From: Vescimonas coprocola
GTDB taxonomy: Bacteria; Bacillota; Clostridia; Oscillospirales; Oscillospiraceae
Direction: 5' to 3'
Assembly: GCF_018408575.1 (NCBI RefSeq)
Contig: NZ_AP023418.1
Span: 2,446,415 to 2,510,414, forward strand
Length of the DNA stretch: 64,000 nucleotides
Both the position numbers and the translations under genes were made by a program. A model generated the notes under the pieces. The model saw only the letters and a list, made by a program, of their open reading frames with translations, did not search any database and was not told the DNA's origin. This document shows, one piece after another, positions 1 through 64,000 of the stretch (the stretch's first letter is position 1; every line of letters starts with the position of its first letter).

Positions 1-868
1 GCCGGAAGGCGTCAAACTGCTGCTCCAGTGCCTTGCGGCCGATGAACTCCCCCTTCTGAGGCGCAAAGCTCACGGCGAACTTGGCCAGCGGCACGGCGAA
101 AATGGGTATCCTCTGCCCGTCGGGATCCACGCCCATCTCATGGCCGTACAGGGGGAAGCCCGCCTCCATGCGGAGGGTGTCCCGTGCGCCCAGACCGGCG
201 GGCCGGGCGCCCAGCTCCACCAGCCGGTTCCACAGCCACGCAGCGTCCTCGCTGCGGCAGTAGACCTCGTAGCCCAGAGGCTCGCCGGTGTAGCCGGTCT
301 TGGCCACCTTCACCTCATGACCCTCGAAGGTCAGAGTGTTCAGGGCGTTCTTCATCGGCTCCGTCACCTGTACCCCGCCGGAGAGGGTGGTCAGCAGATC
401 CTTGGACTTGGGGCCTTGCACGGCGATGGAGGCCCACCGGGAGGTGATGTCCGTGATGGTGCAGTCGTAGTCCTTCACCACGGAGCGCAGATGCATCAGA
501 TCCTTCTCCGTGTTGGCGGCGTTCACCACCAGCAGGAATCGCTCCTCCTCGAAGCGATAGAGGTACGCATCGTCCACGGCTCCGCCGTCCTCGTCCGGCA
601 GGATGCAGTACTGGGCCATGTTCAGATCCAGACCCGCCACGTTGCTGGACAGGACGTGCTGCAAAAATGCCAGCCGCTCCGGCCCCTCGATCAGCAGCCG
701 CCCCATGTGGGACACATCGAACAGGCTGCAGAAGTGCCGGGTGTACAGATGCTCCGCCACGATTCCCGTGGGATACTGGACGGGCATTTCCCATCCGCCG
801 AAATCCACCATGGAGGCACCGGCCGCCACATGGGTCTCGTACAGCTGGGTGCGTTTGAGTTCGCTCAT
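1..868 (-). CDS. gcvT: Aminomethyltransferase GcvT (glycine cleavage T protein), C-terminus beyond the left edge
   Basis: T protein of the glycine cleavage system: it takes the aminomethyl group from lipoylated H protein, releases ammonia and passes the one-carbon unit to tetrahydrofolate. About 289 residues of the usual ~365 are inside the window. Family hallmarks are visible: the N-terminal MSELKRTQLYETHV segment, DVSHMGR near residue 50, and GYTGEPLGYEVYC near residue 195. The ATG at 868 is preceded by a good AGGAGG site. A tandem glycine riboswitch and terminator lie directly upstream, which fits the gene's role. The stop codon is not visible. Confidence 0.95.
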   Translation of the reverse strand, partial: MSELKRTQLYETHVAAGASMVDFGGWEMPVQYPTGIVAEHLYTRHFCSLFDVSHMGRLLIEGPERLAFLQHVLSSNVAGLDLNMAQYCILPDEDGGAVDDAYLYRFEEERFLLVVNAANTEKDLMHLRSVVKDYDCTITDITSRWASIAVQGPKSKDLLTTLSGGVQVTEPMKNALNTLTFEGHEVKVAKTGYTGEPLGYEVYCRSEDAAWLWNRLVELGARPAGLGARDTLRMEAGFPLYGHEMGVDPDGQRIPIFAVPLAKFAVSFAPQKGEFIGRKALEQQFDAFR

Positions 869-1020
869 GTTCCTTCCTCCTTATCATGTTTGTTCCGTTG
901 TTTGTTCCGCTTGTTTTGCTCCGTTTGCTTCGTTTGTCCAGTCGCTGGACACATTCCGGACGCATCGCGGACAGGTCTTGGCGGTGCCTTGGACACGTTC
1001 CGGAAAGGTTTTGGACGCAC

Positions 1021-1056
1021 AAAAAGGCGCAAAACCGCTTTCGGCAGTTTTGCGCC
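1021..1056 (-). terminator. Intrinsic terminator of the glycine riboswitch
   Basis: On the minus strand GGCGCAAAAC (1056-1047) pairs with GTTTTGCGCC (1035-1026) and is followed by five T (1025-1021). It sits between the second aptamer and gcvT. The inferred mechanism is that glycine binding favours antitermination and gcvT expression, as in the Bacillus gcvT switch. Confidence 0.85.
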
Positions 1057-1057
1057 T

Positions 1058-1215
1058 CCGTTTTTGTACCTGAGAGATTCCCCGCCGGAGCGGGTTGCAC
1101 CTTCGGCGTGCGGACAGGCCGCACTCTTCGGAGTATCGTCGTGGTCCGACCCTTTTGCCTGAGAGCTTCTGCATTCCCCTTCGGCGCCGCCGCAGCGGTC
1201 TCTCCCGGACCAGTC
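1058..1215 (-). promoter_or_regulatory. Tandem glycine riboswitch
   Basis: On the minus strand two aptamer modules follow each other. The first (about 1215-1144) has GGGAGAGACCG, GCGCCGAAGGGG and CTCTCAGGCAAAAGG. The second (about 1135-1058) has ACGCCGAAGGTGC and CTCTCAGGTACAAAAACGG. These are the conserved GCCGAAGG and CUCAGG(C/U)AAAA cores of the glycine aptamer. Only gcvT follows within the window. Confidence 0.93.
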
Positions 1216-1395
1216 ATCCGAACTCTGTTTGCTTGTCACCCATAGGCTACCATTTTGCGGCGGTGGTTGTCAAGAAAATTATGCCGCCCGGCGGGGTAAA
1301 AGCATGGGGGAATTTTTGAAAGAGACATATATGCCGCATGAACGCAAAGAACATATGAAATTAACTAGAATTTTGCACAAATCGGCAAAACCCTG

Positions 1396-1424
1396 TTGCA
1401 AAAAGGCGGGAAACGTGGTAGTAT
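1396..1424 (+). promoter_or_regulatory. Promoter of the SipW/TasA-like operon
   Basis: TTGCAA (1396-1401), a 17-base spacer and TAGTAT (1419-1424). It implies a 5' leader of about 150 bases before the GTG at 1583. Confidence 0.6.
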
Positions 1425-1429
1425 CTCTC

Positions 1430-1582
1430 ATGGACCTGACAATTAGCAAGACGAAATGTCGAAGGGCAAAGGCTCTCCGGCCGCTGAGATTTGCCGAAAA
1501 ACCACCATTGGTTGTGGCAAGGGCGAGCCAGAGAGTCTATATGTGCCATATGAGTTTTGGAAGGAAGCAGGAGGTGTTACAG
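1430..1582 (+). other. Long 5' leader of the surface-protein operon
   Basis: About 150 untranslated bases with self-complementary pieces (GGCTC near 1470 with GAGCC near 1527; CTCTC near 1424 with GAGAG near 1532), ending in AGGAGG at 1569-1574. It may be a structured regulatory leader, but it matches no riboswitch class I can name. Confidence 0.3.
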
Positions 1583-2287
1583 GTGCGGCAACCCATTCGA
1601 AGCAGCACGGTGAAGCGGCTGATCGTTGTGCTGGCGATCCTGTTGGCGCTGAGCCTTGCGGCGCTGTGTGCCGTGCGGTATTACGGGCGGCAGGCAGGCC
1701 GGGCGGCAGAGGCCCCCGGCAACGGCATCCAGACGGCGGCGCAGCCCGCCGGCGCACCCGTTCCCACAGCGGCCCGGACCGGCAAGGTCACCATCCGGCT
1801 GTATGACCGCAGCCCGGAGTATAACCGGGAGTTCTCCGTGACCAATATGTTCCCCGGCGATGCCGAGACCCAGAACGACTGCGTGCAGGTAGATCACAAG
1901 GGCGACGTCACCGTCCACTTCCGGGCGGAGGTGCGCCCCGGCTATGAGAAGCTGGCGGAGGTGCTGAAGCTGCGGGTGTCCGTGGGCGGTAGTGTGGTGT
2001 ATGACGGCCTGATGGCCGAGATGCCCGCCGCAGTGGATACCCCGCTGCCGGCCGGCAGCGATACGCTGGACTATCAGCTGACGGCGTATCTGGATACCAG
2101 CGTCGGCAATCCCTATATGTATCAGCAGCTGGTAGCGGACTTTTACTGGTGGGTGGCGGATAGCGAGGAGTTGGCTCCCCCTACCGGCGACACCATGCAG
2201 CCCCTGCTCTGGGGAGCGGCGGTGCTGGTGTCCGGTGCGGCACTGACGGTGCTGCTGCGTCGCCGCAGGGAGGTGTCCCATGACTGA
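1583..2287 (+). CDS. Membrane-anchored surface protein, first gene of a SipW-linked operon
   Basis: A 234-residue protein of unknown exact function. It has an N-terminal hydrophobic segment (about residues 10-30), an extracytoplasmic domain of about 160 residues with beta-rich, TasA-like character, and a C-terminal membrane anchor followed by RRRR. The GTG at 1583 is chosen because AGGAGGT lies seven bases upstream; longer in-frame starts lack a site. The gene overlaps the next one by 8 bases, so the two are probably translationally coupled. With the following TasA-like protein and SipW it probably forms a surface fibre or matrix module. Confidence 0.7.
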   Translation: MRQPIRSSTVKRLIVVLAILLALSLAALCAVRYYGRQAGRAAEAPGNGIQTAAQPAGAPVPTAARTGKVTIRLYDRSPEYNREFSVTNMFPGDAETQNDCVQVDHKGDVTVHFRAEVRPGYEKLAEVLKLRVSVGGSVVYDGLMAEMPAAVDTPLPAGSDTLDYQLTAYLDTSVGNPYMYQQLVADFYWWVADSEELAPPTGDTMQPLLWGAAVLVSGAALTVLLRRRREVSHD

Positions 2288-2819
2288 GCGTAAGACCCGC
2301 AGCCGTCTAACCGGCGGCATCGTTGCGGTGATCGTGCTGGCGGTGTGTCTGGTGGTCACCACCGTGGCACTGGCCTATTCCATGATTTCCGTCCGGGACA
2401 ACACCTTTGCCACCGGCGGCGTCCGTATCAACCTCAACGATGGCGAGCCGGTGATCCGGCCCGACGAGTTCTTGTTTGAGCCGGGCATGACGGTGAAGAA
2501 GGACTTCTTCATCGAAAACGACAGCACCGGCACGGTGTACTACCGGCTGTACTTCGCCGGTGTCTCCGGTGATCTGGCGGACGTGCTGGAGGTCACGGTG
2601 AAGGACGGGGACAAGACCCTCTACTCCGGGACCCCCACTCAGTTGGAGAACACACAGGCGGTGGACGATTTGCTGGCGGTGGGCCAGCGGCGAACGCTGA
2701 CCATGTATTTCCACTTCCCGGAGGCGACCGGCAACAGCGCTCAGGCCAAGGATCTGACCTTTACCCTCTGTGCCGACGCCACCCAGACCAAGAACAACCC
2801 GCAGCGGCTGTTTGACTGA
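2280..2819 (+). CDS. TasA/camelysin-like SipW-dependent secreted protein
   Basis: A 179-residue secreted protein. The N-terminus carries a long hydrophobic segment (about residues 12-34, ending VTTVALAYSMISV), followed by FATGGVRINLNDGEPVI and FEPGMTVKKDFFIEN. These resemble the start of mature TasA/CalY-family proteins, where SipW removes the signal peptide and the mature protein forms fibres. A SipW-type peptidase is encoded 33 bases downstream. The fibre role is inferred from family and context. The ATG overlaps the end of the previous gene. Confidence 0.75.
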   Translation: MTERKTRSRLTGGIVAVIVLAVCLVVTTVALAYSMISVRDNTFATGGVRINLNDGEPVIRPDEFLFEPGMTVKKDFFIENDSTGTVYYRLYFAGVSGDLADVLEVTVKDGDKTLYSGTPTQLENTQAVDDLLAVGQRRTLTMYFHFPEATGNSAQAKDLTFTLCADATQTKNNPQRLFD

Positions 2820-2851
2820 TGTTGGGGAGACCGTTGCAGGAGAGAAAAGCC

Positions 2852-3547
2852 ATGAAAAAAACCTTTGAAGTAATCAAGACCGTACTGACATGGCTGATCG
2901 TGCTGCTGGCGGTGTGCATGATGGTGTTCACCATCGTCTCCGTCACCACCTTTGACCGCAATGACCGGGCGTTGTTCGGCTACAAGATGTATATCGTGCG
3001 ATCGGACTCCATGAGCGCCACGGATTTTAAGGCCGGAGACCTGATTCTGGTGCGGTCGGTGGATCCCGCTACTTTGCAGGAGGGGGATATCATCGCCTAT
3101 ACCTCGCAGGACACAGCCAGCTTTGGAGAGACCGTGACTCATAAGATCCGGTCCCTGACCACCGACGCAGACGGTCAGCCGGCTTTTATCACCTACGGTA
3201 CCACCACCGATACCGACGACGAGATGCCGGTGACGTATCCCTATGTGCTTGGCAAGTACGAGAAGTGCCTGTCCGGCGTGGGCAATTTCTTCCAGTTCCT
3301 GAAAACCACCCCCGGCTACATTCTGTGCATCTTCCTGCCGTTCTTTTTGCTGATCCTCATGGAGGGCATCAACTGCGTCCGGCTGTTCAAGCGCTATAAG
3401 AGCGAGGAGCAGCGGGAAATACAGGCCCAGCAGGCGAATCTGGAGCGCCAGCGGGAGGAGAACCAGCGGATGATGCAGGAGCTGATGGAGATGAAGGCCC
3501 GGCTGGAGGAGAAGGAAAAGGCTCCGGAGGAGCCCCCTCGGGCGTGA
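2852..3547 (+). CDS. sipW: Signal peptidase I, ER/SipW type
   Basis: A 231-residue membrane peptidase that should process the SipW-type precursors encoded beside it. The catalytic serine is in RSDSM (about residue 54). The second catalytic position is a histidine in ETVTHKI, as in SipW and eukaryotic ER signal peptidases, rather than the lysine of ordinary bacterial type I peptidases. There are membrane segments at about residues 8-30 and 160-180. The C-terminus is a charged, Gln/Glu-rich predicted coiled coil of about 45 residues, longer than in B. subtilis SipW. The ATG at 2852 follows an AGGAGAG site. Confidence 0.88.
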   Translation: MKKTFEVIKTVLTWLIVLLAVCMMVFTIVSVTTFDRNDRALFGYKMYIVRSDSMSATDFKAGDLILVRSVDPATLQEGDIIAYTSQDTASFGETVTHKIRSLTTDADGQPAFITYGTTTDTDDEMPVTYPYVLGKYEKCLSGVGNFFQFLKTTPGYILCIFLPFFLLILMEGINCVRLFKRYKSEEQREIQAQQANLERQREENQRMMQELMEMKARLEEKEKAPEEPPRA

Positions 3548-3651
3548 TTTGCCGCTCCCCGGGGAGCGTTGTCGGAGGGACGCTCCGGCCATGACATCGG
3601 GAATCATCATGGATGATCATTCTATCGAAAACCCCTCTTTACAAGCTCGAT

Positions 3652-3724
3652 CCTCCCCGATTTGACCGCCGGGGAGGGGCGAGCCAAGGACACAAGCTTA
3701 GACTCCTTGCGTCCTTGGCTCGCC
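3652..3724 (+). repeat. Two consecutive hairpins in the sipW-to-fourth-gene gap
   Basis: The first pairs CCTCCCCG (3652-3659) with CGGGGAGG (3670-3677). The second pairs GGCGAGCCAAGGAC (3678-3691) with GTCCTTGGCTCGCC (3711-3724). Neither is followed by a T-run, so they look more like mRNA processing or stability elements than terminators. Confidence 0.6.
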
Positions 3725-3777
3725 TATTGACCGGCGCCCGCCATATGGCTCTGCCGGATTGAAAGGAGCATCAAGAC

Positions 3778-4545
3778 ATGAATTGGAAGGAAACTTTCTA
3801 TACAGGAAAGCGTGAGCACCCGCAGGAGAAGAAGCCTGCGTCGCTGACGGCGCTGCTGATGCCCTCCCTGCTGGGGGTGGCGATGTGTCTGGTTTGCCTG
3901 TGCAGCCTGACATGGGCGTGGTTCACGGCCACCCAGAACAGCGGTGTGCAGCCCATTCAGTCCGCCACTGCCACGGTGACGGCGTCGCTGAACAATACGG
4001 CTCTGGGTGAGCTGAAGGTCGGAGAACCGTGCAGCTTGAACGGTACCGGCCCGCTGACACTGCATATGGCGGGGGATGCCCAATATGCCTATGTGGTGAT
4101 CAAAGTGGGCGACACGGAGTATCACACGGATTATCTTACTGCGACCGAGGATTATACCATTACCGTCAACGAGAGCGGCGCAGCGCTGACCCTCTGCTGG
4201 GGAAAGCAGGACAGCCTGCCGGGGACGGCGGTGGGGAACGGCGGAAGCATCGGAACGGCTCAGCAGGAACCCTCCGATACGCCTGATGAGCAGCCTGCGG
4301 TGAACGGCGACAGTCAGCAGACCACGGATGCTGCGGTTCCCGGCGCTGACGATGCCAATACCGGTGATCAGAGCGGCAGCAATGAGACACCCGGCAGCGA
4401 GAACGGCGGCAGCACCGGCAATGGCTCCGGCGAACAGGGGAGTGATTCCGGCACCGGAAGTGATACGGGCGCAGGCGGCAGTACCGGCGGTGACGCTGGG
4501 ACCGGCGACACGTCTAACGGCACCGACGGAACCACCGGCGAATAA
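3778..4545 (+). CDS. Secreted Gly/Ser/Thr/Asp-rich protein with SipW-type signal
   Basis: A 255-residue protein. After a short cytoplasmic start, a hydrophobic segment (about residues 27-48) ends in LTWAWFTATQNSG, like the AWFT signature of SipW/TasA-type precursors. A beta-rich domain follows to about residue 150. The last ~100 residues are low-complexity, rich in Gly, Ser, Thr, Asp and Asn (blocks such as GSENGGSTGNGSG), and look like a disordered surface spacer with no LPXTG motif. An AAAGGAG site precedes the ATG. It is the last gene of the operon and probably a SipW substrate; the function is unknown. Confidence 0.7.
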   Translation: MNWKETFYTGKREHPQEKKPASLTALLMPSLLGVAMCLVCLCSLTWAWFTATQNSGVQPIQSATATVTASLNNTALGELKVGEPCSLNGTGPLTLHMAGDAQYAYVVIKVGDTEYHTDYLTATEDYTITVNESGAALTLCWGKQDSLPGTAVGNGGSIGTAQQEPSDTPDEQPAVNGDSQQTTDAAVPGADDANTGDQSGSNETPGSENGGSTGNGSGEQGSDSGTGSDTGAGGSTGGDAGTGDTSNGTDGTTGE

Positions 4546-4563
4546 GAGAGTGCAAGTATAATA

Positions 4564-4650
4564 GGAAGCCCTCCGGCGATGCCGGAGGGCTTCCTCGCTG
4601 TGGTGGGGTGAAAACCAGACCCTCCGGCCCAGCCGGAGGGTCTGATTTTT
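4564..4650. terminator. Double terminator shared by convergent operons
   Basis: The first hairpin has a 14-bp stem (4564-4577 with 4581-4594) and a 3-base loop. The second (4616-4628 with 4632-4644) is followed by ATTTTT on the plus strand and preceded by AAAAC, giving a TTTT tract on the minus strand. It should stop both the surface-protein operon and purAB transcripts. Confidence 0.85.
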
Positions 4651-4799
4651 GGTTTTCTGGGGTGCCATTGGGGGTATGGCAGGAAAAGCATTGCCGAATG
4701 GAGGGCGCTGCTATGGGGCGTGCGGTATGGTGCGGCTTTGCGATGTTAGAGTCTTGCGGGAAAGGCGGTTTTGCGGCAGACGAAGTATGGCGGGGTTGG

Positions 4800-6218
4800 T
4801 CAGAGGGTGATGGTGCCGTCGGCGGTTTGGGCCTGCGCCAGAAGGGGCTGGCAGCGCTCTAAGAACCGGGCCACCTGCTGGGGACAGCGGCCGATGTAGC
4901 GCCGGGGATCCATGAGAGCCTCCAGCTCCGGACGGGTCAGGCCGAAGGCCGGGTCGGCGGCCAGCCGGTCCAGCAGGTCGCAGGGATGTCCCTCCTTCAT
5001 GCGGGCCGTGGCGGCCATAGAGTGACGGCGGATGACCTCATGGAGCTGCTGGCGGTCGCCGCCCCGCTTCACGGCCTCCATCATCAGGTTTTCGGTGGCC
5101 ATGAAGGGCAGGTACTCCCGGAGAGTGCGATCCACCACCGTCTCGTTGACCCGAAGGCCCGATGCTACGTTCTGGCACAGCCGCAGGATGGCGTCGGCGC
5201 AGAGGAATCCCTCCGGCAGGGCGATGCGGCGGTTGGCGGAGTCGTCCAGCGTGCGCTCCATCCACTGGGCGGAGGCAGTCATAGGGGCGTTCATGGCATC
5301 GGCCATGAGGTAGCGGCTCAGGGAGCAGATGCGCTCGCAGCGCATGGGGTTGCGTTTGTAGGCCATGGCGGAGGAGCCGATCTGGCTGTCCTCAAAGGGC
5401 TCCTCCAGCTGGCGATCGTGCTGCAGCAGGCGGATGTCTCCGGCCATGCGATAGGCGCTCTGGGCGATGGAGCTGAGGCAGCTCAGGATACGGCTGTCCA
5501 CCTTGCGGGGGTAGGTCTGGCCGCACACGGGGAAGCACTCCGAAAAGCCGAACTCGGCGGCGATGCGGCGGTTCATCTCGTCGATCTTCTCCTCGTCGCC
5601 GTCGAAGAGATCCATGAAGCTGGCCTCGGTGCCGGTGGTGCCACGGCAGCCCAGAAATTTCAGGCCGGAGAGCAGGGCGTCCAGCTCCTCCACGTCGGAG
5701 AGGAAGTCCTGCATCCACAGGGTGGCCCGCTTGCCCACCGTCACCGGCTGGGCGGGCTGATAGTGGGTGTAGCCCAAGGTGGGGACGGCGGCATAGCGCC
5801 GGGCGAAGGTGGCCAGATCCGCCAGCACCGACAGCAGCTGACCCCGGAGATAGCGCAGACCGTCCCGGTAGAGGATCAGATCGGCGTTGTCGGTGACGTA
5901 GCAGCTGGTGGCCCCCAGATGGAGGATGCCGGCGGCCGACGGGGCCGCCTTGCCGTAGGCGTAGACGTGGGCCATGACGTCATGGCGCACCTCCCGCTCC
6001 CGTGCGGCGGCCACCTCGTAGTCGATGTCGGTGACGTGGGCCTCCAGCTCCTGCACCTGCCGGGCGGTGATGGGCAGGCCCAGCTGATGCTGCGCTCGAG
6101 CCAGCGCCACCCATAGGCGGCGCCAGGTCTGGAAGCGGCTGTCCGGCGAGAACAGGTGCAGCATATAGGGGGAGGCGTAGCGAGACGCCAGCGGGGAGGT
6201 GTATACGTCGTTTGCCAT
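4800..6218 (-). CDS. purB: Adenylosuccinate lyase
   Basis: A 472-residue enzyme of purine synthesis. It splits SAICAR to AICAR plus fumarate and adenylosuccinate to AMP plus fumarate. The fumarate-lyase signature GSSAMAYKRNPMRCE lies near residue 280, TSCYVTDNAD near residue 105, and THYQPAQPVTVGKR carries the general-acid histidine near residue 157. The length is normal. AAAGGAG precedes the ATG. It lies 45 bases downstream of purA on the same strand, so both steps from IMP to AMP are co-transcribed. Confidence 0.97.
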   Translation of the reverse strand: MANDVYTSPLASRYASPYMLHLFSPDSRFQTWRRLWVALARAQHQLGLPITARQVQELEAHVTDIDYEVAAAREREVRHDVMAHVYAYGKAAPSAAGILHLGATSCYVTDNADLILYRDGLRYLRGQLLSVLADLATFARRYAAVPTLGYTHYQPAQPVTVGKRATLWMQDFLSDVEELDALLSGLKFLGCRGTTGTEASFMDLFDGDEEKIDEMNRRIAAEFGFSECFPVCGQTYPRKVDSRILSCLSSIAQSAYRMAGDIRLLQHDRQLEEPFEDSQIGSSAMAYKRNPMRCERICSLSRYLMADAMNAPMTASAQWMERTLDDSANRRIALPEGFLCADAILRLCQNVASGLRVNETVVDRTLREYLPFMATENLMMEAVKRGGDRQQLHEVIRRHSMAATARMKEGHPCDLLDRLAADPAFGLTRPELEALMDPRRYIGRCPQQVARFLERCQPLLAQAQTADGTITL

Positions 6219-6263
6219 AGGGATGCTCCTTTGGTGATGTTGGCGGGCAGGCTGGCCCGGTGG

Positions 6264-7538
6264 TTATCGAAGAATGAGGCTGTCCCGCTCAGCGCCCACG
6301 GAGACGTAGCCAATGCGGCAGCCGATGGCCTGCTCCACATAGGTCACATAGTCACGGGCGGCCTGGGGTAGTGCCTCCCAAGTGCGGACGCCGGAGATGT
6401 CGCAGTGCCAGCCGGGGAGGTACTCCGTCACGGGCTTGGCCTGATCCAGCAGAACCGGGAAGGGGAACTCGTGGGTGATCTGGCCGTCCACCTCGTAGGC
6501 AGCGCAGACGGGGATGCGCTCCATGTAGCTGAGGACATCCAGCTTGGTGAGGGCAATGTTGGTGGCGCCCTGCATCCGGACACCGTAGCGGGAGGCCACC
6601 AGATCGATAGGGCCTACCCGGCGGGGACGGCCTGTCTTGGCACCGTACTCGTCGCCGGCCTCCCGCAGTTCCTCGGCCTCCGGGCCGAACCACTCGCAGG
6701 TGAAGGGGCCTTCCCCCACGCAGGAGGAGTAGGCCTTCACCACGCCCACCACCTCGTCCAGCTTGGCACCGGGCAGCCCGGAGCCCACGGGGGCGTAGGC
6801 GGCGATGGTATTGGAGGAGGTGGTATAGGGGTAGATGCCGAAGTCCAGATCCCGCAGAGCGCCCAGCTGGCCCTCGAAGAGGATGGACTTGCCGTCTGCC
6901 TGCGCCTGCCGCAGCCAAGCGCCGGTGTCAGCGATGAAAGGACGGATGGCTCCGCCGAAGCGATCCAGCCATGCCAGCAGCTGCTCCATGGTGTAGCCCT
7001 GAGCACCGTAGACCTCCCGGAGGATCAGGTTCTTCCACTCCAACAGGTCCTGCAGATGGGCCTTCAGGTGCTCCGGGTACAGCAGTTCCCCGGCCTGAAT
7101 GGTCTTTTTCTGGTATTTATCGGAATAGAAGGGGGCGATGCCCTGCTTGGTGGAGCCGTACTGCTTGTCCTTGAGACGGGCCTCCTCCAGTGCATCCAGC
7201 TCCCGGTGCCACGGCAGCAGCAGGGAGGCTCGGTCGCTGACCAGCAGGTTTTCCGGGGAAATGGGCACTCCGGCGGCCCGCAGCGTCTCGATCTCCGACA
7301 GGAGATTTTCGCAGTCCAGCGCCACGCCGTTGCCGAGGATGTTCATGACCCCTTTGTGGAAAACGCCGGAGGGCAGCAGGTGCAGGGCAAACTTGCCCAT
7401 GTCGTTGATGACGGTGTGGCCGGCGTTGCCGCCACCCTGATACCGGACCACGACGTCAAACCGCTGGGATAGGTAATCCACCATGCGGCCCTTGCCCTCG
7501 TCGCCCCAGTTGATGCCTACGATTGCACAATTTGCCAT
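6264..7538 (-). CDS. purA: Adenylosuccinate synthetase
   Basis: A 424-residue GTP-dependent ligase joining IMP and aspartate, the first committed step to AMP. The N-terminal loop INWGDEGKGRMVDYL and GGGNAGHTV (about residues 9-45) are the GTP/IMP-binding signatures. STKQGIAPFYSDK and the C-terminal SVGAERDSLILR are also family-typical. Length is normal. AGGAGG precedes the ATG. It is the first gene of a purA-purB unit. Confidence 0.97.
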   Translation of the reverse strand: MANCAIVGINWGDEGKGRMVDYLSQRFDVVVRYQGGGNAGHTVINDMGKFALHLLPSGVFHKGVMNILGNGVALDCENLLSEIETLRAAGVPISPENLLVSDRASLLLPWHRELDALEEARLKDKQYGSTKQGIAPFYSDKYQKKTIQAGELLYPEHLKAHLQDLLEWKNLILREVYGAQGYTMEQLLAWLDRFGGAIRPFIADTGAWLRQAQADGKSILFEGQLGALRDLDFGIYPYTTSSNTIAAYAPVGSGLPGAKLDEVVGVVKAYSSCVGEGPFTCEWFGPEAEELREAGDEYGAKTGRPRRVGPIDLVASRYGVRMQGATNIALTKLDVLSYMERIPVCAAYEVDGQITHEFPFPVLLDQAKPVTEYLPGWHCDISGVRTWEALPQAARDYVTYVEQAIGCRIGYVSVGAERDSLILR

Positions 7539-7591
7539 AGATACTGCCTCCTGACTTGGTGTTAAAAGCGAGTTTTTTCAAACAACAGCTT

Positions 7592-7620
7592 ATTATAGGC
7601 GCACCGGAGGCATAGGGGAA
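7592..7620 (-). promoter_or_regulatory. Candidate purA promoter
   Basis: On the minus strand a perfect TATAAT (7597-7592) lies 17 bases from a weak TTCCCC (7620-7615), about 55 bases ahead of purA. No PurR-box-like repeat was noticed. Confidence 0.45.
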
Positions 7621-7884
7621 GTATAGGTTTGAAATGATTGACATAAGTGAACCTAATGATTTGGCGCATCGAAAATGCACCGGCGGGGGAAGGAAAATCA
7701 GGGACACACAGCGCCCTCCGGTGGGGTCAGGGGAGGAGCGTCAGCCCCAGAAAAAAGCAGGGCTGCGCCGCCATTGACTTCCGTCCGTCCGTTTCGCTTT
7801 TTGGCAGACAAGGCGGCGATTGCCGCCGATTTCCATTTGGGAAATGGCGCTTGCTAACATAGGAAACGGAGAATAGTAAGCACA

Positions 7885-7904
7885 GCAAGTGTAGCTACAC
7901 TTGC
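7885..7904. repeat. 20-bp perfect palindrome, possible oriT remnant
   Basis: GCAAGTGTAGCTACACTTGC is a perfect palindrome about 250 bases from a mobC-like remnant. The surrounding 7,640-8,150 stretch has no convincing gene but carries three GCAAGCAA motifs (near 7943, 7999 and 8050), consistent with an old transfer or replication region. Confidence 0.5.
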
Positions 7905-8152
7905 AAAATCCGGCGTGGTACGACCGGGATTTCCTTGCAGAATAGCAAGCAAATCCGGTGAGTACCCACATCGGAGCTTGCCATTCTGGCAAGCAATGCA
8001 CGGCGGTACCCACTTCGCATTACCTGCCAACTGCGAAACGCACTTAGCAAGCAATGCTCGTGTTTATACACCCGTGCAATCTTGTTGGGGAAATGCCCCA
8101 AACCCCTGAACGATTTCAGAGAAATCGGCTGCGCTCCATCTTGAAAAGCGAG

Positions 8153-8362
8153 TCAGGGATTTTTCGGCTCACGGCGTTCAGGCAAATTCGGTTTTTCCTC
8201 ATATCCGTCGATTGCCACTTGACGAAGGTAAGCGCTCATATTCTCTATCCCAAGCTGTGCCATCCTCGCCTTTATCAAGCTGAGTTCTTTTTCATCTACG
8301 AAGAATTTGACCTGTATCGGTCGCTTGCGATTCCTGTTGTCTGGCATAGGTGTCTCTCTCAC
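8153..8362 (-). pseudogene. Truncated MobC-like relaxosome protein
   Basis: A 69-codon remnant. Residues 8-52 (NRKRPIQVKFFVDEKE, then MSAYLRQVAIDGY) match the ribbon-helix-helix N-terminus of MobC accessory proteins of clostridial mobilizable elements, which run past 100 residues. The matching part stops after AIDGY and an unrelated tail leads to the stop, so the 3' half is missing. The GTG start overlaps the stop of the upstream acetyltransferase; an internal ATG at 8347 is an alternative. No relaxase gene follows. Confidence 0.6.
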
Positions 8363-8865
8363 TCATAACTGACAAAATCCTGCTCAACCAGCGCATAATC
8401 AACCGATGATTGAAGCCGACCGAACTGGTCTTTCCAAGAATCGATATTGGTTCGTACCTTGCGGAAACCAAGTGATTCGTAAACGTGCTGCGCTCTTGTG
8501 TTTGTCAAGTTCGTATCGAGGATGATTTTGGCATAGCCGTTTCTGAACAGCCAACTGATCAGCATACTCAAAACCTTCCTGCCAACACCACGGTTCTGAC
8601 AATCGGTTTCGCAGATCTTAATGCCAATTTCTGCAACTCCATCTGACGCATTGTGGTAATTGCACTCGCCAATCAGACGGTCGCTTTCTTCAACGACCAG
8701 AAGACCATTTCTAAGCCCTTTTACAACTTCTTCCTCGGTCGTTCCCAGGCCGTTGGGAAAGCCTGCGTGTGCCATCACAGCACCATCATTCCACCAAGCG
8801 GCAAGCTGCTTCGCATCGGTAACCTCGGCTTGGCGGATTGTTAGGTTTTTATGTTGTATTCTCAC
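8359..8865 (-). CDS. GNAT-family N-acetyltransferase
   Basis: A 168-residue cytoplasmic acyltransferase. The acetyl-CoA loop is NRGVGRKVLSMLISWLF (about residues 90-108), with TNTRAQHVYESLGFRKV typical of GNAT motif B. The substrate cannot be read from sequence; aminoglycosides, amino acids and protein N-termini are all possible. It forms a two-gene unit with the mobC remnant (4-base overlap), so it may be cargo of a former mobile element. A promoter with a palindrome lies upstream. Confidence 0.8.
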   Translation of the reverse strand: MRIQHKNLTIRQAEVTDAKQLAAWWNDGAVMAHAGFPNGLGTTEEEVVKGLRNGLLVVEESDRLIGECNYHNASDGVAEIGIKICETDCQNRGVGRKVLSMLISWLFRNGYAKIILDTNLTNTRAQHVYESLGFRKVRTNIDSWKDQFGRLQSSVDYALVEQDFVSYE

Positions 8866-8898
8866 TTGGTTACTCCTTGCCCTGTCTCCCGACTGTTA

Positions 8899-8940
8899 GT
8901 GTGTACACACACTATATCACAAGGATAGCTCTGTTTTCAA
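8899..8940 (-). promoter_or_regulatory. Promoter and palindrome of the acetyltransferase
   Basis: On the minus strand TTGAAA (8940-8935), 18 bases, TATAGT (8916-8911). The perfect palindrome GTGTGTACACAC (8899-8910) lies just downstream of the -10 and could be an operator. Confidence 0.55.
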
Positions 8941-9652
8941 TACGATACCCAGAATTTATCGCCCTAAAATATAACTTTTCCACGAATATAAGCTGATTTT
9001 CAGTTTCCCCAGTGTCGAACATACTCTGCATCGAAATACCCACCTATCGACTTTACGGTTTTGAGGGGTATTTTGTACGACCGTAAATATACGCACTCCC
9101 CAGCGAACGGTATCCGCTATGCAGCGATTCGCTGTTTCACAAAAGAACCACGCAGAGGCGATAACTATTTCACCCTTTTTTTCTGTCCTTACCTTTCAGA
9201 ACAGAAAATAGGCGATTTTCAGCCCTTAGCTGTACAAAAACAGGCAGCACCCAACCGAAGTTGAGTGCCGCCTGTTTTGTTGTCCAATCCTGCTTGGCAG
9301 ATGCCGATTTTGTAGTTTTCTCAGATTGCTGTCTTATCGGCACACAGCATATGCCGCAAGATCTTTAGGAAGGGTATTGACCACAGCTATTATAAGGGAT
9401 ATACGACGTTTCAGGCAGAAACCCTGTAACACACAAGTAGAATCTATCTGCAAAGCGGACACAAAAACAAATGGGGATGTGCCGTAATGGCACATACCCA
9501 CTTGTAAACGATCCAGCCCGATAACTGACCATTTGTTTCTCGAATCCTATTTTATAGAACAGCCACATGAAAATGACCTCACGTCAATTCAGCAGCTTCG
9601 ATTTGAAATACGACGTTTCCCAGCATCAGCGGTTATGGCGGGACAAGGCACC
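8941..9652. other. AT-richer intergenic stretch with a bidirectional terminator
   Basis: No gene is supported in about 700 bases. A hairpin at 9241-9271 (CAGGCAGCAC...GTGCCGCCTG, with an inner CAAC/GTTG extension) has TTTT after it on the plus strand and a T-run on the minus strand, so it can terminate in both directions. The rest shows no recognisable motif. Confidence 0.55.
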
Positions 9653-10564
9653 TTAAGGCTGGCGAACCGAATCATATTGCTCCAAGGCCTTGAGATAGGC
9701 ATCGTAGGCTGCTTCCAAGGAGGAATATTCTTTTCCTTTTTTCAGGGTTTGCGTATACTGGTTCGGCGTAAGCGATTCCGAGATGGTGACATAGTCTTTG
9801 CCATTCCGCTTGCCGGTCGTGGTTTCGGAAACATAATATTTTCCGTCACCGGTCTGGATGATTACGGGGATGCTCTTTCCGGCGCCGACTTTGTCAGTGT
9901 TCAGAGAGGTCCAGAAGAGATACCGCTTTGCCTCTTGCCCGTCTTTCCCGTTGCCAAGATAGGCCCAGGTACAGTCCGGCTGCTGTAAAAGACTGTTGTC
10001 CAGCTTTTCGATCGCTTCGGAAATAGCCGGGATATATTCCGAGTCTGGGCATCTGGAGTCAAACTCAAAATTTGTATTGTTCTTTATGCTGCCGTTTTTC
10101 CAGAAAGCTGTATCATATAGAAGTGAGAAGAAATCCGTTATGCTTGTATTAAACGGGTATTCAGGCGTAGTCGGGTCGGCCTTTCCGCTCCAGGTGAGAA
10201 TGATTCCGTAATCTTCATGATATGACACAACGCAGGTTCCGTTCGGCGCAGCAACGCCTTTCCAATTATCTGTGTCCCCTTGCTTTTTGTAGTGGACGAT
10301 ACCGCCGATATTCACGGGGTCCAATGATTGCCAGTCGGCCTGCTTCTGCGTCAGGTCAACCGTCACGGTGATCTCCGAATTTCCGAGCAGTGCCTCTGTG
10401 GATACCTGTGCATAAGCAGAGCGTACATTTGTAAGATCCGTCGCTTCTCTGGTTTTTTCAAGCTGTGATGAAAATAACGGGATCGCAATCGCAATCAATA
10501 CAGCGATGATCGCAATGACGATCAGCATTTCCATCAATGTAAATCCGGTTTTGATTCGTTTCAC
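9653..10564 (-). CDS. Type IV pilin-like prepilin (class III signal)
   Basis: A 303-residue protein with a classical prepilin N-terminus: KRIKTGFTLMEMLIVIAI. The prepilin peptidase would cut between G and F, leaving an N-methylated Phe with Glu at +5 and a hydrophobic stalk to about residue 32. The globular part (about 270 residues, two cysteines near residues 115 and 170) is large for a major pilin and more like a minor pilin or pseudopilin. No other pilus genes lie nearby, so assembly genes must be elsewhere or the gene is an orphan. Confidence 0.8.
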   Translation of the reverse strand: MKRIKTGFTLMEMLIVIAIIAVLIAIAIPLFSSQLEKTREATDLTNVRSAYAQVSTEALLGNSEITVTVDLTQKQADWQSLDPVNIGGIVHYKKQGDTDNWKGVAAPNGTCVVSYHEDYGIILTWSGKADPTTPEYPFNTSITDFFSLLYDTAFWKNGSIKNNTNFEFDSRCPDSEYIPAISEAIEKLDNSLLQQPDCTWAYLGNGKDGQEAKRYLFWTSLNTDKVGAGKSIPVIIQTGDGKYYVSETTTGKRNGKDYVTISESLTPNQYTQTLKKGKEYSSLEAAYDAYLKALEQYDSVRQP

Positions 10565-10661
10565 TATAATCCCTGCTTTATCTTGGGTATTTTTATCCGC
10601 TCATTTTACCATAATTCTGCGATGTTTGCAACGAGAAAGCTGCATAATTAAAAATCATTTC

Positions 10662-10766
10662 GTCGAGGATAATATCTGGACAATGGACAGCGATGGTGAG
10701 TTGCGGCTGACGATCATGGCGACCCTTGCCCAAGAGGAAAGCCGCAAAAAGCCGCTGATTTCATAG
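10662..10766 (+). pseudogene. Fragment of a serine recombinase
   Basis: Thirty-four codons read VEDNIWTMDSDGELRLTIMA then TLAQEESRK before a stop. This is the conserved helix region of the serine resolvase/invertase catalytic domain (family pattern ENIDT...ELxLTIxAxxAQEES). The catalytic serine region and the C-terminal domains are absent. A hairpin follows (10749-10757 with 10773-10781). It is a footprint of a lost integrative element. Confidence 0.65.
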
Positions 10767-10924
10767 TGAAACCAGCGGCTTGATTTGCGGTGTGTTCAGC
10801 TGAAAATGGGCAAAAAACTTCATGCCTGAGCACCGCACCACGGAAATGCGCAAATGCCGGCGCATGAAGTTTTTGTGCATCATTTCCGGTTGCCCCACAG
10901 GGGCGAGGAAATGGCACATTTCTT

Positions 10925-10989
10925 ATTTTTGCCATGCAAAAGCATGGCAAAAATAACGGTCACACAATCCAAAGGGACTGTGTGACCGT
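10925..10989 (-). terminator. Terminator pair downstream of ppdK
   Basis: On the minus strand ACGGTCACACA (10989-10979) pairs with TGTGTGACCGT (10966-10956), followed by TTATTTTT. A second hairpin GCCATGC-AAAA-GCATGGC (10931-10948) is flanked by A- and T-runs on both sides. Confidence 0.8.
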
Positions 10990-11030
10990 ATTTATATCAG
11001 TTGTTTTGCCTACGCTGCTGTGTCAACTTC

Positions 11031-13664
11031 TTATTGGCGCTGTTCGCGGATGGCAGCCTGCGCGGCGGCCAGACGGGCGATAGGCACACGGAAGGGGGAG
11101 CAGGACACATAGTCCAGACCCACACGGTGGCAGAACTCCACAGAGCTGGGATCGCCGCCGTGTTCGCCGCAGATGCCCAGATGCAGGTCGGGGCGGGTGG
11201 CACGGCCCAGCTTGGCGGCCATTTCCACCAGCTTGCCCACGCCCACCTGATCCAGCTTGGCGAAGGGATCGTTCTCGTAGATCTTCTTGTCGTAGTAGGC
11301 GCCCAGGAACTTGCCGGCGTCATCACGGCTGAAGCCGAAGGTCATCTGAGTCAGGTCGTTGGTGCCGAAGGAGAAGAACTCGGCCTCCTTGGCGATATCG
11401 TCGGCGGTGAGGGCGGCACGGGGGATCTCGATCATGGTACCTACCAGATACTTCATCTTCATACCGGCGGCGGCCAGCTCCTCGTCGGCGGTCTTGACCA
11501 CCACGCTCTTGACGTACTTCAGCTCCTTCACCTCACCCACCAGCGGGATCATGATCTCAGGCACCATGTTCCAGTCGGGGTGACGCTTCTGGACATGGAT
11601 GGCGGCACGGATGACGGCACGGGTCTGCATGACGGCGATCTCCGGGAAGGTGACGGCCAGACGGCAGCCGCGGTGACCCATCATGGGGTTGAACTCGTGC
11701 AGGGAGGCGATGATGGCCTTGATCTCGGCCACGCTCTTGCCCATATCCTTGGCCAGCAGCTCGATGTCGGCCTCCTCGGTGGGGACGAACTCGTGCAGGG
11801 GGGGATCCAGGAAACGGATGGTGACGGGATTGCCCTCCATGGCCTCGTAGATACCCTCGAAGTCGCCCTGCTGCATGGGCAGCAGCTTGGCCAGAGCCTT
11901 CTCACGCTGCTCCACGGTGTCGGAGCAGATCATCTCACGGATGGCGGCGATGCGGTCGCCCTCGAAGAACATATGCTCGGTGCGGCACAGGCCGATGCCC
12001 TGAGCACCCAGCTCACGGGCCTTGGCGGCGTCGTGGGGGGTGTCGGCATTGGTGCGGACCTTCAGGCGGCGGAACTTATCGGCCCAGCCCATGATGCGGC
12101 CGAAGTCGCCGCTGACGCTGGCGTCCACGGTGGGCATAGCGCCGTCGTAGATGTTGCCGGTGGAGCCGTCCAGGCTCAGCCAGTCGCCTTCGTGATAGGT
12201 CTTGCCGGCCAGCGTGAACTGCTTGTTCTCCTCGTCCATGACGATGGCGCCGCAGCCGGAGACGCAGCACTTGCCCATACCACGGGCCACTACGGCGGCG
12301 TGGCTGGTCATACCACCACGGACCGTCAGGATGCCCTGTGCGGCCTTCATGCCCTCGATGTCCTCGGGAGAGGTCTCCAGACGGACCAGAACCACCTTCT
12401 CACCACGGGCGGCCCACTCCTTGGCATCCTCGGCGGTGTAGACGATCTTGCCGCAGGCAGCGCCGGGAGAGGCGGGCAGAGCCTTGCCCACGGGGGTGGC
12501 GGCCTTCAGAGCGGCGGCGTCGAACTGGGGATGCAGCAGGGTATCCAGATTGCGGGGATCGATCATGGCCACGGCCTGCTGCTCGGAGATCATGCCCTCG
12601 TCCACCAGATCGCAGGCGATCTTCAGAGCGGCGGGAGCGGTGCGCTTGCCGTTACGGGTCTGGAGCATATACAGCTTGCCGTGTTCTACGGTAAACTCCA
12701 TATCCTGCATATCCCGGTAGTGATCCTCCAGCGTGTGGCAGACCTCCACGAACTGGGCATAGGCCTCCGGGAACTTCTCGGCCATCTGGTCGATGGGCAT
12801 GGGGGTACGGACACCGGCCACCACGTCCTCGCCCTGGGCGTTGGTCAGGAACTCGCCCATGAGCTTCTTCTCGCCGGTGGCGGGGTTGCGGGTAAAGGCC
12901 ACGCCGGTGCCGCAGTCATCGCCCATGTTGCCGAAGGCCATGGACTGGACGTTGACGGCGGTACCCCAGGAGTAGGGGATGTCATTGTCACGGCGATAGA
13001 CGTTGGCACGGGGATTGTCCCAGCTGCGGAACACGGCCTTAATGGCACCCAGCAGCTGCTCCTTGGGATCGGTGGGGAAGTCCTGACCGATCTTGGACTT
13101 GTACTCGGCCTTGAACTGGCCGGCCAGCTCCTTCAGGTCCTCGGCGGTGAGCTCCACGTCCTGAGTGACGCCCTTCTTGGACTTCATCTCGTCAATGAGC
13201 TGCTCGAAATACTTCTTGCCCACCTCCATGACCACGTCAGAGTACATCTGGATGAAACGGCGATAGCAGTCCCAGGCCCAGCGGGGGTTATTGGACTTCT
13301 CTGCAATGACCGCCACCACGTCCTCGTTGAGACCCAGATTCAGGATGGTGTCCATCATACCGGGCATGGAGGCCCGTGCGCCGGAACGGACGGAGACCAG
13401 CAGGGGATTCTCGTGATCGCCGAACTTCTTGCCGGTGATCTTCTCCATCTTCTCAATATATTCCATGATCTCGGCCATGATCTCGTCGTTGATCTGGCGG
13501 CCGTCCTCATAGTACTGGGTGCAGGCCTCGGTGGTGATGGTGAAGCCCTGCGGCACAGGCAGACCAATATTGGTCATTTCCGCCAGATTGGCGCCCTTAC
13601 CGCCCAGCAGCTCACGCATCTGTGCGTTGCCCTCTGTGAACAGGTAACAATACTTCTTACTCAT
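11031..13664 (-). CDS. ppdK: Pyruvate, phosphate dikinase
   Basis: An 877-residue PPi-dependent enzyme interconverting pyruvate + ATP + Pi and PEP + AMP + PPi, used by many anaerobes in glycolysis. The N-terminal ATP-grasp domain shows GGKGANLAEM, SVRSGARASMPGMMDTILNLG and WDCYRRFIQM. The mobile phosphohistidine domain has the catalytic His in GGMTSHAAVVARGMGK (about residue 455). The C-terminal TIM barrel shows GLCRTEHMFF and LGICGEHGGDP. The ATG at 13664 is chosen over upstream in-frame codons because GGAGG lies eight bases before it. Length matches the family. It is monocistronic. Confidence 0.97.
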   Translation of the reverse strand: MSKKYCYLFTEGNAQMRELLGGKGANLAEMTNIGLPVPQGFTITTEACTQYYEDGRQINDEIMAEIMEYIEKMEKITGKKFGDHENPLLVSVRSGARASMPGMMDTILNLGLNEDVVAVIAEKSNNPRWAWDCYRRFIQMYSDVVMEVGKKYFEQLIDEMKSKKGVTQDVELTAEDLKELAGQFKAEYKSKIGQDFPTDPKEQLLGAIKAVFRSWDNPRANVYRRDNDIPYSWGTAVNVQSMAFGNMGDDCGTGVAFTRNPATGEKKLMGEFLTNAQGEDVVAGVRTPMPIDQMAEKFPEAYAQFVEVCHTLEDHYRDMQDMEFTVEHGKLYMLQTRNGKRTAPAALKIACDLVDEGMISEQQAVAMIDPRNLDTLLHPQFDAAALKAATPVGKALPASPGAACGKIVYTAEDAKEWAARGEKVVLVRLETSPEDIEGMKAAQGILTVRGGMTSHAAVVARGMGKCCVSGCGAIVMDEENKQFTLAGKTYHEGDWLSLDGSTGNIYDGAMPTVDASVSGDFGRIMGWADKFRRLKVRTNADTPHDAAKARELGAQGIGLCRTEHMFFEGDRIAAIREMICSDTVEQREKALAKLLPMQQGDFEGIYEAMEGNPVTIRFLDPPLHEFVPTEEADIELLAKDMGKSVAEIKAIIASLHEFNPMMGHRGCRLAVTFPEIAVMQTRAVIRAAIHVQKRHPDWNMVPEIMIPLVGEVKELKYVKSVVVKTADEELAAAGMKMKYLVGTMIEIPRAALTADDIAKEAEFFSFGTNDLTQMTFGFSRDDAGKFLGAYYDKKIYENDPFAKLDQVGVGKLVEMAAKLGRATRPDLHLGICGEHGGDPSSVEFCHRVGLDYVSCSPFRVPIARLAAAQAAIREQRQ

Positions 13665-13683
13665 GCAGATTCCTCCATCTATC

Positions 13684-13712
13684 ATTATAGTTGTACCGAA
13701 TGTTGAGAACAA
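13684..13712 (-). promoter_or_regulatory. ppdK promoter
   Basis: On the minus strand TTGTTC (13712-13707), a 17-base spacer and a perfect TATAAT (13689-13684), 20 bases ahead of the start codon. Confidence 0.75.
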
Positions 13713-13837
13713 CCTTATTATAGCAAAAAAAGCTTCAAAAGCAAGCATGGATTCCAGAATTTTTCCGGTTTTTTTTCGTTTTTCTTCGGGCGGCCCTCCG
13801 CTGCCGGATATTTCCGCAAAAAACAGAAACTCACACC

Positions 13838-13867
13838 TTGCGGCATTTGCCGCCTTTGTGCTATACT
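13838..13867 (+). promoter_or_regulatory. Promoter of the holB operon
   Basis: TTGCGG (13838-13843), an 18-base spacer and TATACT (13862-13867). It lies before the holB start and divergent from the ppdK promoter. Confidence 0.65.
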
Positions 13868-13924
13868 AAGATATTATATTGGGTGCATAGGCCATCCGGT
13901 ATGGCAGGGGAGGGCAGAGACGGC

Positions 13925-14788
13925 ATGGAAGAACTGATCCCGGAAAACAGCACACTGGCCCGGCGCATCCGTGCGGCGGCCTCCAAGGGGACGCTGAGCC
14001 ACGCCGCCATTCTCTCCGGCAGCGGAGATCGCATGGCCGCCGCCCGCTACTTCGCCGCCGCACTGGAGTGCGAGGGAGAGGGGGAGCGTCCCTGCCTGCG
14101 GTGCCGCCAGTGCCGCAAGGTACTGGAGGACATCCACCCCGACGTGGTAACGGTGCGGGACGACGGACACAAGGAGCTGCCGGTGGAGCTGGTGCGCCAG
14201 CTGCGGCAGGATGTGTATATCCGCCCCAACGACGGCGCCCGGAAGGTGTATATCTTTGCCGACTGCGGCCAGCTGAACCAGCGGGATCAGAACGTGCTGC
14301 TGAAGATCGTGGAGGAGGGACCGGCCTACGCCGCCTTCCTGTTCTGCGCCGAGAAGGCGGCGGCTCTGCTGCCCACCATCCGCTCCCGCTGCGTGGAGTG
14401 GAAGGTGGCCGGACAGCCGGAGACACCGGAGATGGAGCAGGCCAGAGGGCTGTGCCGGGTGCTGGCGCAGGGAAAGACCCTCCCGGCGGCCCAGTGGCTG
14501 GTATCGCTGGAGAACCGCCGCATCAAGCGGGAGCAGCTGCAGGAGCTTTTGCAGGATGCGTGGCTCCTGACGGCGCAGGCCCTGCTGCTTCAGGCGGGGA
14601 AGCCGGAGGACGGCACCCTGCCGGAGGAGGCAGCGCTGTTGAGCCGGAGCCTCTCCTCCCGGCGGCTGGAGGGCCTGTCGGCCCTGTTGCGGCAGTACAG
14701 CGCCGACTGCGCCTATAATGTGGGGGCGGGCCATGTGCTGGGGGCGCTGTGCGCCCAGTGGGAGCGGCTGCTCCACGCCACCCGCTGA
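13925..14788 (+). CDS. holB: DNA polymerase III delta' subunit
   Basis: About 287 residues, the delta' subunit of the clamp loader. The zinc module C-x7-C-x2-C-x2-C is visible (CEGEGERPCLRCRQC, about residues 53-67). The Walker A position reads SGSGDRMAAARY, so it should not bind ATP, as expected for delta'. LNQRDQNVLLKIVEE is the typical delta'/gamma sensor region and LPTIRSRC follows. ATG 13925 is preferred; in-frame ATG 13901 is possible. It begins a plus-strand run with ricT, as in many Firmicutes. Confidence 0.88.
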   Translation: MEELIPENSTLARRIRAAASKGTLSHAAILSGSGDRMAAARYFAAALECEGEGERPCLRCRQCRKVLEDIHPDVVTVRDDGHKELPVELVRQLRQDVYIRPNDGARKVYIFADCGQLNQRDQNVLLKIVEEGPAYAAFLFCAEKAAALLPTIRSRCVEWKVAGQPETPEMEQARGLCRVLAQGKTLPAAQWLVSLENRRIKREQLQELLQDAWLLTAQALLLQAGKPEDGTLPEEAALLSRSLSSRRLEGLSALLRQYSADCAYNVGAGHVLGALCAQWERLLHATR

Positions 14789-14848
14789 CCTCGGGCGCAG
14801 AATGGCACCTATATGGAAAAACGATCCCGATACGAAAGGATGAAGGAT

Positions 14849-16099
14849 ATGACAGAAGTCATCAGTGTCCGCTTTCGAGGCGGCTGTAAGACCTATTATT
14901 TTGACCCTCGTGGCGTTCAGGTGACGGCGGGGGAGCACGTGATCGTGGAGACGGCGCAGGGGCTGGAGTATGCCCAGTGTGCCGAGGGAAACCACGAGGT
15001 GCCGGACGAGCAGGTGGTGGAGCCCTTCCGCCCCATGGTCCGCATTGCCACCGACCATGACCGCCGGGTGCTGGAGCGCAACCGGGCCAGAGAGAAGGAA
15101 GCCTTCGACGTGTGCCAGAAGAAAATCCTCCAGCACAAGCTGGAGATGAAGCTGGTGCGGGTGGAGTGCAGTTTTGACGGCAACAAGATCCTGTTCTTCT
15201 TCACCGCTGATGGCCGGGTGGACTTCCGGGAGCTGGTGAAGGATCTGGCCTCTGCCTTCCGGGCCCGCATCGAACTGCGGCAGATCGGCGTCCGGGACGA
15301 GGCAAAGATGCTGGGCGGCCTGGGGATCTGCGGCCGGCCCTTCTGCTGCGCCCAGTTTCTGGACGATTTCATGCCCGTCTCCATCAAGATGGCCAAGACC
15401 CAGAGTCTGTCTCTGAACCCCACGAAAATTTCCGGCACCTGCGGGCGGCTCATGTGCTGCCTGAAATATGAGCAGGAGGCCTATGAGGACGCACTGAAGC
15501 GTCTGCCCAAGAACGATTCCTTTGTCCAGACCCCCGACGGCCCCGGTAATGTCAGCGACGTCAACGTCCTGAAGGAGACGGTGAAGGTGCGGCTGGATGA
15601 GAAGCCGGAGGCTCCCCGGTGCTACCACAACTGCGAGGTGTGCGTCCTCCGCAACGGCAAGGGCAGCCGGGAGGGCATCGAGATCCCCAAGGAGCGGCCC
15701 GCCCGCTACGCAGAGGAGCGGCAGGAGGAATTCCCTGTCCCCGCCATCATTGCAGACTTTGCCGCCGATCGGGAGGAGCCGGAGGAGGGCCGCCGCCGCA
15801 GCCGCCGCCGCAGAGGCGGCAAGGGCAGCGAGCGTCCTGCGGAGCGTCCGGCGGAAAAGCTGGCGGAAAAGCCGGAGGAGAAGCGGCGGGAGGGCAATCG
15901 CCGCCGCCGTACCCGCAGCGGCAAGCCCGGCGCCAGCGCCATCAAGCCCTTTCCCCCCCAGCCGGATGCCAAGCCCGTGTCCCGTCAGGAGAGCCAGCGG
16001 CCCATCGAGGACGAAGGACCGAGCAACAAGCGCCCCCGGCACCGTGGAGGTCGCCGCAGAGGCGGTCAGGGTGGCGGTACGCCCAAGACGGAGGCGTGA
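14849..16099 (+). CDS. ricT: RicT/YaaT (PSP1-domain) protein with a basic tail
   Basis: About 416 residues. The PSP1 core (about 1-270) shows GGCKTYYFDP, DGRVDFRELVKDLASAFR and the conserved cysteine clusters GICGRPFCC and CGRLMCCLKYE. In B. subtilis RicT forms an Fe-S-containing complex with RicA and RicF that governs RNase Y-dependent mRNA maturation. The last ~130 residues are a low-complexity Arg/Lys/Glu/Pro-rich tail absent from B. subtilis RicT, probably disordered and possibly RNA-binding. ATG 14849 follows AAAGGA; upstream in-frame ATGs lack a site. It lies next to holB, a common arrangement. Confidence 0.88.
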   Translation: MTEVISVRFRGGCKTYYFDPRGVQVTAGEHVIVETAQGLEYAQCAEGNHEVPDEQVVEPFRPMVRIATDHDRRVLERNRAREKEAFDVCQKKILQHKLEMKLVRVECSFDGNKILFFFTADGRVDFRELVKDLASAFRARIELRQIGVRDEAKMLGGLGICGRPFCCAQFLDDFMPVSIKMAKTQSLSLNPTKISGTCGRLMCCLKYEQEAYEDALKRLPKNDSFVQTPDGPGNVSDVNVLKETVKVRLDEKPEAPRCYHNCEVCVLRNGKGSREGIEIPKERPARYAEERQEEFPVPAIIADFAADREEPEEGRRRSRRRRGGKGSERPAERPAEKLAEKPEEKRREGNRRRRTRSGKPGASAIKPFPPQPDAKPVSRQESQRPIEDEGPSNKRPRHRGGRRRGGQGGGTPKTEA

Positions 16100-16102
16100 G
16101 CC

Positions 16103-16948
16103 GTGGGAAAGTTTTCAGGCGTTCTGATCGCCAGCGATTATGACAATACCATGGTGTATACCGAGGGGGCGCTGAAGAGCGGCGGCCCTCTGCCCTCGGT
16201 ATCGCAGGAGAACCGGGAGGCGGTGGAGTACTTCATGGCGGAGGGCGGCACCTTCTCCGTGGCCACGGGCCGGGCGCTGCCGTCCTTTTCACGGGTTCGG
16301 GAGGGCGTTCCCATGAACGGCCCCACGGTGCTCTTCAACGGCGCTGCCATCTACGACTTCGCTCAGCAGCGCTACCTGTACACGGCCTTTCTGCCGGAGT
16401 CCGTCCGGGGGCATATCTGCCGCCTGCTGGAGGACCTGCCGGAGACGGCGCTGGAGATCTATCACGACGATGACTCCATCCACGCCATCAACCCCAACGA
16501 GATCACCTATCATCACCTGCATCTGACCCACTCCCCTACAGTGGCGCTGGCCAGCATGGAGGAGGTGCCGTCTCCTATCTCCAAGCTACTGTTTGAGGAG
16601 GCGGAGCCCCGGATGACGGCCCTGCGGGAGTACATCGCCCGCCAGAGCTGGAGCACCGAGTATGAGGTGGTGCCGTCCAACCCCTATCTGCTGGAGCTGA
16701 CGGCCAGGGGGGCCAACAAGGGCGGCATGGTGCGCCGTCTGGCTCAAATGCTGGAGATCCGGCAGGAGAACGTCTACTGCGTGGGCGACCACGCCAACGA
16801 CATCCCCATGCTGACCTTTGCCCGCACCGCCTTTGCCCCGGCCAATGCCATTCAGCCGGTGCATGAGGTGCCGGGCATCCACATTCTGCCCAACTGCTGG
16901 GAGAACGCCATTGCGGCCATGATCGCAGAGCTGGACAAGCGGTATTGA
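16103..16948 (+). CDS. HAD-superfamily (Cof-type) phosphatase
   Basis: A 281-residue cytoplasmic phosphatase of the Cof-like (HAD IIB) type, likely acting on small phosphorylated metabolites. Motif I is DYDNT (residues 12-16, nucleophile Asp12), motif II is in SVATGRALP, and motif IV is GDHANDIPML near residue 230. The cap between about 85 and 190 is of the Cof kind. It starts with GTG four bases after the ricT stop, so it is co-transcribed. The substrate is not predictable. Confidence 0.8.
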   Translation: MGKFSGVLIASDYDNTMVYTEGALKSGGPLPSVSQENREAVEYFMAEGGTFSVATGRALPSFSRVREGVPMNGPTVLFNGAAIYDFAQQRYLYTAFLPESVRGHICRLLEDLPETALEIYHDDDSIHAINPNEITYHHLHLTHSPTVALASMEEVPSPISKLLFEEAEPRMTALREYIARQSWSTEYEVVPSNPYLLELTARGANKGGMVRRLAQMLEIRQENVYCVGDHANDIPMLTFARTAFAPANAIQPVHEVPGIHILPNCWENAIAAMIAELDKRY

Positions 16949-16962
16949 GGAGGGAAACGGTC

Positions 16963-17271
16963 ATGCGTGAGAGCGAACCCCTGACCCTATATGTGGTCTA
17001 TACGGCCAAGCCTGGCTGCCGGGAGGCCTTCGTCCGTCAGATCGTGATGGAGGGCATTGCCGATACCATCCGTCGGGAGGAGGGCTGCATCCGCTACGAC
17101 TACTATTTCTCCGCCCAGCAGGAGGATAAAATTCTGCTGGTGGAGCAGTGGCAGACGCAGGCCCATCAGCGCATCCATTTGCAGCAGCCCCACATGGCCC
17201 GCCTGCGGGAACTGAAGGAGCAATATGTGGCGGACACCCGGCTGGGCCGGGTGACGCTGGAGGAAGCGTAA
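16963..17271 (+). CDS. Antibiotic-biosynthesis-monooxygenase (ABM) fold protein
   Basis: A 102-residue single-domain dimeric alpha/beta barrel protein of the ABM/YgiN type. TLYVVYTAKPGCREAFVRQI, EEGCIRYDYYFS, ILLVEQWQTQAHQRIH and HMARLRE follow the family pattern. Relatives include quinol monooxygenases, but many are uncharacterised and no cofactor is needed. The ATG at 16963 has GAGGAGGG eight bases upstream. It follows the phosphatase by 14 bases and is followed by a strong hairpin terminator. Confidence 0.75.
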   Translation: MRESEPLTLYVVYTAKPGCREAFVRQIVMEGIADTIRREEGCIRYDYYFSAQQEDKILLVEQWQTQAHQRIHLQQPHMARLRELKEQYVADTRLGRVTLEEA

Positions 17272-17280
17272 TATGACCCC

Positions 17281-17317
17281 ACAGGCCGCCGCAGGCTGCG
17301 GCGGCCTGTGCTGTTTT
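17281..17317 (+). terminator. Terminator between the monooxygenase and tatD
   Basis: ACAGGCCGCCGCA (17281-17293) pairs with TGCGGCGGCCTGT (17297-17309) across a 3-base loop, followed by GCTGTTTTGTG. It ends just before the tatD ribosome binding site and would reduce readthrough into tatD. Confidence 0.7.
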
Positions 17318-17336
17318 GTGCGAAAGGAGAACACCC

Positions 17337-18108
17337 ATGCTGTTTGATACCCATGCCCACTATGACGATGAGGCCTTTGACCCGGACCGGCGGGAGGTAC
17401 TGGCGGGACTGCCCCCAAAAGGGTGTCGGGCTGGTGGTAAACCCCGGCTGCACGCTGACCTCCTCGGAGAAGGCCGTCGCATTGGCAGCGGAGTTTCCCC
17501 ATGTATACGCCGCCGTGGGTCTGCACCCGGAGAACTGCCACGACTTTCAGCCAGAGCAGATAGAGCGTCTGCGGCAGCTGGCGCAGCGGGAGAAGGTGGT
17601 GGCCATCGGGGAGGTCGGACTGGACTACTACTGGGAGGAGAACCCGCCCCGTGCCTTGCAGCAGGAGGTGCTGCGGCGGCAGCTGGCGCTGGCGGAGGAG
17701 CTAAAGCTGCCGGTCATTTTCCACGACCGGGAGGCCCACGGCGACAGCCTTGCCATCGTCAGGGAGTTTCCGGCGGTGCGGGGGGTGTTCCACTGCTTTT
17801 CCGGCTCCGTGGAGATGGCGGAGGAGCTGCTGAAGCTGGGGTGGATGCTGTCCTTCAACGGGGCCATCACCTTCAAGAACGCCCGGAAGGCGCCGGAGGT
17901 CATCGCCGCCGTACCGCTGGAGCGGATGATGGTGGAGACCGACGCTCCCTATCTGACGCCGGTACCCTTCCGGGGAAAGCGCAACGACTCCGGGTATGTG
18001 CATCTGGTGGCGGAGAAGATCGCCCAGCTGAAGGGATTGCCGGCGGAACAGGTGGAGCGCCAGACGTGGGAGAACGGCGTCCGGTTCTTCGGTATCCCGC
18101 AGGAGTGA
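17337..18108 (+). pseudogene. tatD: TatD-family metal-dependent hydrolase with a one-base frameshift
   Basis: TatD-family nucleases (related to PHP/amidohydrolase TIM barrels) trim 3' DNA or RNA ends. MLFDTHAHYDDEAFDPDRRE begins at ATG 17337 (AAAGGAG upstream) and carries the HxH metal ligands. The frame is lost at 17412-17423, where CCCCCAAAAGGG has one C too many; the next frame then continues as PQKGVGLVVNPGCTL. Later motifs are intact: GEVGLDYYWE (metal Glu), IFHDRE, FHCFSG, VETDAPYLTP. Without that base a normal ~256-residue protein would result. It may be a sequencing slip in a homopolymer or a real inactivation. Confidence 0.85.
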
Positions 18109-18113
18109 AAACG

Positions 18114-18150
18114 AATCAGCCCGCACGGCTTCGCCGTGCGGGCTGATTTT
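18114..18150. terminator. Bidirectional terminator between tatD and the ABC operon
   Basis: AATCAGCCCGCACGGC (18114-18129) pairs with GCCGTGCGGGCTGATT (18133-18148) over a TTC loop. T-rich ends occur on both strands. It separates convergent transcripts. Confidence 0.85.
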
Positions 18151-18172
18151 GCGTCTTGTCCAGAGACGAGCC

Positions 18173-18991
18173 TTACTGGAGGTTCAGGCGCTTTTGCAGA
18201 TTGTACCACGTCAGCGTGTAGAACACGCCGCAGGCCACCAGCGTCTCGATGGAATCGATGACCAGGAACCGAGTGCCGTCCAGAAGGAGGTCGGCGCTGC
18301 CGCCGCTCTCGATGACGGTCTCGCCGATGGTCAGCTGATAGGAGAAGAAGGTCAACCCCGCCGCCTGCATGGCCAGCGAGAAGGCGATGAAAAACACCAC
18401 CGACAGCAGGATCTTGTGATTGGAGAAGCTGTGGCCCAGAGCGATGGCGGCATAGACCATGAGGAATCCGGAGAACACCGTCAGGATGGCCAGCACGGCG
18501 ATCCACAGGAGCAGCAGCGGACCGGGAACGCCGAAATGAAGGGACTCCGTGATGGAGGAGAGAAGTTCTCCCAGATCGCCCCAGAAGCCGGACCAGTCTG
18601 CAATGGGCAGCAGTACCAGCAGAATGGACAGCGTTACGGCCACGGCACTGGCGGCGGTGTAAATCAGGGCGGACAGCAGCTTGGCCCAGATGAGCTGGTG
18701 CCGGTTTACCGGCAGGGTGAACATCAGGTAGCCCTCGTCGGTCATGTAGTTCTTATAGAACCGATAGATCATCAGCAGCGCCGTGATGGCGCCGGTGGCC
18801 ACTACGAAGATCCAGAACGCCACATTCAGCAGCCCCATCAGGACGGAGGCGGCGCCGGTACGGTAAGGATGGTCTGCCGCCAGCTTGTAAAACAGGCTGC
18901 AGCAGCCGGCGGAGGCCAGCAGCAGGGCATAAACCGGCAGCAGGATGCGGCCGGAGGCCCGAAGCTCATATTTCAGCAATTTACTCAGCAT
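18173..18991 (-). CDS. ABC transporter permease (YtrC/D-like)
   Basis: A 272-residue integral membrane protein with about six hydrophobic segments (near residues 18-36, 50-75, 105-130, 155-180, 190-215, 240-258). Between them lies MTDEGYLMFTLPVNRHQLIWAKL, a sequence common in permeases paired with GntR/YtrA regulators. Its ATP-binding partner overlaps it by 11 bases. The substrate is unknown; such systems often respond to cell-envelope-active antibiotics. Last gene of the operon. Confidence 0.75.
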   Translation of the reverse strand: MLSKLLKYELRASGRILLPVYALLLASAGCCSLFYKLAADHPYRTGAASVLMGLLNVAFWIFVVATGAITALLMIYRFYKNYMTDEGYLMFTLPVNRHQLIWAKLLSALIYTAASAVAVTLSILLVLLPIADWSGFWGDLGELLSSITESLHFGVPGPLLLLWIAVLAILTVFSGFLMVYAAIALGHSFSNHKILLSVVFFIAFSLAMQAAGLTFFSYQLTIGETVIESGGSADLLLDGTRFLVIDSIETLVACGVFYTLTWYNLQKRLNLQ

Positions 18992-19682
18992 AACGGAACA
19001 CCTCCCGAAACAGATCGTCTACGCTGCAGCCACGCTCCTGCCGGATCTGGTCCACGGACTGGTGCAGCACCAGTTGACCCCGGCTGATGAACACCACGTC
19101 GTCCAGGATGCGCTCCACGTCGGCAATGAGGTGGGTGGAGATGAGCAGGGTGGAGTCCGGGTGGAAGTTGGTGAGAATGGTGTGGATGATGTAGTCTCTG
19201 GTGGCGGGATCCACGCCGCCGATGGGCTCGTCCAGCAGATACAGCCGTGTGCGGCGGCTCATGACTAGAATCAGCTGCACCTTTTCCCGTGTACCCTTGG
19301 ACATCTGCTTGATGCGCTGGGTGGGACTGATCTCCAGAGCCGTCAGCATATGCTCCGCCGCCTCCCGGTCGAAGTCCGGGTAGAAGTCACAGAAAAAGTC
19401 CAGCAGCTGCACCACCGTCATCCAGTCGGAGAGGTAGGTGCGCTCCGGCAGATAGGATACCAGCCTCCGGGTGTCCGGGCCGGGGGCCTTGCCGTCGATG
19501 AGCAGCTGCCCCGACGAGGGGGTCAGAAGCCCATTGGCGATCTTCAGCAGCGTGGTCTTACCGCTGCCGTTGGGGCCAAGCAGACCCACGATCCGCCCCG
19601 GCTCCAGCTGGAGGGACAGGTGGTCCAGACCCAGAGTCCGGTCGTAATATTTGGTCAGGTCCTTACATTCTAAAATAGCCAT
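18981..19682 (-). CDS. ABC transporter ATP-binding protein (YtrB-like)
   Basis: A 233-residue ATPase. Walker A is GPNGSGKTT (about residues 35-43), the signature loop is the variant MSKGTREKVQL, Walker B is LYLLDEPIGGVDP, and the switch His is in LLISTHL. The signature loop departs from LSGGQ in the way typical for this drug/bacitracin-related subfamily. It is co-transcribed with the permease downstream and the GntR regulator 3 bases upstream. Confidence 0.88.
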   Translation of the reverse strand: MAILECKDLTKYYDRTLGLDHLSLQLEPGRIVGLLGPNGSGKTTLLKIANGLLTPSSGQLLIDGKAPGPDTRRLVSYLPERTYLSDWMTVVQLLDFFCDFYPDFDREAAEHMLTALEISPTQRIKQMSKGTREKVQLILVMSRRTRLYLLDEPIGGVDPATRDYIIHTILTNFHPDSTLLISTHLIADVERILDDVVFISRGQLVLHQSVDQIRQERGCSVDDLFREVFRYAE

Positions 19683-19685
19683 CTC

Positions 19686-20051
19686 TTATGCTTCCTCCTT
19701 CCAAGACCGCACCAGCTGGGCGGCCTGCTCCCGGTCGTAGCCCATGCGCTCCATACGGCGCAGAAAGGCCCCGACCTGCTGGTGGGCCAGCTCCTGTTTG
19801 GCGCTGTCGACGACAGCGGCGTCCTCGGTAACAAAGCGCCCGGCAGTGCGCTGGGTGTAGACCAGCCCCGTGCGCTCCAGCTCCGCCAGCGCCCGCTGCA
19901 TGGTGTTGGGGTTGACCCCGGCCTCCGCCGCCATCTCCCGCACCGGCGGTAGCCGTCCGCCGCAGGGGAAGGTGCCGGACAGAATGGCCAGCGTCACCTG
20001 TTGGATCAGCTGGGTGTAAATGGGCTGGTCATTGCGGATATCCCATTCCAT
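19686..20051 (-). CDS. GntR-family regulator, YtrA type
   Basis: A 121-residue repressor. The N-terminal winged helix-turn-helix is visible: QPIYTQLIQQVTLAILSGTF, LPPVREMAAEAGVNPNTMQR, then LVYTQRTAGRFV. The short C-terminal helical tail is typical of the YtrA subfamily, which autoregulates ABC-transporter operons. ATG 20051 has AGGAGG six bases upstream. A palindrome lies over the operon promoter. Confidence 0.88.
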   Translation of the reverse strand: MEWDIRNDQPIYTQLIQQVTLAILSGTFPCGGRLPPVREMAAEAGVNPNTMQRALAELERTGLVYTQRTAGRFVTEDAAVVDSAKQELAHQQVGAFLRRMERMGYDREQAAQLVRSWKEEA

Positions 20052-20133
20052 AGGCGTCCTCCTTTGCCTGTGCTGCCGATGGATCGGAGCAGTCACATCT
20101 CGACGTTCTCGCTGCCCCACCTATCAGTTCGCT

Positions 20134-20174
20134 TGTACTACGACAATAGTACATTAAGACAAAGGAATTGTCAA
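20134..20174 (-). promoter_or_regulatory. Promoter and operator of the GntR-ABC operon
   Basis: On the minus strand TTGACA (20174-20169), a 17-base spacer and TACTAT (20151-20146). The perfect inverted repeat TGTACTA-N6-TAGTACA (20134-20153) covers the -10 box, a likely autoregulatory operator of the encoded GntR protein. Confidence 0.75.
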
Positions 20175-20204
20175 GGGGGAACATGAAAAATTCTGCGGAT
20201 GGAT

Positions 20205-20250
20205 CAAAAATCCCCCTTTCCCGGTGCTCTGTGCCGGGAAGGGGGATTTG
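20205..20250 (-). terminator. Terminator on the minus strand
   Basis: A long stem (AAATCCCCCTTCCCGG with CCGGGAAAGGGGGATTT on the minus strand) is followed by TTTTT. It lies between the tRNA-fragment boundary and the GntR operon and isolates that operon from upstream transcription. Confidence 0.7.
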
Positions 20251-20474
20251 TTGGTGGGATAGGGGGATCCGAAGGGAAGAGGCGCTCGTGAGGGCGGATC
20301 GCTCGTCCTGCGGCTGGTTTAACCGATAGTGTCCATTGCCGTCCACAAAAGAGATGATGTTCTTTTTTGATGGTCGTCATTCCTAACGGCAGAAATCGAA
20401 TATGCGGATAAAAAATGTCTGGAGGATGTAAAATTCCTCCGGACGTAAATAGCAGTAGGAATTATCTTTGATAA

Positions 20475-20526
20475 AAATGAAAAATCCGAACGCATTCCCG
20501 ATAGGGAAGAAGTTCGGATTTTTCAT
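20475..20526 (-). terminator. Probable original terminator of the tRNA operon
   Basis: GAAAAATCCGAAC and GTTCGGATTTTTC pair around a ~25-base loop that contains CCC/GGG pairs. It lies directly outside the displaced tRNA-Val 3' end, where the tRNA operon would have ended before the island inserted. Confidence 0.65.
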
Positions 20527-20529
20527 ATG

Positions 20530-20575
20530 TGGTGGAGACTGCTGGACTCGAACCAGTGACCTCCTGCGTGTGAAG
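20530..20575 (-). repeat. Displaced 3' end of tRNA-Val: left attachment site of the island
   Basis: Forty-six bases identical to 62,244-62,289, covering the anticodon stem 3' side, T arm, acceptor 3' strand and CCA of tRNA-Val(CAC). The match ends abruptly inside the anticodon loop. The same orientation as the intact tRNA and the 41,714-bp spacing mark it as the left end of a tRNA-integrated element. Confidence 0.88.
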
Positions 20576-20583
20576 ATACGATG

Positions 20584-20625
20584 AGCGCCGGAAAGCGTTG
20601 TGCCGCAACGCTTTCCGGCGCTTTT
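20584..20625. repeat. 17-bp-stem inverted repeat near the island end
   Basis: AGCGCCGGAAAGCGTTG (20584-20600) pairs with CAACGCTTTCCGGCGCT (20606-20622), followed by TTT on the plus strand. It may be a terminator or an arm structure of the attachment region; no plus-strand gene leads into it. Confidence 0.6.
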
Positions 20626-20688
20626 GCGTGCTTTCGGCTCGGTGGGCGATCCGCTGTGTCCGCCTAATACTCTCCAGTCGTTTCCGCG

Positions 20689-20754
20689 TTTGGGTCACGG
20701 TTTGGGTCAAGCCCCGCGACGGCGCAGAAATGACCACGCTGTAATTAAAGAATA
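20689..20754 (+). repeat. Scar of integrative-element ends
   Basis: 20689-20711 repeats a 23-base string also found at 62140-62162, after the truncated integrase. 20722-20754 repeats the end of the xis gene and its 3' flank at 49809-49840 (GCGCAGAAATGA, then GACCACGCTGTAA-TT-AAAGAATA); a third copy of the flank is at 44873-44895. These are remnants of related elements. Confidence 0.7.
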
Positions 20755-20758
20755 GGCG

Positions 20759-21823
20759 TCAGACCTTCGGGCGGTCATCGCAGGACAGCAGCTTTTGCTT
20801 TGCTTCGCGGAACCAGCGGTTTTCCGGCTCGATCTGCAGCACATACTGGATTCGTCCCAATAGCTGCTGCCGATAGCGCTCCGTATCGGGAAGGTCGTCT
20901 GTGAGAAGCGTTGCGTGGCCGCCCCGCAGGATGCTGTCCGCCAGACCAAAGCGCAGGGTGTAATAGACCTCCTGCCGAAGTGATCGCTTATAGCCGGCCG
21001 GCACGGATACCTTCTCATTGACGGTCAGACCGGTCACGCTCTGCCGTCCGGCGTTGGTGATAAAATGGGTCTTGGCCTCATTCAGGTCAAAGCCCATCTC
21101 CGCCAGCATATTTTTCGCCTTCGAATAGACGGCGAACAGCGGACGATCGGCGGAAAAGGTCAGGTCATCACAGTACCGCGTGTATACGATGCCGCGCCGC
21201 TGGCACCAGCGCGCCATGCTCGTATCAAAATTCCGCATGACCAGATTGGAAAGCGCGGGAGAGGTGGGCGCACCCTGCGGCAAGGCACCGTCTTTGCAGC
21301 AAAGAGAGGTCAGCAGAAAGCCCACCTGCCGGGAGAAGTACCGGGTGTGAAAGGCGGCGGAGTGGACCTGCTCAAAGCAAATGCTGCCGAAAAAGTCGGA
21401 GATATCCAGCTTCAGGAGATACCGCTTGCCCACATGGGGCGCAGCGTTGCCGCTGATAGCGCCGCCCTTCCGATAGGCGGTGGCCTGCGGTGCGACAGGC
21501 AGATAGGCGAGGAGCTCCCGGCAGATCTTCCGCTGCCAGCGACGCAGCGTGTCGTCCGGCACGGACAGTATGCGCACATCGCCGTTACGCTTGGGGATGG
21601 TGACGGGGTGATACGCTGCCGCCGTGTGCCGCACATAGTAAAGGAGCTTTTGCCTGCTGGTAGAGAGAAACGCCGCCAGCTGCCGGGCGTCGTACAGGAA
21701 CGGCAGCTGCGGGTGAAAGCAGTGAAAATCCAGCACCATATCCGCCGCAGCCTGTATGCCGAATTTGGTCACGAAGTCTGCGTCCGGCGCTTCAAATGTG
21801 ACCGTATCCTTCTCGATTTTCAT
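20759..21823 (-). CDS. Retron reverse transcriptase
   Basis: A 354-residue reverse transcriptase that should copy part of the adjacent msr-msd RNA into multicopy single-stranded DNA. Retron-specific motifs are present: NAAPH (the NAxxH motif, region X) near residue 127 and VTGLTVN (the VTG motif, region Y) near residue 264. RT motifs include LKLDISDFFGS, LPQGAPTSPALSNLVM and the catalytic TRYCDDLTFSA. There is no maturase or endonuclease domain. The start codon lies about 20 bases after the a2 repeat of the RNA. It is last in a minus-strand run of genes and ends five bases from the element scar. Confidence 0.93.
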   Translation of the reverse strand: MKIEKDTVTFEAPDADFVTKFGIQAAADMVLDFHCFHPQLPFLYDARQLAAFLSTSRQKLLYYVRHTAAAYHPVTIPKRNGDVRILSVPDDTLRRWQRKICRELLAYLPVAPQATAYRKGGAISGNAAPHVGKRYLLKLDISDFFGSICFEQVHSAAFHTRYFSRQVGFLLTSLCCKDGALPQGAPTSPALSNLVMRNFDTSMARWCQRRGIVYTRYCDDLTFSADRPLFAVYSKAKNMLAEMGFDLNEAKTHFITNAGRQSVTGLTVNEKVSVPAGYKRSLRQEVYYTLRFGLADSILRGGHATLLTDDLPDTERYRQQLLGRIQYVLQIEPENRWFREAKQKLLSCDDRPKV

Positions 21824-21843
21824 AGAGACCCCCCTAACATAAA

Positions 21844-22043
21844 ATCAGCCCCGTGCAGTAAAAAGTGACCTGATATAAGCGGAGTCGAATTTCTAATCAC
21901 GGCGTGATTCGCGATTCGATGGAGCGGTATCAGGCGGTCGCTTCGCTTGCGAAGCGTGCGTCCTCTTGGTAAACAGAGCGGCGACTCGCCACCCTCCTCA
22001 AAGTACGAAACTTTAAGCTGTACACTACTGCGCGGGGCTGATC
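21844..22043 (-). ncRNA. Retron msr-msd RNA
   Basis: Terminal inverted repeats frame the RNA on the minus strand: a1 (22042-22026, ATCAGCCCCGCGCAGTA) and a2 (21860-21844, TACTGCACGGGGCTGAT), complementary except for one mismatch. Inside are an AAAGT/ACTTT hairpin (22014-22000), a GGCGA/TCGCC hairpin (21990-21980), a CGCTTCGC/GCGAAGCG hairpin (21956-21939) and the long msd stem from 21934 to 21869 (CCTGATA...TATCAGG, then TCGAAT/ATTCGA and AATCAC/GTGATT). AGTAGTGTACAGC just after a1 would supply the branching G. This is the standard layout ahead of a retron RT. The exact cDNA ends are not readable. Confidence 0.85.
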
Positions 22044-22083
22044 TTCGGTTGTGCTTATATGGTAAAGCGCTTTGACGAGAAAG

Positions 22084-22553
22084 TCAAGCGGATGGCTGCG
22101 CCTCCTGCCCGTACCGGGTCAGTGCATCCATGATTTTGTGATACACCACCTGATTGGGGTAATAGCGGTAGTCGGCAAAGACGGAGGTGCCGGTGCCGTT
22201 GAAATACTCCAAAATCGCGGCGGCGCAGGCGGCGCTGCGGCTCTGCCCGTACTCGCACTGGCAGAGGATATCCAGCCCGTCCGACCTTGCCTGACAGATA
22301 AACGCCGCCAGTGCGTCCGCCTCCGGCATATAGGCGTCGTAGTCCAGCCCCACATCCGGCAGAGCTGTCAGATCCAGATCGTGAACGACCACGGTAAACA
22401 CCTGCGCCGCTTTGCCGGCGTAGTCCAGCGGGGCGTCGGGGCAGGCTTGCCGACGGAGGGTGGGTCGCAGAAAGAGATCACCGCCGTGCGGGAGAGCGTG
22501 TCGGTACGCAGCAGTTCCTCGGCGGCTTTGCGGGAACAGATGGTCACATTCAT
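22084..22553 (-). pseudogene. CX5R phosphatase-like protein, frameshifted
   Basis: About 155 codons, directly upstream of the retron RNA (41 bases). The N-terminal part begins MNVTICSRKAAEELL (ATG 22553, GGAGGT upstream). After FCDPPSVGKPAP the frame breaks at a CCCC run (22438-22441), and one extra C would restore DAPLDYAGKAAQVFTVVVHD. The second half holds CEYGQSRS, a Cys-x5-Arg loop as in tyrosine and dual-specificity phosphatases, followed by AACAAAILEYFNGTG. The fold assignment is tentative. Either a homopolymer sequencing error or a recent lesion explains the break. Confidence 0.55.
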
Positions 22554-22778
22554 AGATATACCTCCAGTTTTGTATAGTTCGCGGTACGCCCGCAGGGACA
22601 TACCGTTGCAGGGAGACTCCTCATCCTCCGTCTGCAGCTCGATGTCATACTCCCAGCCGCAATGCTCACAGATCCAGTACATATCCAGCGTGGGATAGCC
22701 GCAGACGGGGCAGGTGACGATGCGGAACATACCGGAGCGGTACTCCGGCGTGTTCTTCAAATCCTGTTCATTATGCAT
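22368..22778 (-). CDS. Zn-ribbon (CPCC-like) protein reading in frame into the phosphatase-like gene
   Basis: The first 75 residues form a cysteine-rich domain: CPVCGYPTLDMYWICEHCGWEYD supplies two CxxC knuckles, followed by EDEESPCNGMSLRAYRELYK, the pattern of CPCC-family small proteins. No stop separates it from the phosphatase-like segment, so the open frame continues through the internal ATG at 22553 up to the frameshift. It could be a natural fusion or two coupled products, since the internal ATG has its own GGAGGT site. The start overlaps the deiminase stop by 8 bases. Confidence 0.55.
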   Translation of the reverse strand: MHNEQDLKNTPEYRSGMFRIVTCPVCGYPTLDMYWICEHCGWEYDIELQTEDEESPCNGMSLRAYRELYKTGGISMNVTICSRKAAEELLRTDTLSRTAVISFCDPPSVGKPAPTPRWTTPAKRRRCLPWSFTIWI

Positions 22779-23574
22779 GAGGTCCCTCCCAACTGATGCA
22801 GTTCAGACAGCCGCCCTGTTGGGCGATCTCCCGGATGTTGACAGGCACGATCTCTTTGCTGAAAAGCTGCTGCGCAGAAGTTTCAGCCTCGGCATCCTGC
22901 TCAATGCCAAACACCGGCAGGGAAACCACCCGTTCCGTCTCCAAATAGTTCAGGTAGCAGCCGACGGCGCTGACCCCACCGGTCGGGACAAAGGGGAAGT
23001 CCACTGCGTCCAGGCCGCAGTCCTGCACCGCTCGCTTCACCTGCTGCTCAAAGCCGCAGGATGACAGCGGCCGATTGCACAGCACGGTGCGGTCGTCGAG
23101 AAATCGCGCCATGCCGTCGGCGTGGCCGGTCATGTCGCTTTTCAGAGAGGGAATGATCAAAACCTCCGTTTCCAGCAGCTCCGAAAGCTCATGCACCAGT
23201 GCGGCAGACGGATACTCCGGGTTTTCGGAAAAGACGCGGTCGCTGATCAGGACGTGCGCCCCGGACGGCGAGAACACCACGTTTCCGCCGTCGAGGTTGA
23301 TATTGCTGTATGTAACCGGCAGGCCAAGCTGCGGAGCAAGATCCTTACGAAAATCGGTCCTCAGAACAGGATCGTTTTTCAGATAGCACGGCTCATAACG
23401 GAAGGATACCAGCTTTCCGGAGCCTGTCCGCACCGGCATGAAGTCCCGCAGCCAAACATCCCGTGTGCCCTCCAGCAGCGCATAGGGGACATCGTGCGCC
23501 GCCAGCGTCGTGAACAGCGTCTCTGCGTCGGTTGGATAAAGCGTGGGGAGGAGTGCGGAGAAACAGAAAGCCAT
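22771..23574 (-). CDS. Agmatine deiminase / peptidylarginine deiminase-family protein
   Basis: A 267-residue enzyme of the guanidino-group-modifying (pentein) superfamily. Ligands of the PAD_porph type are visible: TRDVWLRDFMP (WxRD), NLDGGNVVFS, GHADGMARF (catalytic His and Asp) and the C-terminal GGCLNCISWE, where a nucleophilic Cys is expected. The protein is shorter than classical AguA (~370). The substrate may be agmatine, arginine or another guanidine, including protein-bound arginine. ATG 23574 lies one base after the stop of the upstream gene, with GGAG before it. Confidence 0.8.
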   Translation of the reverse strand: MAFCFSALLPTLYPTDAETLFTTLAAHDVPYALLEGTRDVWLRDFMPVRTGSGKLVSFRYEPCYLKNDPVLRTDFRKDLAPQLGLPVTYSNINLDGGNVVFSPSGAHVLISDRVFSENPEYPSAALVHELSELLETEVLIIPSLKSDMTGHADGMARFLDDRTVLCNRPLSSCGFEQQVKRAVQDCGLDAVDFPFVPTGGVSAVGCYLNYLETERVVSLPVFGIEQDAEAETSAQQLFSKEIVPVNIREIAQQGGCLNCISWEGPHA

Positions 23575-23575
23575 A

Positions 23576-24184
23576 TTACTCCAGTTTGAAAACCATATCA
23601 TATTGTTCTCTGCGAACTTCCTTTGAGACGCTCCTCAACGCATAGGGAGATGGGGAATAGAGCCGAATGACTTTATATGTTTTTTTGTCGATGACAACTG
23701 AAGCATGGGTTTTGCTTTTATCCCATCCCTCATGATACTGCTTGTCTGATGATTTGTTGACCCACTTCAGAATATTGGCACTCCTGTTTGTGTAAATCAA
23801 GGTGTCGATTTTCGGATATTTATGCAAGATGGTCTTTAAATCATCACGCTCTACTATGTCATGCAGTGACTTGTCATCTGCCTTTCCGTCTTTATGCACA
23901 CAGCTTACAACCATGTCCACCATACCCATATGAAGGTCGGCCAAAAGCCTTTTGCGCTCATTGATGGCTTCCTGTGTATTTGCATAAGTTAGTCTTTTCC
24001 CTGATGCGTCAGATACCAGCTCCCAAAAGTAATTATCTCTTGAACCGTAATAGAAATTAACATCATCGTCGTACAGCATTTCATCCGTGTTACAAAATCT
24101 GTAGGGAGGCATGGTTCCTATAATCAGTTTTGTGGCTCCCTCTGGGATTTCAGGTGCAAACGGATGAGTAGATTTTTTGTTCAT
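23576..24184 (-). CDS. Uracil-DNA-glycosylase-fold protein
   Basis: About 202 residues. KLIIGTMPPYRF, FYYGSRDNYFWELVSDASGK and MVDMVVSCVHKDG, followed by IDTLIYTNRSANILKW, resemble the MUG/UDG-like superfamily (glycosylases of the GSxP...GxxxNxFW type). Whether it excises uracil, other bases, or only binds DNA cannot be told. ATG 24184 has AAAGGG seven bases upstream. It is the first gene of a tight minus-strand run: this protein, deiminase, Zn-ribbon/phosphatase-like, retron RNA, RT. Confidence 0.6.
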   Translation of the reverse strand: MNKKSTHPFAPEIPEGATKLIIGTMPPYRFCNTDEMLYDDDVNFYYGSRDNYFWELVSDASGKRLTYANTQEAINERKRLLADLHMGMVDMVVSCVHKDGKADDKSLHDIVERDDLKTILHKYPKIDTLIYTNRSANILKWVNKSSDKQYHEGWDKSKTHASVVIDKKTYKVIRLYSPSPYALRSVSKEVRREQYDMVFKLE

Positions 24185-24261
24185 GCTAATACCCTTTCTC
24201 TCCATTGATGTTCTCTTGTCTTTAGGTTGATCATTCCGTCTTTTCCAAAGGTTTCTCACTC

Positions 24262-24290
24262 ATCATAACAGAGCGTGCCGAAAAACGCAA
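24262..24290 (-). promoter_or_regulatory. Promoter of the operon ending in the retron
   Basis: On the minus strand TTGCGT (24290-24285), a 17-base spacer and TATGAT (24267-24262), about 80 bases ahead of the first gene. Confidence 0.6.
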
Positions 24291-24313
24291 GTTCACCCGT
24301 TTTTGAAACTTTT

Positions 24314-24997
24314 TCACCAATTCAGCCGCTGGTTGCGCCAGCGGATGCGCTCCGCCGCGTAGCGGCGATACCACCTTGCCGCCTCCTTGTAGTGCTTATC
24401 CGCCTCGTAGATCTGTGCCAGCCGCGACATGGCGGCGTCGCTGCCCGCCTCGGCGGCCCGGTGATACCAGCGGATGCCCTCTGCCTGGTCACACACCACA
24501 TCCTGCCCGTAATAGTATCGATGCCCCAGATGCAGCATCCCGATGGCATCGCCGCCCACCGCCGCCTCGTAATCGGCCATAAAGCTATCCTCCCGCTCCT
24601 GTGCGTCCAGAAGCGCGTCCACCGCCGCCGCGTAGGACTCGCACTCGAAGTATAGCCGAAGCCGGGCATTCTCCGCCTCACCCACAGGGTCAAAAGCGCT
24701 CATTACATCGGAAGTCACATTGTTCTCTGCCCGCTTATACCAGCGGATAGCCTGCGGGTAGTTGCGCTTTGTACCGCAGCCGTGCTCACAGCACCATCCG
24801 GCGGCGAACTGCGCCTCGGTAAAGTTGTGGGCTCCTGAGCGCTTGAATAGATCGAATGCCTTTGCCATAGCGTCGGGCGTGCCGCTGCGGATATGTGCCA
24901 ACGCCTGTGCGAACTGTGCGTCCGCCGCCCGTCGCCGTCCGGCGATCTCCCACATCTCCGCGTACACACGGAGGGCGGGTGAAAAAGTAACATCCAT
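24314..24997 (-). CDS. Sel1-like repeat protein
   Basis: A 227-residue alpha-solenoid protein with no signal peptide. Sel1/TPR-like repeats are seen: AMAKAFDLFKRSGAHNFTEA, GCGTKRNYPQAIRWYKRAEN, GQDVVCDQAEGIRWYHRAAE, and YKEAARWYRRYA at the end. Such proteins act as scaffolds for protein-protein contacts. ATG 24997 is chosen because AGGAGG lies eight bases upstream; the in-frame ATG at 25003 would be only two bases from it. It is divergent from the FtsH-like protease and shares a matched promoter with it. Confidence 0.8.
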   Translation of the reverse strand: MDVTFSPALRVYAEMWEIAGRRRAADAQFAQALAHIRSGTPDAMAKAFDLFKRSGAHNFTEAQFAAGWCCEHGCGTKRNYPQAIRWYKRAENNVTSDVMSAFDPVGEAENARLRLYFECESYAAAVDALLDAQEREDSFMADYEAAVGGDAIGMLHLGHRYYYGQDVVCDQAEGIRWYHRAAEAGSDAAMSRLAQIYEADKHYKEAARWYRRYAAERIRWRNQRLNW

Positions 24998-25029
24998 GGT
25001 CATTTCCTCCTGCAATGTGATTTGCGGTC

Positions 25030-25281
25030 AGTGTAGCACCTTTTTTAATAAGACCTAAATATTTATATTATTTTCGGCGGTTTGGGGGTAGAAATCGGCC
25101 TCCACCGCCCGTTTTTTCGTGTGCAGGCAGCAAAAAACGCTGCATTTCGTGGGCATAACGCTGCAAATATGTAGATTACGGATGTGCTGTATTGTGCATC
25201 TATACGAAATTTTGCAGAAAACCGCCTTTTAGCCTATATATGCTTATATAAATTAGGTCTTAATTATATGGGTGCTATACT
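25030..25281. promoter_or_regulatory. Matched divergent promoters of the Sel1 and FtsH-like genes
   Basis: Plus strand: TTAGGT (25253-25258), 17 bases, TATACT (25276-25281). Minus strand: TTAGGT (25058-25053), 17 bases, TACACT (25035-25030). The similarity runs beyond the boxes: both have (A/T)TTAGGTCTTA and GGTGCTA(T/C)ACTG. The -35 regions form a 12-base inverted pair, suggesting one regulator for both genes. Confidence 0.7.
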
Positions 25282-25311
25282 GGCGGTAAAATTCGAAAAG
25301 GAGATTTTACC

Positions 25312-26715
25312 ATGAACGCATTTGACAAGGTCATCGGATACAAGGCCATCAAGCGCGAGCTGCTGCAGCTGTGCGATATGCTCCGCAACCGGGAGATCTA
25401 CGAGGAGATGGGCGTCCGCTTGCCCCATGGACTGCTGCTGTATGGCGACCCGGGCTTGGGCAAGACGCTTTTGGCGAGGTGCTTTGTGGAGGAGAGCGGG
25501 CTGCACACCATCACGGTACGCCGCGACAAGAGCGGCGACGCCTTTATCGATGGAATTACACAGGCCTTTGCCAGCGCAAAGACAAAAGCGCCGTCCATTG
25601 TCCTTTTGGACGACATGGACAAATTTGCCAACGAGGATAATACCCACTGCGATGCGCCGGAATATGCCGCTGTGCAAGCGGGGATCGACGATGTGAAGGA
25701 CGCCGGTGTGTTTGTGATCGCCACGGCAAACGATATCCGCAAGCTGCCGAGCTCCCTGCGCCGTTCCGGACGGTTTGACCGAAAAATCGGACTTCGAGCG
25801 CCCACGGCGTCCGATGCGGAGGAGATCATCACCCACTATCTGAAAACGAAACGGGTTTCGGACAGTGTCAACATGGAAGATCTGACGAGGATGATGTGCT
25901 ATAATTCCTGCGCCGAGCTGGAGACTATTTTGAATGAAGCGGCGGTTCGTGCGGCCTTTGCCCGCAAGACCGGCATCGACATGGAGGACATGGTGAGTGT
26001 GGTGCTGAAGCAGCAATATGGCGCACAAGAGGATATGCCTCGCGTTTCGGATGAAGTTATCGAAAAGGTGGCGCTTCACGAGGCGGGGCATCTGGTGGTA
26101 TGCGAAGCGCTGTGCCCCGGCAGCGTCGGCTTTGCCTCCCTGCTTCCCTCCGACGAAAACCGGTGCGGCGGCTTTATCCACTGCTGCAAAGGTGTCTCCG
26201 ATTCACAAAGCGCCATCATCGCCCTGGGCGGCAAGGCCGCCGTGGAGATGCGGTATGCGGGGCAGGTCGCAGAGGGATGCAGCGACGATATCGCCTGTGC
26301 GGTCAACTGTATCCGTGAGGCGGCAGCCAAGGAGGGGGCGCTGGGATTCTCCCTGCTGAATGTCGAAAGCGATTCCTCTAGCAACATGTCCGAAAGCCTG
26401 AATGCCCGCAGCGAGGCGGCGGTACAGGCGGAGCTGGAGCGGTACTACGGCAAGGCAAGGGCGCTCCTTGCTCAAAACGAGGCGTTTCTGAAAGAGATCA
26501 CAGAGGCGCTGGTCATGAAGAAGACCCTGCTCTATTCCGAGATCCAAGCCATTCGTAGCGCCACTGTAAAGAGAAACCCTGCGGTGACCTGCGAGGCGGC
26601 TTCAAGGTATGACGCAGCGGAGATCGAGAATTTCCCGCCGGAGGATCCAGAGGAGGCGATGCGCCAGAAGATCTTGCGCAAGCTGGAGGAAGCGGAGCGA
26701 CGGCGATGTTCCTGA
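25312..26715 (+). CDS. Soluble FtsH-like AAA protease
   Basis: A 467-residue ATP-dependent zinc protease without the N-terminal membrane segments of FtsH (usual length 600-650). The AAA module shows Walker A GDPGLGKTLL (about residue 43), Walker B IVLLDDMDKF, sensor IATANDIR and the arginine-finger region RRSGRFDRKI. The M41 peptidase has ALHEAGHLVV (HExxH zinc motif, about residue 258) and EGCSDDIACAV with the third zinc ligand Asp. It should unfold and degrade cytosolic proteins, so it may act as a regulated toxin or regulator. AAGGAG precedes the ATG. A 3'-end duplicate of this gene lies at 46,480. Confidence 0.85.
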   Translation: MNAFDKVIGYKAIKRELLQLCDMLRNREIYEEMGVRLPHGLLLYGDPGLGKTLLARCFVEESGLHTITVRRDKSGDAFIDGITQAFASAKTKAPSIVLLDDMDKFANEDNTHCDAPEYAAVQAGIDDVKDAGVFVIATANDIRKLPSSLRRSGRFDRKIGLRAPTASDAEEIITHYLKTKRVSDSVNMEDLTRMMCYNSCAELETILNEAAVRAAFARKTGIDMEDMVSVVLKQQYGAQEDMPRVSDEVIEKVALHEAGHLVVCEALCPGSVGFASLLPSDENRCGGFIHCCKGVSDSQSAIIALGGKAAVEMRYAGQVAEGCSDDIACAVNCIREAAAKEGALGFSLLNVESDSSSNMSESLNARSEAAVQAELERYYGKARALLAQNEAFLKEITEALVMKKTLLYSEIQAIRSATVKRNPAVTCEAASRYDAAEIENFPPEDPEEAMRQKILRKLEEAERRRCS

Positions 26716-26722
26716 TGCTTCA
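26692..26722 (+). repeat. 31-bp repeat at the 3' end of the FtsH-like gene, copy 1
   Basis: It matches 46,480-46,510 at 29 of 31 positions in direct orientation and encodes the last codons (AERRRCS-stop) of the protease. The two copies bracket the CRISPR-Cas locus. Confidence 0.8.
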
Positions 26723-26867
26723 GGAGCGCGGCGGGGAGGGCGAGCCCGCTGCGTAGAATGAAGCGGTATAATGGGGCGATTTTTGCTCCGCGAGATGTAT
26801 AACGGGAAAAGAAACGATACGATGAACGAGAAAGGAGAACAGCATGCCATTTGAGATGGACAGCACC

Positions 26868-29800
26868 ATTTCAATCCACGCCCCCCGCGAGGGGGGCGAC
26901 ACCGAGGCGGAGGAGGTGGTCATGTGAGCGCTGAGATTTCAATCCACGCCCCCCGCGAGGGGGGCGACTGCCCGAATCGGGCACGGAAAGGAGAAATTAT
27001 GATTTCAATCCACGCCCCCCGCGAGGGGGGCGACGTTGGTAACAATTGAGAAACGCAAAATCTCCGATTATTTCAATCCACGCCCCCCGCGAGGGGGGCG
27101 ACTAGCACGCTATCGCCAGTCATTCCATGGTAACACAGATTTCAATCCACGCCCCCTGCGAGGGGGGCGACACCGAGGCGGAGGAGGTGGCCATGTGAGC
27201 GCTGAGATTTCAATCCACGCCCCCTGCGAGGGGGGCGACTTAAATGCACCCTTCATTCCGTCCCAAACGCTGGTATTTCAATCCACGCCCCCGCGAGGGG
27301 GGCGACTACCACCACCAATATTTTTCCCACGGAAAGGCATAATTTCAATCCACGCCCCCCGCAAGGGGGGCGACGTTAGCATAGCAAAAGCAGATGGAAT
27401 CATCAAAAATTTCAATCCACGCCCCCCGCGAGGGGGGCGACATTTTTATACATAGAATTTTCACGCAACAGCTGAATTTCAATCCACGCCCCCGCGAGGG
27501 GGGCGACCACCTCCAAAATGCACATATTATAGATCAGAAAGATTTCAATCCACGCCCCCCGCGAGGGGGGCGACATATCGGTGTGGCACGCTCCTTCCTA
27601 ACCGGGCAAATTTCAATCCACGCCCCCCGCGAGGGGGGCGACTCTATGATCTCCTTAAAAATGCGCTTGCTGATATTTCAATCCACGCCCCCCGCGAGGG
27701 GGGCGACTACATCATACTGATGTTTTTCAGGGTTATCAGCATATTTCAATCCACGCCCCCCGCGAGGGGGGCGACCGTGTCGGAGAAATCCAAAATACAA
27801 TTACAAGGAATTTCAATCCACGCCCCCCGCGAGGGGGGCGACGGCGTAGCCGATGCGGGAGAGCCGCCCGGCGTGATATTTCAATCCACGCCCCCCGCGA
27901 GGGGGGCGACAGGGGCAACACAAAAGGGGTTGACAAGTGCCGCAATTTCAATCCACGCCCCCCGCGAGGGGGGCGACTGCTTATTCGTGTCACTGTCACG
28001 CACGTTAAACCATTTCAATCCACGCCCCCCGCGAGGGGGGCGACGCTGTGAGATTGTCTCACGGCTTGCTGTGTCGGAATTTCAATCCACGCCCCCCGCG
28101 AGGGGGGCGACTACTAAAGGCGTAGCCGATATGGCGTGTAACTTATTTCAATCCACGCCCCCCGCGAGGGGGGCGACGACAGGTTTTTTGCAAACTTGCT
28201 TTTGTTGGAGACATTTCAATCCACGCCCCCCGCGAGGGGGGCGACGGTGCGTTTTCCCAGTACCGGGAGAGCCACCGATATTTCAATCCACGCCCCCCGC
28301 GAGGGGGGCGACTCAAAGGCATTACAGCCGGTCGCCATCCACTTTTATTTCAATCCACGCCCCCCGCGAGGGGGGCGACGCCAAGCCGTTTTGCCAACTG
28401 CTCCACCATATATGCATTTCAATCCACGCCCCCCGCGAGGGGGGCGACTCCGGGGCCCCGGAGCCAGAGTAGTCTTTGTAGATTTCAATCCACGCCCCCC
28501 GCGAGGGGGGCGACTGTCTTATATGATTGGTTGTCCTTCACATCGAAATTTCAATCCACGCCCCCCGCGAGGGGGGCGACTTCGATTCCTTCCCCCGCAA
28601 CCATGATTTTCAGATTTCAATCCACGCCCCCCGCGAGGGGGGCGACTATCGCTCCCTACCTGCAAAATTCTGGCCACGGAATTTCAATCCACGCCCCCCC
28701 GCGAGGGGGGCGACTGACAGACGTAGTCCATATCCGGGGCAATGCGGTATTTCAATCCACGCCCCCCGCGAGGGGGGCGACTCATGCCGTCCCTCCTTTT
28801 TTAACATCTTAGCACAAATTTCAATCCACGCCCCCCGCGAGGGGGGCGACGGCAAAAGCGGTCATGGCAAGACGGCCGGGCCGAAATTTCAATCCACGCC
28901 CCCCGCGAGGGGGGCGACGCTGACGCGCTCCGGATTGTCACCAGGCTTGCGATTTCAATCCACGCCCCCCGCGAGGGGGGCGACTTTGATAGACGCAGAC
29001 ATTTCCAATTTAAGTGCATTTCAATCCACGCCCCCCGCGAGGGGGGCGACGGAGAGATCGGCCACGCTCACTTGATCCACGATGATTTCAATCCACGCCC
29101 CCCGCGAGGGGGGCGACTGTGATCTGGTCAAAGTTGGTCCCCTTGGGGAAATTTCAATCCACGCCCCCCGCGAGGGGGGCGACCACTTCCCTTTTTACCA
29201 AAAACAAAAATCAAACATTTCAATCCACGCCCCCCGCGAGGGGGGCGACGCCAAGTGGGCTTTGATGGGCAATCGGTACATTATTTCAATCCACGCCCCC
29301 CGCGAGGGGGGCGACACCTTTGGAATGTCAATGTCCTTAGTTACTACCGATTTCAATCCACGCCCCCCGCGAGGGGGGCGACCTTATGCAGTAAACGGAT
29401 ACCAAAAGGAACTTGACATTTCAATCCACGCCCCCCGCGAGGGGGGCGACTGCATTGCACCAAATCAGAATTATTACGACCAGTCAATTTCAATCCACGC
29501 CCCCCGCGAGGGGGGGCGACTCCTCTTGTCTATGATGACAGTCTTAGCTATTATATTTCAATCCACGCCCCCCGCGAGGGGGGCGACTTCCTGTGACACT
29601 GCCATTAAAGGCATTAGTGTATTTCAATCCACGCCCCCCGCGAGGGGGGCGACGTCAGGGTATTGGACTACATCGGAGTGAGGTATTATTTCAATCCACG
29701 CCCCCCGCGAGGGGGGCGCCTGTCGCCATAGGCAACAGGCGCCACCTTCATCTTGGTATTTCAATCCACGCCCCCCGCGAGGGGGGCGACTTTGCCCGTG

Positions 29801-32800
29801 AACTAAAGGGCCAGCGTTACATTTTTATTTCAATCCACGCCCCCCGCGAGGGGGGCGACCTGGGCGTTTTAGGATATGCGGCCAACAGTGATTTATTTCA
29901 ATCCACGCCCCCCGCGAGGGGGGCGACCAAGTCTATACAGGGCTGTCGCTGTTTTCTCTCGGATTTCAATCCACGCCCCCCGCGAGGGGGGCGACGTGAT
30001 GATCCAGCGGGCCGTCTCGGGGACGTCGTATTTCAATCCACGCCCCCCGCGAGGGGGGCGACGTATCGGGCCATCACTGCGGAGTACGACCCTATCATTT
30101 CAATCCACGCCCCCTGCGAGGGGGGCGACATTCGGATGCTGGATGATGACGCATGGAAGCCATGATTTCAATCCACGCCCCCCGCGAGGGGGGCGACCTC
30201 CGTCAAATACATTGGTGATGTGGACTGGGCGAAATAATTTCAATCCACGCCCCCCGCGAGGGGGGCGACGGCAAAATGGCGGTTGCAATGGGTGTCCCCA
30301 CCCCGATTTCAATCCACGCCCCCCGCGAGGGGGGGCGACGCAGGCCCAAGACAAGGATTTCCCCCGCCTTGTATTTCAATCCACGCCCCCCGCGAGGGGG
30401 GCGACTACGAAGTTCGGGTTGTGGCAACCGATGCCTTTATTTCAATCCACGCCCCCCGCGAGGGGGGCGACCCTTTCCCTGTGTCTGCTAAATGCTGCGT
30501 CATTATATTTCAATCCACGCCCCCCGCGAGGGGGGCGACATACTGGGGGGTAAAAAAGAAAGGAGACGGCAGTATTTCAATCCACGCCCCCCGCGAGGGG
30601 GGCGACGCATATCTACTGATGTCAATTCCGCCAAATAAGCATTTCAATCCACGCCCCCCGCGAGGGGGGCGACTCCTTTATTTGGATGACTGTGTGGAGG
30701 GCAGAGAGATTTCAATCCACGCCCCCCGCGAGGGGGGCGACTACGGTTATTGTATCACACAGTAAACGTAAATGTATTTCAATCCACGCCCCCCGCGAGG
30801 GGGGCGACTGCTGTTTTGGCCGTTGCGTTTACTGATGCGGAATTTCAATCCACGCCCCCCGCGAGGGGGGCGACCAAATTCCGCCTCGATCTTGCGCAAA
30901 TCGGACAATTTCAATCCACGCCCCCCGCGAGGGGGGCGACTCTGTCGCTGCTTATGACGGTTTGTGCTCTGCTATTTCAATCCACGCCCCCCGCGAGGGG
31001 GGCGACGCTGACTGCGCCATGTGTGGTATAGATACAGGAATTTCAATCCACGCCCCCCCGCGAGGGGGGGCGACCGTTTCGCTGCAACAGGTGGTCCTCT
31101 GCGCTGAGAAATTTCAATCCACGCCCCCCGCGAGGGGGGCGACCAAAAGGGGGGCGTTTTGTGGATGGTGAAAAGCAATTTCAATCCACGCCCCCCGCGA
31201 GGGGGGCGACTCAGGGTCACGGAGGACGGCTGGTGGAGATCGGAATTTCAATCCACGCCCCCCGCGAGGGGGGCGACAGGTGCCGCCGGGGACTGTCTCC
31301 AGCTGGGACTATTTCAATCCACGCCCCCCGCGAGGGGGGCGACTTGTTGGTGTCATGCTCGCCCCACGGGTCATGCGATTTCAATCCACGCCCCCCGCGA
31401 GGGGGGGCGACGCCGCATCACGCAGGAGGCTGGTCGGCCTAAGCTATTTCAATCCACGCCCCCCGCGAGGGGGGCGACATCCAGTTTGTCAAAGGGGTAT
31501 TTACCGGCGACTGGATTTCAATCCACGCCCCCCGCGAGGGGGGCGACTTCGGTAGATGCGATACTACCAATCTACTACCAATATTTCAATCCACGCCCCC
31601 GCGAGGGGGGCGACTGGAGCCGGTCCAGATAGGGGTGGTCAGGCTGGAATTTCAATCCACGCCCCCCGCGAGGGGGGCGACCTCCAGACACATCATGGTC
31701 TGATCCACTGCATCCGGGATTTCAATCCACGCCCCCCGCGAGGGGGGCGACCGCCCCACTATCGAAAACGGAGGACGCTATGAGCATTTCAATCCACGCC
31801 CCCCGCGAGGGGGGCGACATTGCTCCTAACAACTCCTCGCTCAAACCTAACGGTAATTTCAATCCACGCCCCCCGCGAGGGGGGCGACGCCGGGATTCCA
31901 CGGCAAAAACCTCGTCCGGCTATTTCAATCCACGCCCCCCGCGAGGGGGGCGACTTGGCTTGTGGTCTAAATCTATGCTGCCAAGCTGGATTTCAATCCA
32001 CGCCCCCCCGCGAGGGGGGCGACGGCGCCGGGGGCTCCCACGCCAATAGGGACGTTTGGAATTTCAATCCACGCCCCCCGCGAGGGGGGCGACCCGACAT
32101 TTTGCTGGAATGCCTCCCAACACACGATTTCAATCCACGCCCCCCGCGAGGGGGGCGACGCTGATGTTTCAGCCATTAGAACTGCTTATGGGGATTTCAA
32201 TCCACGCCCCCCGCGAGGGGGGCGACCCATTGTGTTACCTCCTTAATACACCAACAGAGTATTTCAATCCACGCCCCCCGCGAGGGGGGCGACAATGATC
32301 ATACAAATTCCCCGCTTGTGATCAATGTATTTCAATCCACGCCCCCCGCGAGGGGGGCGACTGTAGGGCACCTCCTCGGAATACCACAACCATAGATGAT
32401 TTCAATCCACGCCCCCCGCGAGGGGGGCGACTTTCCGATTTGCGCAAGATCGAGGCAGAATTTGATACATTTCAATCCACGCCCCCCGCGAGGGGGGCGA
32501 CTGTAAAGTGCGCAATATGTGCGCCCCCCGTCCTCGTATTTCAATCCACGCCCCCCGCGAGGGGGGCGACCCCATAAGCTGTTCTAATGGCTGAAACATC
32601 AGCATTTCAATCCACGCCCCCCGCGAGGGGGGCGACTTAACGACATATTGCTATGCAGCATGGCACAACATTTCAATCCACGCCCCCCGCGAGGGGGGCG
32701 ACACAGTCGATGCGCTGCGCCGCGCCGCCTCGAAGATTTCAATCCACGCCCCCCGCGAGGGGGGCGACCCGCCGTGATGGCACGATACTGGCGTTCCCAG

Positions 32801-33580
32801 CTGGATTTCAATCCACGCCCCCCGCGAGGGGGGCGACTTAACGACATATTGCTATGCAGCATGGCACAACATTTCAATCCACGCCCCCCGCGAGGGGGGC
32901 GACACAGTCGATGCGCTGCGCCGCGCCGCCTCGAAGATTTCAATCCACGCCCCCCGCGAGGGGGGCGACCCGCCGTGATGGCACGATACTGGCGTTCCCA
33001 GCTGGATTTCAATCCACGCCCCCCGCGAGGGGGGCGACGTCAGTGATGTCGATTTGCTCCAAATAAAAATCATTTCAATCCACGCCCCCCGCGAGGGGGG
33101 CGACTGGCTTGTGGTCTAAATCCATGCTTCCCAGCTGGATTTCAATCCACGCCCCCCGCGAGGGGGGCGACTGCAGACCGTGGGGTCGCATCAGTCTGGA
33201 TCCCATTTCAATCCACGCCCCCCGCGAGGGGGGCGACGTCTTTGGTCGTTCTGGTACACAATCTGTCGTACATTTCAATCCACGCCCCCCGCGAGGGGGG
33301 CGACTTGGCTTGTGGTCTAAATCCATGCTTCCCAGCTGGATTTCAATCCACGCCCCCCGCGAGGGGGGCGACCGGCATGGTGGCGGGGAATATGTCCGAT
33401 AAGTTGGAATTTCAATCCACGCCCCCCGCGAGGGGGGCGACGTATTGCAGCTGCCGGTCGGTCAATGGTGTGTCGGATTTCAATCCACGCCCCCCGCGAG
33501 GGGGGCGACGCGCAGGAAATGGCGCTGGCCTCCGAGGCCGTCGACGTATTTCAATCCACGCCCCCCGCGAGGGGGGCGAC
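26868..33580 (-). CRISPR. Type I-C CRISPR array, about 100 repeats
   Basis: A hand count gives 100 repeats of 33 bases (range 32-35) and 99 spacers of about 33-37 bases. Read on the minus strand, the repeat begins GTCGCCCCCCTCGCGGGGGG and ends CGTGGATTGAAAT, the type I-C pattern with a GC-only hairpin. cas2 lies 233 bases beyond the high-coordinate end, so that end is leader-proximal and newest spacers are near 33.5 kb. Repeat variants include a T in the stem (27139, 27207, 30097) and slipped C/G runs. The repeat at 29688 ends GCGCC instead of GCGAC. Three adjacent spacers occur twice (32,637-33,005). Confidence 0.98.
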
Positions 33581-33812
33581 AGCAAAGATGCACAGTTTTA
33601 CCTGCGGATCTTTGACAAACAAGTAGAACTTTTGCGTTTTTTGGGAAAAATACGGGGTGGTTGCCTGAGAAACCCGGAGAAAGACCGGCGTTTTCTCGGG
33701 AAAAGCCTTGCGAACCTCCCGGAAATATCTGGTCACTTGGACTTCGCAGGGGGCGGGAAGGCGCGTCCCGGATACCCGTGCGCCGTACCACTGCCGCGCC
33801 GGGCGGCGTGTG
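33581..33812 (-). promoter_or_regulatory. CRISPR leader
   Basis: The 232 bases between the cas2 stop and the first repeat on the minus strand hold no gene. TTGTTT and TAAAAC (16-base spacing) near 33,600-33,625 could drive the array, but the match is weak. The leader role follows from position. Confidence 0.6.
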
Positions 33813-34103
33813 TCAGAGGATCAGGGGATCCTCCGGCAGATAGGTGCTCTTCGTACCGAAATGCTCCACTTTTTTCTCATATTGCTTCCCTAGATAGTAA
33901 AAGCGCAGACTGTCTTTCTCAGAATCCATGATGGACGGGAGCTGCGCCTGCAGGCGGCGGCACTGCCCTGCGTCCAGCAGGCACTCAAACACGGAATTTT
34001 GCACCCGCTGTCCGTAGTCCACGCACTTTTTAGCGATCTGCCGCAGGCGCTTGCGCCCGGCGGCGTCCTCGGTGTTTACATCGTATGTGATCAGCACCAG
34101 CAT
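33813..34103 (-). CDS. cas2: CRISPR-associated endoribonuclease-fold protein Cas2
   Basis: A 96-residue integration partner that bridges two Cas1 dimers in spacer acquisition. MLVLITYDVNTED gives the conserved N-terminal strand with Asp8, followed by RLRQIAKKCVDYGQRVQNSVFECLLD, typical of subtype I-C Cas2. ATG 34103 follows the cas1 stop by four bases. It is the last cas gene before the leader and array. Confidence 0.96.
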   Translation of the reverse strand: MLVLITYDVNTEDAAGRKRLRQIAKKCVDYGQRVQNSVFECLLDAGQCRRLQAQLPSIMDSEKDSLRFYYLGKQYEKKVEHFGTKSTYLPEDPLIL

Positions 34104-34107
34104 AGCA

Positions 34108-35139
34108 TCACTTCCATAAAAACGGCGGATAGCCGTCCAAGTCGCCGCGGAGGCAGCGAGCCAACAGTAGCGCCTGCGCATAGGGGATCATACCCCAACT
34201 CAGCTTTTCCCCCAGATAGGGGTGGGTCAGCGTGTCCTGCTTCCGCTCCTGCCAGGTCTTCAGGAATTTCCGGCGGCCGTCATCGGACAGCAGCACCGCA
34301 CCACTGTCCTGCATCTGAAAGTCCTCCGGGCGCAGCATTCGATTGTTCACGAGGGTCAGCACGAAGCGGTCTGCCATGCAGGGCCGCAGCTCCTCCATCA
34401 GATCCAGCGCCAACGACTGCCGTCCCGGCCGGTCGCGGTGGAGGAAGCCTACATAGCTGTCCAATCCGACGCTTTCCAAGGCGTTGGCACAGTCGTGTGC
34501 CAGCAGACTGTAGGCGAAAGACAGCATGGCGTTTACCCGATCCAGCGGCGGCCGACGGCTTCGTCCGTGGAAGAAGAATGCCTCCTTCCGGCTCAGGAGC
34601 ATATGATCGAGGACGTCGAAATACGCGGTGGCGGCAGCGCCCTCTATTCCCCGCAGGGAGTCCAAGTCAGCGGCAGCCAGCACCTGTGGCAGCATGGCCC
34701 GGAGGTTGGCAGCGGCTTTTTCCAATCCGCAGTCCGCCACGCGGGGCGCATGATCCCGCAGGGTACGCTGGATGCTGGCGGCACCGTTGCTCAGCTTGCC
34801 GAAGATCATGGTGCGGGCTATCTCACAGCTGCGAGCGGGGTCGTCAGCGATACGGTACTGCTCACGGCGGAGCAGTACGTTGCCGCTGCTCTCGCCGCAG
34901 GTGCGGGCAAGGAAACGTCCGTGCGGGGAGCAGAAGGCCAGACCGATCCCGGCCTCTGCACATTTGCCCATCAGCGCAGGGGAGGCACCGGCGTAGGAGA
35001 AGCTGACGATGGCTTGCAGCGTGTGCAGCGGGTAGCGGGCGACGACGGTCTTGTCTCGGTTTGCCAGCACATTTTCCCCCTCCAGCGAGAGGTAAATGTC
35101 CTCGGAGGTGATAAATAGCGTGTTGAGAAGCTGCTTCAT
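34108..35139 (-). CDS. cas1: CRISPR-associated integrase Cas1
   Basis: A 343-residue integrase that inserts new spacers at the leader-proximal repeat. The metal-binding set is visible: Glu in LRGIEGAAATAYF (about 165), His in GFLHRDRPGRQSLALDLMEELRP (about 233), and Glu in the same stretch (about 248). The length matches I-C Cas1. Its ATG overlaps the cas4 stop by four bases (ATGA), so acquisition genes are translationally coupled. Confidence 0.97.
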   Translation of the reverse strand: MKQLLNTLFITSEDIYLSLEGENVLANRDKTVVARYPLHTLQAIVSFSYAGASPALMGKCAEAGIGLAFCSPHGRFLARTCGESSGNVLLRREQYRIADDPARSCEIARTMIFGKLSNGAASIQRTLRDHAPRVADCGLEKAAANLRAMLPQVLAAADLDSLRGIEGAAATAYFDVLDHMLLSRKEAFFFHGRSRRPPLDRVNAMLSFAYSLLAHDCANALESVGLDSYVGFLHRDRPGRQSLALDLMEELRPCMADRFVLTLVNNRMLRPEDFQMQDSGAVLLSDDGRRKFLKTWQERKQDTLTHPYLGEKLSWGMIPYAQALLLARCLRGDLDGYPPFLWK

Positions 35140-35798
35140 GGTGATTCCTCCATGGCCGCCCGGAGATACGCAGAGACGGCTCTGCTTTTCATCAGCTTGG
35201 GCAGGCACAGCTCCTTCAAGGAGCAGGCATTGCAGGATTTGGTGGGCTTGACCTTGGGGGTATAGCCCCGACGGTACAGCTCGTGCATTTCCGCCAGCAG
35301 CTCCCGCACCCCTGTGCGCAGCTCCGGGGTGAAGGAAACCCTCTCTCGCCGGCGGATCTCCCCGTAATAGAGTGCGCCCTCAGGGATGTCGCAGCAGAGC
35401 ATGGACTCCAGGCACATGGCCTGCGCACATAGCTGCAGGGTGTCGCCAGTGTCCTCGCGGGGGCGGCCCCGCTTGTACTCCACCGGGTACGGCTGCCACA
35501 GTCCCTCTTTCCCGGAGAGGGGGATCCCGACGGAGCCCCGGTGATATTCCAGTACGTCGCACTGTCCGGATACACCCAGCTCCGCGGAATAGACGCTGAC
35601 GCCACGCGTAATAAAGCGGTCGCCCCGCCGCTCCTGAAGGCCCGTGTCGTGGGCGTTTTCGTGGAGGATCGCGCCGTCAATGGTGCGGTAGTTTTCCGCC
35701 CACTGGTGCTCGATGTGGATCAGCGCCCACTGCCGCCTGCAAAACCGAAAATGCTGTAAGCCGGAGAGCTGTAGGAAGTCCTCCTCATTATATGCCAT
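35136..35798 (-). CDS. cas4: CRISPR-associated exonuclease Cas4
   Basis: A 220-residue Fe-S nuclease that selects and trims prespacers with the correct PAM. RecB-type residues are present: GQCDVLEYHR and YPVEYKRGRP. The iron-sulfur cysteines are one near residue 20 (FCRRQW) and three in CNACSLKELC near residue 192. It overlaps the end of cas7 by 11 bases and couples to cas1. Confidence 0.96.
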   Translation of the reverse strand: MAYNEEDFLQLSGLQHFRFCRRQWALIHIEHQWAENYRTIDGAILHENAHDTGLQERRGDRFITRGVSVYSAELGVSGQCDVLEYHRGSVGIPLSGKEGLWQPYPVEYKRGRPREDTGDTLQLCAQAMCLESMLCCDIPEGALYYGEIRRRERVSFTPELRTGVRELLAEMHELYRRGYTPKVKPTKSCNACSLKELCLPKLMKSRAVSAYLRAAMEESP

Positions 35799-36636
35799 CG
35801 ATCACCTCCGGCTCCAGACCCGGCAGCGCCTCCAGCGAAATCACATAGTCGTCTGCGGAGGTGGGGATGGTACCCGCGTCCCGCAGCGCGACCTTGACGG
35901 AGCGGTGGACCTTTGCGGAGGAGTACTGCCCGTCCTTGCAGCTGTGGCGCCACCAGAACAGCTTCACCACCTCCATGGAGCCGTCGGGCCGTGCGGAGGA
36001 GGCATCGTTCACAAAGAGGGTGCGCAGACATTCCTTGACCGTGTCGGCGTCCTCCTCGGAGAAGCCAGTCTTTTCCGCCAACTGGACATTGATGGAGCCC
36101 TTGATCTCGTACAGGCCGAAGCGGACAAAGTGCTTCATACCCATGGTGTCGGAGGCGCGGTTCTCGCCCTTTTCCTTCTTCTCACCATTCACGCTCTTGG
36201 TGATTTGGAGGGACTCGATCTCCACGGGGGACAGGCTGGACGCCTGATGCACGGAGACCGGCCCGCGCACACCGCAGGAGAAGCCCTTGGCATCCTTGAA
36301 GGCGAACACCTGCCCAAAGGCACGCACATCCAGCCATGTCTCGCAGGCGCGCCGGGCATATTCCTCCCGATCCTTGATGCCCTTCATGGCGGCGGAGGCC
36401 CGCTCGCTGAGGCTGCCGCAGCCGTCGCTGCACCGATCCTCCGACTGAACGAAGATGGGCTTGCCCAGATCCTGCATCCGGTTGCGGATCTTGCGCTTGA
36501 TGCACACGTCGGAGATCTCACCAAAGCCGTTCAGGTCGGTGCGGGGGCGATTGCCGTTCAGAGGGTCACCGTTGCTGTTGGCGCGGGTCACGGAGACCAG
36601 TGCCACAAAATCGATCTTGTTTTGCAAGCTGCTCAT
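35788..36636 (-). CDS. cas7: Cas7 (Csd2) backbone subunit of type I-C Cascade
   Basis: A 282-residue RAMP protein that polymerises along the spacer part of crRNA. The start NKIDFVALVSVTRANSNGDPLNGNRPRTD is the Csd2/Csh2 signature, followed by GDPLNGN-type glycine loops and SGVRGPVSV equivalents (FSCGVRGPVSVHQASSLSPV). It follows cas8c with no gap and overlaps cas4. Confidence 0.96.
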   Translation of the reverse strand: MSSLQNKIDFVALVSVTRANSNGDPLNGNRPRTDLNGFGEISDVCIKRKIRNRMQDLGKPIFVQSEDRCSDGCGSLSERASAAMKGIKDREEYARRACETWLDVRAFGQVFAFKDAKGFSCGVRGPVSVHQASSLSPVEIESLQITKSVNGEKKEKGENRASDTMGMKHFVRFGLYEIKGSINVQLAEKTGFSEEDADTVKECLRTLFVNDASSARPDGSMEVVKLFWWRHSCKDGQYSSAKVHRSVKVALRDAGTIPTSADDYVISLEALPGLEPEVIDGI

Positions 36637-38430
36637 TTATTCTTCCTCCTGACTGTTTTCGGTCTTACCGGATGTGTACAGCGCACTGCGCTGCAGATAG
36701 TACCCAAAGAGATAGGTGTCCTTCAGGGCCTCCTCCTGTTCCGCCTGCGGGAAGGAGGAAATTTCTTGGATGATCTGCTCGATGATGCGGTCGTATTTTG
36801 TTCTGGCGCCGGGCTTGAGTTTGGGGTAGTACGCCTTTTTCAACTGCTCCCAGATGATCCGGCTGGCGTAGAGTGGACGCTTTGCGAACACGGACTGCAT
36901 CCGGATCGCGTTGGGCTCTCGCTGTTCATTGGGGTCATAGGTGTCTCGCTCAAGTTTTTCAAACACGGCCAAAAGCCGTCCGTACTGATAGCTGACATCC
37001 TTCTTCTGCGGTTCCAGTGCCATGCTCCATTCCTCCTTGTACCAATCATATTTGTATTTCCGAAGCACCGCACAGGCGGTGAACAATACCGTTTCCCGCA
37101 GGGCGGTATCCATGATCTGCAGGTTGGACGCCTTGGCCGCTGCAGCACGGGCGATATCCGCCGGCATTTTGCCCCGGTCCACCCGGCAGGAGAGCAGCCG
37201 CTGTACCTGCTGGCGCATGACGCGCTCGTCCGTTTCCAGCTTTGTCTGCTTGTCGGAGATGCGCACCGTGCCGAAGGCGCAGTCTGCGATCTGCGAAAGC
37301 GAGGGTGACTGTATGCCGAAGGAGGAATGCTCCCAGCAGCAAAGTGCATCCCAGTCGTGCAGGCGCTCCAGAAAATCAGAGACCGGAAGCTCGCTGTAAT
37401 AGGTGAGGGAAAGTCGTCCGGATGTGGCGGCGTCAAAGGCGGCCACTACGGCGCCGGCGTCCCGCGGGATCGTCTCCTGCCAGCCCCGGAGAGTTTCCGA
37501 CAACGCTTTTCGATAGTCGGAGTATTTTATCTGCTTGGCGGCGCCCCGCCGCAGGAAGGCGGCCTGCGGTTTGGGGATCTCAATGCCCTGCGGATTCCAG
37601 CATAGGAAGGTGCGCCCGCCGATGAAGACACCTTGGGTCGCCGCCAACCAGTGCAGCGCGCTGTGGATCTTCTGCGATGCCTCGTAGCTCATAGTTGCAG
37701 CTTGCGAATCGTCTGTGAAGCGGCCCCGATAGGTAAAGCCACTGGTGTCGTTGGCGGAGATCAGCTTGGCGTTGGCGCACAGGTTGATGATCTTCTTGGG
37801 GTGCTGGCTGGCGGGCGGGGCGTTTTTACCGGTAACCATGCAAAATGCGGGCTTCTCAGATTTCGTGGATGCATAGTAGTCGATGAAGGCTTGGAAGAGG
37901 CTCTGATCCTGCCAGCAGGCGGGCGTCTCATTTTCCCCACCTGTCTCTACACGCCAGCGGACGATCTGCTTTTCCTTGACAGGAAAGCCTTTTTCATCCA
38001 GTGCAATCAGGCCGCGCTGAGCCATATCCGCTGCGATTGTTCCCTTTTCCACATAGCGGGCGATGGCGGAGAGCTTGGGGTGGCCGTAGGGTGATAGCTC
38101 CCAGCGGTGCAGCTGTGTCAGGTAGCTTTCGTATTTGGCGGGATACAGCGGGGAGAGAAACTGAATCTGGTCGCACAGAGGGTGTGCGCCGGGGGCTTTG
38201 CCAGTTCGCCCTGAGGAACTCTCCGTCACAGGGATGATCGTGGCGGCCTGCTCCGCCTCGACGGAACGGGCGTCCAGTAGATGACCGTCCGCATCCAGAG
38301 TGAGCTCCAGCTCTGCGTTTACGATTTGGTGCGAAACAGGAACCAGTGGCTCCTTCGCCTTGCCGTAGATACCGGCGTATTGCGACTCCATGGCACAGTA
38401 GGTGTCATAGGCTTGCTGCATCAGTCCCAT
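36637..38430 (-). CDS. cas8c: Cas8c (Csd1) large subunit of type I-C Cascade
   Basis: A 597-residue large subunit that recognises the PAM and recruits Cas3. The N-terminus MGLMQQAYDTYCAMESQYAG and internal NLCANAKLISANDTSGFTYRGRF are typical of Csd1, as is VFIGGRTFLCWNPQG. In I-C systems an internal start in this gene also gives the small subunit Cas11c; the last third would contain it, but no internal start was chosen. It abuts cas5 and cas7. Confidence 0.95.
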   Translation of the reverse strand: MGLMQQAYDTYCAMESQYAGIYGKAKEPLVPVSHQIVNAELELTLDADGHLLDARSVEAEQAATIIPVTESSSGRTGKAPGAHPLCDQIQFLSPLYPAKYESYLTQLHRWELSPYGHPKLSAIARYVEKGTIAADMAQRGLIALDEKGFPVKEKQIVRWRVETGGENETPACWQDQSLFQAFIDYYASTKSEKPAFCMVTGKNAPPASQHPKKIINLCANAKLISANDTSGFTYRGRFTDDSQAATMSYEASQKIHSALHWLAATQGVFIGGRTFLCWNPQGIEIPKPQAAFLRRGAAKQIKYSDYRKALSETLRGWQETIPRDAGAVVAAFDAATSGRLSLTYYSELPVSDFLERLHDWDALCCWEHSSFGIQSPSLSQIADCAFGTVRISDKQTKLETDERVMRQQVQRLLSCRVDRGKMPADIARAAAAKASNLQIMDTALRETVLFTACAVLRKYKYDWYKEEWSMALEPQKKDVSYQYGRLLAVFEKLERDTYDPNEQREPNAIRMQSVFAKRPLYASRIIWEQLKKAYYPKLKPGARTKYDRIIEQIIQEISSFPQAEQEEALKDTYLFGYYLQRSALYTSGKTENSQEEE

Positions 38431-39162
38431 TTACTCCACCTCCCCAAATTCCCGCAGACCGATAAAATTGCCCTCGTCGGCGGAAAAGCTCTTCATAGGC
38501 ATCTCCCGCAGAGGCTTCTGCCCCGGACAATCCTCCGGTGGGAGAAAGTGAATGACGCCGTTTTTCATGACCGGGTACCAAAACCGGGCAGTCATCCGTC
38601 CGCGGGTCTCCTCCGAGTAGGCCTCGTCCGGGTAGGTGATGCCGTGGTACATCAGCCCGAAGCCCAGCTCCGGCAGATCGTCGTAGGCGCCTGCGCCGTT
38701 TCCGAATACGCAGGGCTCTACATAGCCCTGACATTCCCGGGTACCCAGAAAAATATCACGCCGCCCGCCCTTTTCGATCATTCGGCGGGCAATGCAGTGA
38801 TGTTTGTTCTCATTTCGGTCGCCGCACAGCTCTGGGCGGTTGTCGTTCCAGTCGAAGCAGGCCCGCACCTGATACCGGCAGCTTTTCAGATAGGTGTAAT
38901 ACGCCAGATCGTTGCCGCCGCTGTATTTGATGGGGCGGATGCCTTTCACCTCGGTCTGGATCGGGTTCATGACCCGCACGTCCAGGATTCGCCAGATGAA
39001 GGTGGGCTTCCAGTATACAGAGGATAAAATGCCCTTCAGTGCCTCATAGGTGGGTACCTGATAGCTGCACTTTTCACCGCCCAGACGCATGAGAGGGTCG
39101 GAGAAGAGGGCGTAATCACCGTATACCTCAAATTCTACGATGTTGGGATGTTCTGTTTTCAA
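38431..39162 (-). CDS. cas5c: Cas5 (Cas5d) crRNA-processing subunit
   Basis: A 243-residue RAMP endoribonuclease that replaces Cas6 in subtype I-C: it cuts at the base of the repeat hairpin and holds the 5' handle. The N-terminal NIVEFEVYGDYALFSDPLMR and the mid segment KGILSSVYWKPTFIWRI are family-typical, and YKNA-like RMIEKGGRRDIFLGTREC follows. It should also process the crRNA-like RNA upstream of cas3. The stop lies just before cas8c. Confidence 0.95.
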   Translation of the reverse strand: MKTEHPNIVEFEVYGDYALFSDPLMRLGGEKCSYQVPTYEALKGILSSVYWKPTFIWRILDVRVMNPIQTEVKGIRPIKYSGGNDLAYYTYLKSCRYQVRACFDWNDNRPELCGDRNENKHHCIARRMIEKGGRRDIFLGTRECQGYVEPCVFGNGAGAYDDLPELGFGLMYHGITYPDEAYSEETRGRMTARFWYPVMKNGVIHFLPPEDCPGQKPLREMPMKSFSADEGNFIGLREFGEVE

Positions 39163-39165
39163 TCG

Positions 39166-41571
39166 CTACACCTCCTGAAAATCACGGGTACCGGCCTCCA
39201 GGGAAAAACCGGTATGTTCGTTATAAAAGCCATCGGACAACAGCAGTATGCCGCCGTCGAACAGTGAGGTCACGGCGCCGAGGCTCTCAAGCCGCTCCAG
39301 CTGATAGCGGTAGACGCTGACGCAGTAGCCCTTTGCCTCGTCAATGCAGCCGCAAATGACCGCCCAATCCTTCTGCCCGTAGACCTGAGCGGCGTTTCGC
39401 AGCGTGTTTTGCAGCTCGCGCCCTCTTCCGTAGGGTACGAGCAGGGCGCTCGTGTCCTCGTCGAATACCTGAAAAAGACTGCCTGCCAGACGAAACGCCT
39501 GCCGCAGAAGGTAGCGCTCCGCCTGCGCACAGTTGGCGTCTGCATACCGGGGGTTGTCCGCCAGCAGATGATAGAGGGAACCGTGCGCCTGGGTTTGGTC
39601 GTCCTGAAAGCCGGGCTCCATCTCTGTGTATAGCCGACGATAGTAGAACCGGATGGACTCCTCGGAGGACAGATCGTGCCGGAAAACCTCCGGCGTTTTG
39701 GAAAAGGCGTTCAGCAGCGCGGTGGTGGCGTTCTGTCCGCGCACGATGTCGTCCAGACCACGCAGCCGCTCGTCGGTACACCGGATGAGGCGGACGGGGG
39801 CGGGCTTCTTTTGCTCGGCGTGCCGGTTGCACCGCCCTGCCGCCTGCACGACACTGTCCATTCCGGCGGAGAAGCGGATCACCCGCTGGAAGGAGATGTC
39901 CACACCGGCCTCGATCACCTGCGTGGAGACGCAGACAACCCTTTGCCTGTCGGCGGAGGGCTTGTCCAGCGCGGACTGTAAGGCTTGCAGAGTCTCCCTG
40001 CGGTGCTGCATGCACATGGCGGCGGACAGATGGAAGCACCGGCAATTCTCGGTTTGCAGCGACTCGAACAGGAACGCCGCCTCCTTTTTTGTGTTGCACA
40101 CCACCAGCAGACTGTCGCACGACGACAGTACCTCCGTGACGATCTGCGAGAGCTCCTCCAGCTTGGCACATCCGGCATTTTGGATGTCGGTGCGCTTAAA
40201 GACGTCCCACAGTGCCTTTTGCTGCGGAACCAGATCGACGGGCTGGCGGTGCAGAGGATGGTCGGCTGCCTCCAGACAGGGCTGGGTGGCGGAGCACAGA
40301 ACAATGGTGGCGCCGCAGACCTCGGACAGGAAGTTGACCGCCAAATTGAACAGCGTCAGCATTTTGCCGGGAACGGTCTGCACCTCGTCGATCACAATGA
40401 CGCTGCCGCACAGCGCATGAAATCTGCGGATGGCGCTGGTCCTCCCACTGAAGCAGGTGTTCAGCAGCTGCACCAGCGTGGTGATAATGATCGGCGCCGA
40501 CCAGGAGGCGGTGAGCAGCTCCAGCTCCTGTAAGCGCTCCGGCGTCTCCTTCGGCTCGGCAAGGTTGGAGTGATGCTCTAGTATCAAAGTGTCGTCCCCT
40601 ATGTAATCGCGGATGACCTGGGCATTTTGATCCAGGATCGACAGCAGCGGTGCGGTGAAGATAATTCGAGAGCAGTTCCACTTTGCCGCGTGGGTCAATG
40701 CGAAGCGGAGACTGGCCAGCGTTTTTCCGCCGCCGGTGGGAACATTCAGGCGGTAGACACCTCCGGGCCGGGCGGCACCGGCGGCACAGGTGTCGGAGAT
40801 GGTGTGGCGCGCCAGATCAATGGGCGTTTTTCGCGGGAATGCCGCCAGCTTCTTCTCCATAAACGCCAGCCGTTCTGTCCAGATTGGCCGCATATCCTCT
40901 GGGAACACGGGCGGTTCTATCCCATCCATAAAAGCGGCGGTGTCCGTGCGATCCCCCTCGATCACGGCGGACAGGAGCATCCGAGCCAGAAGACCGATAT
41001 AAAATGCGGTCTCCCGATCCGCCTCATTGTCGTCCGCTTGGGTGGACAGAGCCGCCAGCCGATCCAGCATCGGGGCCATCTCCCGGACGGCACTGTGGAA
41101 CAAGCGCTCCAGCTCCTCCTCGTCAGCAACCTCCGCCAAAAAGCCCTGTCGGGATTCATCGTAAAAGATCCCCTCCTTGGTCTGGCGATGAAAAAAGCCA
41201 CTGTGCTGCTGGGGGTCGATACAGTCAAACAGGCCGTGATGTGAGCCAACGGCAAAGGCCAGCAGCTCTGCGGTCACGTCGGAATAGGAGAACGTACCGC
41301 AGCCGCCGTGCCAACGATCCAGCAGAAGGCGCACGCCGGCGAAGGTATGGTTGACACTGCCACGGACGGCGTTCCCGCCGCTGACAGCCTCCGAAAGGTA
41401 TTGCGCATACTCCTGTTTGTTTTTTCCGGCGTCGTGGAGCAGACCGGCCAAATAGGCGCATTTCTCCAGACCCAGCGGCCGCAGTGCGGCTGCGGCCAGC
41501 GCCGCCGTGTTCCGGCAATGCTCCTGGACGGTTTGCCGCTCTCTGGTTTCGCGGATATGGGCAGGATACAT
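39166..41571 (-). CDS. cas3: Cas3 helicase-nuclease
   Basis: An 801-residue effector recruited by Cascade to unwind and shred target DNA. The N-terminal HD nuclease shows CRNTAALA, LAGLLHDAGKNKQEY and the later VGSHHGLFD. The SF2 helicase has NVPTGGGKTLASLRFAL (Walker A), VIVIDEVQTVPGKML (motif II as DEVQ), VLCSATQPCLE (motif III) and CVSTQVIEAGVDISF (motif V). ATG 41571 has AGGA upstream; GTG 41580 is an alternative. It leads the operon cas3-cas5-cas8c-cas7-cas4-cas1-cas2. Confidence 0.96.
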   Translation of the reverse strand: MYPAHIRETRERQTVQEHCRNTAALAAAALRPLGLEKCAYLAGLLHDAGKNKQEYAQYLSEAVSGGNAVRGSVNHTFAGVRLLLDRWHGGCGTFSYSDVTAELLAFAVGSHHGLFDCIDPQQHSGFFHRQTKEGIFYDESRQGFLAEVADEEELERLFHSAVREMAPMLDRLAALSTQADDNEADRETAFYIGLLARMLLSAVIEGDRTDTAAFMDGIEPPVFPEDMRPIWTERLAFMEKKLAAFPRKTPIDLARHTISDTCAAGAARPGGVYRLNVPTGGGKTLASLRFALTHAAKWNCSRIIFTAPLLSILDQNAQVIRDYIGDDTLILEHHSNLAEPKETPERLQELELLTASWSAPIIITTLVQLLNTCFSGRTSAIRRFHALCGSVIVIDEVQTVPGKMLTLFNLAVNFLSEVCGATIVLCSATQPCLEAADHPLHRQPVDLVPQQKALWDVFKRTDIQNAGCAKLEELSQIVTEVLSSCDSLLVVCNTKKEAAFLFESLQTENCRCFHLSAAMCMQHRRETLQALQSALDKPSADRQRVVCVSTQVIEAGVDISFQRVIRFSAGMDSVVQAAGRCNRHAEQKKPAPVRLIRCTDERLRGLDDIVRGQNATTALLNAFSKTPEVFRHDLSSEESIRFYYRRLYTEMEPGFQDDQTQAHGSLYHLLADNPRYADANCAQAERYLLRQAFRLAGSLFQVFDEDTSALLVPYGRGRELQNTLRNAAQVYGQKDWAVICGCIDEAKGYCVSVYRYQLERLESLGAVTSLFDGGILLLSDGFYNEHTGFSLEAGTRDFQEV

Positions 41572-41622
41572 GGCGATCACATCCTGTCATATATTTTTTA
41601 ACGCGCATATGTTGATGCTTTA

Positions 41623-41651
41623 ACCATACCACACTCACCGAGGTTTGTAAA
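41623..41651 (-). promoter_or_regulatory. cas operon promoter
   Basis: On the minus strand TTTACA (41651-41646), a 17-base spacer and TATGGT (41628-41623), about 50 bases ahead of cas3. The putative self-target of the upstream guide RNA abuts its -35 box. Confidence 0.75.
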
Positions 41652-41654
41652 GAC

Positions 41655-41677
41655 TTCAGCAACAAGGATAAGCAACA
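41655..41677 (+). promoter_or_regulatory. Putative Cascade self-target at the cas promoter
   Basis: TTC (41655-41657, the type I-C PAM) precedes AGCAACAAGGATAAGC (41658-41673). This matches the spacer-like part of the RNA at 41744-41759 (AGCAAAAAGGAGAAGC) at 14 of 16 positions; the two mismatches are at positions 6 and 12, which are flipped out in type I crRNA-DNA hybrids. The similarity ends after position 16, so binding without cleavage is expected. Confidence 0.75.
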
Positions 41678-41684
41678 AAAAACA

Positions 41685-41712
41685 TTGACTTTTTTGTATG
41701 CTATGCCATACT
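41685..41712 (+). promoter_or_regulatory. Promoter of the crRNA-like RNA
   Basis: TTGACT (41685-41690), a 16-base spacer and CATACT (41707-41712). Transcription would begin near 41718-41721, right at the repeat-like hairpin. Confidence 0.65.
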
Positions 41713-41718
41713 GTGTGG

Positions 41719-41807
41719 GTCGGGTATTCCCGTGGATTGAAAGAGCAAAAAGGAGAAGCTGCGCAAGGCCTGGCAGGGGAACATCCCCTGCTGCGCCCTG
41801 CGCAGCT
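41719..41807 (+). ncRNA. crRNA-like guide RNA with a miniature CRISPR repeat (CreR-like)
   Basis: The RNA begins with a short hairpin CGGG-TATT-CCCG (41721-41732) followed by TGGATTGAAAG (41733-41743), which equals the 11-base 3' handle of the array repeat except for the last base. A spacer-like segment starts at 41744. A long stem-loop follows: AGCTGCGCA/TGCGCAGCT (41757-41765 with 41799-41807) enclosing GCAGGGG/CCCCTGC (41773-41779 with 41785-41791). It could stand in for a second repeat or end the transcript. The RNA is divergent from cas3. Cas-regulating crRNA-like RNAs (CreR) are known in other subtypes; its role here is inferred. Confidence 0.7.
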
Positions 41808-41899
41808 CCATTTGTCAGATATTGTAAATCTGAGAAATAGTCGGGGGTGTGGATGGTGTCATACATACCGCCTTGCGTTTACGATGCCTCCCGCGTCCC

Positions 41900-42712
41900 T
41901 CAAAGCACGATGCTGCCGGTTTCTTTGCCGTCCAGCGCAAAGTTCAGCAGCGTCCCCTTGCAGACGGCGGCGAAATACTGCGTCGCCTCAAGCTGTGCAG
42001 GGTAGTTCTTCTCAATGAGTTCCAGCGTCTCCCTCAGCTGCAGCATGGCTGCGAATTTATGTTTGCACGGCTCGCTGCAGAAGCAGTCGCAAACCAGATT
42101 TCTGATCTCGCCGTTAGCATAGTCGCACGCCAGCTCGTAAGGCCGCGATCCCTCCACAATGGCCCGCACATGGGTATTGTCCAGAAAAATGTACCGTATC
42201 CGATTGTCCGTGTAGTAATCGTGGCCGCGATCGGCAGTTGCCCTGCTGATGCTCATGGCGCTCAGATCACGCAGCAGGAAGCCGCAATCATCATTGCCGG
42301 AAACAAATATCTCATCCTCCGTGGCGGGTGACTTAAACCAGGCGATGACCTTTTCGTAAGGAAGAGTGCTGCGGTCGAACGTGACGAAGTGCGACCCGGC
42401 GAAGAAGAACTCGCCCTGTACATTTGTGTCGGACACGCTGATGACCCGCTTGTAGTCATATAGCTTGATCTTGAAATTGTACGCGACATCCACCACACGG
42501 CCACGCAGGCCCTCCAGCTTGCCCTCCACAAAAACGATATCTCCGCATTTCAGGTCAAAGGCGTCATTGTAGTAAGACAGATTCATATTCCGCGCCGGAA
42601 AATGGACGCGAACGACCGATTTTCTCGGCGTAACTGCGGGGCAAATGGAGTGCGCCTCCCCAGGTGCCTTGCGATGCTCTTCTACGGAACCATTAAAACC
42701 GATTTTGAACAT
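41900..42712 (-). CDS. SWIM zinc-finger protein
   Basis: A 270-residue protein. The SWIM motif CxC...CxH appears as LVCDCFCSEPCKHKFAAML near residue 215; this fold binds DNA or protein and is common in helicase partners and in small proteins of mobile regions. The N-terminal ~190 residues match nothing I recognise. No catalytic domain is seen. It sits upstream of the cas operon on the same strand but is separated from it by the guide-RNA unit, so a functional link to CRISPR is unproven. Confidence 0.65.
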   Translation of the reverse strand: MFKIGFNGSVEEHRKAPGEAHSICPAVTPRKSVVRVHFPARNMNLSYYNDAFDLKCGDIVFVEGKLEGLRGRVVDVAYNFKIKLYDYKRVISVSDTNVQGEFFFAGSHFVTFDRSTLPYEKVIAWFKSPATEDEIFVSGNDDCGFLLRDLSAMSISRATADRGHDYYTDNRIRYIFLDNTHVRAIVEGSRPYELACDYANGEIRNLVCDCFCSEPCKHKFAAMLQLRETLELIEKNYPAQLEATQYFAAVCKGTLLNFALDGKETGSIVL

Positions 42713-42825
42713 GTTGCTTCCTCCCTTTCCGATCTGTATCGTTCTTTACAATACCCATTCTACAGAAAGAGGTGTCCCATAAACTGGACAGTGCCCTGTG
42801 CCGGCCCCTGCCGAGTAGACAAAAC

Positions 42826-42960
42826 TTAGGGCACTATCTGTGAGGGGCGCCAAATCGAACTTCCGTAGGGGGCCATTTTTGTAGCAAGCGGTATGTGTTC
42901 ATGGTTATAAAAGTATATACTCGCCCACCAGTTCGGCAGCAGCTTGAATTGTCCGCGGTT
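42826..42960 (-). pseudogene. Possible IS3-family transposase C-terminal remnant
   Basis: A minus-strand frame reads GQFKLLPNWWASIYFYNHEH then IPLATKMAPYG, similar to the end of the IS3 OrfB integrase (the xIxYYNxxRIxxxxKxxxPxEY pattern). The catalytic DDE region and terminal repeats are absent. The similarity is short, so this is tentative. Confidence 0.3.
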
Positions 42961-43046
42961 TCGCTCGATAAATGTGCAGGCGCACGGCAGGGCGATGGAG
43001 AAGCAGCCTTCCACAGCCTTACCCGGTGAGCTGCCTGTGTAAGGCC

Positions 43047-43181
43047 GCGGGTGCCGCCGATACCATCGGCAGTGGCATCAGTCAGACCATGTAGCCCGCA
43101 AAAAACAGCCGGAGAGGGACGGATGATGCCATCCGCCCCTCTCCGGTGCTTTCCTGACCTCTCGGCTTTTGGGTCACGGAA
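43047..43181 (+). pseudogene. Integrase 3'-end remnant with its terminator
   Basis: Codons AGAADTIGSGISQTM-stop (43047-43094) match the end of the complete integrase at 51,270 and the truncated one at 62,066. The following hairpin (GGAGAGG...CCTCTCC around CGGATG/CATCCG) and the CTCGGCTTTTGGGTCACGG flank repeat those of the 62-kb copy. Everything upstream of the last 15 codons is lost. Confidence 0.8.
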
Positions 43182-43200
43182 AAAGACGTAATAAACTGTG

Positions 43201-44670
43201 TCACTCCTCCACTGCCACATATCGCTGCTTGGAACTGCGGGGTTTATCAGGCAGCGTCATCCGAATCGCTCCACACGCTACGAGAGGATCAAGGTAACGC
43301 CGCAGGGCATACTGCCCTGACGCAATATTTAGATATGCAATGATCTCGCTGCGGCTTCGAGGTGTACGGCAGAATTTCAGCAGACCTTTTTCGTCTTGCA
43401 CGTTAGCTTGTTTTACATCCTCGTCGCCGACACTTCCCGCTGCACCATGCTCACCATTGTACAGCGTCACGACAAATTCGCTGCGCCGATCCGCGAATAC
43501 CGGCTCTGGCAGGTTGCGGTTTTTCATGGCAAACCGAATCGTAGGAATCCCGGAATAGCGATTCTCAGTTTCCCCCAGGGTCTCCATTACGGTAACAAGA
43601 ACCGGGTTTCGGGTATCCGGCTGGGCATTGCCCAACTGGTCGAGAGTCAATCTACCATAAAGCCCACCCGGATTTGTGATCTCGATCCGATTGGAATACA
43701 TGACCAACTGGATCGGCATTCCCTCGGTATGCAGACTATAATCCCGGTGTACCAACGCATTGAGTATCGCCTCGCGGGCAGCGTCCATAGGGTACTGCGG
43801 AATATCAATTCTCTCGCCTGTTTCTTTGTCGATCCTTGTGGCCGTCCGCATATTGGCTCGAACAAAGGTCAACGCACCCTCCAGCATATCCGGAAGCGTA
43901 CCTTCGATCCGCTTTGTGTCGCTGAATCGGTTGCCCTCTGCGTCAAGAACGCCCATTTGCTCTGCGGGTACACAGGTGGCAATGATGCTCAGTTGCGGAT
44001 AAAACGCCTGCGGGTAGAGTCCGAACAGCAGCAATGCCGCCATGGTGATTTTCCCATCCCGCGTGATGCCGGTCAGTTCATACTGCTGTGCCTCCGACAT
44101 ACCCGCCAAATTCGGACGCGCACATGTTTTTCTCTCCAAATACGTTTTTACCTTAGACATATCCAGCGATTGGAAGGACACCCTTTCCGCTGGACGAATA
44201 TCGTCTTGATATTTCTTTCGGAACGCCTCGTAGCTGTATACTTCGTACTCCGTCATGGGCTTGTCTCCGTCACCTATGCGGATATAGGACCCGTGTAGCC
44301 GTCCCTTGGCTGTTTTGAAGCAAGGGCGTTCAGCAATATCAACGGGTGGGATCTCCGCAGAGACAAATGTAAGCCCATCTTCATCCACCTCGGTAAATTG
44401 CGGTCGAACGATCGGCGTCATTTGATCGCAGTATTCCATTACCTTGCGCTCCAAGTCCTGTGCGTCGTAGACGCCCACCTTTGCGAAGCCGTTCTTTTCC
44501 TCCAAGCCGAACACAAAGATTCCCCCGCTATTTTGATTGGAAAACGCAGAGATCGTATCATATAACCTTTCAGGACAGCCCTGCCGCGCCGCCTTTACTT
44601 CTATGGTTTGTCCTTCACAGCCACGAATCCGAATGCTTTCAATCAGATCGCGAAGCTCCTTTTCTACCAT
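43201..44670 (-). CDS. AlbA (Schlafen-type) domain and HATPase regulator-like protein
   Basis: About 489 residues of the COG2865 type. The N-terminal AlbA_2 domain (GQTIEVKAARQGCPERLYDT, AFSNQNSGGIFVFGLEE, about residues 20-65) binds nucleic acid in relatives. A GHKL/HATPase-like C-terminal segment reads DAAREAILNALVHRDYSLH and EITNPGGLYGRLT. A winged helix end (RSRSEIIAYLNIASGQYALRRYL) is typical. Such proteins are frequent in defence islands and as transcription regulators. ATG 44670 has GGGAG upstream. Repeated CGCAAGA motifs precede the gene. Confidence 0.85.
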   Translation of the reverse strand: MVEKELRDLIESIRIRGCEGQTIEVKAARQGCPERLYDTISAFSNQNSGGIFVFGLEEKNGFAKVGVYDAQDLERKVMEYCDQMTPIVRPQFTEVDEDGLTFVSAEIPPVDIAERPCFKTAKGRLHGSYIRIGDGDKPMTEYEVYSYEAFRKKYQDDIRPAERVSFQSLDMSKVKTYLERKTCARPNLAGMSEAQQYELTGITRDGKITMAALLLFGLYPQAFYPQLSIIATCVPAEQMGVLDAEGNRFSDTKRIEGTLPDMLEGALTFVRANMRTATRIDKETGERIDIPQYPMDAAREAILNALVHRDYSLHTEGMPIQLVMYSNRIEITNPGGLYGRLTLDQLGNAQPDTRNPVLVTVMETLGETENRYSGIPTIRFAMKNRNLPEPVFADRRSEFVVTLYNGEHGAAGSVGDEDVKQANVQDEKGLLKFCRTPRSRSEIIAYLNIASGQYALRRYLDPLVACGAIRMTLPDKPRSSKQRYVAVEE

Positions 44671-44689
44671 GCAAATCACTCCCTTGCGC

Positions 44690-44830
44690 CCATTCTAACA
44701 TATAGAACGCAAGAAGTGAAGAAAATTCGCAAGACATTCCTTGACTTTTTTCGAACTTTTCTTATGTTGTTAAAAATAACATAAGATGTTCTTGCGTTGC
44801 TTCTTGGGTTATTGGCTTGCATCTTGCGAC
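44690..44830. promoter_or_regulatory. Repeated CGCAAGA/TCTTGCG motifs and palindrome upstream of the AlbA gene
   Basis: CGCAAGA occurs at 44708 and 44730 and its inverse TTCTTGCG/TCTTGCG at about 44790 and 44822. Between them lies CTTATGTT-N9-AACATAAG (about 44761-44785) and a plus-strand TTGACT (about 44741). The arrangement looks like a multi-site operator. Confidence 0.45.
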
Positions 44831-44913
44831 AAGTACCGAAAACTACTACGCTGGTCATGGTATGCGTAATTTGACCACGCTGTAACCAAAGAATAGGTGC
44901 GGCAGCCGTGCGC

Positions 44914-45519
44914 TCACAGCTTCTTCAGCCGCGCCAGAAACTCCGCCGTGATCTCCTCCTCTACATCCTCGTCACGCTGCATACGCCGGGCGTCGTAGTC
45001 TTTCCAGCGCAGCAGCACCTGCCGCACTGCCTGCTTATCACGCCGGAGCGTGCGGGGGTCCAGTCCCTCATACGCCGCGTGGTAGTCGGGGTAGTGCAGG
45101 GCGTAGCACCGATAGTCCTCGATGGCGTTGTCAAATGCCGACAGTTTTCCATCGGGCGCAAGCACCGACGCCGCCATGCACACCAGATGCGCCAGACGCC
45201 GCAGATGGTCATCCTCCGAATCAAACCGAATCGCCGACGCGAAGTCCTCCACCGGCGGGTCGGAAATAAAACGGCGGCGGTTATTCCCGTCCGCGTTGTT
45301 TCCTCGCAGCTTCATTCGCAGTATGGCTCCGCACTTCTCCAACTCCTTAGCATAGCGGCGGTAGCTGGAGGGTGAATGCTGTCCGTAGTTTTCAAGCCCA
45401 TATCTTTCAAAGCAGCCCAGCTCCACCTCGCCGCAGCGGGTCAGCCAAAAACAGAAAAACAGCAGCTCTGCCGTCAGCTTATCCGGGTGCTGGCGGTTTT
45501 TTCGGCGCGGAATGTCCAT
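44914..45519 (-). CDS. Hypothetical protein, possible DNA-binding
   Basis: A 201-residue protein I do not recognise. It begins MDIPRRKNRQHPDKLTAELL after a strong AGGAGGAGG site. ELGCFERYGLENYGQHSPSSYRRYAKELEKCGAILRM looks like a helical, winged-helix-type segment. The C-terminal third is highly charged (RWKDYDARRMQRDEDVEEEI). It has no membrane segment or signal. Alone on its strand between element scars; it follows the repeat at 44873-44895 on the left. Confidence 0.55.
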   Translation of the reverse strand: MDIPRRKNRQHPDKLTAELLFFCFWLTRCGEVELGCFERYGLENYGQHSPSSYRRYAKELEKCGAILRMKLRGNNADGNNRRRFISDPPVEDFASAIRFDSEDDHLRRLAHLVCMAASVLAPDGKLSAFDNAIEDYRCYALHYPDYHAAYEGLDPRTLRRDKQAVRQVLLRWKDYDARRMQRDEDVEEEITAEFLARLKKL

Positions 45520-45755
45520 GAAACCTCCTCCTCTCAAAAATATTTTACAGAAAAATTTTCGCAAGTCAAGATTTCGGACAGCAATATGCAACGATTTTAG
45601 AAACCCGAATGCTATGATGCAGTCCCGCGAGATGCTTGAGATGCCCTCTCATTCATCCCGCCACCCGTTGTATGATATGATATACAAAAGCGTCGGGAGA
45701 AACTCTGACGCAATTGGTGAAATGCTGAGAGTTCAAAGAAAGAGAGGTTATGAAA

Positions 45756-46457
45756 ATGGATATCCAGAGGGCGGCAGAACTGCTGGCAGCGCGCAGCGCG
45801 AAAGATTTCGGTAATGCACTGAAAGATCGTGACGATCCGTTCAAGGATTTTTATAAATCCTTACCCATCTGCATTTTGGATGCCGTGTTTTCCATCGGCG
45901 TTCGGTACACTTCGGTCGTGAACGTTGTCAACAGCTATATCGGGACGTTTGACCTTACCATATCCAGAACGCAGGCGGACGCGACGGAGCATACGATCCG
46001 CAATTTCCTTGCGAATGTTGCGAAGTATGATACGATTGAGGACTTTTCCAAGAATGTGCTTCACAACATGCAGCGGACTTCCAGCCGCAGCGGGATTTTG
46101 AAGGCGGAAGCGTGCCGGGAGATTGCGCTGGTCTGCCAGAAGCACGGCATCAATACGCTGCGCGACTTCAATGACTATACGGATAAGACCACCCTTGACA
46201 AGGACATCAAGTCGGTGCGAGGCCAACGCAGCGGCATCATGCTGAAGTATCTCTACATGCTGACCGGTGATGAAAACCGAGTCAAACCGGACAGACACAT
46301 TGTGCGTTTCATCAAGGAGACGTGCACCCTGCAGAAACTGACGGACGATGATGCACAGGCAATTATGGTGCGTACGGTCGAAATGCTAAAGCCCGAATAC
46401 CCGAATATCACAGTTCGCTTTCTCGACAGTCTGATCTGGGAAACTCAGCGGCGGTAA
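45756..46457 (+). CDS. HhH-GPD-like protein
   Basis: A 233-residue protein. RGQRSGIMLKYLYMLTGDENRVKPDRHIVRFI resembles the end of the helix-hairpin-helix and the following VDxHVxR segment of endonuclease III-like (HhH-GPD) proteins, with Asp in PDRH as the candidate catalytic residue. No Fe-S cysteine cluster is seen at the C-terminus. The N-terminal half (ILDAVFSIGVRYTSVVNVVNSYI) is helical. It may be a DNA glycosylase/lyase or only DNA-binding. ATG 45756 has GAGAGG eight bases upstream. Confidence 0.55.
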   Translation: MDIQRAAELLAARSAKDFGNALKDRDDPFKDFYKSLPICILDAVFSIGVRYTSVVNVVNSYIGTFDLTISRTQADATEHTIRNFLANVAKYDTIEDFSKNVLHNMQRTSSRSGILKAEACREIALVCQKHGINTLRDFNDYTDKTTLDKDIKSVRGQRSGIMLKYLYMLTGDENRVKPDRHIVRFIKETCTLQKLTDDDAQAIMVRTVEMLKPEYPNITVRFLDSLIWETQRR

Positions 46458-46477
46458 CGACAGTGCTCCCTTCGAGG

Positions 46478-46510
46478 ACGCGGAGCGACGGCGCTGCTCC
46501 TGATGCTTCA
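46478..46510 (+). repeat. 31-bp repeat, copy 2: 3'-end scar of a second FtsH-like gene
   Basis: GAGGACGCGGAGCGACGG... translates as EDAERRRCS-stop in one frame, the same end as the FtsH-like protease at 26,715. 46480-46510 matches 26692-26722 at 29 of 31 bases. The rest of the gene is absent; the HhH-GPD-like gene lies where its body would be. Confidence 0.75.
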
Positions 46511-46587
46511 TTCTGCGCCGCAGAGTGCGGGCCCGTCGCGCATTAGCGCACAGCATGACTAAATATTTCTTTGCTGACGAAACATGG

Positions 46588-46628
46588 GGAGGGTGCGGTT
46601 CTGCTGAACCGCACCCTCCTTGTATTTA
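46588..46628. terminator. Terminator between convergent genes
   Basis: GGAGGGTGCGGTTC (46588-46601) pairs with GAACCGCACCCTCC (46606-46619) over a TGCT loop, followed by TTGTATTT. It separates the HhH-GPD-like gene and the convergent DUF6076 gene. Confidence 0.75.
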
Positions 46629-47579
46629 CGACTCCTTCAGCCACCGCTGGAAATCCTCTGCGGTGATGATACCCTCGTCGCATTTCTTTTTCTGCTCTCT
46701 GGCCTGCTCGCTCCACGCATAAAACTCGCTGTCGCTGATGCGCCCGGCCTTGATCCACGCAAAGCGGCGTTTGTACTCCCTGCGATAAACCTTGAACACC
46801 GGATCGTCCGCCTGCTTCAGCGTCCACTGCTGGAATGCACCCATCGCACGGCAGCTGGACTGACCGTCGAGTGGTGTGCGGTCGCAGTACTCCGCGCTGA
46901 CGCGGCCTGTCTGGGCGAAGTACCGCCCACAGTTCTTGCAGCGGCGCACGGTAATACTGCGCTCCACGCAGGTCTGCAAAGAAAAACTGATCATATCCGC
47001 CACGGTATTCGCATACAGCACCGGCGCACAAGCATCGCCATCCACCGGCTCAAAGCGCGTGGTCAGCAGACGGAACGGGAACAACTCCGGGTCGCTGGAC
47101 TGGTCAGGTTTGTCAAAATGATAATACCGCAAGACTTGCCGGCTGGGCTCGCGCCCGGCCTTGTCTATATCCAGTATCAGCTCAAAGAAGTGCAAGATCT
47201 GCTTTTGGTACAGCGGCAGTTCCTCCGGCAGTGACCGCAGCTCGTCTAACGCACAGGTTACTTCCTCTCCGTTGTTCTTAAAACCCTTGGAACGAAGATA
47301 GAGCCACTTGGTATACAGCACGCGGAAGAAGCTGTGCGTGTCCGCCAGCCCACCCAGCTTGACCATAGCGTTGGTCACACGCTCACGGTCGAGGCTCTCT
47401 AAGTCATCGGAGATGCACCGCGGCGCGACGGCAACCTTCCTGATGTCCAGTTCTGTGAAGGACAGCAGCGACTCCAAAAAAGGAAATGCCTTTCGCTGCG
47501 ACGGTGCTCCCTGCGTGCCGAAAGCGTCGCTCTCGATGACCTCATGCCTTCCGGGGAAATACATTTTACAGTACCACAT
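46626..47579 (-). CDS. DUF6076-type protein with a zinc-knuckle domain
   Basis: A 317-residue protein of a family seen in clostridial integrative elements. A cysteine-rich region near residue 215 reads RCKNCGRYFAQTGRVSAEYCD then SSCRAMGA, a treble-clef-like zinc site. Around it are helical segments without a known catalytic motif. The C-terminus is charged (SEQAREQKKKCDEG). It is divergent from the HTH gene of the mobilization module, and their intergenic region contains an inverted repeat. The function is unknown. Confidence 0.6.
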   Translation of the reverse strand: MWYCKMYFPGRHEVIESDAFGTQGAPSQRKAFPFLESLLSFTELDIRKVAVAPRCISDDLESLDRERVTNAMVKLGGLADTHSFFRVLYTKWLYLRSKGFKNNGEEVTCALDELRSLPEELPLYQKQILHFFELILDIDKAGREPSRQVLRYYHFDKPDQSSDPELFPFRLLTTRFEPVDGDACAPVLYANTVADMISFSLQTCVERSITVRRCKNCGRYFAQTGRVSAEYCDRTPLDGQSSCRAMGAFQQWTLKQADDPVFKVYRREYKRRFAWIKAGRISDSEFYAWSEQAREQKKKCDEGIITAEDFQRWLKES

Positions 47580-47596
47580 AACGCCCTCCGATTATG

Positions 47597-47692
47597 GACT
47601 AATTGTAAATATTACTCGACAGCGTTGATAGATCATGCCGTCTCTGTTATGATAGACTCAAGCTAAATGTCTAATCGATATTGCAATTAGTC
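47597..47692. promoter_or_regulatory. Promoter of the mobilization module with flanking inverted repeats
   Basis: Plus strand: TTGATA (47625-47630), 17 bases, TATGAT (47648-47653). GACTAATTG (47597-47605) and its inverse CAATTAGTC (47684-47692) flank it, a plausible operator pair or iteron-like element for the neighbouring HTH protein. Confidence 0.55.
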
Positions 47693-47736
47693 TACACCAT
47701 TCGCACAGCCATGTCAACAAAAATCGGAGGTGTCTA

Positions 47737-48165
47737 TTGAACTTACAAAACAACAAAACGAAAAACTTCACACCACTGCCCAACGAGATATTCTCTCTGC
47801 ACTTAAGCACCGGCGAGCTGGCGACCTACGCTGTACTGATGCGGCTGGAAGACCAGCGCACCTACGAGTGCTGGCCCAGCTACGAAACGATTGGAAAATC
47901 CATTGGCAAAAGCAAGAGTTCCGCCAAGCGCTACGTGGCCGGACTGGTAGAAAAGGGTCTCATCACCGTAGAGCCGACATCGGTCATCATGCGGAACGGG
48001 CTGAAGAAAAACGGCAACCTGTGTTATCACATTCGCCCCATCCGCGAAGCGGTGGGGTGGTACACCCAGCAGCAACTGTACCTCGCCGAAGCCGCCGCCG
48101 AACGACATCGGGTACAGCGGAAACTGTCGGCGCAAGCCACAGAACCGCCGCATTCGCCCCGGTGA
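47737..48165 (+). CDS. Helix-turn-helix protein of the mobilizable element
   Basis: A 142-residue protein of the HTH_36/RepA-N-like type. FTPLPNEIFSLHLSTGELAT, CWPSYETIGKSIGKSKSSAKRYVAGLVEKGLI form a winged helix-turn-helix. It starts with TTG at 47737, six bases after CGGAGGTG. In comparable elements this gene comes first, ahead of mobC and mobA, and probably controls the module or its replication. The C-terminal 40 residues are not conserved-looking. 180 bases of non-coding sequence precede mobC. Confidence 0.7.
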   Translation: MNLQNNKTKNFTPLPNEIFSLHLSTGELATYAVLMRLEDQRTYECWPSYETIGKSIGKSKSSAKRYVAGLVEKGLITVEPTSVIMRNGLKKNGNLCYHIRPIREAVGWYTQQQLYLAEAAAERHRVQRKLSAQATEPPHSPR

Positions 48166-48352
48166 GCCGCTGTGTGGCCTCGCAGGAAGGCGAGAGTGTC
48201 GTGGGGCGCCGGAGGTTGGGGGACGGAGCATCGCGCCTTTGGCGCAATGGCAAGTTTCGCATTTGTGGTACGGTTTTCGGCCCCTGGCCGAAACCGCTCC
48301 CCAAATGCTCATGCGGGCTAAGCCCACACCCCTTTTCATGGAGGAGCAATGT

Positions 48353-48661
48353 ATGAAGAAAGAAGAATTTATCCGCATCCGCGTGGCGGGGTGGCAGAAG
48401 AAATACATCTCGCTGCAGGCGGAGAAGGCGCATAAGTCGCTCAGCCAGTATGTGCGGGACGCGGCCATGGACAAGGATGTGACAGTCATCGACGGCGTGG
48501 ATGACCTCATCCGCGAGCTGCGGCGGCAGGGCAATAACCTGAATCAGCTGGTCGTCATGGCGCGGCAGGGTCACGTCGAGCTGGTCAACATGGAGCCGTT
48601 CATGGAGGTGTATGAAAACACATGGCAAACGTTAAATTCATTGCTGTCTCGCGTGGGCTGA
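48353..48661 (+). CDS. mobC: MobC relaxosome accessory protein
   Basis: A 102-residue ribbon-helix-helix DNA-binding protein that helps the relaxase open oriT. FIRIRVAGWQKKYISLQAEK, LSQYVRDAAMD, and LRRQGNNLNQLVVMARQG are characteristic of the MobC family. GGAGGAGC precedes the ATG. It overlaps mobA by 40 bases. It is a different type from the truncated mobC-like gene at 8.2 kb. Confidence 0.87.
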   Translation: MKKEEFIRIRVAGWQKKYISLQAEKAHKSLSQYVRDAAMDKDVTVIDGVDDLIRELRRQGNNLNQLVVMARQGHVELVNMEPFMEVYENTWQTLNSLLSRVG

Positions 48662-49602
48662 GAGGCATCGTTGACTACGTCACCAACCGGGAAAAGACGG
48701 TGGAGCAGCTTATCAGCGGCGTCAACTGCGTTGTGCGGACGGCGGTGCCGGAATTCGAGGCGGTGAAAAAGCAGTTCCGCAAAACGGAGGGCTGCGGCTA
48801 CTACCACATCGTGCAGGCGTTTGCACCGGATGATCCGCTGGACTTCGCAACGGCGCACGAGCTGGGCGTGAAGCTGGCGGAGCATTTCGAGGGCTACCAG
48901 TGCATCGTGGTCACTCACATGAACACCGCCCACATCCACAATCACATCATCATGAACTCCGTCAATTTCGAGACGGGCATGAAATTCCATCAGTCCGCAA
49001 GGGAGATGCAGCAGGTCAAAGACTACTGCAGCCAACTCTGTCGGGAGTACGGTTTGTCCGTCACGGAGTCCAAGGCCGACCCGTTCCGCATTCCGACGTG
49101 GAAGAGGCGGCTGACGGATCATATCAAAGAGGCCATGGAGCAGAGCCGCACGCAGCAGGCGTTCGTTGCGTATATGAACGCCTATGGCTACGATGTGAAA
49201 TGGGAGCCGCATCAGAAATACATCACCTACACCACGCCGGAGAACATCCGCTGCCGGGACAGCAAGCTGTTCGACCAGACGCTGAAGCGCGAGAATATGG
49301 AGCTGTACTTCCGGCTGGGCGGTGCGGATTATCTGCAAGCCTGCCGGGAAATTGCCTATGACCATCGTGAGCCGACACCCACACTGGAGGATGCCGTCTG
49401 CGGCATGGCGGGTACGGTGGCCGCCATCTGCGCCCTGTGTGAGGACGAGAACAGCGAGGTCAGCGACCTTGCCCGTGAGCTGTATTACAGCAGCCTCTTG
49501 CTGCAGGAGCTGGTGGAGTGGTATCTGTCCCGCCGGCAGGAGCAGGAAGATTACGAGGAAGAATATGAGCAGTATCACGGTTTCGATATGACCATGATGT
49601 AA
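48622..49602 (+). CDS. mobA: MobA/VirD2-family relaxase
   Basis: A 326-residue relaxase of the PF03432 type. It nicks oriT and pilots the strand during conjugative mobilization. The metal-binding three-histidine region is NTAHIHNHIIMNSVN (about residue 100) and GYYHIVQAFAP precedes it. The nucleophile tyrosine is probably in the N-terminal DYVTN segment (residue 19). The tail is acidic. It is shorter than plasmid MobA (~450+), as in small mobilizable elements that rely on a helper conjugation system; no transfer genes are present here. Confidence 0.9.
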   Translation: MANVKFIAVSRGLRGIVDYVTNREKTVEQLISGVNCVVRTAVPEFEAVKKQFRKTEGCGYYHIVQAFAPDDPLDFATAHELGVKLAEHFEGYQCIVVTHMNTAHIHNHIIMNSVNFETGMKFHQSAREMQQVKDYCSQLCREYGLSVTESKADPFRIPTWKRRLTDHIKEAMEQSRTQQAFVAYMNAYGYDVKWEPHQKYITYTTPENIRCRDSKLFDQTLKRENMELYFRLGGADYLQACREIAYDHREPTPTLEDAVCGMAGTVAAICALCEDENSEVSDLARELYYSSLLLQELVEWYLSRRQEQEDYEEEYEQYHGFDMTMM

Positions 49603-49612
49603 GGAGGAGCGA

Positions 49613-49819
49613 ATGAACGAGTGTACCTATAAGAATTACGACGAGCTGCCCCTGATGCTGAACGTCGTGCAGGTGGCGGCGGTGCTGGGCATCTCCCGTG
49701 CCGGGGCGTATGAATTGGTTCACAGTGAGGACTTCCCTACGCTGAAGATCGGCAGCCGCATCGTGGTGCCGAAGGACAAACTGCGGGAGTGGATAGACGC
49801 CAACACAGCGCAAAAATGA
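49613..49819 (+). CDS. xis: Excisionase (Xis-like HTH)
   Basis: A 68-residue MerR-type winged helix protein. LPLMLNVVQVAAVLGISRAG, AYELVHSEDFPTLKIGSRIV and VPKDKLREWID match Tn916-type Xis/HTH_17 proteins that favour excision. AAGGAGG precedes the ATG. It lies ahead of the integrase, the usual order. Its last codons and 3' flank recur as scars at 20,722 and in part at 44,873. Confidence 0.87.
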   Translation: MNECTYKNYDELPLMLNVVQVAAVLGISRAGAYELVHSEDFPTLKIGSRIVVPKDKLREWIDANTAQK

Positions 49820-49948
49820 CCACGCTGTAACCAAAGAATACCCCCGCTGTACAATTGATAACTTTCTCTTAACTCTGCCCGCCTTCGATAGCTATTAAGG
49901 TCGGGTTGTGATATGTGTGTTGGCTACCAAAGAAAAGGAGTTGATACC

Positions 49949-50107
49949 ATGCCGAAGAAACGAGCAAATGGAGAGGGGGACGTTTGCGAGCGCCGCCGGT
50001 GGCGGATGAAGCGAGCAAAAAGGAGTGGCAGCCGCGCCGCTGGCGGCCCCGAATGGAGGCCGGGAGCGGCAATGCGGCAACAGGATGAAAGTTGGAGGGT
50101 GCATTGA
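49949..50107 (+). CDS. Small ORF echoing the integrase N-terminus
   Basis: Fifty-two codons beginning MPKKRANGEGDV after AAGGAG. The complete integrase downstream begins MAKKKRANGEGSL. After about 11 residues the similarity stops and the sequence becomes Arg/Gly-rich. It is either a partial duplication of the integrase 5' end or a short leader peptide. It ends two bases before the integrase ATG. Confidence 0.4.
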   Translation: MPKKRANGEGDVCERRRWRMKRAKRSGSRAAGGPEWRPGAAMRQQDESWRVH

Positions 50108-50109
50108 GT

Positions 50110-51270
50110 ATGGCAAAGAAGAAACGTGCAAACGGTGAGGGGAGTCTGCGCAAGCGGAAAGACGGCCGCTGGGAGGGACGCTACACCGCAGGCAATGATC
50201 CCACCACCGGCAAGCCCATCCACAAGAGCGTCCTCGCCAAGACGCAGGCAGAAGCCAAGGAAAAGCTCAAGCAGGCCATTGCGGAGGCTGAAAAGCTGGA
50301 CATGAGCCGTGCAAAATCCTACACGCTGGGCGCTTGGATCAAGCTGTGGTACGAGGTCTACGCCGAGCCGCGCCTTCGGGAGAAAACCAAGGACTACTAC
50401 CTCAACTACATTGACAACCACATCATTCCCGAGTTGGGCAACACGCCGCTGGAAAAGCTGACCACCATCCAGATCCAGAAGTTCTACAACGACCTGCAAA
50501 AATCCGGCCGCATCCAGCGATATACCCACATCAAGCTGAAGGATAAGGGCCTCAGCACCCGCGTGGTACGGGGCATCCACACGCTGCTGAACAACTGCCT
50601 GGAGCAGGCGGTGGCGGAGCGGCTGCTCCTTACCAACCCCGCTAAGGGCTGCCGCCTGCCAAAGCTGGAAAAGCGGGAGATGAAGATACTGCCGGAGGAC
50701 AAGATCGGCCCGTATCTGGCCGAAGCAGAACGGCGCGGACTGCTGGCGGCATTCTATTTGGAACTGACCACCGGCCTGCGCCGGGGCGAGCTCCTCGCCC
50801 TGCTGTGGACGGACTTGGACGTGGAGAACATGACCATCTCTGTCAGCAAGCAGGTGAACCGCATCAACGGCGAACTGGTGGTCAGCCAGCCCAAGACGCC
50901 TAACTCCATCCGCAGACTGGCCATCCCGCAGCGGGCGGTGGAGCTGCTGGTAGAGGAACACACAAAGCACCCCCACAGTCCCTACCTGTTCGTGTCGCCC
51001 AAGACCGGCACCATGTTCGACCCGGACTCCTTCCGGCACACCCATGAGAAGATCCTGAAGGCCATCGGTGCGGAGCACATCAGGTTTCACGACCTCAGAC
51101 ACACCTTCGCCACGCTGTCCCTCAAGTACGGTGTGGACGTCAAGACGCTGTCCGGTGCGCTGGGACACTACGACGCGGGCTTTACCCTCAGCACCTACAC
51201 CCACGCCACGGAGGGGATGAAGCGCTCCGCCGCCGACACCATCGGCAGCGTCATCAGCCAGACCATGTAG
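50110..51270 (+). CDS. int: Tyrosine recombinase (integrase), complete
   Basis: A 386-residue Tn916/ICE-type integrase. The N-terminal AP2-like arm-binding domain (ANGEGSLRKRKDGRWEGRYT) and the SAM-like core-binding domain (about 65-165) precede the catalytic domain. Catalytic residues are Arg in TTGLRRGELLAL, His-x2-Arg in FHDLRHTFATLS, His in LGHYDAGF and the nucleophile Tyr in STYTHAT. It should integrate and excise the HTH-mobC-mobA-xis-int element. Its 3' end recurs at 43,094 and 62,066. Confidence 0.95.
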   Translation: MAKKKRANGEGSLRKRKDGRWEGRYTAGNDPTTGKPIHKSVLAKTQAEAKEKLKQAIAEAEKLDMSRAKSYTLGAWIKLWYEVYAEPRLREKTKDYYLNYIDNHIIPELGNTPLEKLTTIQIQKFYNDLQKSGRIQRYTHIKLKDKGLSTRVVRGIHTLLNNCLEQAVAERLLLTNPAKGCRLPKLEKREMKILPEDKIGPYLAEAERRGLLAAFYLELTTGLRRGELLALLWTDLDVENMTISVSKQVNRINGELVVSQPKTPNSIRRLAIPQRAVELLVEEHTKHPHSPYLFVSPKTGTMFDPDSFRHTHEKILKAIGAEHIRFHDLRHTFATLSLKYGVDVKTLSGALGHYDAGFTLSTYTHATEGMKRSAADTIGSVISQTM

Positions 51271-51279
51271 CCCACAAAA

Positions 51280-51335
51280 ATAGTCCGAGAGGGACGGATG
51301 ATGCCATCCGCCCCTCTCCGGTGCTTTTGCGCGCT
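51280..51335 (+). terminator. Integrase terminator
   Basis: CCGAGAGGG-A-CGGATG pairs with CATCCG-CC-CCTCTCCGG, followed by TGCTTTTGCG. The same hairpin follows the other two integrase ends in the island. Confidence 0.75.
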
Positions 51336-51355
51336 CTTGAGCCGGCGGGGCGGCA

Positions 51356-52216
51356 TCATGTATGCCGGAAGCGCCGACGGTATTCTTTCGGGGTCGTGTG
51401 GTAGACTCGGTTAAACTGCTGGCTGAATGCCCGCATATCGGGGAAGCCGGCTTCCAGCGAGATATCCAAAATACTCTTCTCTGTGTGGGTCAGAAGGCGG
51501 CATGCGTGCGTCAGGCGGATGCTGTACAGGTACTCCTTGAAGGTTAACCCCAGCTTTTTTCTGAAAAGGCGGGACAGATGTTCACAGGAGAAGTTGTATT
51601 GATCTGCGATATCCTTCAGCATCAGGGGCTCCGTATAGTGGGTGTTGATATACTGGATCACATCCTGTAAGCTTGACTTTTGTACGGCGAGGCGATGGGA
51701 GGCAGTCTTTTGGGGGCGGCTGAAATATTTGGTAAGCGTATAATAGACCATACAGATCAATCCATGGATTTGCAGCAGCTCGCGACTGGCGGCCCCACTG
51801 TCCCTATGGGACTCTTTGACGCAGTAATATGTACAGCTGGCATCATACAGGGCGGTCATCAGCTGTTTCAGTTCCGGGACTCGCTCTGGGCAGATAGAAA
51901 GGGAGAACTCCAGCGAATCCAGTTCAGGGCAAAAGTCATGCCAGAAATCCATGTCCGCTACCAGCGAGATGCCCCGGCGTTCCCCAACGGAGTTTTCGCC
52001 CACATGGTGGAGCTGGCCGCTGTTGACCAGGATCAGATCCTGGTTCTGCACGGTGTAGCACTGCCCGTCTATTCGGGCACAAAAACCACCTTGGAGAAAA
52101 AAGCAGATCTCCACATTGGAGTGCCAGTGAGGCGGCAGATGGGCGTTTTCATCCTCGTTGAAAAGGATTTTCCCGGGAATGCGGGGATCATTCAGTTTTT
52201 CACTCAGGAATAGCAT
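51356..52216 (-). CDS. AraC-family transcriptional regulator
   Basis: A 286-residue regulator with an N-terminal cupin sensor (HLPPHWHSNVEICFFLQGGF, about residues 25-45) and a C-terminal double HTH (LKDIADQYNFSCEHLSRLFR, then ILDISLEAGFPDMRAFSQQFNR and TPKEYRR). Cupin-AraC proteins usually sense a sugar or small ligand. It lies next to a sugar ABC operon on the same strand, with a terminator between, so it is the likely regulator of that operon. AAGGAG precedes the ATG. Confidence 0.88.
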   Translation of the reverse strand: MLFLSEKLNDPRIPGKILFNEDENAHLPPHWHSNVEICFFLQGGFCARIDGQCYTVQNQDLILVNSGQLHHVGENSVGERRGISLVADMDFWHDFCPELDSLEFSLSICPERVPELKQLMTALYDASCTYYCVKESHRDSGAASRELLQIHGLICMVYYTLTKYFSRPQKTASHRLAVQKSSLQDVIQYINTHYTEPLMLKDIADQYNFSCEHLSRLFRKKLGLTFKEYLYSIRLTHACRLLTHTEKSILDISLEAGFPDMRAFSQQFNRVYHTTPKEYRRRFRHT

Positions 52217-52280
52217 ACCGCCTCGCTCCTTCTTATGGTCGATAGTTTATTTTACCTGTAAAGCGGCGGGTTTGCAACCT

Positions 52281-52326
52281 AAAAAAGAGTACCGGCCCAT
52301 CCAAGATGGGCCGGTACTCTTTTTTG
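52281..52326. terminator. Bidirectional terminator
   Basis: AGAGTACCGGCCCATC and GATGGGCCGGTACTCT (52286-52301 with 52305-52320) form a 16-bp perfect stem flanked by AAAAAA and TTTTTT. It ends the sugar ABC operon ahead of the AraC gene. Confidence 0.9.
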
Positions 52327-52349
52327 AGAGGGGGGAGGTGGTTGTTTTG

Positions 52350-52982
52350 TTAATACTGCCAGCAGTTATAGTGGAAAGGCTGTACCTCCGGCTTGCCGGT
52401 CATCTCTTTCTCGTGCTTGCAGAATTCAATGTACTGCTCGTGGATGCGGACGATGTCTTCGCCCTCCAGCTGGGGGATGACGCGGCTGGCCTCCGTCAGG
52501 AAGTGCATCTCGTCACGGCCCATGGCACGTCCCTTTGCGGTGTGGAGGTCGTAGGCATAATCCGGGACCTCGGGCTTTTTGCCATGCTCCCATTCCTTGA
52601 TGATCTGGTTTTTGATGTTATCCGTGGTACGTTCCTTTTTGCAGCGGCAGAGATAACGGATCGCGTGCATAAAGAACATCGGCTGGTCACCGTCGGAGTA
52701 GGGGAACTCCTGTGCCATCTTGAAAAGGGTGTAGACCTGCAGGGGGGCATGGGTATCACCGAATCCCACATCCTCAACGGAGATGGCCAGCAGCCGCCGC
52801 CACATCTTTTCGTGGAACTGAGGGCTGGTGATGTACATCTCGTAGGCCGCAGCCAGAGCATTTTCCTCCAGTCCGCGTCGAATAGACTTTTGCAGCATGG
52901 AGATCAGCTCATCACCGGGGATCCCGTTTCTGGACTGGATGTTGGACCAGGGATCATAAGACATAAACGCTTCTTTCGCCAT
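52350..52982 (-). CDS. Protein related to the C-terminal domain of MgsA/RarA AAA proteins
   Basis: A 210-residue helical protein without a nucleotide-binding site. MWRRLLAISVEDVGFGDTHA, AIRYLCRCKKERTTDN and DLHTAKGRAMGRDEMHF resemble the C-terminal oligomerisation/helical region of the MgsA_C family (RLxIxASEDVGLAD..., HTxxGRxxGR). It occurs here alone, as the last gene of a sugar-uptake operon. Similar stand-alone forms occur in clostridia, but the function is unknown. Confidence 0.6.
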   Translation of the reverse strand: MAKEAFMSYDPWSNIQSRNGIPGDELISMLQKSIRRGLEENALAAAYEMYITSPQFHEKMWRRLLAISVEDVGFGDTHAPLQVYTLFKMAQEFPYSDGDQPMFFMHAIRYLCRCKKERTTDNIKNQIIKEWEHGKKPEVPDYAYDLHTAKGRAMGRDEMHFLTEASRVIPQLEGEDIVRIHEQYIEFCKHEKEMTGKPEVQPFHYNCWQY

Positions 52983-53013
52983 AGTTGACGTCTCCTCTTT
53001 ATATCAAATAGCT

Positions 53014-54345
53014 TTACTGAAGGGTGGAGATCAGTTTCTCGAGCTCCGTCCGCACGTCGGCTCCGTTGTTCAGGATGTTGTCCATAGCGATCACCACATA
53101 GTCGTGCAGACCGCTGGAGGTGTAAGTATCCGTTTCAAAGCCGGGATAGGTGTAGGCAAAATCCTGCTGCTCAACGCCGGCCAGCTGGGCGGGGGCGGCG
53201 CTGTTCAGGAACTCGTCACTGGCAGCCACAGACTTCAGGAAGGGCAGGCGGGATTCGCCGGAGTTGATCTTCTGGCAGACCTCATAGGACTGCATATACT
53301 GGATAAAGATCCAGGAGGCCCAGCGGGTGGCCAGATCGTTGGTGTTGTCCAGCATACTGATGAGGAAGCCCTCAGCGTAGTCGGCCTTGGTGCCATCCTC
53401 AAACTGAGGAATGGGAGCGCAGGACCACTCGAACTTGGCGCTCTCGGGAATCTTCATGTTGATGAACTCGCCCTCGTTGCCGGAGCTGAGATACATCTGT
53501 ACCTGCTGGTTGGCAAAGGGGCCGGAGAAGAAGTAGTCCTCGCCGGGGGTGCGAATAATGCCCCGCTGGACCATGTTCTGATACCAGGAGATGACCTCGG
53601 TGGTGGCGTCCAGATTGTCAGCGAAGAGCAGATTGCCCTCGCGATCCGTATAGCCGATGCCCTTCTGCTCCACCAGAGTGGAGAAGCACTTCACGCCCTC
53701 GTCCCAGCCGGCGGCAGGCTTGCCGGTGATCTCAGCGATCTTGGTGCAGGTCTCCTCAAACTCAGCCCAGGTGGTGGGAACGCTCAGGTTATTTGCCTTG
53801 AAGAAGTCCACGTTATAGTACATGACCTCACAGGCCACATAGAGGGGCAGGCTGTAATAGCCGGGGACGGGGTAGTTGCAGCTGTCTTCGATATAGATGT
53901 CATAGTAATCAGACAGATCCAGACCGTAGTTGGCATTTTCAATGTACGGGGTCATGTCCACCACGCAGTCAGTCTGCAGCCAGTCCACCACAGAGGCAGC
54001 CTCGGTCAGGGTGACGTTGGGCATATTACCAGCTTTGATAGCAGCGGTGACGGCGTTTTCCAGATCGGGCATCTCACCCTTGGCATAGCACTCCACGGTG
54101 ATGCCCTTCTCAGCGCCGATACCCTTGTTGAAATCATCCACGATCTCGTTCAGGGTCTGCTGCATGTTTTCCTGCACGATGCCATGCCAGAAGGTGATGG
54201 TGACGGGCTCGGTTAGCTCCACCTCCACGTCCGTGGGAGACTTGGGCTCGGAAGGGTTGCCGGACGGGCCGCCGCTCTCATTGCCGCAGGCGGTCAGGCT
54301 CAGGAGCATGCAGAGCGCAAGAAGAAAACTCAACCACTTTTTCAT
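53014..54345 (-). CDS. Sugar ABC transporter, solute-binding lipoprotein (CUT1)
   Basis: A 443-residue extracellular binding protein. The lipoprotein signal MKKWLSFLLALCMLLSLTAC ends in the lipobox LTAC, so Cys20 is the lipid anchor. The mature part has the family-1 solute-binding pattern (TITFWHGIVQENMQQTLNEI, PTTWAEFEETCTKIAEITGKP). Family members bind oligosaccharides or glycerol phosphate esters; the ligand is not readable. It follows two permeases and an ATPase in one operon. Confidence 0.9.
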   Translation of the reverse strand: MKKWLSFLLALCMLLSLTACGNESGGPSGNPSEPKSPTDVEVELTEPVTITFWHGIVQENMQQTLNEIVDDFNKGIGAEKGITVECYAKGEMPDLENAVTAAIKAGNMPNVTLTEAASVVDWLQTDCVVDMTPYIENANYGLDLSDYYDIYIEDSCNYPVPGYYSLPLYVACEVMYYNVDFFKANNLSVPTTWAEFEETCTKIAEITGKPAAGWDEGVKCFSTLVEQKGIGYTDREGNLLFADNLDATTEVISWYQNMVQRGIIRTPGEDYFFSGPFANQQVQMYLSSGNEGEFINMKIPESAKFEWSCAPIPQFEDGTKADYAEGFLISMLDNTNDLATRWASWIFIQYMQSYEVCQKINSGESRLPFLKSVAASDEFLNSAAPAQLAGVEQQDFAYTYPGFETDTYTSSGLHDYVVIAMDNILNNGADVRTELEKLISTLQ

Positions 54346-54379
54346 AATGTACCTCCAAAAATTTTATATATTTGGGCTG

Positions 54380-55237
54380 TCAGCCCTTGGTACCGCCGGA
54401 AGCAACACCCTCCATGATCTTCTTATGGAAGATGATGTAGAAGATGACCATGGGGATCAGCACAATGCAGGCAGCCGCCATTTGATTATGCAGGTTGGAA
54501 CTGGATGCCTGCCGGAAGCGAAGCAAACCCACGGAAAGCAGTGTGTGCTCATCGGAAAGCGTGACGATCAGGGGCCACATAAAGGAGTTCCAAGCGGTGA
54601 TGAAGGTCAGGATCGCCACAGTGACAATGGCGTTGACATTCATGGGAATGACCACCTTGATGAGGAACTTCAGATTGCTGCAGCCGTCCACCTTTGCGGC
54701 CTTGAACAGGGAGGGCGGCGTCTGCATGAAATATTCCTGCAGCATAAAGATGTAAAAGCCGTTGGCAACTGTCGGCAGCACAATACCGGAGAAACTGTCC
54801 AGAAGCCCCAGGCGGCTGCAGGTCACGTAGTTTTGGATGATCAGGATCTCCGAGGGGACCATCATGGTCAGCATGAACAGGTAGAAGCAGAGGTTACGGC
54901 CGGGAAAGGAGTAGATGCTGAAGGCGTAGGCACCCAGAATGGAGAACGCCAAGGTTACCACCACGCTGAGAATGCCGACCCAGATGGTGTTGCGGAAAAA
55001 CATAGCGAAGGGGACCAGATTCCAGGAGTATTCGTAGTTCTTCCACTGGGGAGTCTCGGGCATCCACTGGGGCGGGATGGAGATGGCCTCCGGCAGTGTT
55101 TTCAGGGAGGTGAGGAGCATCCAGATAAAGGGGAACATCATCACCAGTGCGCCGATGATCAGCACCACGTATTTGATGACGGTGAGAACCGTCTTGCGGG
55201 TATCCCGGATCTGGAGCTCTGTATTTTTTCTCTTCAT
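54380..55237 (-). CDS. Sugar ABC transporter permease (MalG-like)
   Basis: A 285-residue inner-membrane protein with six hydrophobic segments. The EAA loop reads EYFMQTPPSLFKAAKVDGCS then KFLIKVVIPMNV, the docking site for the ATPase. The opening MFPFIWMLLTSLKT is typical of MalG-type permeases. ATG 55237 has GGGAGGG upstream. It pairs with the MalF-like permease upstream. Confidence 0.92.
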   Translation of the reverse strand: MKRKNTELQIRDTRKTVLTVIKYVVLIIGALVMMFPFIWMLLTSLKTLPEAISIPPQWMPETPQWKNYEYSWNLVPFAMFFRNTIWVGILSVVVTLAFSILGAYAFSIYSFPGRNLCFYLFMLTMMVPSEILIIQNYVTCSRLGLLDSFSGIVLPTVANGFYIFMLQEYFMQTPPSLFKAAKVDGCSNLKFLIKVVIPMNVNAIVTVAILTFITAWNSFMWPLIVTLSDEHTLLSVGLLRFRQASSSNLHNQMAAACIVLIPMVIFYIIFHKKIMEGVASGGTKG

Positions 55238-55250
55238 CGTGTTCCCTCCC

Positions 55251-56222
55251 TTACACGTAGTGGACAAATTTCTTGGAGACCACCCGCTGTACCACCGTGA
55301 TGAGAAGGACGGCGATCAGAAACAGAATGGCGGCTGCCGCAGCGTAGTTGACCTTTCCCTGATCGTAGAACATCCAATAAATGTAGTACATGATGGTGAT
55401 AGCGGCGTTTCCCGAGCCGGCGGCTCCGCCGGAATAGGAGACGAACATGGCATAGACCTCGTTGAAAGTGCGGGCCACGTAAATCACGGACACCAGAATC
55501 ACCATCCAGATGGTGGGACTCAGCAGGGGCAGCGTAATGCGGAACAGTGTCTTCGTGGGGGAGGAGCCGTCGATCCTTGCAGCCTGATAGACCTGCTTGT
55601 TAATCTTTTGCAGACCCGCCAGAAACAGAAGGATCTTAAACGCCAGACCATTCCAGACCGAGAAGATGGAAAGGGTCACGATCATCAGGTTGGGATCGGT
55701 CAGCCACTTTTGCGGACTGATGCCAAACAGCTGTAGGAAATAGTTGATGTAGCCGTAGTCTGAATGGAACAGCCACAGGAACGCCATGCCGATGGCGATG
55801 GTGGACGTGACGTAGGGCAGGAAATAGATGGTCTGGAACAAGCCCTGAAGCCGTTTGATGGAGTTGATAAGCAGGGCGATGCCCAGAGCAAGTATCAGCG
55901 TAATCGGCAGGGCAATGAGCAGCAGGATCGCTGTGTTTTTGCAGGCCATCCAGAAGGTGGAGTCCTTCAGGACCCATGCAAAGGAGGACAGTCCGAAGCC
56001 CTTGCCGGTATTGGTGATATAGATATACTTCTGATAGAAAGCCGTGCGAAGCACCATGACCAGCGGATACACGGTGAACAGCAGAAGCAAAGCCATAGCG
56101 GGAAGAATGTACGCATAGGCCCATCCACTGCGCACACGGAGGGTACCGTCGGACATTTCCACCAGCTGGTATCTGCGCTTCTTGGCAGCCCCCGGATCTT
56201 TTCTCACCTTATCTTTCAGCAT
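55251..56222 (-). CDS. Sugar ABC transporter permease (MalF-like)
   Basis: A 323-residue inner-membrane protein. The cytoplasmic start is followed by YAYILPAMALLLLFTVYPLV (first membrane helix). The EAA loop is NKQVYQAARIDGSSPTKTLF then RITLPLLSPT. Six to seven hydrophobic segments are visible. It follows the ATPase by 11 bases. Confidence 0.92.
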   Translation of the reverse strand: MLKDKVRKDPGAAKKRRYQLVEMSDGTLRVRSGWAYAYILPAMALLLLFTVYPLVMVLRTAFYQKYIYITNTGKGFGLSSFAWVLKDSTFWMACKNTAILLLIALPITLILALGIALLINSIKRLQGLFQTIYFLPYVTSTIAIGMAFLWLFHSDYGYINYFLQLFGISPQKWLTDPNLMIVTLSIFSVWNGLAFKILLFLAGLQKINKQVYQAARIDGSSPTKTLFRITLPLLSPTIWMVILVSVIYVARTFNEVYAMFVSYSGGAAGSGNAAITIMYYIYWMFYDQGKVNYAAAAAILFLIAVLLITVVQRVVSKKFVHYV

Positions 56223-56233
56223 AGTGAGCCTCC

Positions 56234-57289
56234 TTACAGGCGGACGCCCGTCTCGGGGTTGAACAGATAGCAGCGCTTTTCCGACAGACGCAGGTGAACC
56301 TCCTGACCGGGGCGTACATACTCCTCCGCGTTGAGGATAGCACGAACCGGCTGGCCCGCCAGAGTGAAGGAGACCACCTGATCCTGACCCCGCATCTCCA
56401 CGTCGGTCAGTGTGACAGACAGATCACCGCCCAGCGCCCACGCCTCCGGACGGATGCCCATTTTAGCATGTCCGGCGTAGTCAGATCTGCAGGGCAGACG
56501 CAGGCCATTTTCCAGAACAGCCGAACCGCCGCCGACCTGCACATCCACATAGGAAATAGGCGGATTGCCCATGAAGGATGCCACAAAGCTGTTGGCGGGA
56601 TCCATGTACATCTCATGGGCACCGGCGACCTGCTGCACCACACCCTGACGCATCAGCACGATCTCATCCGTGATGCTCATGGCCTCTTCCTGATCGTGGG
56701 TAACAAAGATGGTGGTCACCTTGGATTCCTGCTGGATACGGCGAATTTCTGACCGCATTTCCATGCGCAGGCGGGCATCCAGATTGCTGAGAGGCTCGTC
56801 CAGCAGCAGAACATCGGGCTTTTTTACCAGCGCACGGGCAATCGCGACACGCTGCTGCTGACCGCCGGAAAGTTGACCGGGCTTGCGGTCCAGCAAGGAC
56901 TCGATCTGGACCAGCTTGGCAATCTCATCGGTCGCGGCGTTACGCTTGGCACGGGAATACGGCCTCCCGGTTTCCGGATCCTTTATGTTCGACAGAGGGA
57001 ATGTGATGTTGTCCCGGACTGTCATGTGGGGATACAGTGCGTAGTTTTGGAATACCAGACCGATATTCCGCTTCTCCGGCATCAGGGTGGTCACATCCCG
57101 GTCACCGAACATGATTTCGCCGTCCGTAACACCCTCCAGACCGGCAATCATGTAGAGAGTCGTAGACTTGCCGCATCCGCTCGGGCCAAGAAGTCCCGTC
57201 AGCTTCCCGTCCTTGAATACAACATCGATGTGGTTGACTGCGGTGGTCTTGCCAAATTGTTTTGTCAGATTTTTTACTCGAACTTCCAT
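56234..57289 (-). CDS. Sugar ABC transporter ATPase (UgpC/MsmX-like)
   Basis: A 351-residue ATPase. Walker A is GPSGCGKST (about residue 37), the signature is LSGGQQQRVAIARAL, Walker B is LLLDEPLSNLDARLR, and the switch is FVTHDQEEAM. The C-terminal ~120 residues are an OB-fold TOBE domain as in MalK/UgpC. ATG 57289 has GGAGG nine bases upstream; in-frame codons further up lack a site. It is the first gene of the operon ATPase-permease-permease-binding protein-MgsA_C-like. Confidence 0.93.
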   Translation of the reverse strand: MEVRVKNLTKQFGKTTAVNHIDVVFKDGKLTGLLGPSGCGKSTTLYMIAGLEGVTDGEIMFGDRDVTTLMPEKRNIGLVFQNYALYPHMTVRDNITFPLSNIKDPETGRPYSRAKRNAATDEIAKLVQIESLLDRKPGQLSGGQQQRVAIARALVKKPDVLLLDEPLSNLDARLRMEMRSEIRRIQQESKVTTIFVTHDQEEAMSITDEIVLMRQGVVQQVAGAHEMYMDPANSFVASFMGNPPISYVDVQVGGGSAVLENGLRLPCRSDYAGHAKMGIRPEAWALGGDLSVTLTDVEMRGQDQVVSFTLAGQPVRAILNAEEYVRPGQEVHLRLSEKRCYLFNPETGVRL

Positions 57290-57807
57290 CTCTGCACGCC
57301 TCCCCAATGATATTATTTTTTATTATATCTCGGGCGGCATTATTTTTCTCGGCAATATTTGACAGGTTACTTACACAATTTGACACAAATGATCAAAACC
57401 GACTGGCCATATACGGTGCCGACATTCAGAGAGCTCAACCCGATGAGGTGGATAAGATCAAGATATACCCGCATCCGTATCGCGATGCTGGCAGCAGCGT
57501 CCGGAATGCTATTGGCTGCGGCAGCGGTGCGCCGTTCTAAGCACCGGCAGCCACGGGATAACAGATGAATGCCGCCGGCGCATAGAGTCCAGAACCCTAT
57601 TGCAATAAGCGCAGTCCCTCATGAGAACATTCCTCATGAGGGACTGCGCTATATAGCGTCACGAAAAGCTCCCTCAAAGAATATGTACACGCTCTTCAAA
57701 GGGCTTCTTGGGCTTTTGTGTGACTTTTTCTACCGGCTTGCCGAAGGAGATAATGGTCGCCGCCATGAACACCTTTCGAGGGAACCGAAATAATGACAGA
57801 TGCAGCC
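57290..57807. other. Intergenic stretch with an 18-bp inverted repeat
   Basis: No convincing gene; a short plus-strand frame (57359-57568) with one hydrophobic stretch lacks a clear ribosome site. AGCGCAGTCCCTCATGAG (57608-57625) pairs perfectly with 57633-57650 over a 7-base loop, without a T-run. A minus-strand TATAAT near 57325 may serve the ABC operon but lacks a good -35. Confidence 0.5.
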
Positions 57808-58455
57808 TTACAGCCGGAAGCACTTTTTCAGCGCCGTATACTCACCCAGCACCAGCAGCGTCAGGCTGCTGTCCAGCACGGTTTCCGGCGAGATATTCAC
57901 ATCAGTTTTGTCGTTCCGCTTCACGCCGGGGATGTTGACGCCGTACTTTCGGCGGATGTCCAGCTCACTGATGCTGTGTCCCTGCCAGCTGCCCGGGACG
58001 GCGATCTCGATAATGGCGTGCTTTTCGCCCAGCTCTATGTAGCTGAAGATGTGGTTGGCGGTGTACCGGATAGCCGCCCACTTCGCCAGCTGCTTTTCCG
58101 GGTATGTCACCGCGTCCGCGCCGTTGCGCAGCAGAAATTTTGCCTGCACATCCCGTTCGGTGCGGGACACCGCATATTTCGCCCCCAGCTCCTTGAGCAG
58201 GGACGTCGTTTCCAGCGAGTTCTGGAAGTCTCCGCTGATGGTAACGTAGCAGACGTCGTAGTTTCCAACGCCCAGCGAGCGCAGAAAATCCATGCGGGTA
58301 CTGTCACCGATCTGCGCGTTGGTGACAAAGGGCATACACTCGTTGATGCGCTCCTCGTCCCGGTCCACCGCCATGACCTGATGCCCCAGCTCGCTCAGCT
58401 GCATGGCAAGGTGCCGCCCGAAGCGGCCAAGTCCGATCAATAATACGTTCTTCAT
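57808..58455 (-). CDS. ktrA: Potassium channel regulatory subunit KtrA/TrkA
   Basis: A 215-residue cytoplasmic RCK protein that gates the KtrB potassium translocator. The Rossmann start KNVLLIGLGRFGRHLAMQL with GxGxxG and the acidic VDRDEERI binds NAD or ATP. A TrkA_C domain (SWQGHSISELDIRRKYGVNI) follows. It lies 12 bases downstream of a 5'-truncated ktrB on the same strand, so it may lack a partner. Confidence 0.9.
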   Translation of the reverse strand: MKNVLLIGLGRFGRHLAMQLSELGHQVMAVDRDEERINECMPFVTNAQIGDSTRMDFLRSLGVGNYDVCYVTISGDFQNSLETTSLLKELGAKYAVSRTERDVQAKFLLRNGADAVTYPEKQLAKWAAIRYTANHIFSYIELGEKHAIIEIAVPGSWQGHSISELDIRRKYGVNIPGVKRNDKTDVNISPETVLDSSLTLLVLGEYTALKKCFRL

Positions 58456-58467
58456 CGTGCGCTTCTT

Positions 58468-59400
58468 TCAGCCTACGGTGATCATTTCCTTCGGATACCG
58501 GGCATAGGTCAGATCATGCCCGGAGAATGCGGCGTAGATCAGGGTAAGTCCCCCGACACGCCCGAAGAACATCAGCAGAATGAGAATGCCCTGCGACAGC
58601 GTACCCAGCTGCGGCGTCAGCCCCAGTGTCAGCCCTACCGTCCCGGCAGCGGATGCCGTTTCATAGAGACAGGCACCGAGCGGCAGTCCCTCCGCCGCAC
58701 TGATGACCGCCGCACCTGCGAAGGTCAGCCCCAGATACAGCAGCAGGATGGCGGCGGCGTTCCGCACAGCGGAGGGCTCCAGCCGACGCTTGAAAAGCTG
58801 CGGATCCTCTCGCCTGCGGAAAGCGGTGACCGCATTGGAGACCAGCACAGCCAGTGTCGTTACCTTCATGCCGCCCGCCGTGGAGCCGGGCGCGCCGCCG
58901 GTCAGCATCAGCAAAATCGTGACCGCCTGTGAGGTATCGCTCATTTTCGTCAGGTCTGCGGTGTTGTAGCCCGCCGTTCGCGGTGTGACCGCCTGAAAGA
59001 GCGACGCCAGGACGCGCTGTCCCGCGGGAAGCTCTGCAAAGTCTGTCAGGAAGAAGAACAATGCCGGAAGCGCGATCAGGATGACGGTTGCGCTCAGAAT
59101 GACCTTGCTCTGCATCCGGTACCGCCGCAGGTGCAGCCGGTGGGTGCAGACATCGTCCCATGTCAGAAGACCGATACCGCCCACGACGATCAGCAGCATG
59201 ATGACGATATTGATTAGCGGGTCGGCCATGTACGCCGTCAGGGAAGGGTAGAGGGCATCCGCCCGCCCCAGAATATCGAACCCCGCGTTGCAAAAAGCGG
59301 AAACGGAGTGGAATACTGCCAACCACACGCCCCGCAGTCCGTAGTCCCGGCAGAATGCCGGCAGCAGCGCAAGAGCCCCGACCAGCCTACCATCCGCCCT
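58468..59400 (-). pseudogene. ktrB: 5'-truncated potassium translocator KtrB/TrkH
   Basis: The open frame runs from a TAA at 59403-59401 for about 310 codons without a plausible start. It enters in the middle of the protein: RLVGALALLPAFCRDYGLRG, then FHSVSAFCNAGFDILGRAD (a selectivity-filter loop), and later VTPRTAGYNTADL, TGGAPGSTAGGMKVTT and a filter-like SAAGTVGLTLGLTP. Normal KtrB is about 450 residues, so roughly the first 140, including the first filter loop, are missing. The MATE gene begins 39 bases away, placing a deletion junction near 59,400. Confidence 0.85.
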
Positions 59401-59438
59401 TTATAAATCAAATATAGCAGTTCGACCTCAACCGAGGT

Positions 59439-60773
59439 TCAAAACAGCAGCGCCTGCTTTTTTGCCTTGTAATAAAGCAGCCCGGCTAAATCCGCCAGCC
59501 CCCAGCCGATCGGGACAGACCACCAGATACCGGTGACGCCCATGGCGGGGATGGCGGACAGCAGATAGGCCAGCGCGACACGTGTGCCTAATGAGATGAC
59601 CGTCAGGACAACGCTCATGCCCGGCCGCCCCAACGCACGGTACAGGCCGTAGAGCAGGAACAGGCAGCCGATGCCGCAGTAAAACGCGCCCTCAATACGA
59701 AGGTACCGCACGCCCTCCAGGATGACCTCGGTTTCTCCGGCATCCACAAAAATCGCCATAAGGGGTCTTGCAAATACGGAGACGAGTGCGGATATGACCA
59801 CGCAGAAGGCCATGGAAATGCACACGGCACTTTTCAGCCCCGCACGTATCCGTGCACTCTCTTTTGCGCCGTAATTCTGGGCGATAAAAGTGGAAAAGGC
59901 GTTGCCGAAGTCCTGCACCGGCATATAGGCAAAGGCGTCGATCTTCACAGCGGCAGCGAAGGCCGCCATCACAACGGGGCCGAAGCTGTTGACCAGTCCC
60001 TGCACCATAAGGATACCGAGGTTCATGATCGATTGCTGCACGCAGGTCAGCGTGGAGAAGGAGACGATCTCCTGGATACGTCCGCACCGCAGACAGCAGA
60101 GCTTCCATACCGAGCGCACCTGCGGGAAGCGCATAAACGCATAAGCGGCAATGCCGATCCCCGAAACATACTGGGCGATCACCGTCGCTTCCGCTGTTCC
60201 GGCGACGCCTCTATTTAGCCCGATGACAAACCAGAGATCGAGAGCGATATTCAGTACAGCGGAAACAGCCAAAAAGCCCAGCGGGATAACGGAATTGCCG
60301 ATCGCCCGCAAAAAAGAGGCGAAGTAGTTATACAGGAAAACGGCGGGAATGCCCATGAAAATCACAAACAGGTATTCACGCATATCGCCCCAGACCTCGG
60401 CGGGAACCCGGAGGAAGGTGCGAAGCCCGTCCAGGCAGACAAATGATAAGATGTTTAAGAGCACGGTGACGAGCGCGATAAAGAAAAACGATGCACAGAG
60501 GTTCTCGCAAAGAGCCCTCTCATCCCGCTGCCCAAAGCGCATGGATAACAGTGCGCCGCTCCCCATGCACAGGCCGAGGATGATGGAGGTCAGAAAGGTC
60601 ATCAGCGTAAAAGACGAGCCCACCGCCGCAAGCGCATCACGCCCGAGAAATTGCCCGACAATCAGCGTGTCGGCAATGTTATAGTACTGCTGCAATAGAT
60701 CCCCTAAAATCATGGGGATGGCAAACAGCAGCATGGACTTTGTGACGGGGCCTCGTGTTAAATCACGGTTCAT
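59439..60773 (-). CDS. MATE-family efflux transporter
   Basis: A 444-residue membrane exporter with about 12 hydrophobic segments. Signature stretches are MLLFAIPMILGDLLQQYYNI, ADTLIVGQFLGRDALAAVGS and, in the second half, INLG-like motifs before NSFGPVVMAAFAAAVKID. MATE proteins move cationic drugs or metabolites out using a Na+ or H+ gradient. It is divergent from an Lrp-type regulator (153-base gap), its likely controller. Confidence 0.92.
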   Translation of the reverse strand: MNRDLTRGPVTKSMLLFAIPMILGDLLQQYYNIADTLIVGQFLGRDALAAVGSSFTLMTFLTSIILGLCMGSGALLSMRFGQRDERALCENLCASFFFIALVTVLLNILSFVCLDGLRTFLRVPAEVWGDMREYLFVIFMGIPAVFLYNYFASFLRAIGNSVIPLGFLAVSAVLNIALDLWFVIGLNRGVAGTAEATVIAQYVSGIGIAAYAFMRFPQVRSVWKLCCLRCGRIQEIVSFSTLTCVQQSIMNLGILMVQGLVNSFGPVVMAAFAAAVKIDAFAYMPVQDFGNAFSTFIAQNYGAKESARIRAGLKSAVCISMAFCVVISALVSVFARPLMAIFVDAGETEVILEGVRYLRIEGAFYCGIGCLFLLYGLYRALGRPGMSVVLTVISLGTRVALAYLLSAIPAMGVTGIWWSVPIGWGLADLAGLLYYKAKKQALLF

Positions 60774-60926
60774 GGCACGCCTCCGAATCGTAAGTTAAAA
60801 GCTGCATTTCGCAAGTATTGTAGTGCTTTTGCTTCAATCTGTCAATGCGGCGTTTACTTTTTGAAGGAACGGTGGTATCATCAGAGCTAAAGATCATGGA
60901 AAAACCTGATTTGCGGAGGAAACTGT

Positions 60927-61385
60927 ATGTACTTAGATGGGCTGGACGGATTGGATCAAAAGATTGTGAGGCTGCTGATAGAAAATGCACGCATCTCCTA
61001 CTCGGATATTGGTGAAAAAGTCGGCATTTCAAGAGTTGCGGTAAAGACCCGGATACAGGCTTTGGAGCAAAGGGGCATTATCGAGGAATACACGACTGTT
61101 ATCAATCCTCAGAAGATCAGCGGGGCGGTTTCCTGCTATTTTGAAATCGAAACAACACCGCGCTGTCTGGCGGAGGTCACAGATATCTTACATCAAAACG
61201 ATACCGTCACGCAGATCTACCGCGTGACAGGAAAAGACAAGCTGCACGTCCACGCCGTAGCCGCCTCCGCTGAAGAAATGGAGGTTTTTCTGCATACGGT
61301 CATTGATGCCTTGCCTGGTGTGGTCAGCTGCAGCTGTAATATGATTTTGTCACGTATCAAGGACATAAAGGGACTGCGTTTGTAG
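60927..61385 (+). CDS. Lrp/AsnC-family transcriptional regulator
   Basis: A 152-residue regulator. The N-terminal winged HTH reads GLDQKIVRLLIENARISYSD then IGEKVGISRVAVKTRIQALE. The C-terminal RAM ligand-binding domain covers the rest (CYFEIETTPRCLAEV, VTQIYRVTGKDKLHV). GGAGG lies about nine bases before the ATG. It faces away from the MATE gene, which suggests it controls export in response to an amino acid. Confidence 0.9.
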   Translation: MYLDGLDGLDQKIVRLLIENARISYSDIGEKVGISRVAVKTRIQALEQRGIIEEYTTVINPQKISGAVSCYFEIETTPRCLAEVTDILHQNDTVTQIYRVTGKDKLHVHAVAASAEEMEVFLHTVIDALPGVVSCSCNMILSRIKDIKGLRL

Positions 61386-61415
61386 AACCCGTCGATAGAG
61401 GACGCAGCGCAAAGA

Positions 61416-62066
61416 ATGCGGCGACTGCCACCCGGCGGTAAAGGGGGGCGAGCGCCCCTGAACACCACCCGTCGCTTTGGGCAGCAGGATCGCATATGGA
61501 CGAACTCGGAGTTTGGCAAGCTGATCGGCCGCGCCATGGCGGAGGAGAGGCAGGACTACATCCTTGCCCTGTATCTGGCTCGCTACGCCGGGCTGCGTAT
61601 CCACGAGTGCTTCCGCATGAACGCCGCCGCGACGGAGCGTGCGCTGCGTGAAAACACCCTCACCGTAAGGGGCGAGGGCGGCAAGGTGCGTATCGTCCCC
61701 ATCGAGGATGACCGTATCACGATGATGCTGCAACGGCTGCTGGAGAAAACGGAACGCGGCCACAAGCTGCTGGTGCCGGACGGCGTACCCACCGACCGGG
61801 CTATTGCCGGCATGCAGCAGTTCATCCTCCATCACCGCAACGCCATCTGTGACCCCACCGCACCGGACAGGCGCATTACCTTCCATGGGTTACGACACAC
61901 CTTCGCCACGCTGTCCCTCAAGTACGGCGTGGACGTCAAGACGCTGCCCGGTGCGCTGGGACATTACGATGCAGGCTTTGCCCTCAGCACCTACACCCAC
62001 GCCACGGAGGAGATGAAGCGTGACGCCGCCGACACCATCGGCAGCGTCATCAGCCAGACCATGTAG
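61416..62066 (+). pseudogene. 5'-truncated tyrosine recombinase next to tRNA-Val
   Basis: Only the catalytic domain is present (about 190 codons of homology). Arg in ARYAGLRIHECFRM, His-x2-Arg in FHGLRHTFATLS, His in LGHYDAGF and the nucleophile Tyr in STYTH are intact. The arm- and core-binding domains are missing. The first half resembles a different integrase type from the one at 50 kb, while the last ~50 codons are nearly identical to it, so the gene may be a recombinant. It is the integrase remnant closest to the attachment tRNA. Confidence 0.85.
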
Positions 62067-62162
62067 CCCACAAAAAACAGCCGGAGAGGGACGGATGATG
62101 CCATCCGCCCCTCTCCGGGGCTTTCCTGACCTCTCGGCTTTTGGGTCACGGTTTGGGTCAAG
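62067..62162 (+). repeat. Integrase 3' flank, third copy
   Basis: The terminator hairpin and CTCGGCTTTTGGGTCACGG flank are nearly identical to 43,095-43,180, a direct repeat 19 kb apart. 62140-62162 also equals 20689-20711 at the left end. Confidence 0.8.
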
Positions 62163-62206
62163 CGAAAAACGCCAAAATGCCGTGTCACTTTTGAGATCAT
62201 AAACAG

Positions 62207-62243
62207 AAAAAGTTCCTGATTTCGTAAGAAATCAGGAACTTTT
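62207..62243 (-). terminator. Terminator directly downstream of tRNA-Val
   Basis: AAAAAGTTCCTGATTT and AAATCAGGAACTTTTT form a perfect stem ending at the tRNA CCA. It belongs to the inserted element and replaces the original terminator left at 20,475-20,526. Confidence 0.85.
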
Positions 62244-62320
62244 TGGTGGAGACTGCTGGACTCGAACCAGTGACCTCCTGCGTGTGAAGCAGGCGCTCTA
62301 ACCAGCTGAGCTAAGCCTCC
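62244..62320 (-). tRNA. tRNA-Val (anticodon CAC)
   Basis: A full cloverleaf with encoded CCA. Acceptor GGAGGCT pairs with AGTCTCC (one G-T pair), the D arm is GCTCAGCTGGTTAGAGC, the anticodon loop is TTCACAC, and the T arm holds GGTTCGAGTCC. Its 3' 46 bases are duplicated at 20,530, making it the right attachment site of the island. Confidence 0.95.
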
Positions 62321-62349
62321 CTATTCGGCAACCCTTACGAGTTGCCTTG

Positions 62350-62424
62350 TGGTGACCCGTACGGGACTCGAACCCATGTTACAGCCGTGAAAGGGCCGTG
62401 TCTTAACCACTTGACCAACGGGCC
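62350..62424 (-). tRNA. tRNA-Glu (anticodon TTC)
   Basis: Acceptor GGCCCGT pairs with ACGGGTC, anticodon loop CTTTCAC, T loop GGTTCGAGTCC, CCA encoded. Second of three clustered tRNAs. Confidence 0.95.
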
Positions 62425-62475
62425 GGATAAACCCTTGAGGGGCCCCGGAGAGACGTGGTACATCTCTCCGGGCTT

Positions 62476-62552
62476 TGGTAGCGGCGACTGGATTTGAACC
62501 GGTGACACTGCGGGTATGAACCGCATGCTCTAGCCAACTGAGCTACGCCGCC
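62476..62552 (-). tRNA. tRNA-Met (anticodon CAT)
   Basis: Acceptor GGCGGCG pairs with CGCCGCT (terminal G-T), anticodon loop TTCATAC, T arm GGTTCAAATCC, CCA encoded. The first pair is not of the initiator type (C-A), so it is elongator Met or an Ile2 tRNA whose C34 is modified. Confidence 0.9.
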
Positions 62553-62639
62553 ATATCGATAAGCTCGACAAGCAAGAATAAATATAACACATGCGCCGGT
62601 GTTTGTCAACAGATATTTCCCGGAAATCCGGGAAAATCT

Positions 62640-63707
62640 TCACCGATCTTCGATGACGCCGCCGCCCAGCACCGTATCCCCGTCGTAGAGCACCACGGCC
62701 TGTCCGGAGGTGATGGCCCGCTGGGGCTGGCGGAAGACCACCCGCATCCGCCCCTCCGGCAGGGGTGTGACCTCCGCCTCCGCCTCCATCTGGCTGTACC
62801 GGGTCTTGGCGGTGACGGCGACAGGCTCCGTCGGCGCCGTGCCGGAGATCCAGTTCACCCGGCAGGCCGTCAGCTCCCGTGCATAGAGCTCCTCGTTGTC
62901 CCCCAGCAGGATGGTGTTGTCGGCAGCGTTCTTCCGCACCACATAGACGTGTCTCCCAGCGCTGACGCCCAGCCCCTTCCGCTGGCCGGTGGTGTAGCAG
63001 GGGAGACCCTTGTGGCGGCCCAGTACCCGGCCCTCCCGGTCCACAAAGTCACCGGGCGTCATCTCCACATGGCCATACTCCCGCAGGAAGCGGCCGTAGT
63101 CCCCGTCCGGCACAAAACAGATATCCTGACTGTCCGCCTTGTCGGCGTTCAGCAGCCCCGCCTCACGGGCGCTCTCCCGGATGGCGGGCTTGTCGAACTC
63201 CCCCACCGGCAGCAGCAGGTGCGACAGCTGGTGCTGCGTCAACTGATACAGCACATAGCTCTGATCCTTCCGCCGGTCCCGGCCCCGCAGCAGCCGGTAC
63301 AGCCCCGTCTCCGGATCGTAGCCCACACGGGCATAGTGGCCCGTAGCCAGATAGTCGTAGCCCAGCACCAGCGCCCGCTCCAGCAGCGCTCCGAACTTCA
63401 GGCACCGGTTGCAGTCGATGCAGGGATTGGGGGTGTGACCGGCGCAGTATTCCGCCACGAAGTGGTCCATGACGTCCCGTGCAAACCGTTCCGTCTCATT
63501 GAATATATAGAACTTCATCCCCAACCGATAGGCCACGCTGCGGGCATCGTCGGCATCGTCGGCGGAGCAGCAGGTACCCTCCACCTCGCCGCTGTACAGC
63601 TTCAGCATGGCCCCGTCGCAGGCGTAGCCCTGCTGCTGCAATAGAAGCGCCGCCGCCGAGCTGTCCACTCCGCCGGACATGGCTACCAGAACTCGTTTTT
63701 TCTCCAT
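62640..63707 (-). CDS. mnmA: tRNA-specific 2-thiouridylase MnmA
   Basis: A 355-residue ATP-dependent enzyme that puts sulfur on U34 of tRNA-Lys, -Glu and -Gln. The PP-loop is AMSGGVDSSAAALLL (about residue 9). Catalytic cysteines are in NPCIDCNR (about 103) and SQDICFVPDGDY (about 195). TGHYARV and TGQRKGLGV are conserved. Length is normal. It lies upstream of tRNA genes including tRNA-Glu(TTC), one of its substrates. Confidence 0.97.
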   Translation of the reverse strand: MEKKRVLVAMSGGVDSSAAALLLQQQGYACDGAMLKLYSGEVEGTCCSADDADDARSVAYRLGMKFYIFNETERFARDVMDHFVAEYCAGHTPNPCIDCNRCLKFGALLERALVLGYDYLATGHYARVGYDPETGLYRLLRGRDRRKDQSYVLYQLTQHQLSHLLLPVGEFDKPAIRESAREAGLLNADKADSQDICFVPDGDYGRFLREYGHVEMTPGDFVDREGRVLGRHKGLPCYTTGQRKGLGVSAGRHVYVVRKNAADNTILLGDNEELYARELTACRVNWISGTAPTEPVAVTAKTRYSQMEAEAEVTPLPEGRMRVVFRQPQRAITSGQAVVLYDGDTVLGGGVIEDR

Positions 63708-63770
63708 GCACCGTTTCCTCGTGTATCCTTTCCCGCCAAAGCGGGGATCCTAATATCATATGTGGGGCCG

Positions 63771-64000
63771 TCAGTCCAGATTTTTCCGGGTGAAGGCCGT
63801 ATAGGGCAGCGCATCCGCCAGCCCCAGCAGCACCGGATGAAAGCCGCCGCCGTAGGCGAAGGGCGGCTCCCGCAACACCGTTTTGGTGCAGCGCCGATCC
63901 GGCAGCGACACCGTTACGGTGGTACCCTCCGGGCCGGACTGTAACAGCAGCCGCCCGCCGTGACCACGGGCAATGGCCTGACACAGGGGCAGGCCCAGCC
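63771..64000 (-). CDS. Sensor histidine kinase, C-terminal end only
   Basis: About 76 residues are inside the window, reading GLGLPLCQAIARGHGGRLLL and SGPEGTTVTVSLP. This is the G2 box and last strand of a HATPase_c domain. About 40 further residues follow before the TGA, longer than usual. The start and sensor part lie beyond the right edge. Confidence 0.75.
   Translation of the reverse strand, partial: LGLPLCQAIARGHGGRLLLQSGPEGTTVTVSLPDRRCTKTVLREPPFAYGGGFHPVLLGLADALPYTAFTRKNLD

Follow-up and report, generated by a model that had tools for sequence, protein, structure and literature searches.

Introduction

Standalone CRISPR repeats whose spacers are partly complementary to cas promoters were reportedly surveyed by Shmakov et al. 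in NAR in 2023, and are said to occur mostly in type I systems and mostly as mini-arrays with two repeats. In type II-A systems a natural single-guide RNA, tracr-L (Workman 2021), reportedly steers Cas9 to its own promoter. The cas-regulating CreR RNAs are credited in reviews to Liu et al. (2023, Cell Host Microbe), and the passages available from one review describe them as mediating autorepression in types I-B, I-E and V-A via partial complementarity to the promoter (PMC13131331). CreA, of the CreTA and CrePA systems, is presented in review excerpts as guiding Cascade to repress a promoter, again through partial complementarity. Racrs are described as phage-carried decoys built on a solitary repeat unit, with one type I-C case (PMC10651486).

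Here we describe an element in a window of 64,000 nucleotides, the whole stretch of DNA analysed, which on the evidence of its sequence is very probably a CreR-like cas autorepressor of type I-C, in which a single psi-repeat is followed by a guide of 16-17 nt and a 3' hairpin. In the titles, abstract openings and passages searched, no CreR of type I-C was found; the Shmakov survey may list type I-C elements, and an earlier prediction of CreR-like elements in this subtype is possible.

Results

The type I-C locus and its array

The window carries a complete type I-C locus, encoded on the minus strand and running cas3, cas5c, cas8c, cas7, cas4, cas1 and cas2 and then the CRISPR array. All seven cas products gave Pfam matches above cutoff (Cas3, Cas5, Csd1, Cas7, Cas4, Cas1 and Cas2), hence the cognate effector genes appear to be intact. 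The first gene of the operon is cas3 (39166-41580, with HD and helicase domains by Pfam). It is followed by cas5c, the presumed processing nuclease (38431-39162, scanned as 38431-39159; PF09704, Cas_Cas5d), cas8c/csd1 (36637-38430; PF09709), cas7c (35788-36636; PF05107), cas4 (35136-35798; PF01930), cas1 (34108-35208; PF01867) and cas2 (33813-34181; PF09827).

The array lies on the same strand at 26868-33578 (edges approximate) and has about 100 repeats, of which 86 in 100 read GTCGCCCCCCTCGCGGGGGGCGTGGATTGAAAT. The repeat core CGTGGATTGAAA is present in 101 copies in the 2.56-Mb genome, 100 of them in the array and one in the psi-repeat upstream of cas3. At 32599-33012 a three-spacer block appears to be tandemly duplicated, which was seen as a repeated translation. 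Spacers 26 and 27, in transcription order, both match the phage record MT837048.1, and a match to MT836707.1 was found for spacer 57, each taking in all of the first 33 nucleotides. The 5' neighbours of these matches are ACA, TTC and TTC, respectively, giving TTC in two of the three. That two neighbouring spacers derive from a single phage may be a sign of primed adaptation.

Several features were seen beyond the cas locus. The 270-residue protein encoded just upstream of it (41900-42712, minus strand) gave no Pfam match; its CDCFCSEPCKH stretch presumably recalls a SWIM zinc finger. The protein encoded at 43201-44679 has Schlafen AlbA_2, HATPase_c_4 and Fic-like C-terminal domains. A pair of 52-nt direct repeats (at 43053-43152 and 51229-51327; 90% and 94% identical), which take in the 3' end of an integrase gene (50092-51270), probably marks the duplicated end, or the scar, of an integrated element lying at about 43.1-51.3 kb.

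A one-repeat CRISPR RNA unit upstream of cas3

Upstream of cas3 and outside the array, a divergent promoter-like site on the plus strand is followed by a one-repeat mini-CRISPR RNA unit (41719-41806) that points away from cas3. The predicted promoter of this CreR-like unit (41685-41712) has TTGACT at 41685-41690, a 16-nt spacer, CATACT at 41707-41712 and a TG before the -10 box. The 25-nt psi-repeat GTCGGGTATTCCCGTGGATTGAAAG (41719-41743), which has the one repeat core that this genome contains outside the array, consists of GT, a 4-bp stem (CGGG-TATT-CCCG) and the handle TGGATTGAAAG, and its 3' end, TGGATTGAAA, is identical to the end of the array repeat. The 16-nt guide AGCAAAAAGGAGAAGC follows at 41744-41759. 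Its end overlaps a GC-rich 3' hairpin (41758-41806) with a folding z of -6.2 against 100 dinucleotide shuffles. The promoter, the psi-repeat hairpin, the array-like handle and the GC-rich hairpin after the guide had all been read at this locus in the initial annotation, and each is present at its site. The 3' hairpin is without a T-run and terminator calling gave no prediction there. No second handle was found near the guide, the best candidate having 4 mismatches in 10, so the unit does not take the two-repeat psiR1-spacer-psiR2 form. The closest of the array spacers still differs from the guide at 7 of 16 positions.

The putative target of this guide (41655-41673, plus strand) comprises a TTC PAM at 41655-41657 and the protospacer AGCAACAAGGATAAGC at 41658-41673. 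It is located between two divergent predicted promoters, the second of which, on the minus strand, is that of cas3 (41623-41651; TTTACA at 41651-41646, 17 nt, TATGGT at 41628-41623). The PAM end of the target and the predicted cas3 -35 box are 3 bp apart, in keeping with the earlier description of a TTC-flanked site abutting that box. Guide and target agree at all 14 of positions 1-16 other than 6 and 12, where they are mismatched; the match of 14 in 16 that had been claimed thus proved exact to the base. With positions 6 and 12 left free, the genome contains two copies of the 16-mer and no more, one being the target and the other the guide. A scan of viral contigs returned at least 120 stretches matching the 16-mer, a word that, having 14 specified bases, should also be met by chance. 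When the 231-nt region was used as a DNA query against 32 genomes from the genus, the window itself was the only match, and the comparison was therefore made through cas3.

Survey of cas3 upstream regions

A single Cas3 sequence used as query gave no related loci, and an alignment-based scan then found them. Loci were gathered from the family of the window, named genome contigs, the order and phylum, the family of a Helicobacteraceae match and ten named plasmid loci. This gave 307 loci, or 301 after removal of 6 near-duplicates, of which 290 were scored once 11 with less than 200 nt upstream had been set aside; the upstream window was set from the estimated cas3 start. We looked for solitary handles with at most one mismatch, and in the same region for a YTY-flanked target matching the guide in at least 13 of 14 positions, namely 1-16 with 6 and 12 left out.

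The 290 loci contain 134 solitary handles, 26 of which have a YTY-flanked target at 13 or 14 of 14. In a control in which the guides were searched in 60 other loci each, a single trial in 8,012 reached 13/14 with a YTY PAM, compared with 26 in 134 at the own locus. The 26 handles represent 25 distinct elements, as the guide of L175 is the same as that of L063 and was counted once. Another guide, at L242:936 of the scanned region, is 14/14 and TTT-flanked but was dropped by the solitary filter and stands outside the 25; a second, degenerate handle-like site lies 64 nt on, and L242 is a possible two-repeat form. A candidate at L040 (13/14, AAG) was judged to be due to chance.

Among 35 perfect handles, 21 have a target at 13/14 or better, one has a target at 12/14 and 13 are without a YTY-flanked target of at least 12/14. 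Two of these 13 come close, L120 (13/14 with CCC) and L116 (11/14 with CTC). These are sister elements with targets just after the -10 box; pairing is limited to positions 1-11 in L116, next to its CTC, and covers 1-15 except 6 in L120, with CCC at the place of the PAM.

The majority of the type I-C loci examined are without an element, and the 26 positives in 290 give no estimate for all I-C systems, because the sample is made up of the cas3 genes nearest to that of the window. Nor are the relatives in the survey independent samples. The sample from the family of the window has the element in 10 of 61 loci, and none of the ten named plasmid loci has it. Elements were also found in other Bacillota (for example L130, L131, L228 and L232). 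Another, L165 (13/14, TTC), is on a contig that carries the label Helicobacteraceae, and L341, from the same family, is a weaker second example at 12/14. Since most of these genomes are metagenome-assembled, single taxonomic assignments may be wrong. The region upstream of cas3 in L141 contains many interspersed GAATAGAGAATGG-like repeat copies unrelated to CRISPR.

Pairing rules and PAM

The 25 elements have 24 different 16-nt guides with a mean pairwise identity of only 5.5 in 16. As judged from these sequences, what is conserved is the pairing and not the letters of the guide. Matching is near complete at positions 1-5, 7-11 and 13-16, falls to 14/25 at position 17 and 3/25 at position 18, and is at background beyond. 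A stop of pairing at position 16 had been proposed for the window, where it holds; across the family the range is 16-17 nt. A position-blind rule (at least 13 of 16) kept 27 elements, and 40 of their 56 mismatches fall at positions 6 or 12; the control for this rule gave 16 in 5,307. Positions 6 and 12 are where, in type I effectors, a base is flipped out of the guide-target hybrid.

The PAMs of the 25 elements are TTC (19), TTT (4) and CTC (2), and the best site found without a PAM rule is the same in all 25. The assignment of TTC as the type I-C PAM is supported by these 19 elements in 25, together with the two TTC-flanked phage matches out of three for the array's own spacers. Without a PAM rule 30 handles reach 13/14, flanked by TTC (19), TTT (4), CTC (2), AAG (3), CAC (1) and CCC (1), and the five matches with AAG, CAC or CCC count against our reading.

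Guide-target coevolution

Comparison of cas3 upstream regions for covariation of guide and target, which had been suggested at the outset, yielded equally matched guides of different wording and compensatory changes in sister loci. In the closest relative found, L100 (cas3 64% identical), guide and target have changed as pairs with respect to the window at positions 3, 9, 14, 15 and 16, and separate changes of either one are confined to positions 6 and 12. Similarly, L118 and L119 differ by joint changes at 1 and 7, and the weaker elements L116 and L120 by joint changes at 1 and 15. L044 and L106 have a guide in common, and their targets differ only at 6, 12 and 14. The joint changes indicate that guide and target have been kept in step by selection in these loci.

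Independent divergence of guide and target in homologous loci, named earlier as evidence that would refute the proposal, is confined to positions 6 and 12 when the window is compared with L100, and L057 is an exception. Its sister L059 (cas3 90% identical) pairs guide and target at 13/14 with TTT; L057 retains a similar guide, no target was found upstream of its cas3 and the target region has changed. L057 has therefore either lost its target or never had one.

Architecture of the family

For the architecture we used a set of 26 elements, namely 24 at 13/14 or better together with L203 and L341 at 12/14. The mean length of the repeat stems is 5.46 bp when both arms come from one locus, compared with 3.78 bp when arms are swapped between loci and a maximum of 4.48 bp in 200 swapped sets. 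The 5' edge of the repeat (GT followed by at least 3 stem pairs) is recognisable in 24 of the 26, and 19 of these 24 have a -10-like box whose end is 3-8 nt upstream of that edge, as against 193 of 720 random placements. A -10-like box at a set distance before the repeat suggests that the RNA probably begins with the repeat itself. In 25 of 26 elements the 71-nt stretch that follows guide position 14 has a folding z of -2 or lower relative to shuffles. No second handle within 1 mismatch was found downstream of 25 guides, the nearest being that of L201 at 2 mismatches.

In 19 of 25 cases the element and cas3 are divergently oriented. Between 1 and 7 bp separate the edge of the target from a predicted -35 box in 12 of 26 elements, compared with 121 of 2,456 mock sites. 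For most other targets the best predicted promoter is on the far side, which would place the site in the early transcribed region or overlapping the promoter. Against the reading as cas regulators, the targets of L069, L113 and L234 are some 470-920 nt upstream from where cas3 is estimated to start and might belong with another gene.

Discussion

The anatomy of the element, its uniqueness in the genome, its recurrence with different guides, the compensatory changes, the PAM and the 6/12 periodicity are observed directly here, and they are consistent with an element that, with high likelihood, works like a CreR. Its transcription and processing, and the binding, repression and release that would follow, are inferred.

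An array remnant or a chance self-acquired spacer, that is a decayed single repeat with a functionless spacer taken from the cas3 promoter, seems very unlikely to us. Solitary repeats without a target do exist upstream of cas3, for example in L170, L226 and L238, where they run in the same direction as cas3 and could be array remnants or guides aimed elsewhere. However, a match of about 34 nt would be expected of a self-acquired spacer, whereas the match drops to background after 16-17 nt in 25 elements and the mismatches are concentrated at positions 6 and 12. The covarying repeat stems, the fixed place of the -10 box before the repeat and the compensatory changes in sister loci likewise argue against decay.

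It is less probable still that the element is an RNA anti-CRISPR or other decoy that occupies Cas proteins, with the guide being irrelevant. Racrs are solitary repeats, and a type I-C example, RacrIC1, is described (PMC10651486). The window element, however, adjoins cas3, and its guide, which is specific to the locus, matches a site at the cas promoter that is flanked by a PAM, and in its relatives it is pairing and not sequence that is conserved.

Just as improbable is an antitoxin RNA of the CreA type (CreTA/CrePA), which would follow the same guide logic and repress a neighbouring toxin instead of cas. The distant targets of L069, L113 and L234 may indeed serve another gene. In the window, however, the site is at the cas3 promoter, the 16-mer is found nowhere else in the genome, and a search of 41580-41900 for open reading frames of at least 80 residues showed overlapping frames and no toxin-like gene, though a small RNA or peptide toxin may be encoded there.

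Least probable of all is that the two 16-bp copies are ordinary transcription factor operators or a duplicated promoter fragment beside a coincidental handle, for although both copies flank divergent promoters in a common operator layout, all listed elements have the handle before one copy in the same register and the PAM before the other, 24 different words in 25 elements rule against a single DNA-binding protein as shared reader, and an unrestricted pair scan of 61 loci gave 8 pairs with a perfect handle, one at distance 2 and the others at 4 or more.

With the element read as a CreR-like autorepressor, we propose the following model. A small RNA would start at about 41718 from its own divergent promoter and open with the shortened CRISPR repeat. 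Cas5c would cut at the base of the repeat hairpin to leave the I-C 5' handle UGGAUUGAAAG and the guide, and this guide RNA would be loaded into Cas5c/Cas8c/Cas7. The loaded complex would then settle on the TTC-flanked site, its PAM end 3 bp from the cas3 -35 box, and block RNA polymerase. As pairing is limited to 16 nt with positions 6 and 12 unpaired, binding without cutting by Cas3 would be expected. The body of the effector, reaching from the PAM towards the -35 box of the RNA (41685-41690), might cover both promoters. When effector is in excess over array crRNAs the cas operon would be repressed; by analogy with CreRs, it would be released when crRNAs or anti-CRISPRs take up the effector. 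The array, as the canonical source of crRNAs, is the expected competitor.

A broader proposal, to which we give about even chances, is that type I-C has its own class of autorepressor. Its members would have one psi-repeat starting at the transcription start, a guide of at most about 17 nt (segments 1-5, 7-11 and 13-17, with 6, 12 and 18 free) and a structured 3' hairpin in place of the second repeat, perhaps giving a short Cascade. Docking would often be 1-7 bp from the cas -35 box, and in the window the complex could also limit synthesis of its own RNA. Such a class would recur with unlike guides in Bacillota and, from one good and one weak case, in Campylobacterota.

If our reading is correct, autorepression of cas genes by an RNA guide is also found in type I-C, which is common and is employed in genome editing, and I-C loci would raise cas expression upon loss of crRNAs or in the presence of anti-CRISPRs. 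The pairing rules (TTC, 5+5+5 pairs and none after 17) would then represent a naturally selected guide with which I-C Cascade binds but does not cut, useful for the design of CRISPR interference. Because guide and target coevolve, the element is easy to find and to test.

The element can finally be set against the known systems. Like those of the standalone repeats of Shmakov et al., its spacer is partly complementary to a cas promoter; unlike most of them, which reportedly have two repeats, it has one. With tracr-L it shares the steering of an effector to its own promoter, but tracr-L employs Cas9 and a tracrRNA isoform whereas here Cascade would use a repeat-derived RNA. CreA, in the review excerpts, represses a toxin and not cas, whereas the target in the window is at the cas3 promoter. 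Racrs, which act as decoys, are described without a matched promoter site, whereas the window element has a matched target beside it, directly upstream of cas3. It is closest to CreR as the reviews portray it, that is a crRNA-like RNA from a mini-CRISPR near cas, partly complementary to a cas promoter and expected to act through its own effector. It differs from the CreRs in those reviews (types I-B, I-E and V-A) in belonging to type I-C. On a comparison by review descriptions only, its family is further set apart from CreR by the absence, L201 apart, of a second handle within 2 mismatches downstream in the 25 elements, by a stable hairpin after the guide and by 16-17-nt pairing with positions 6 and 12 free.
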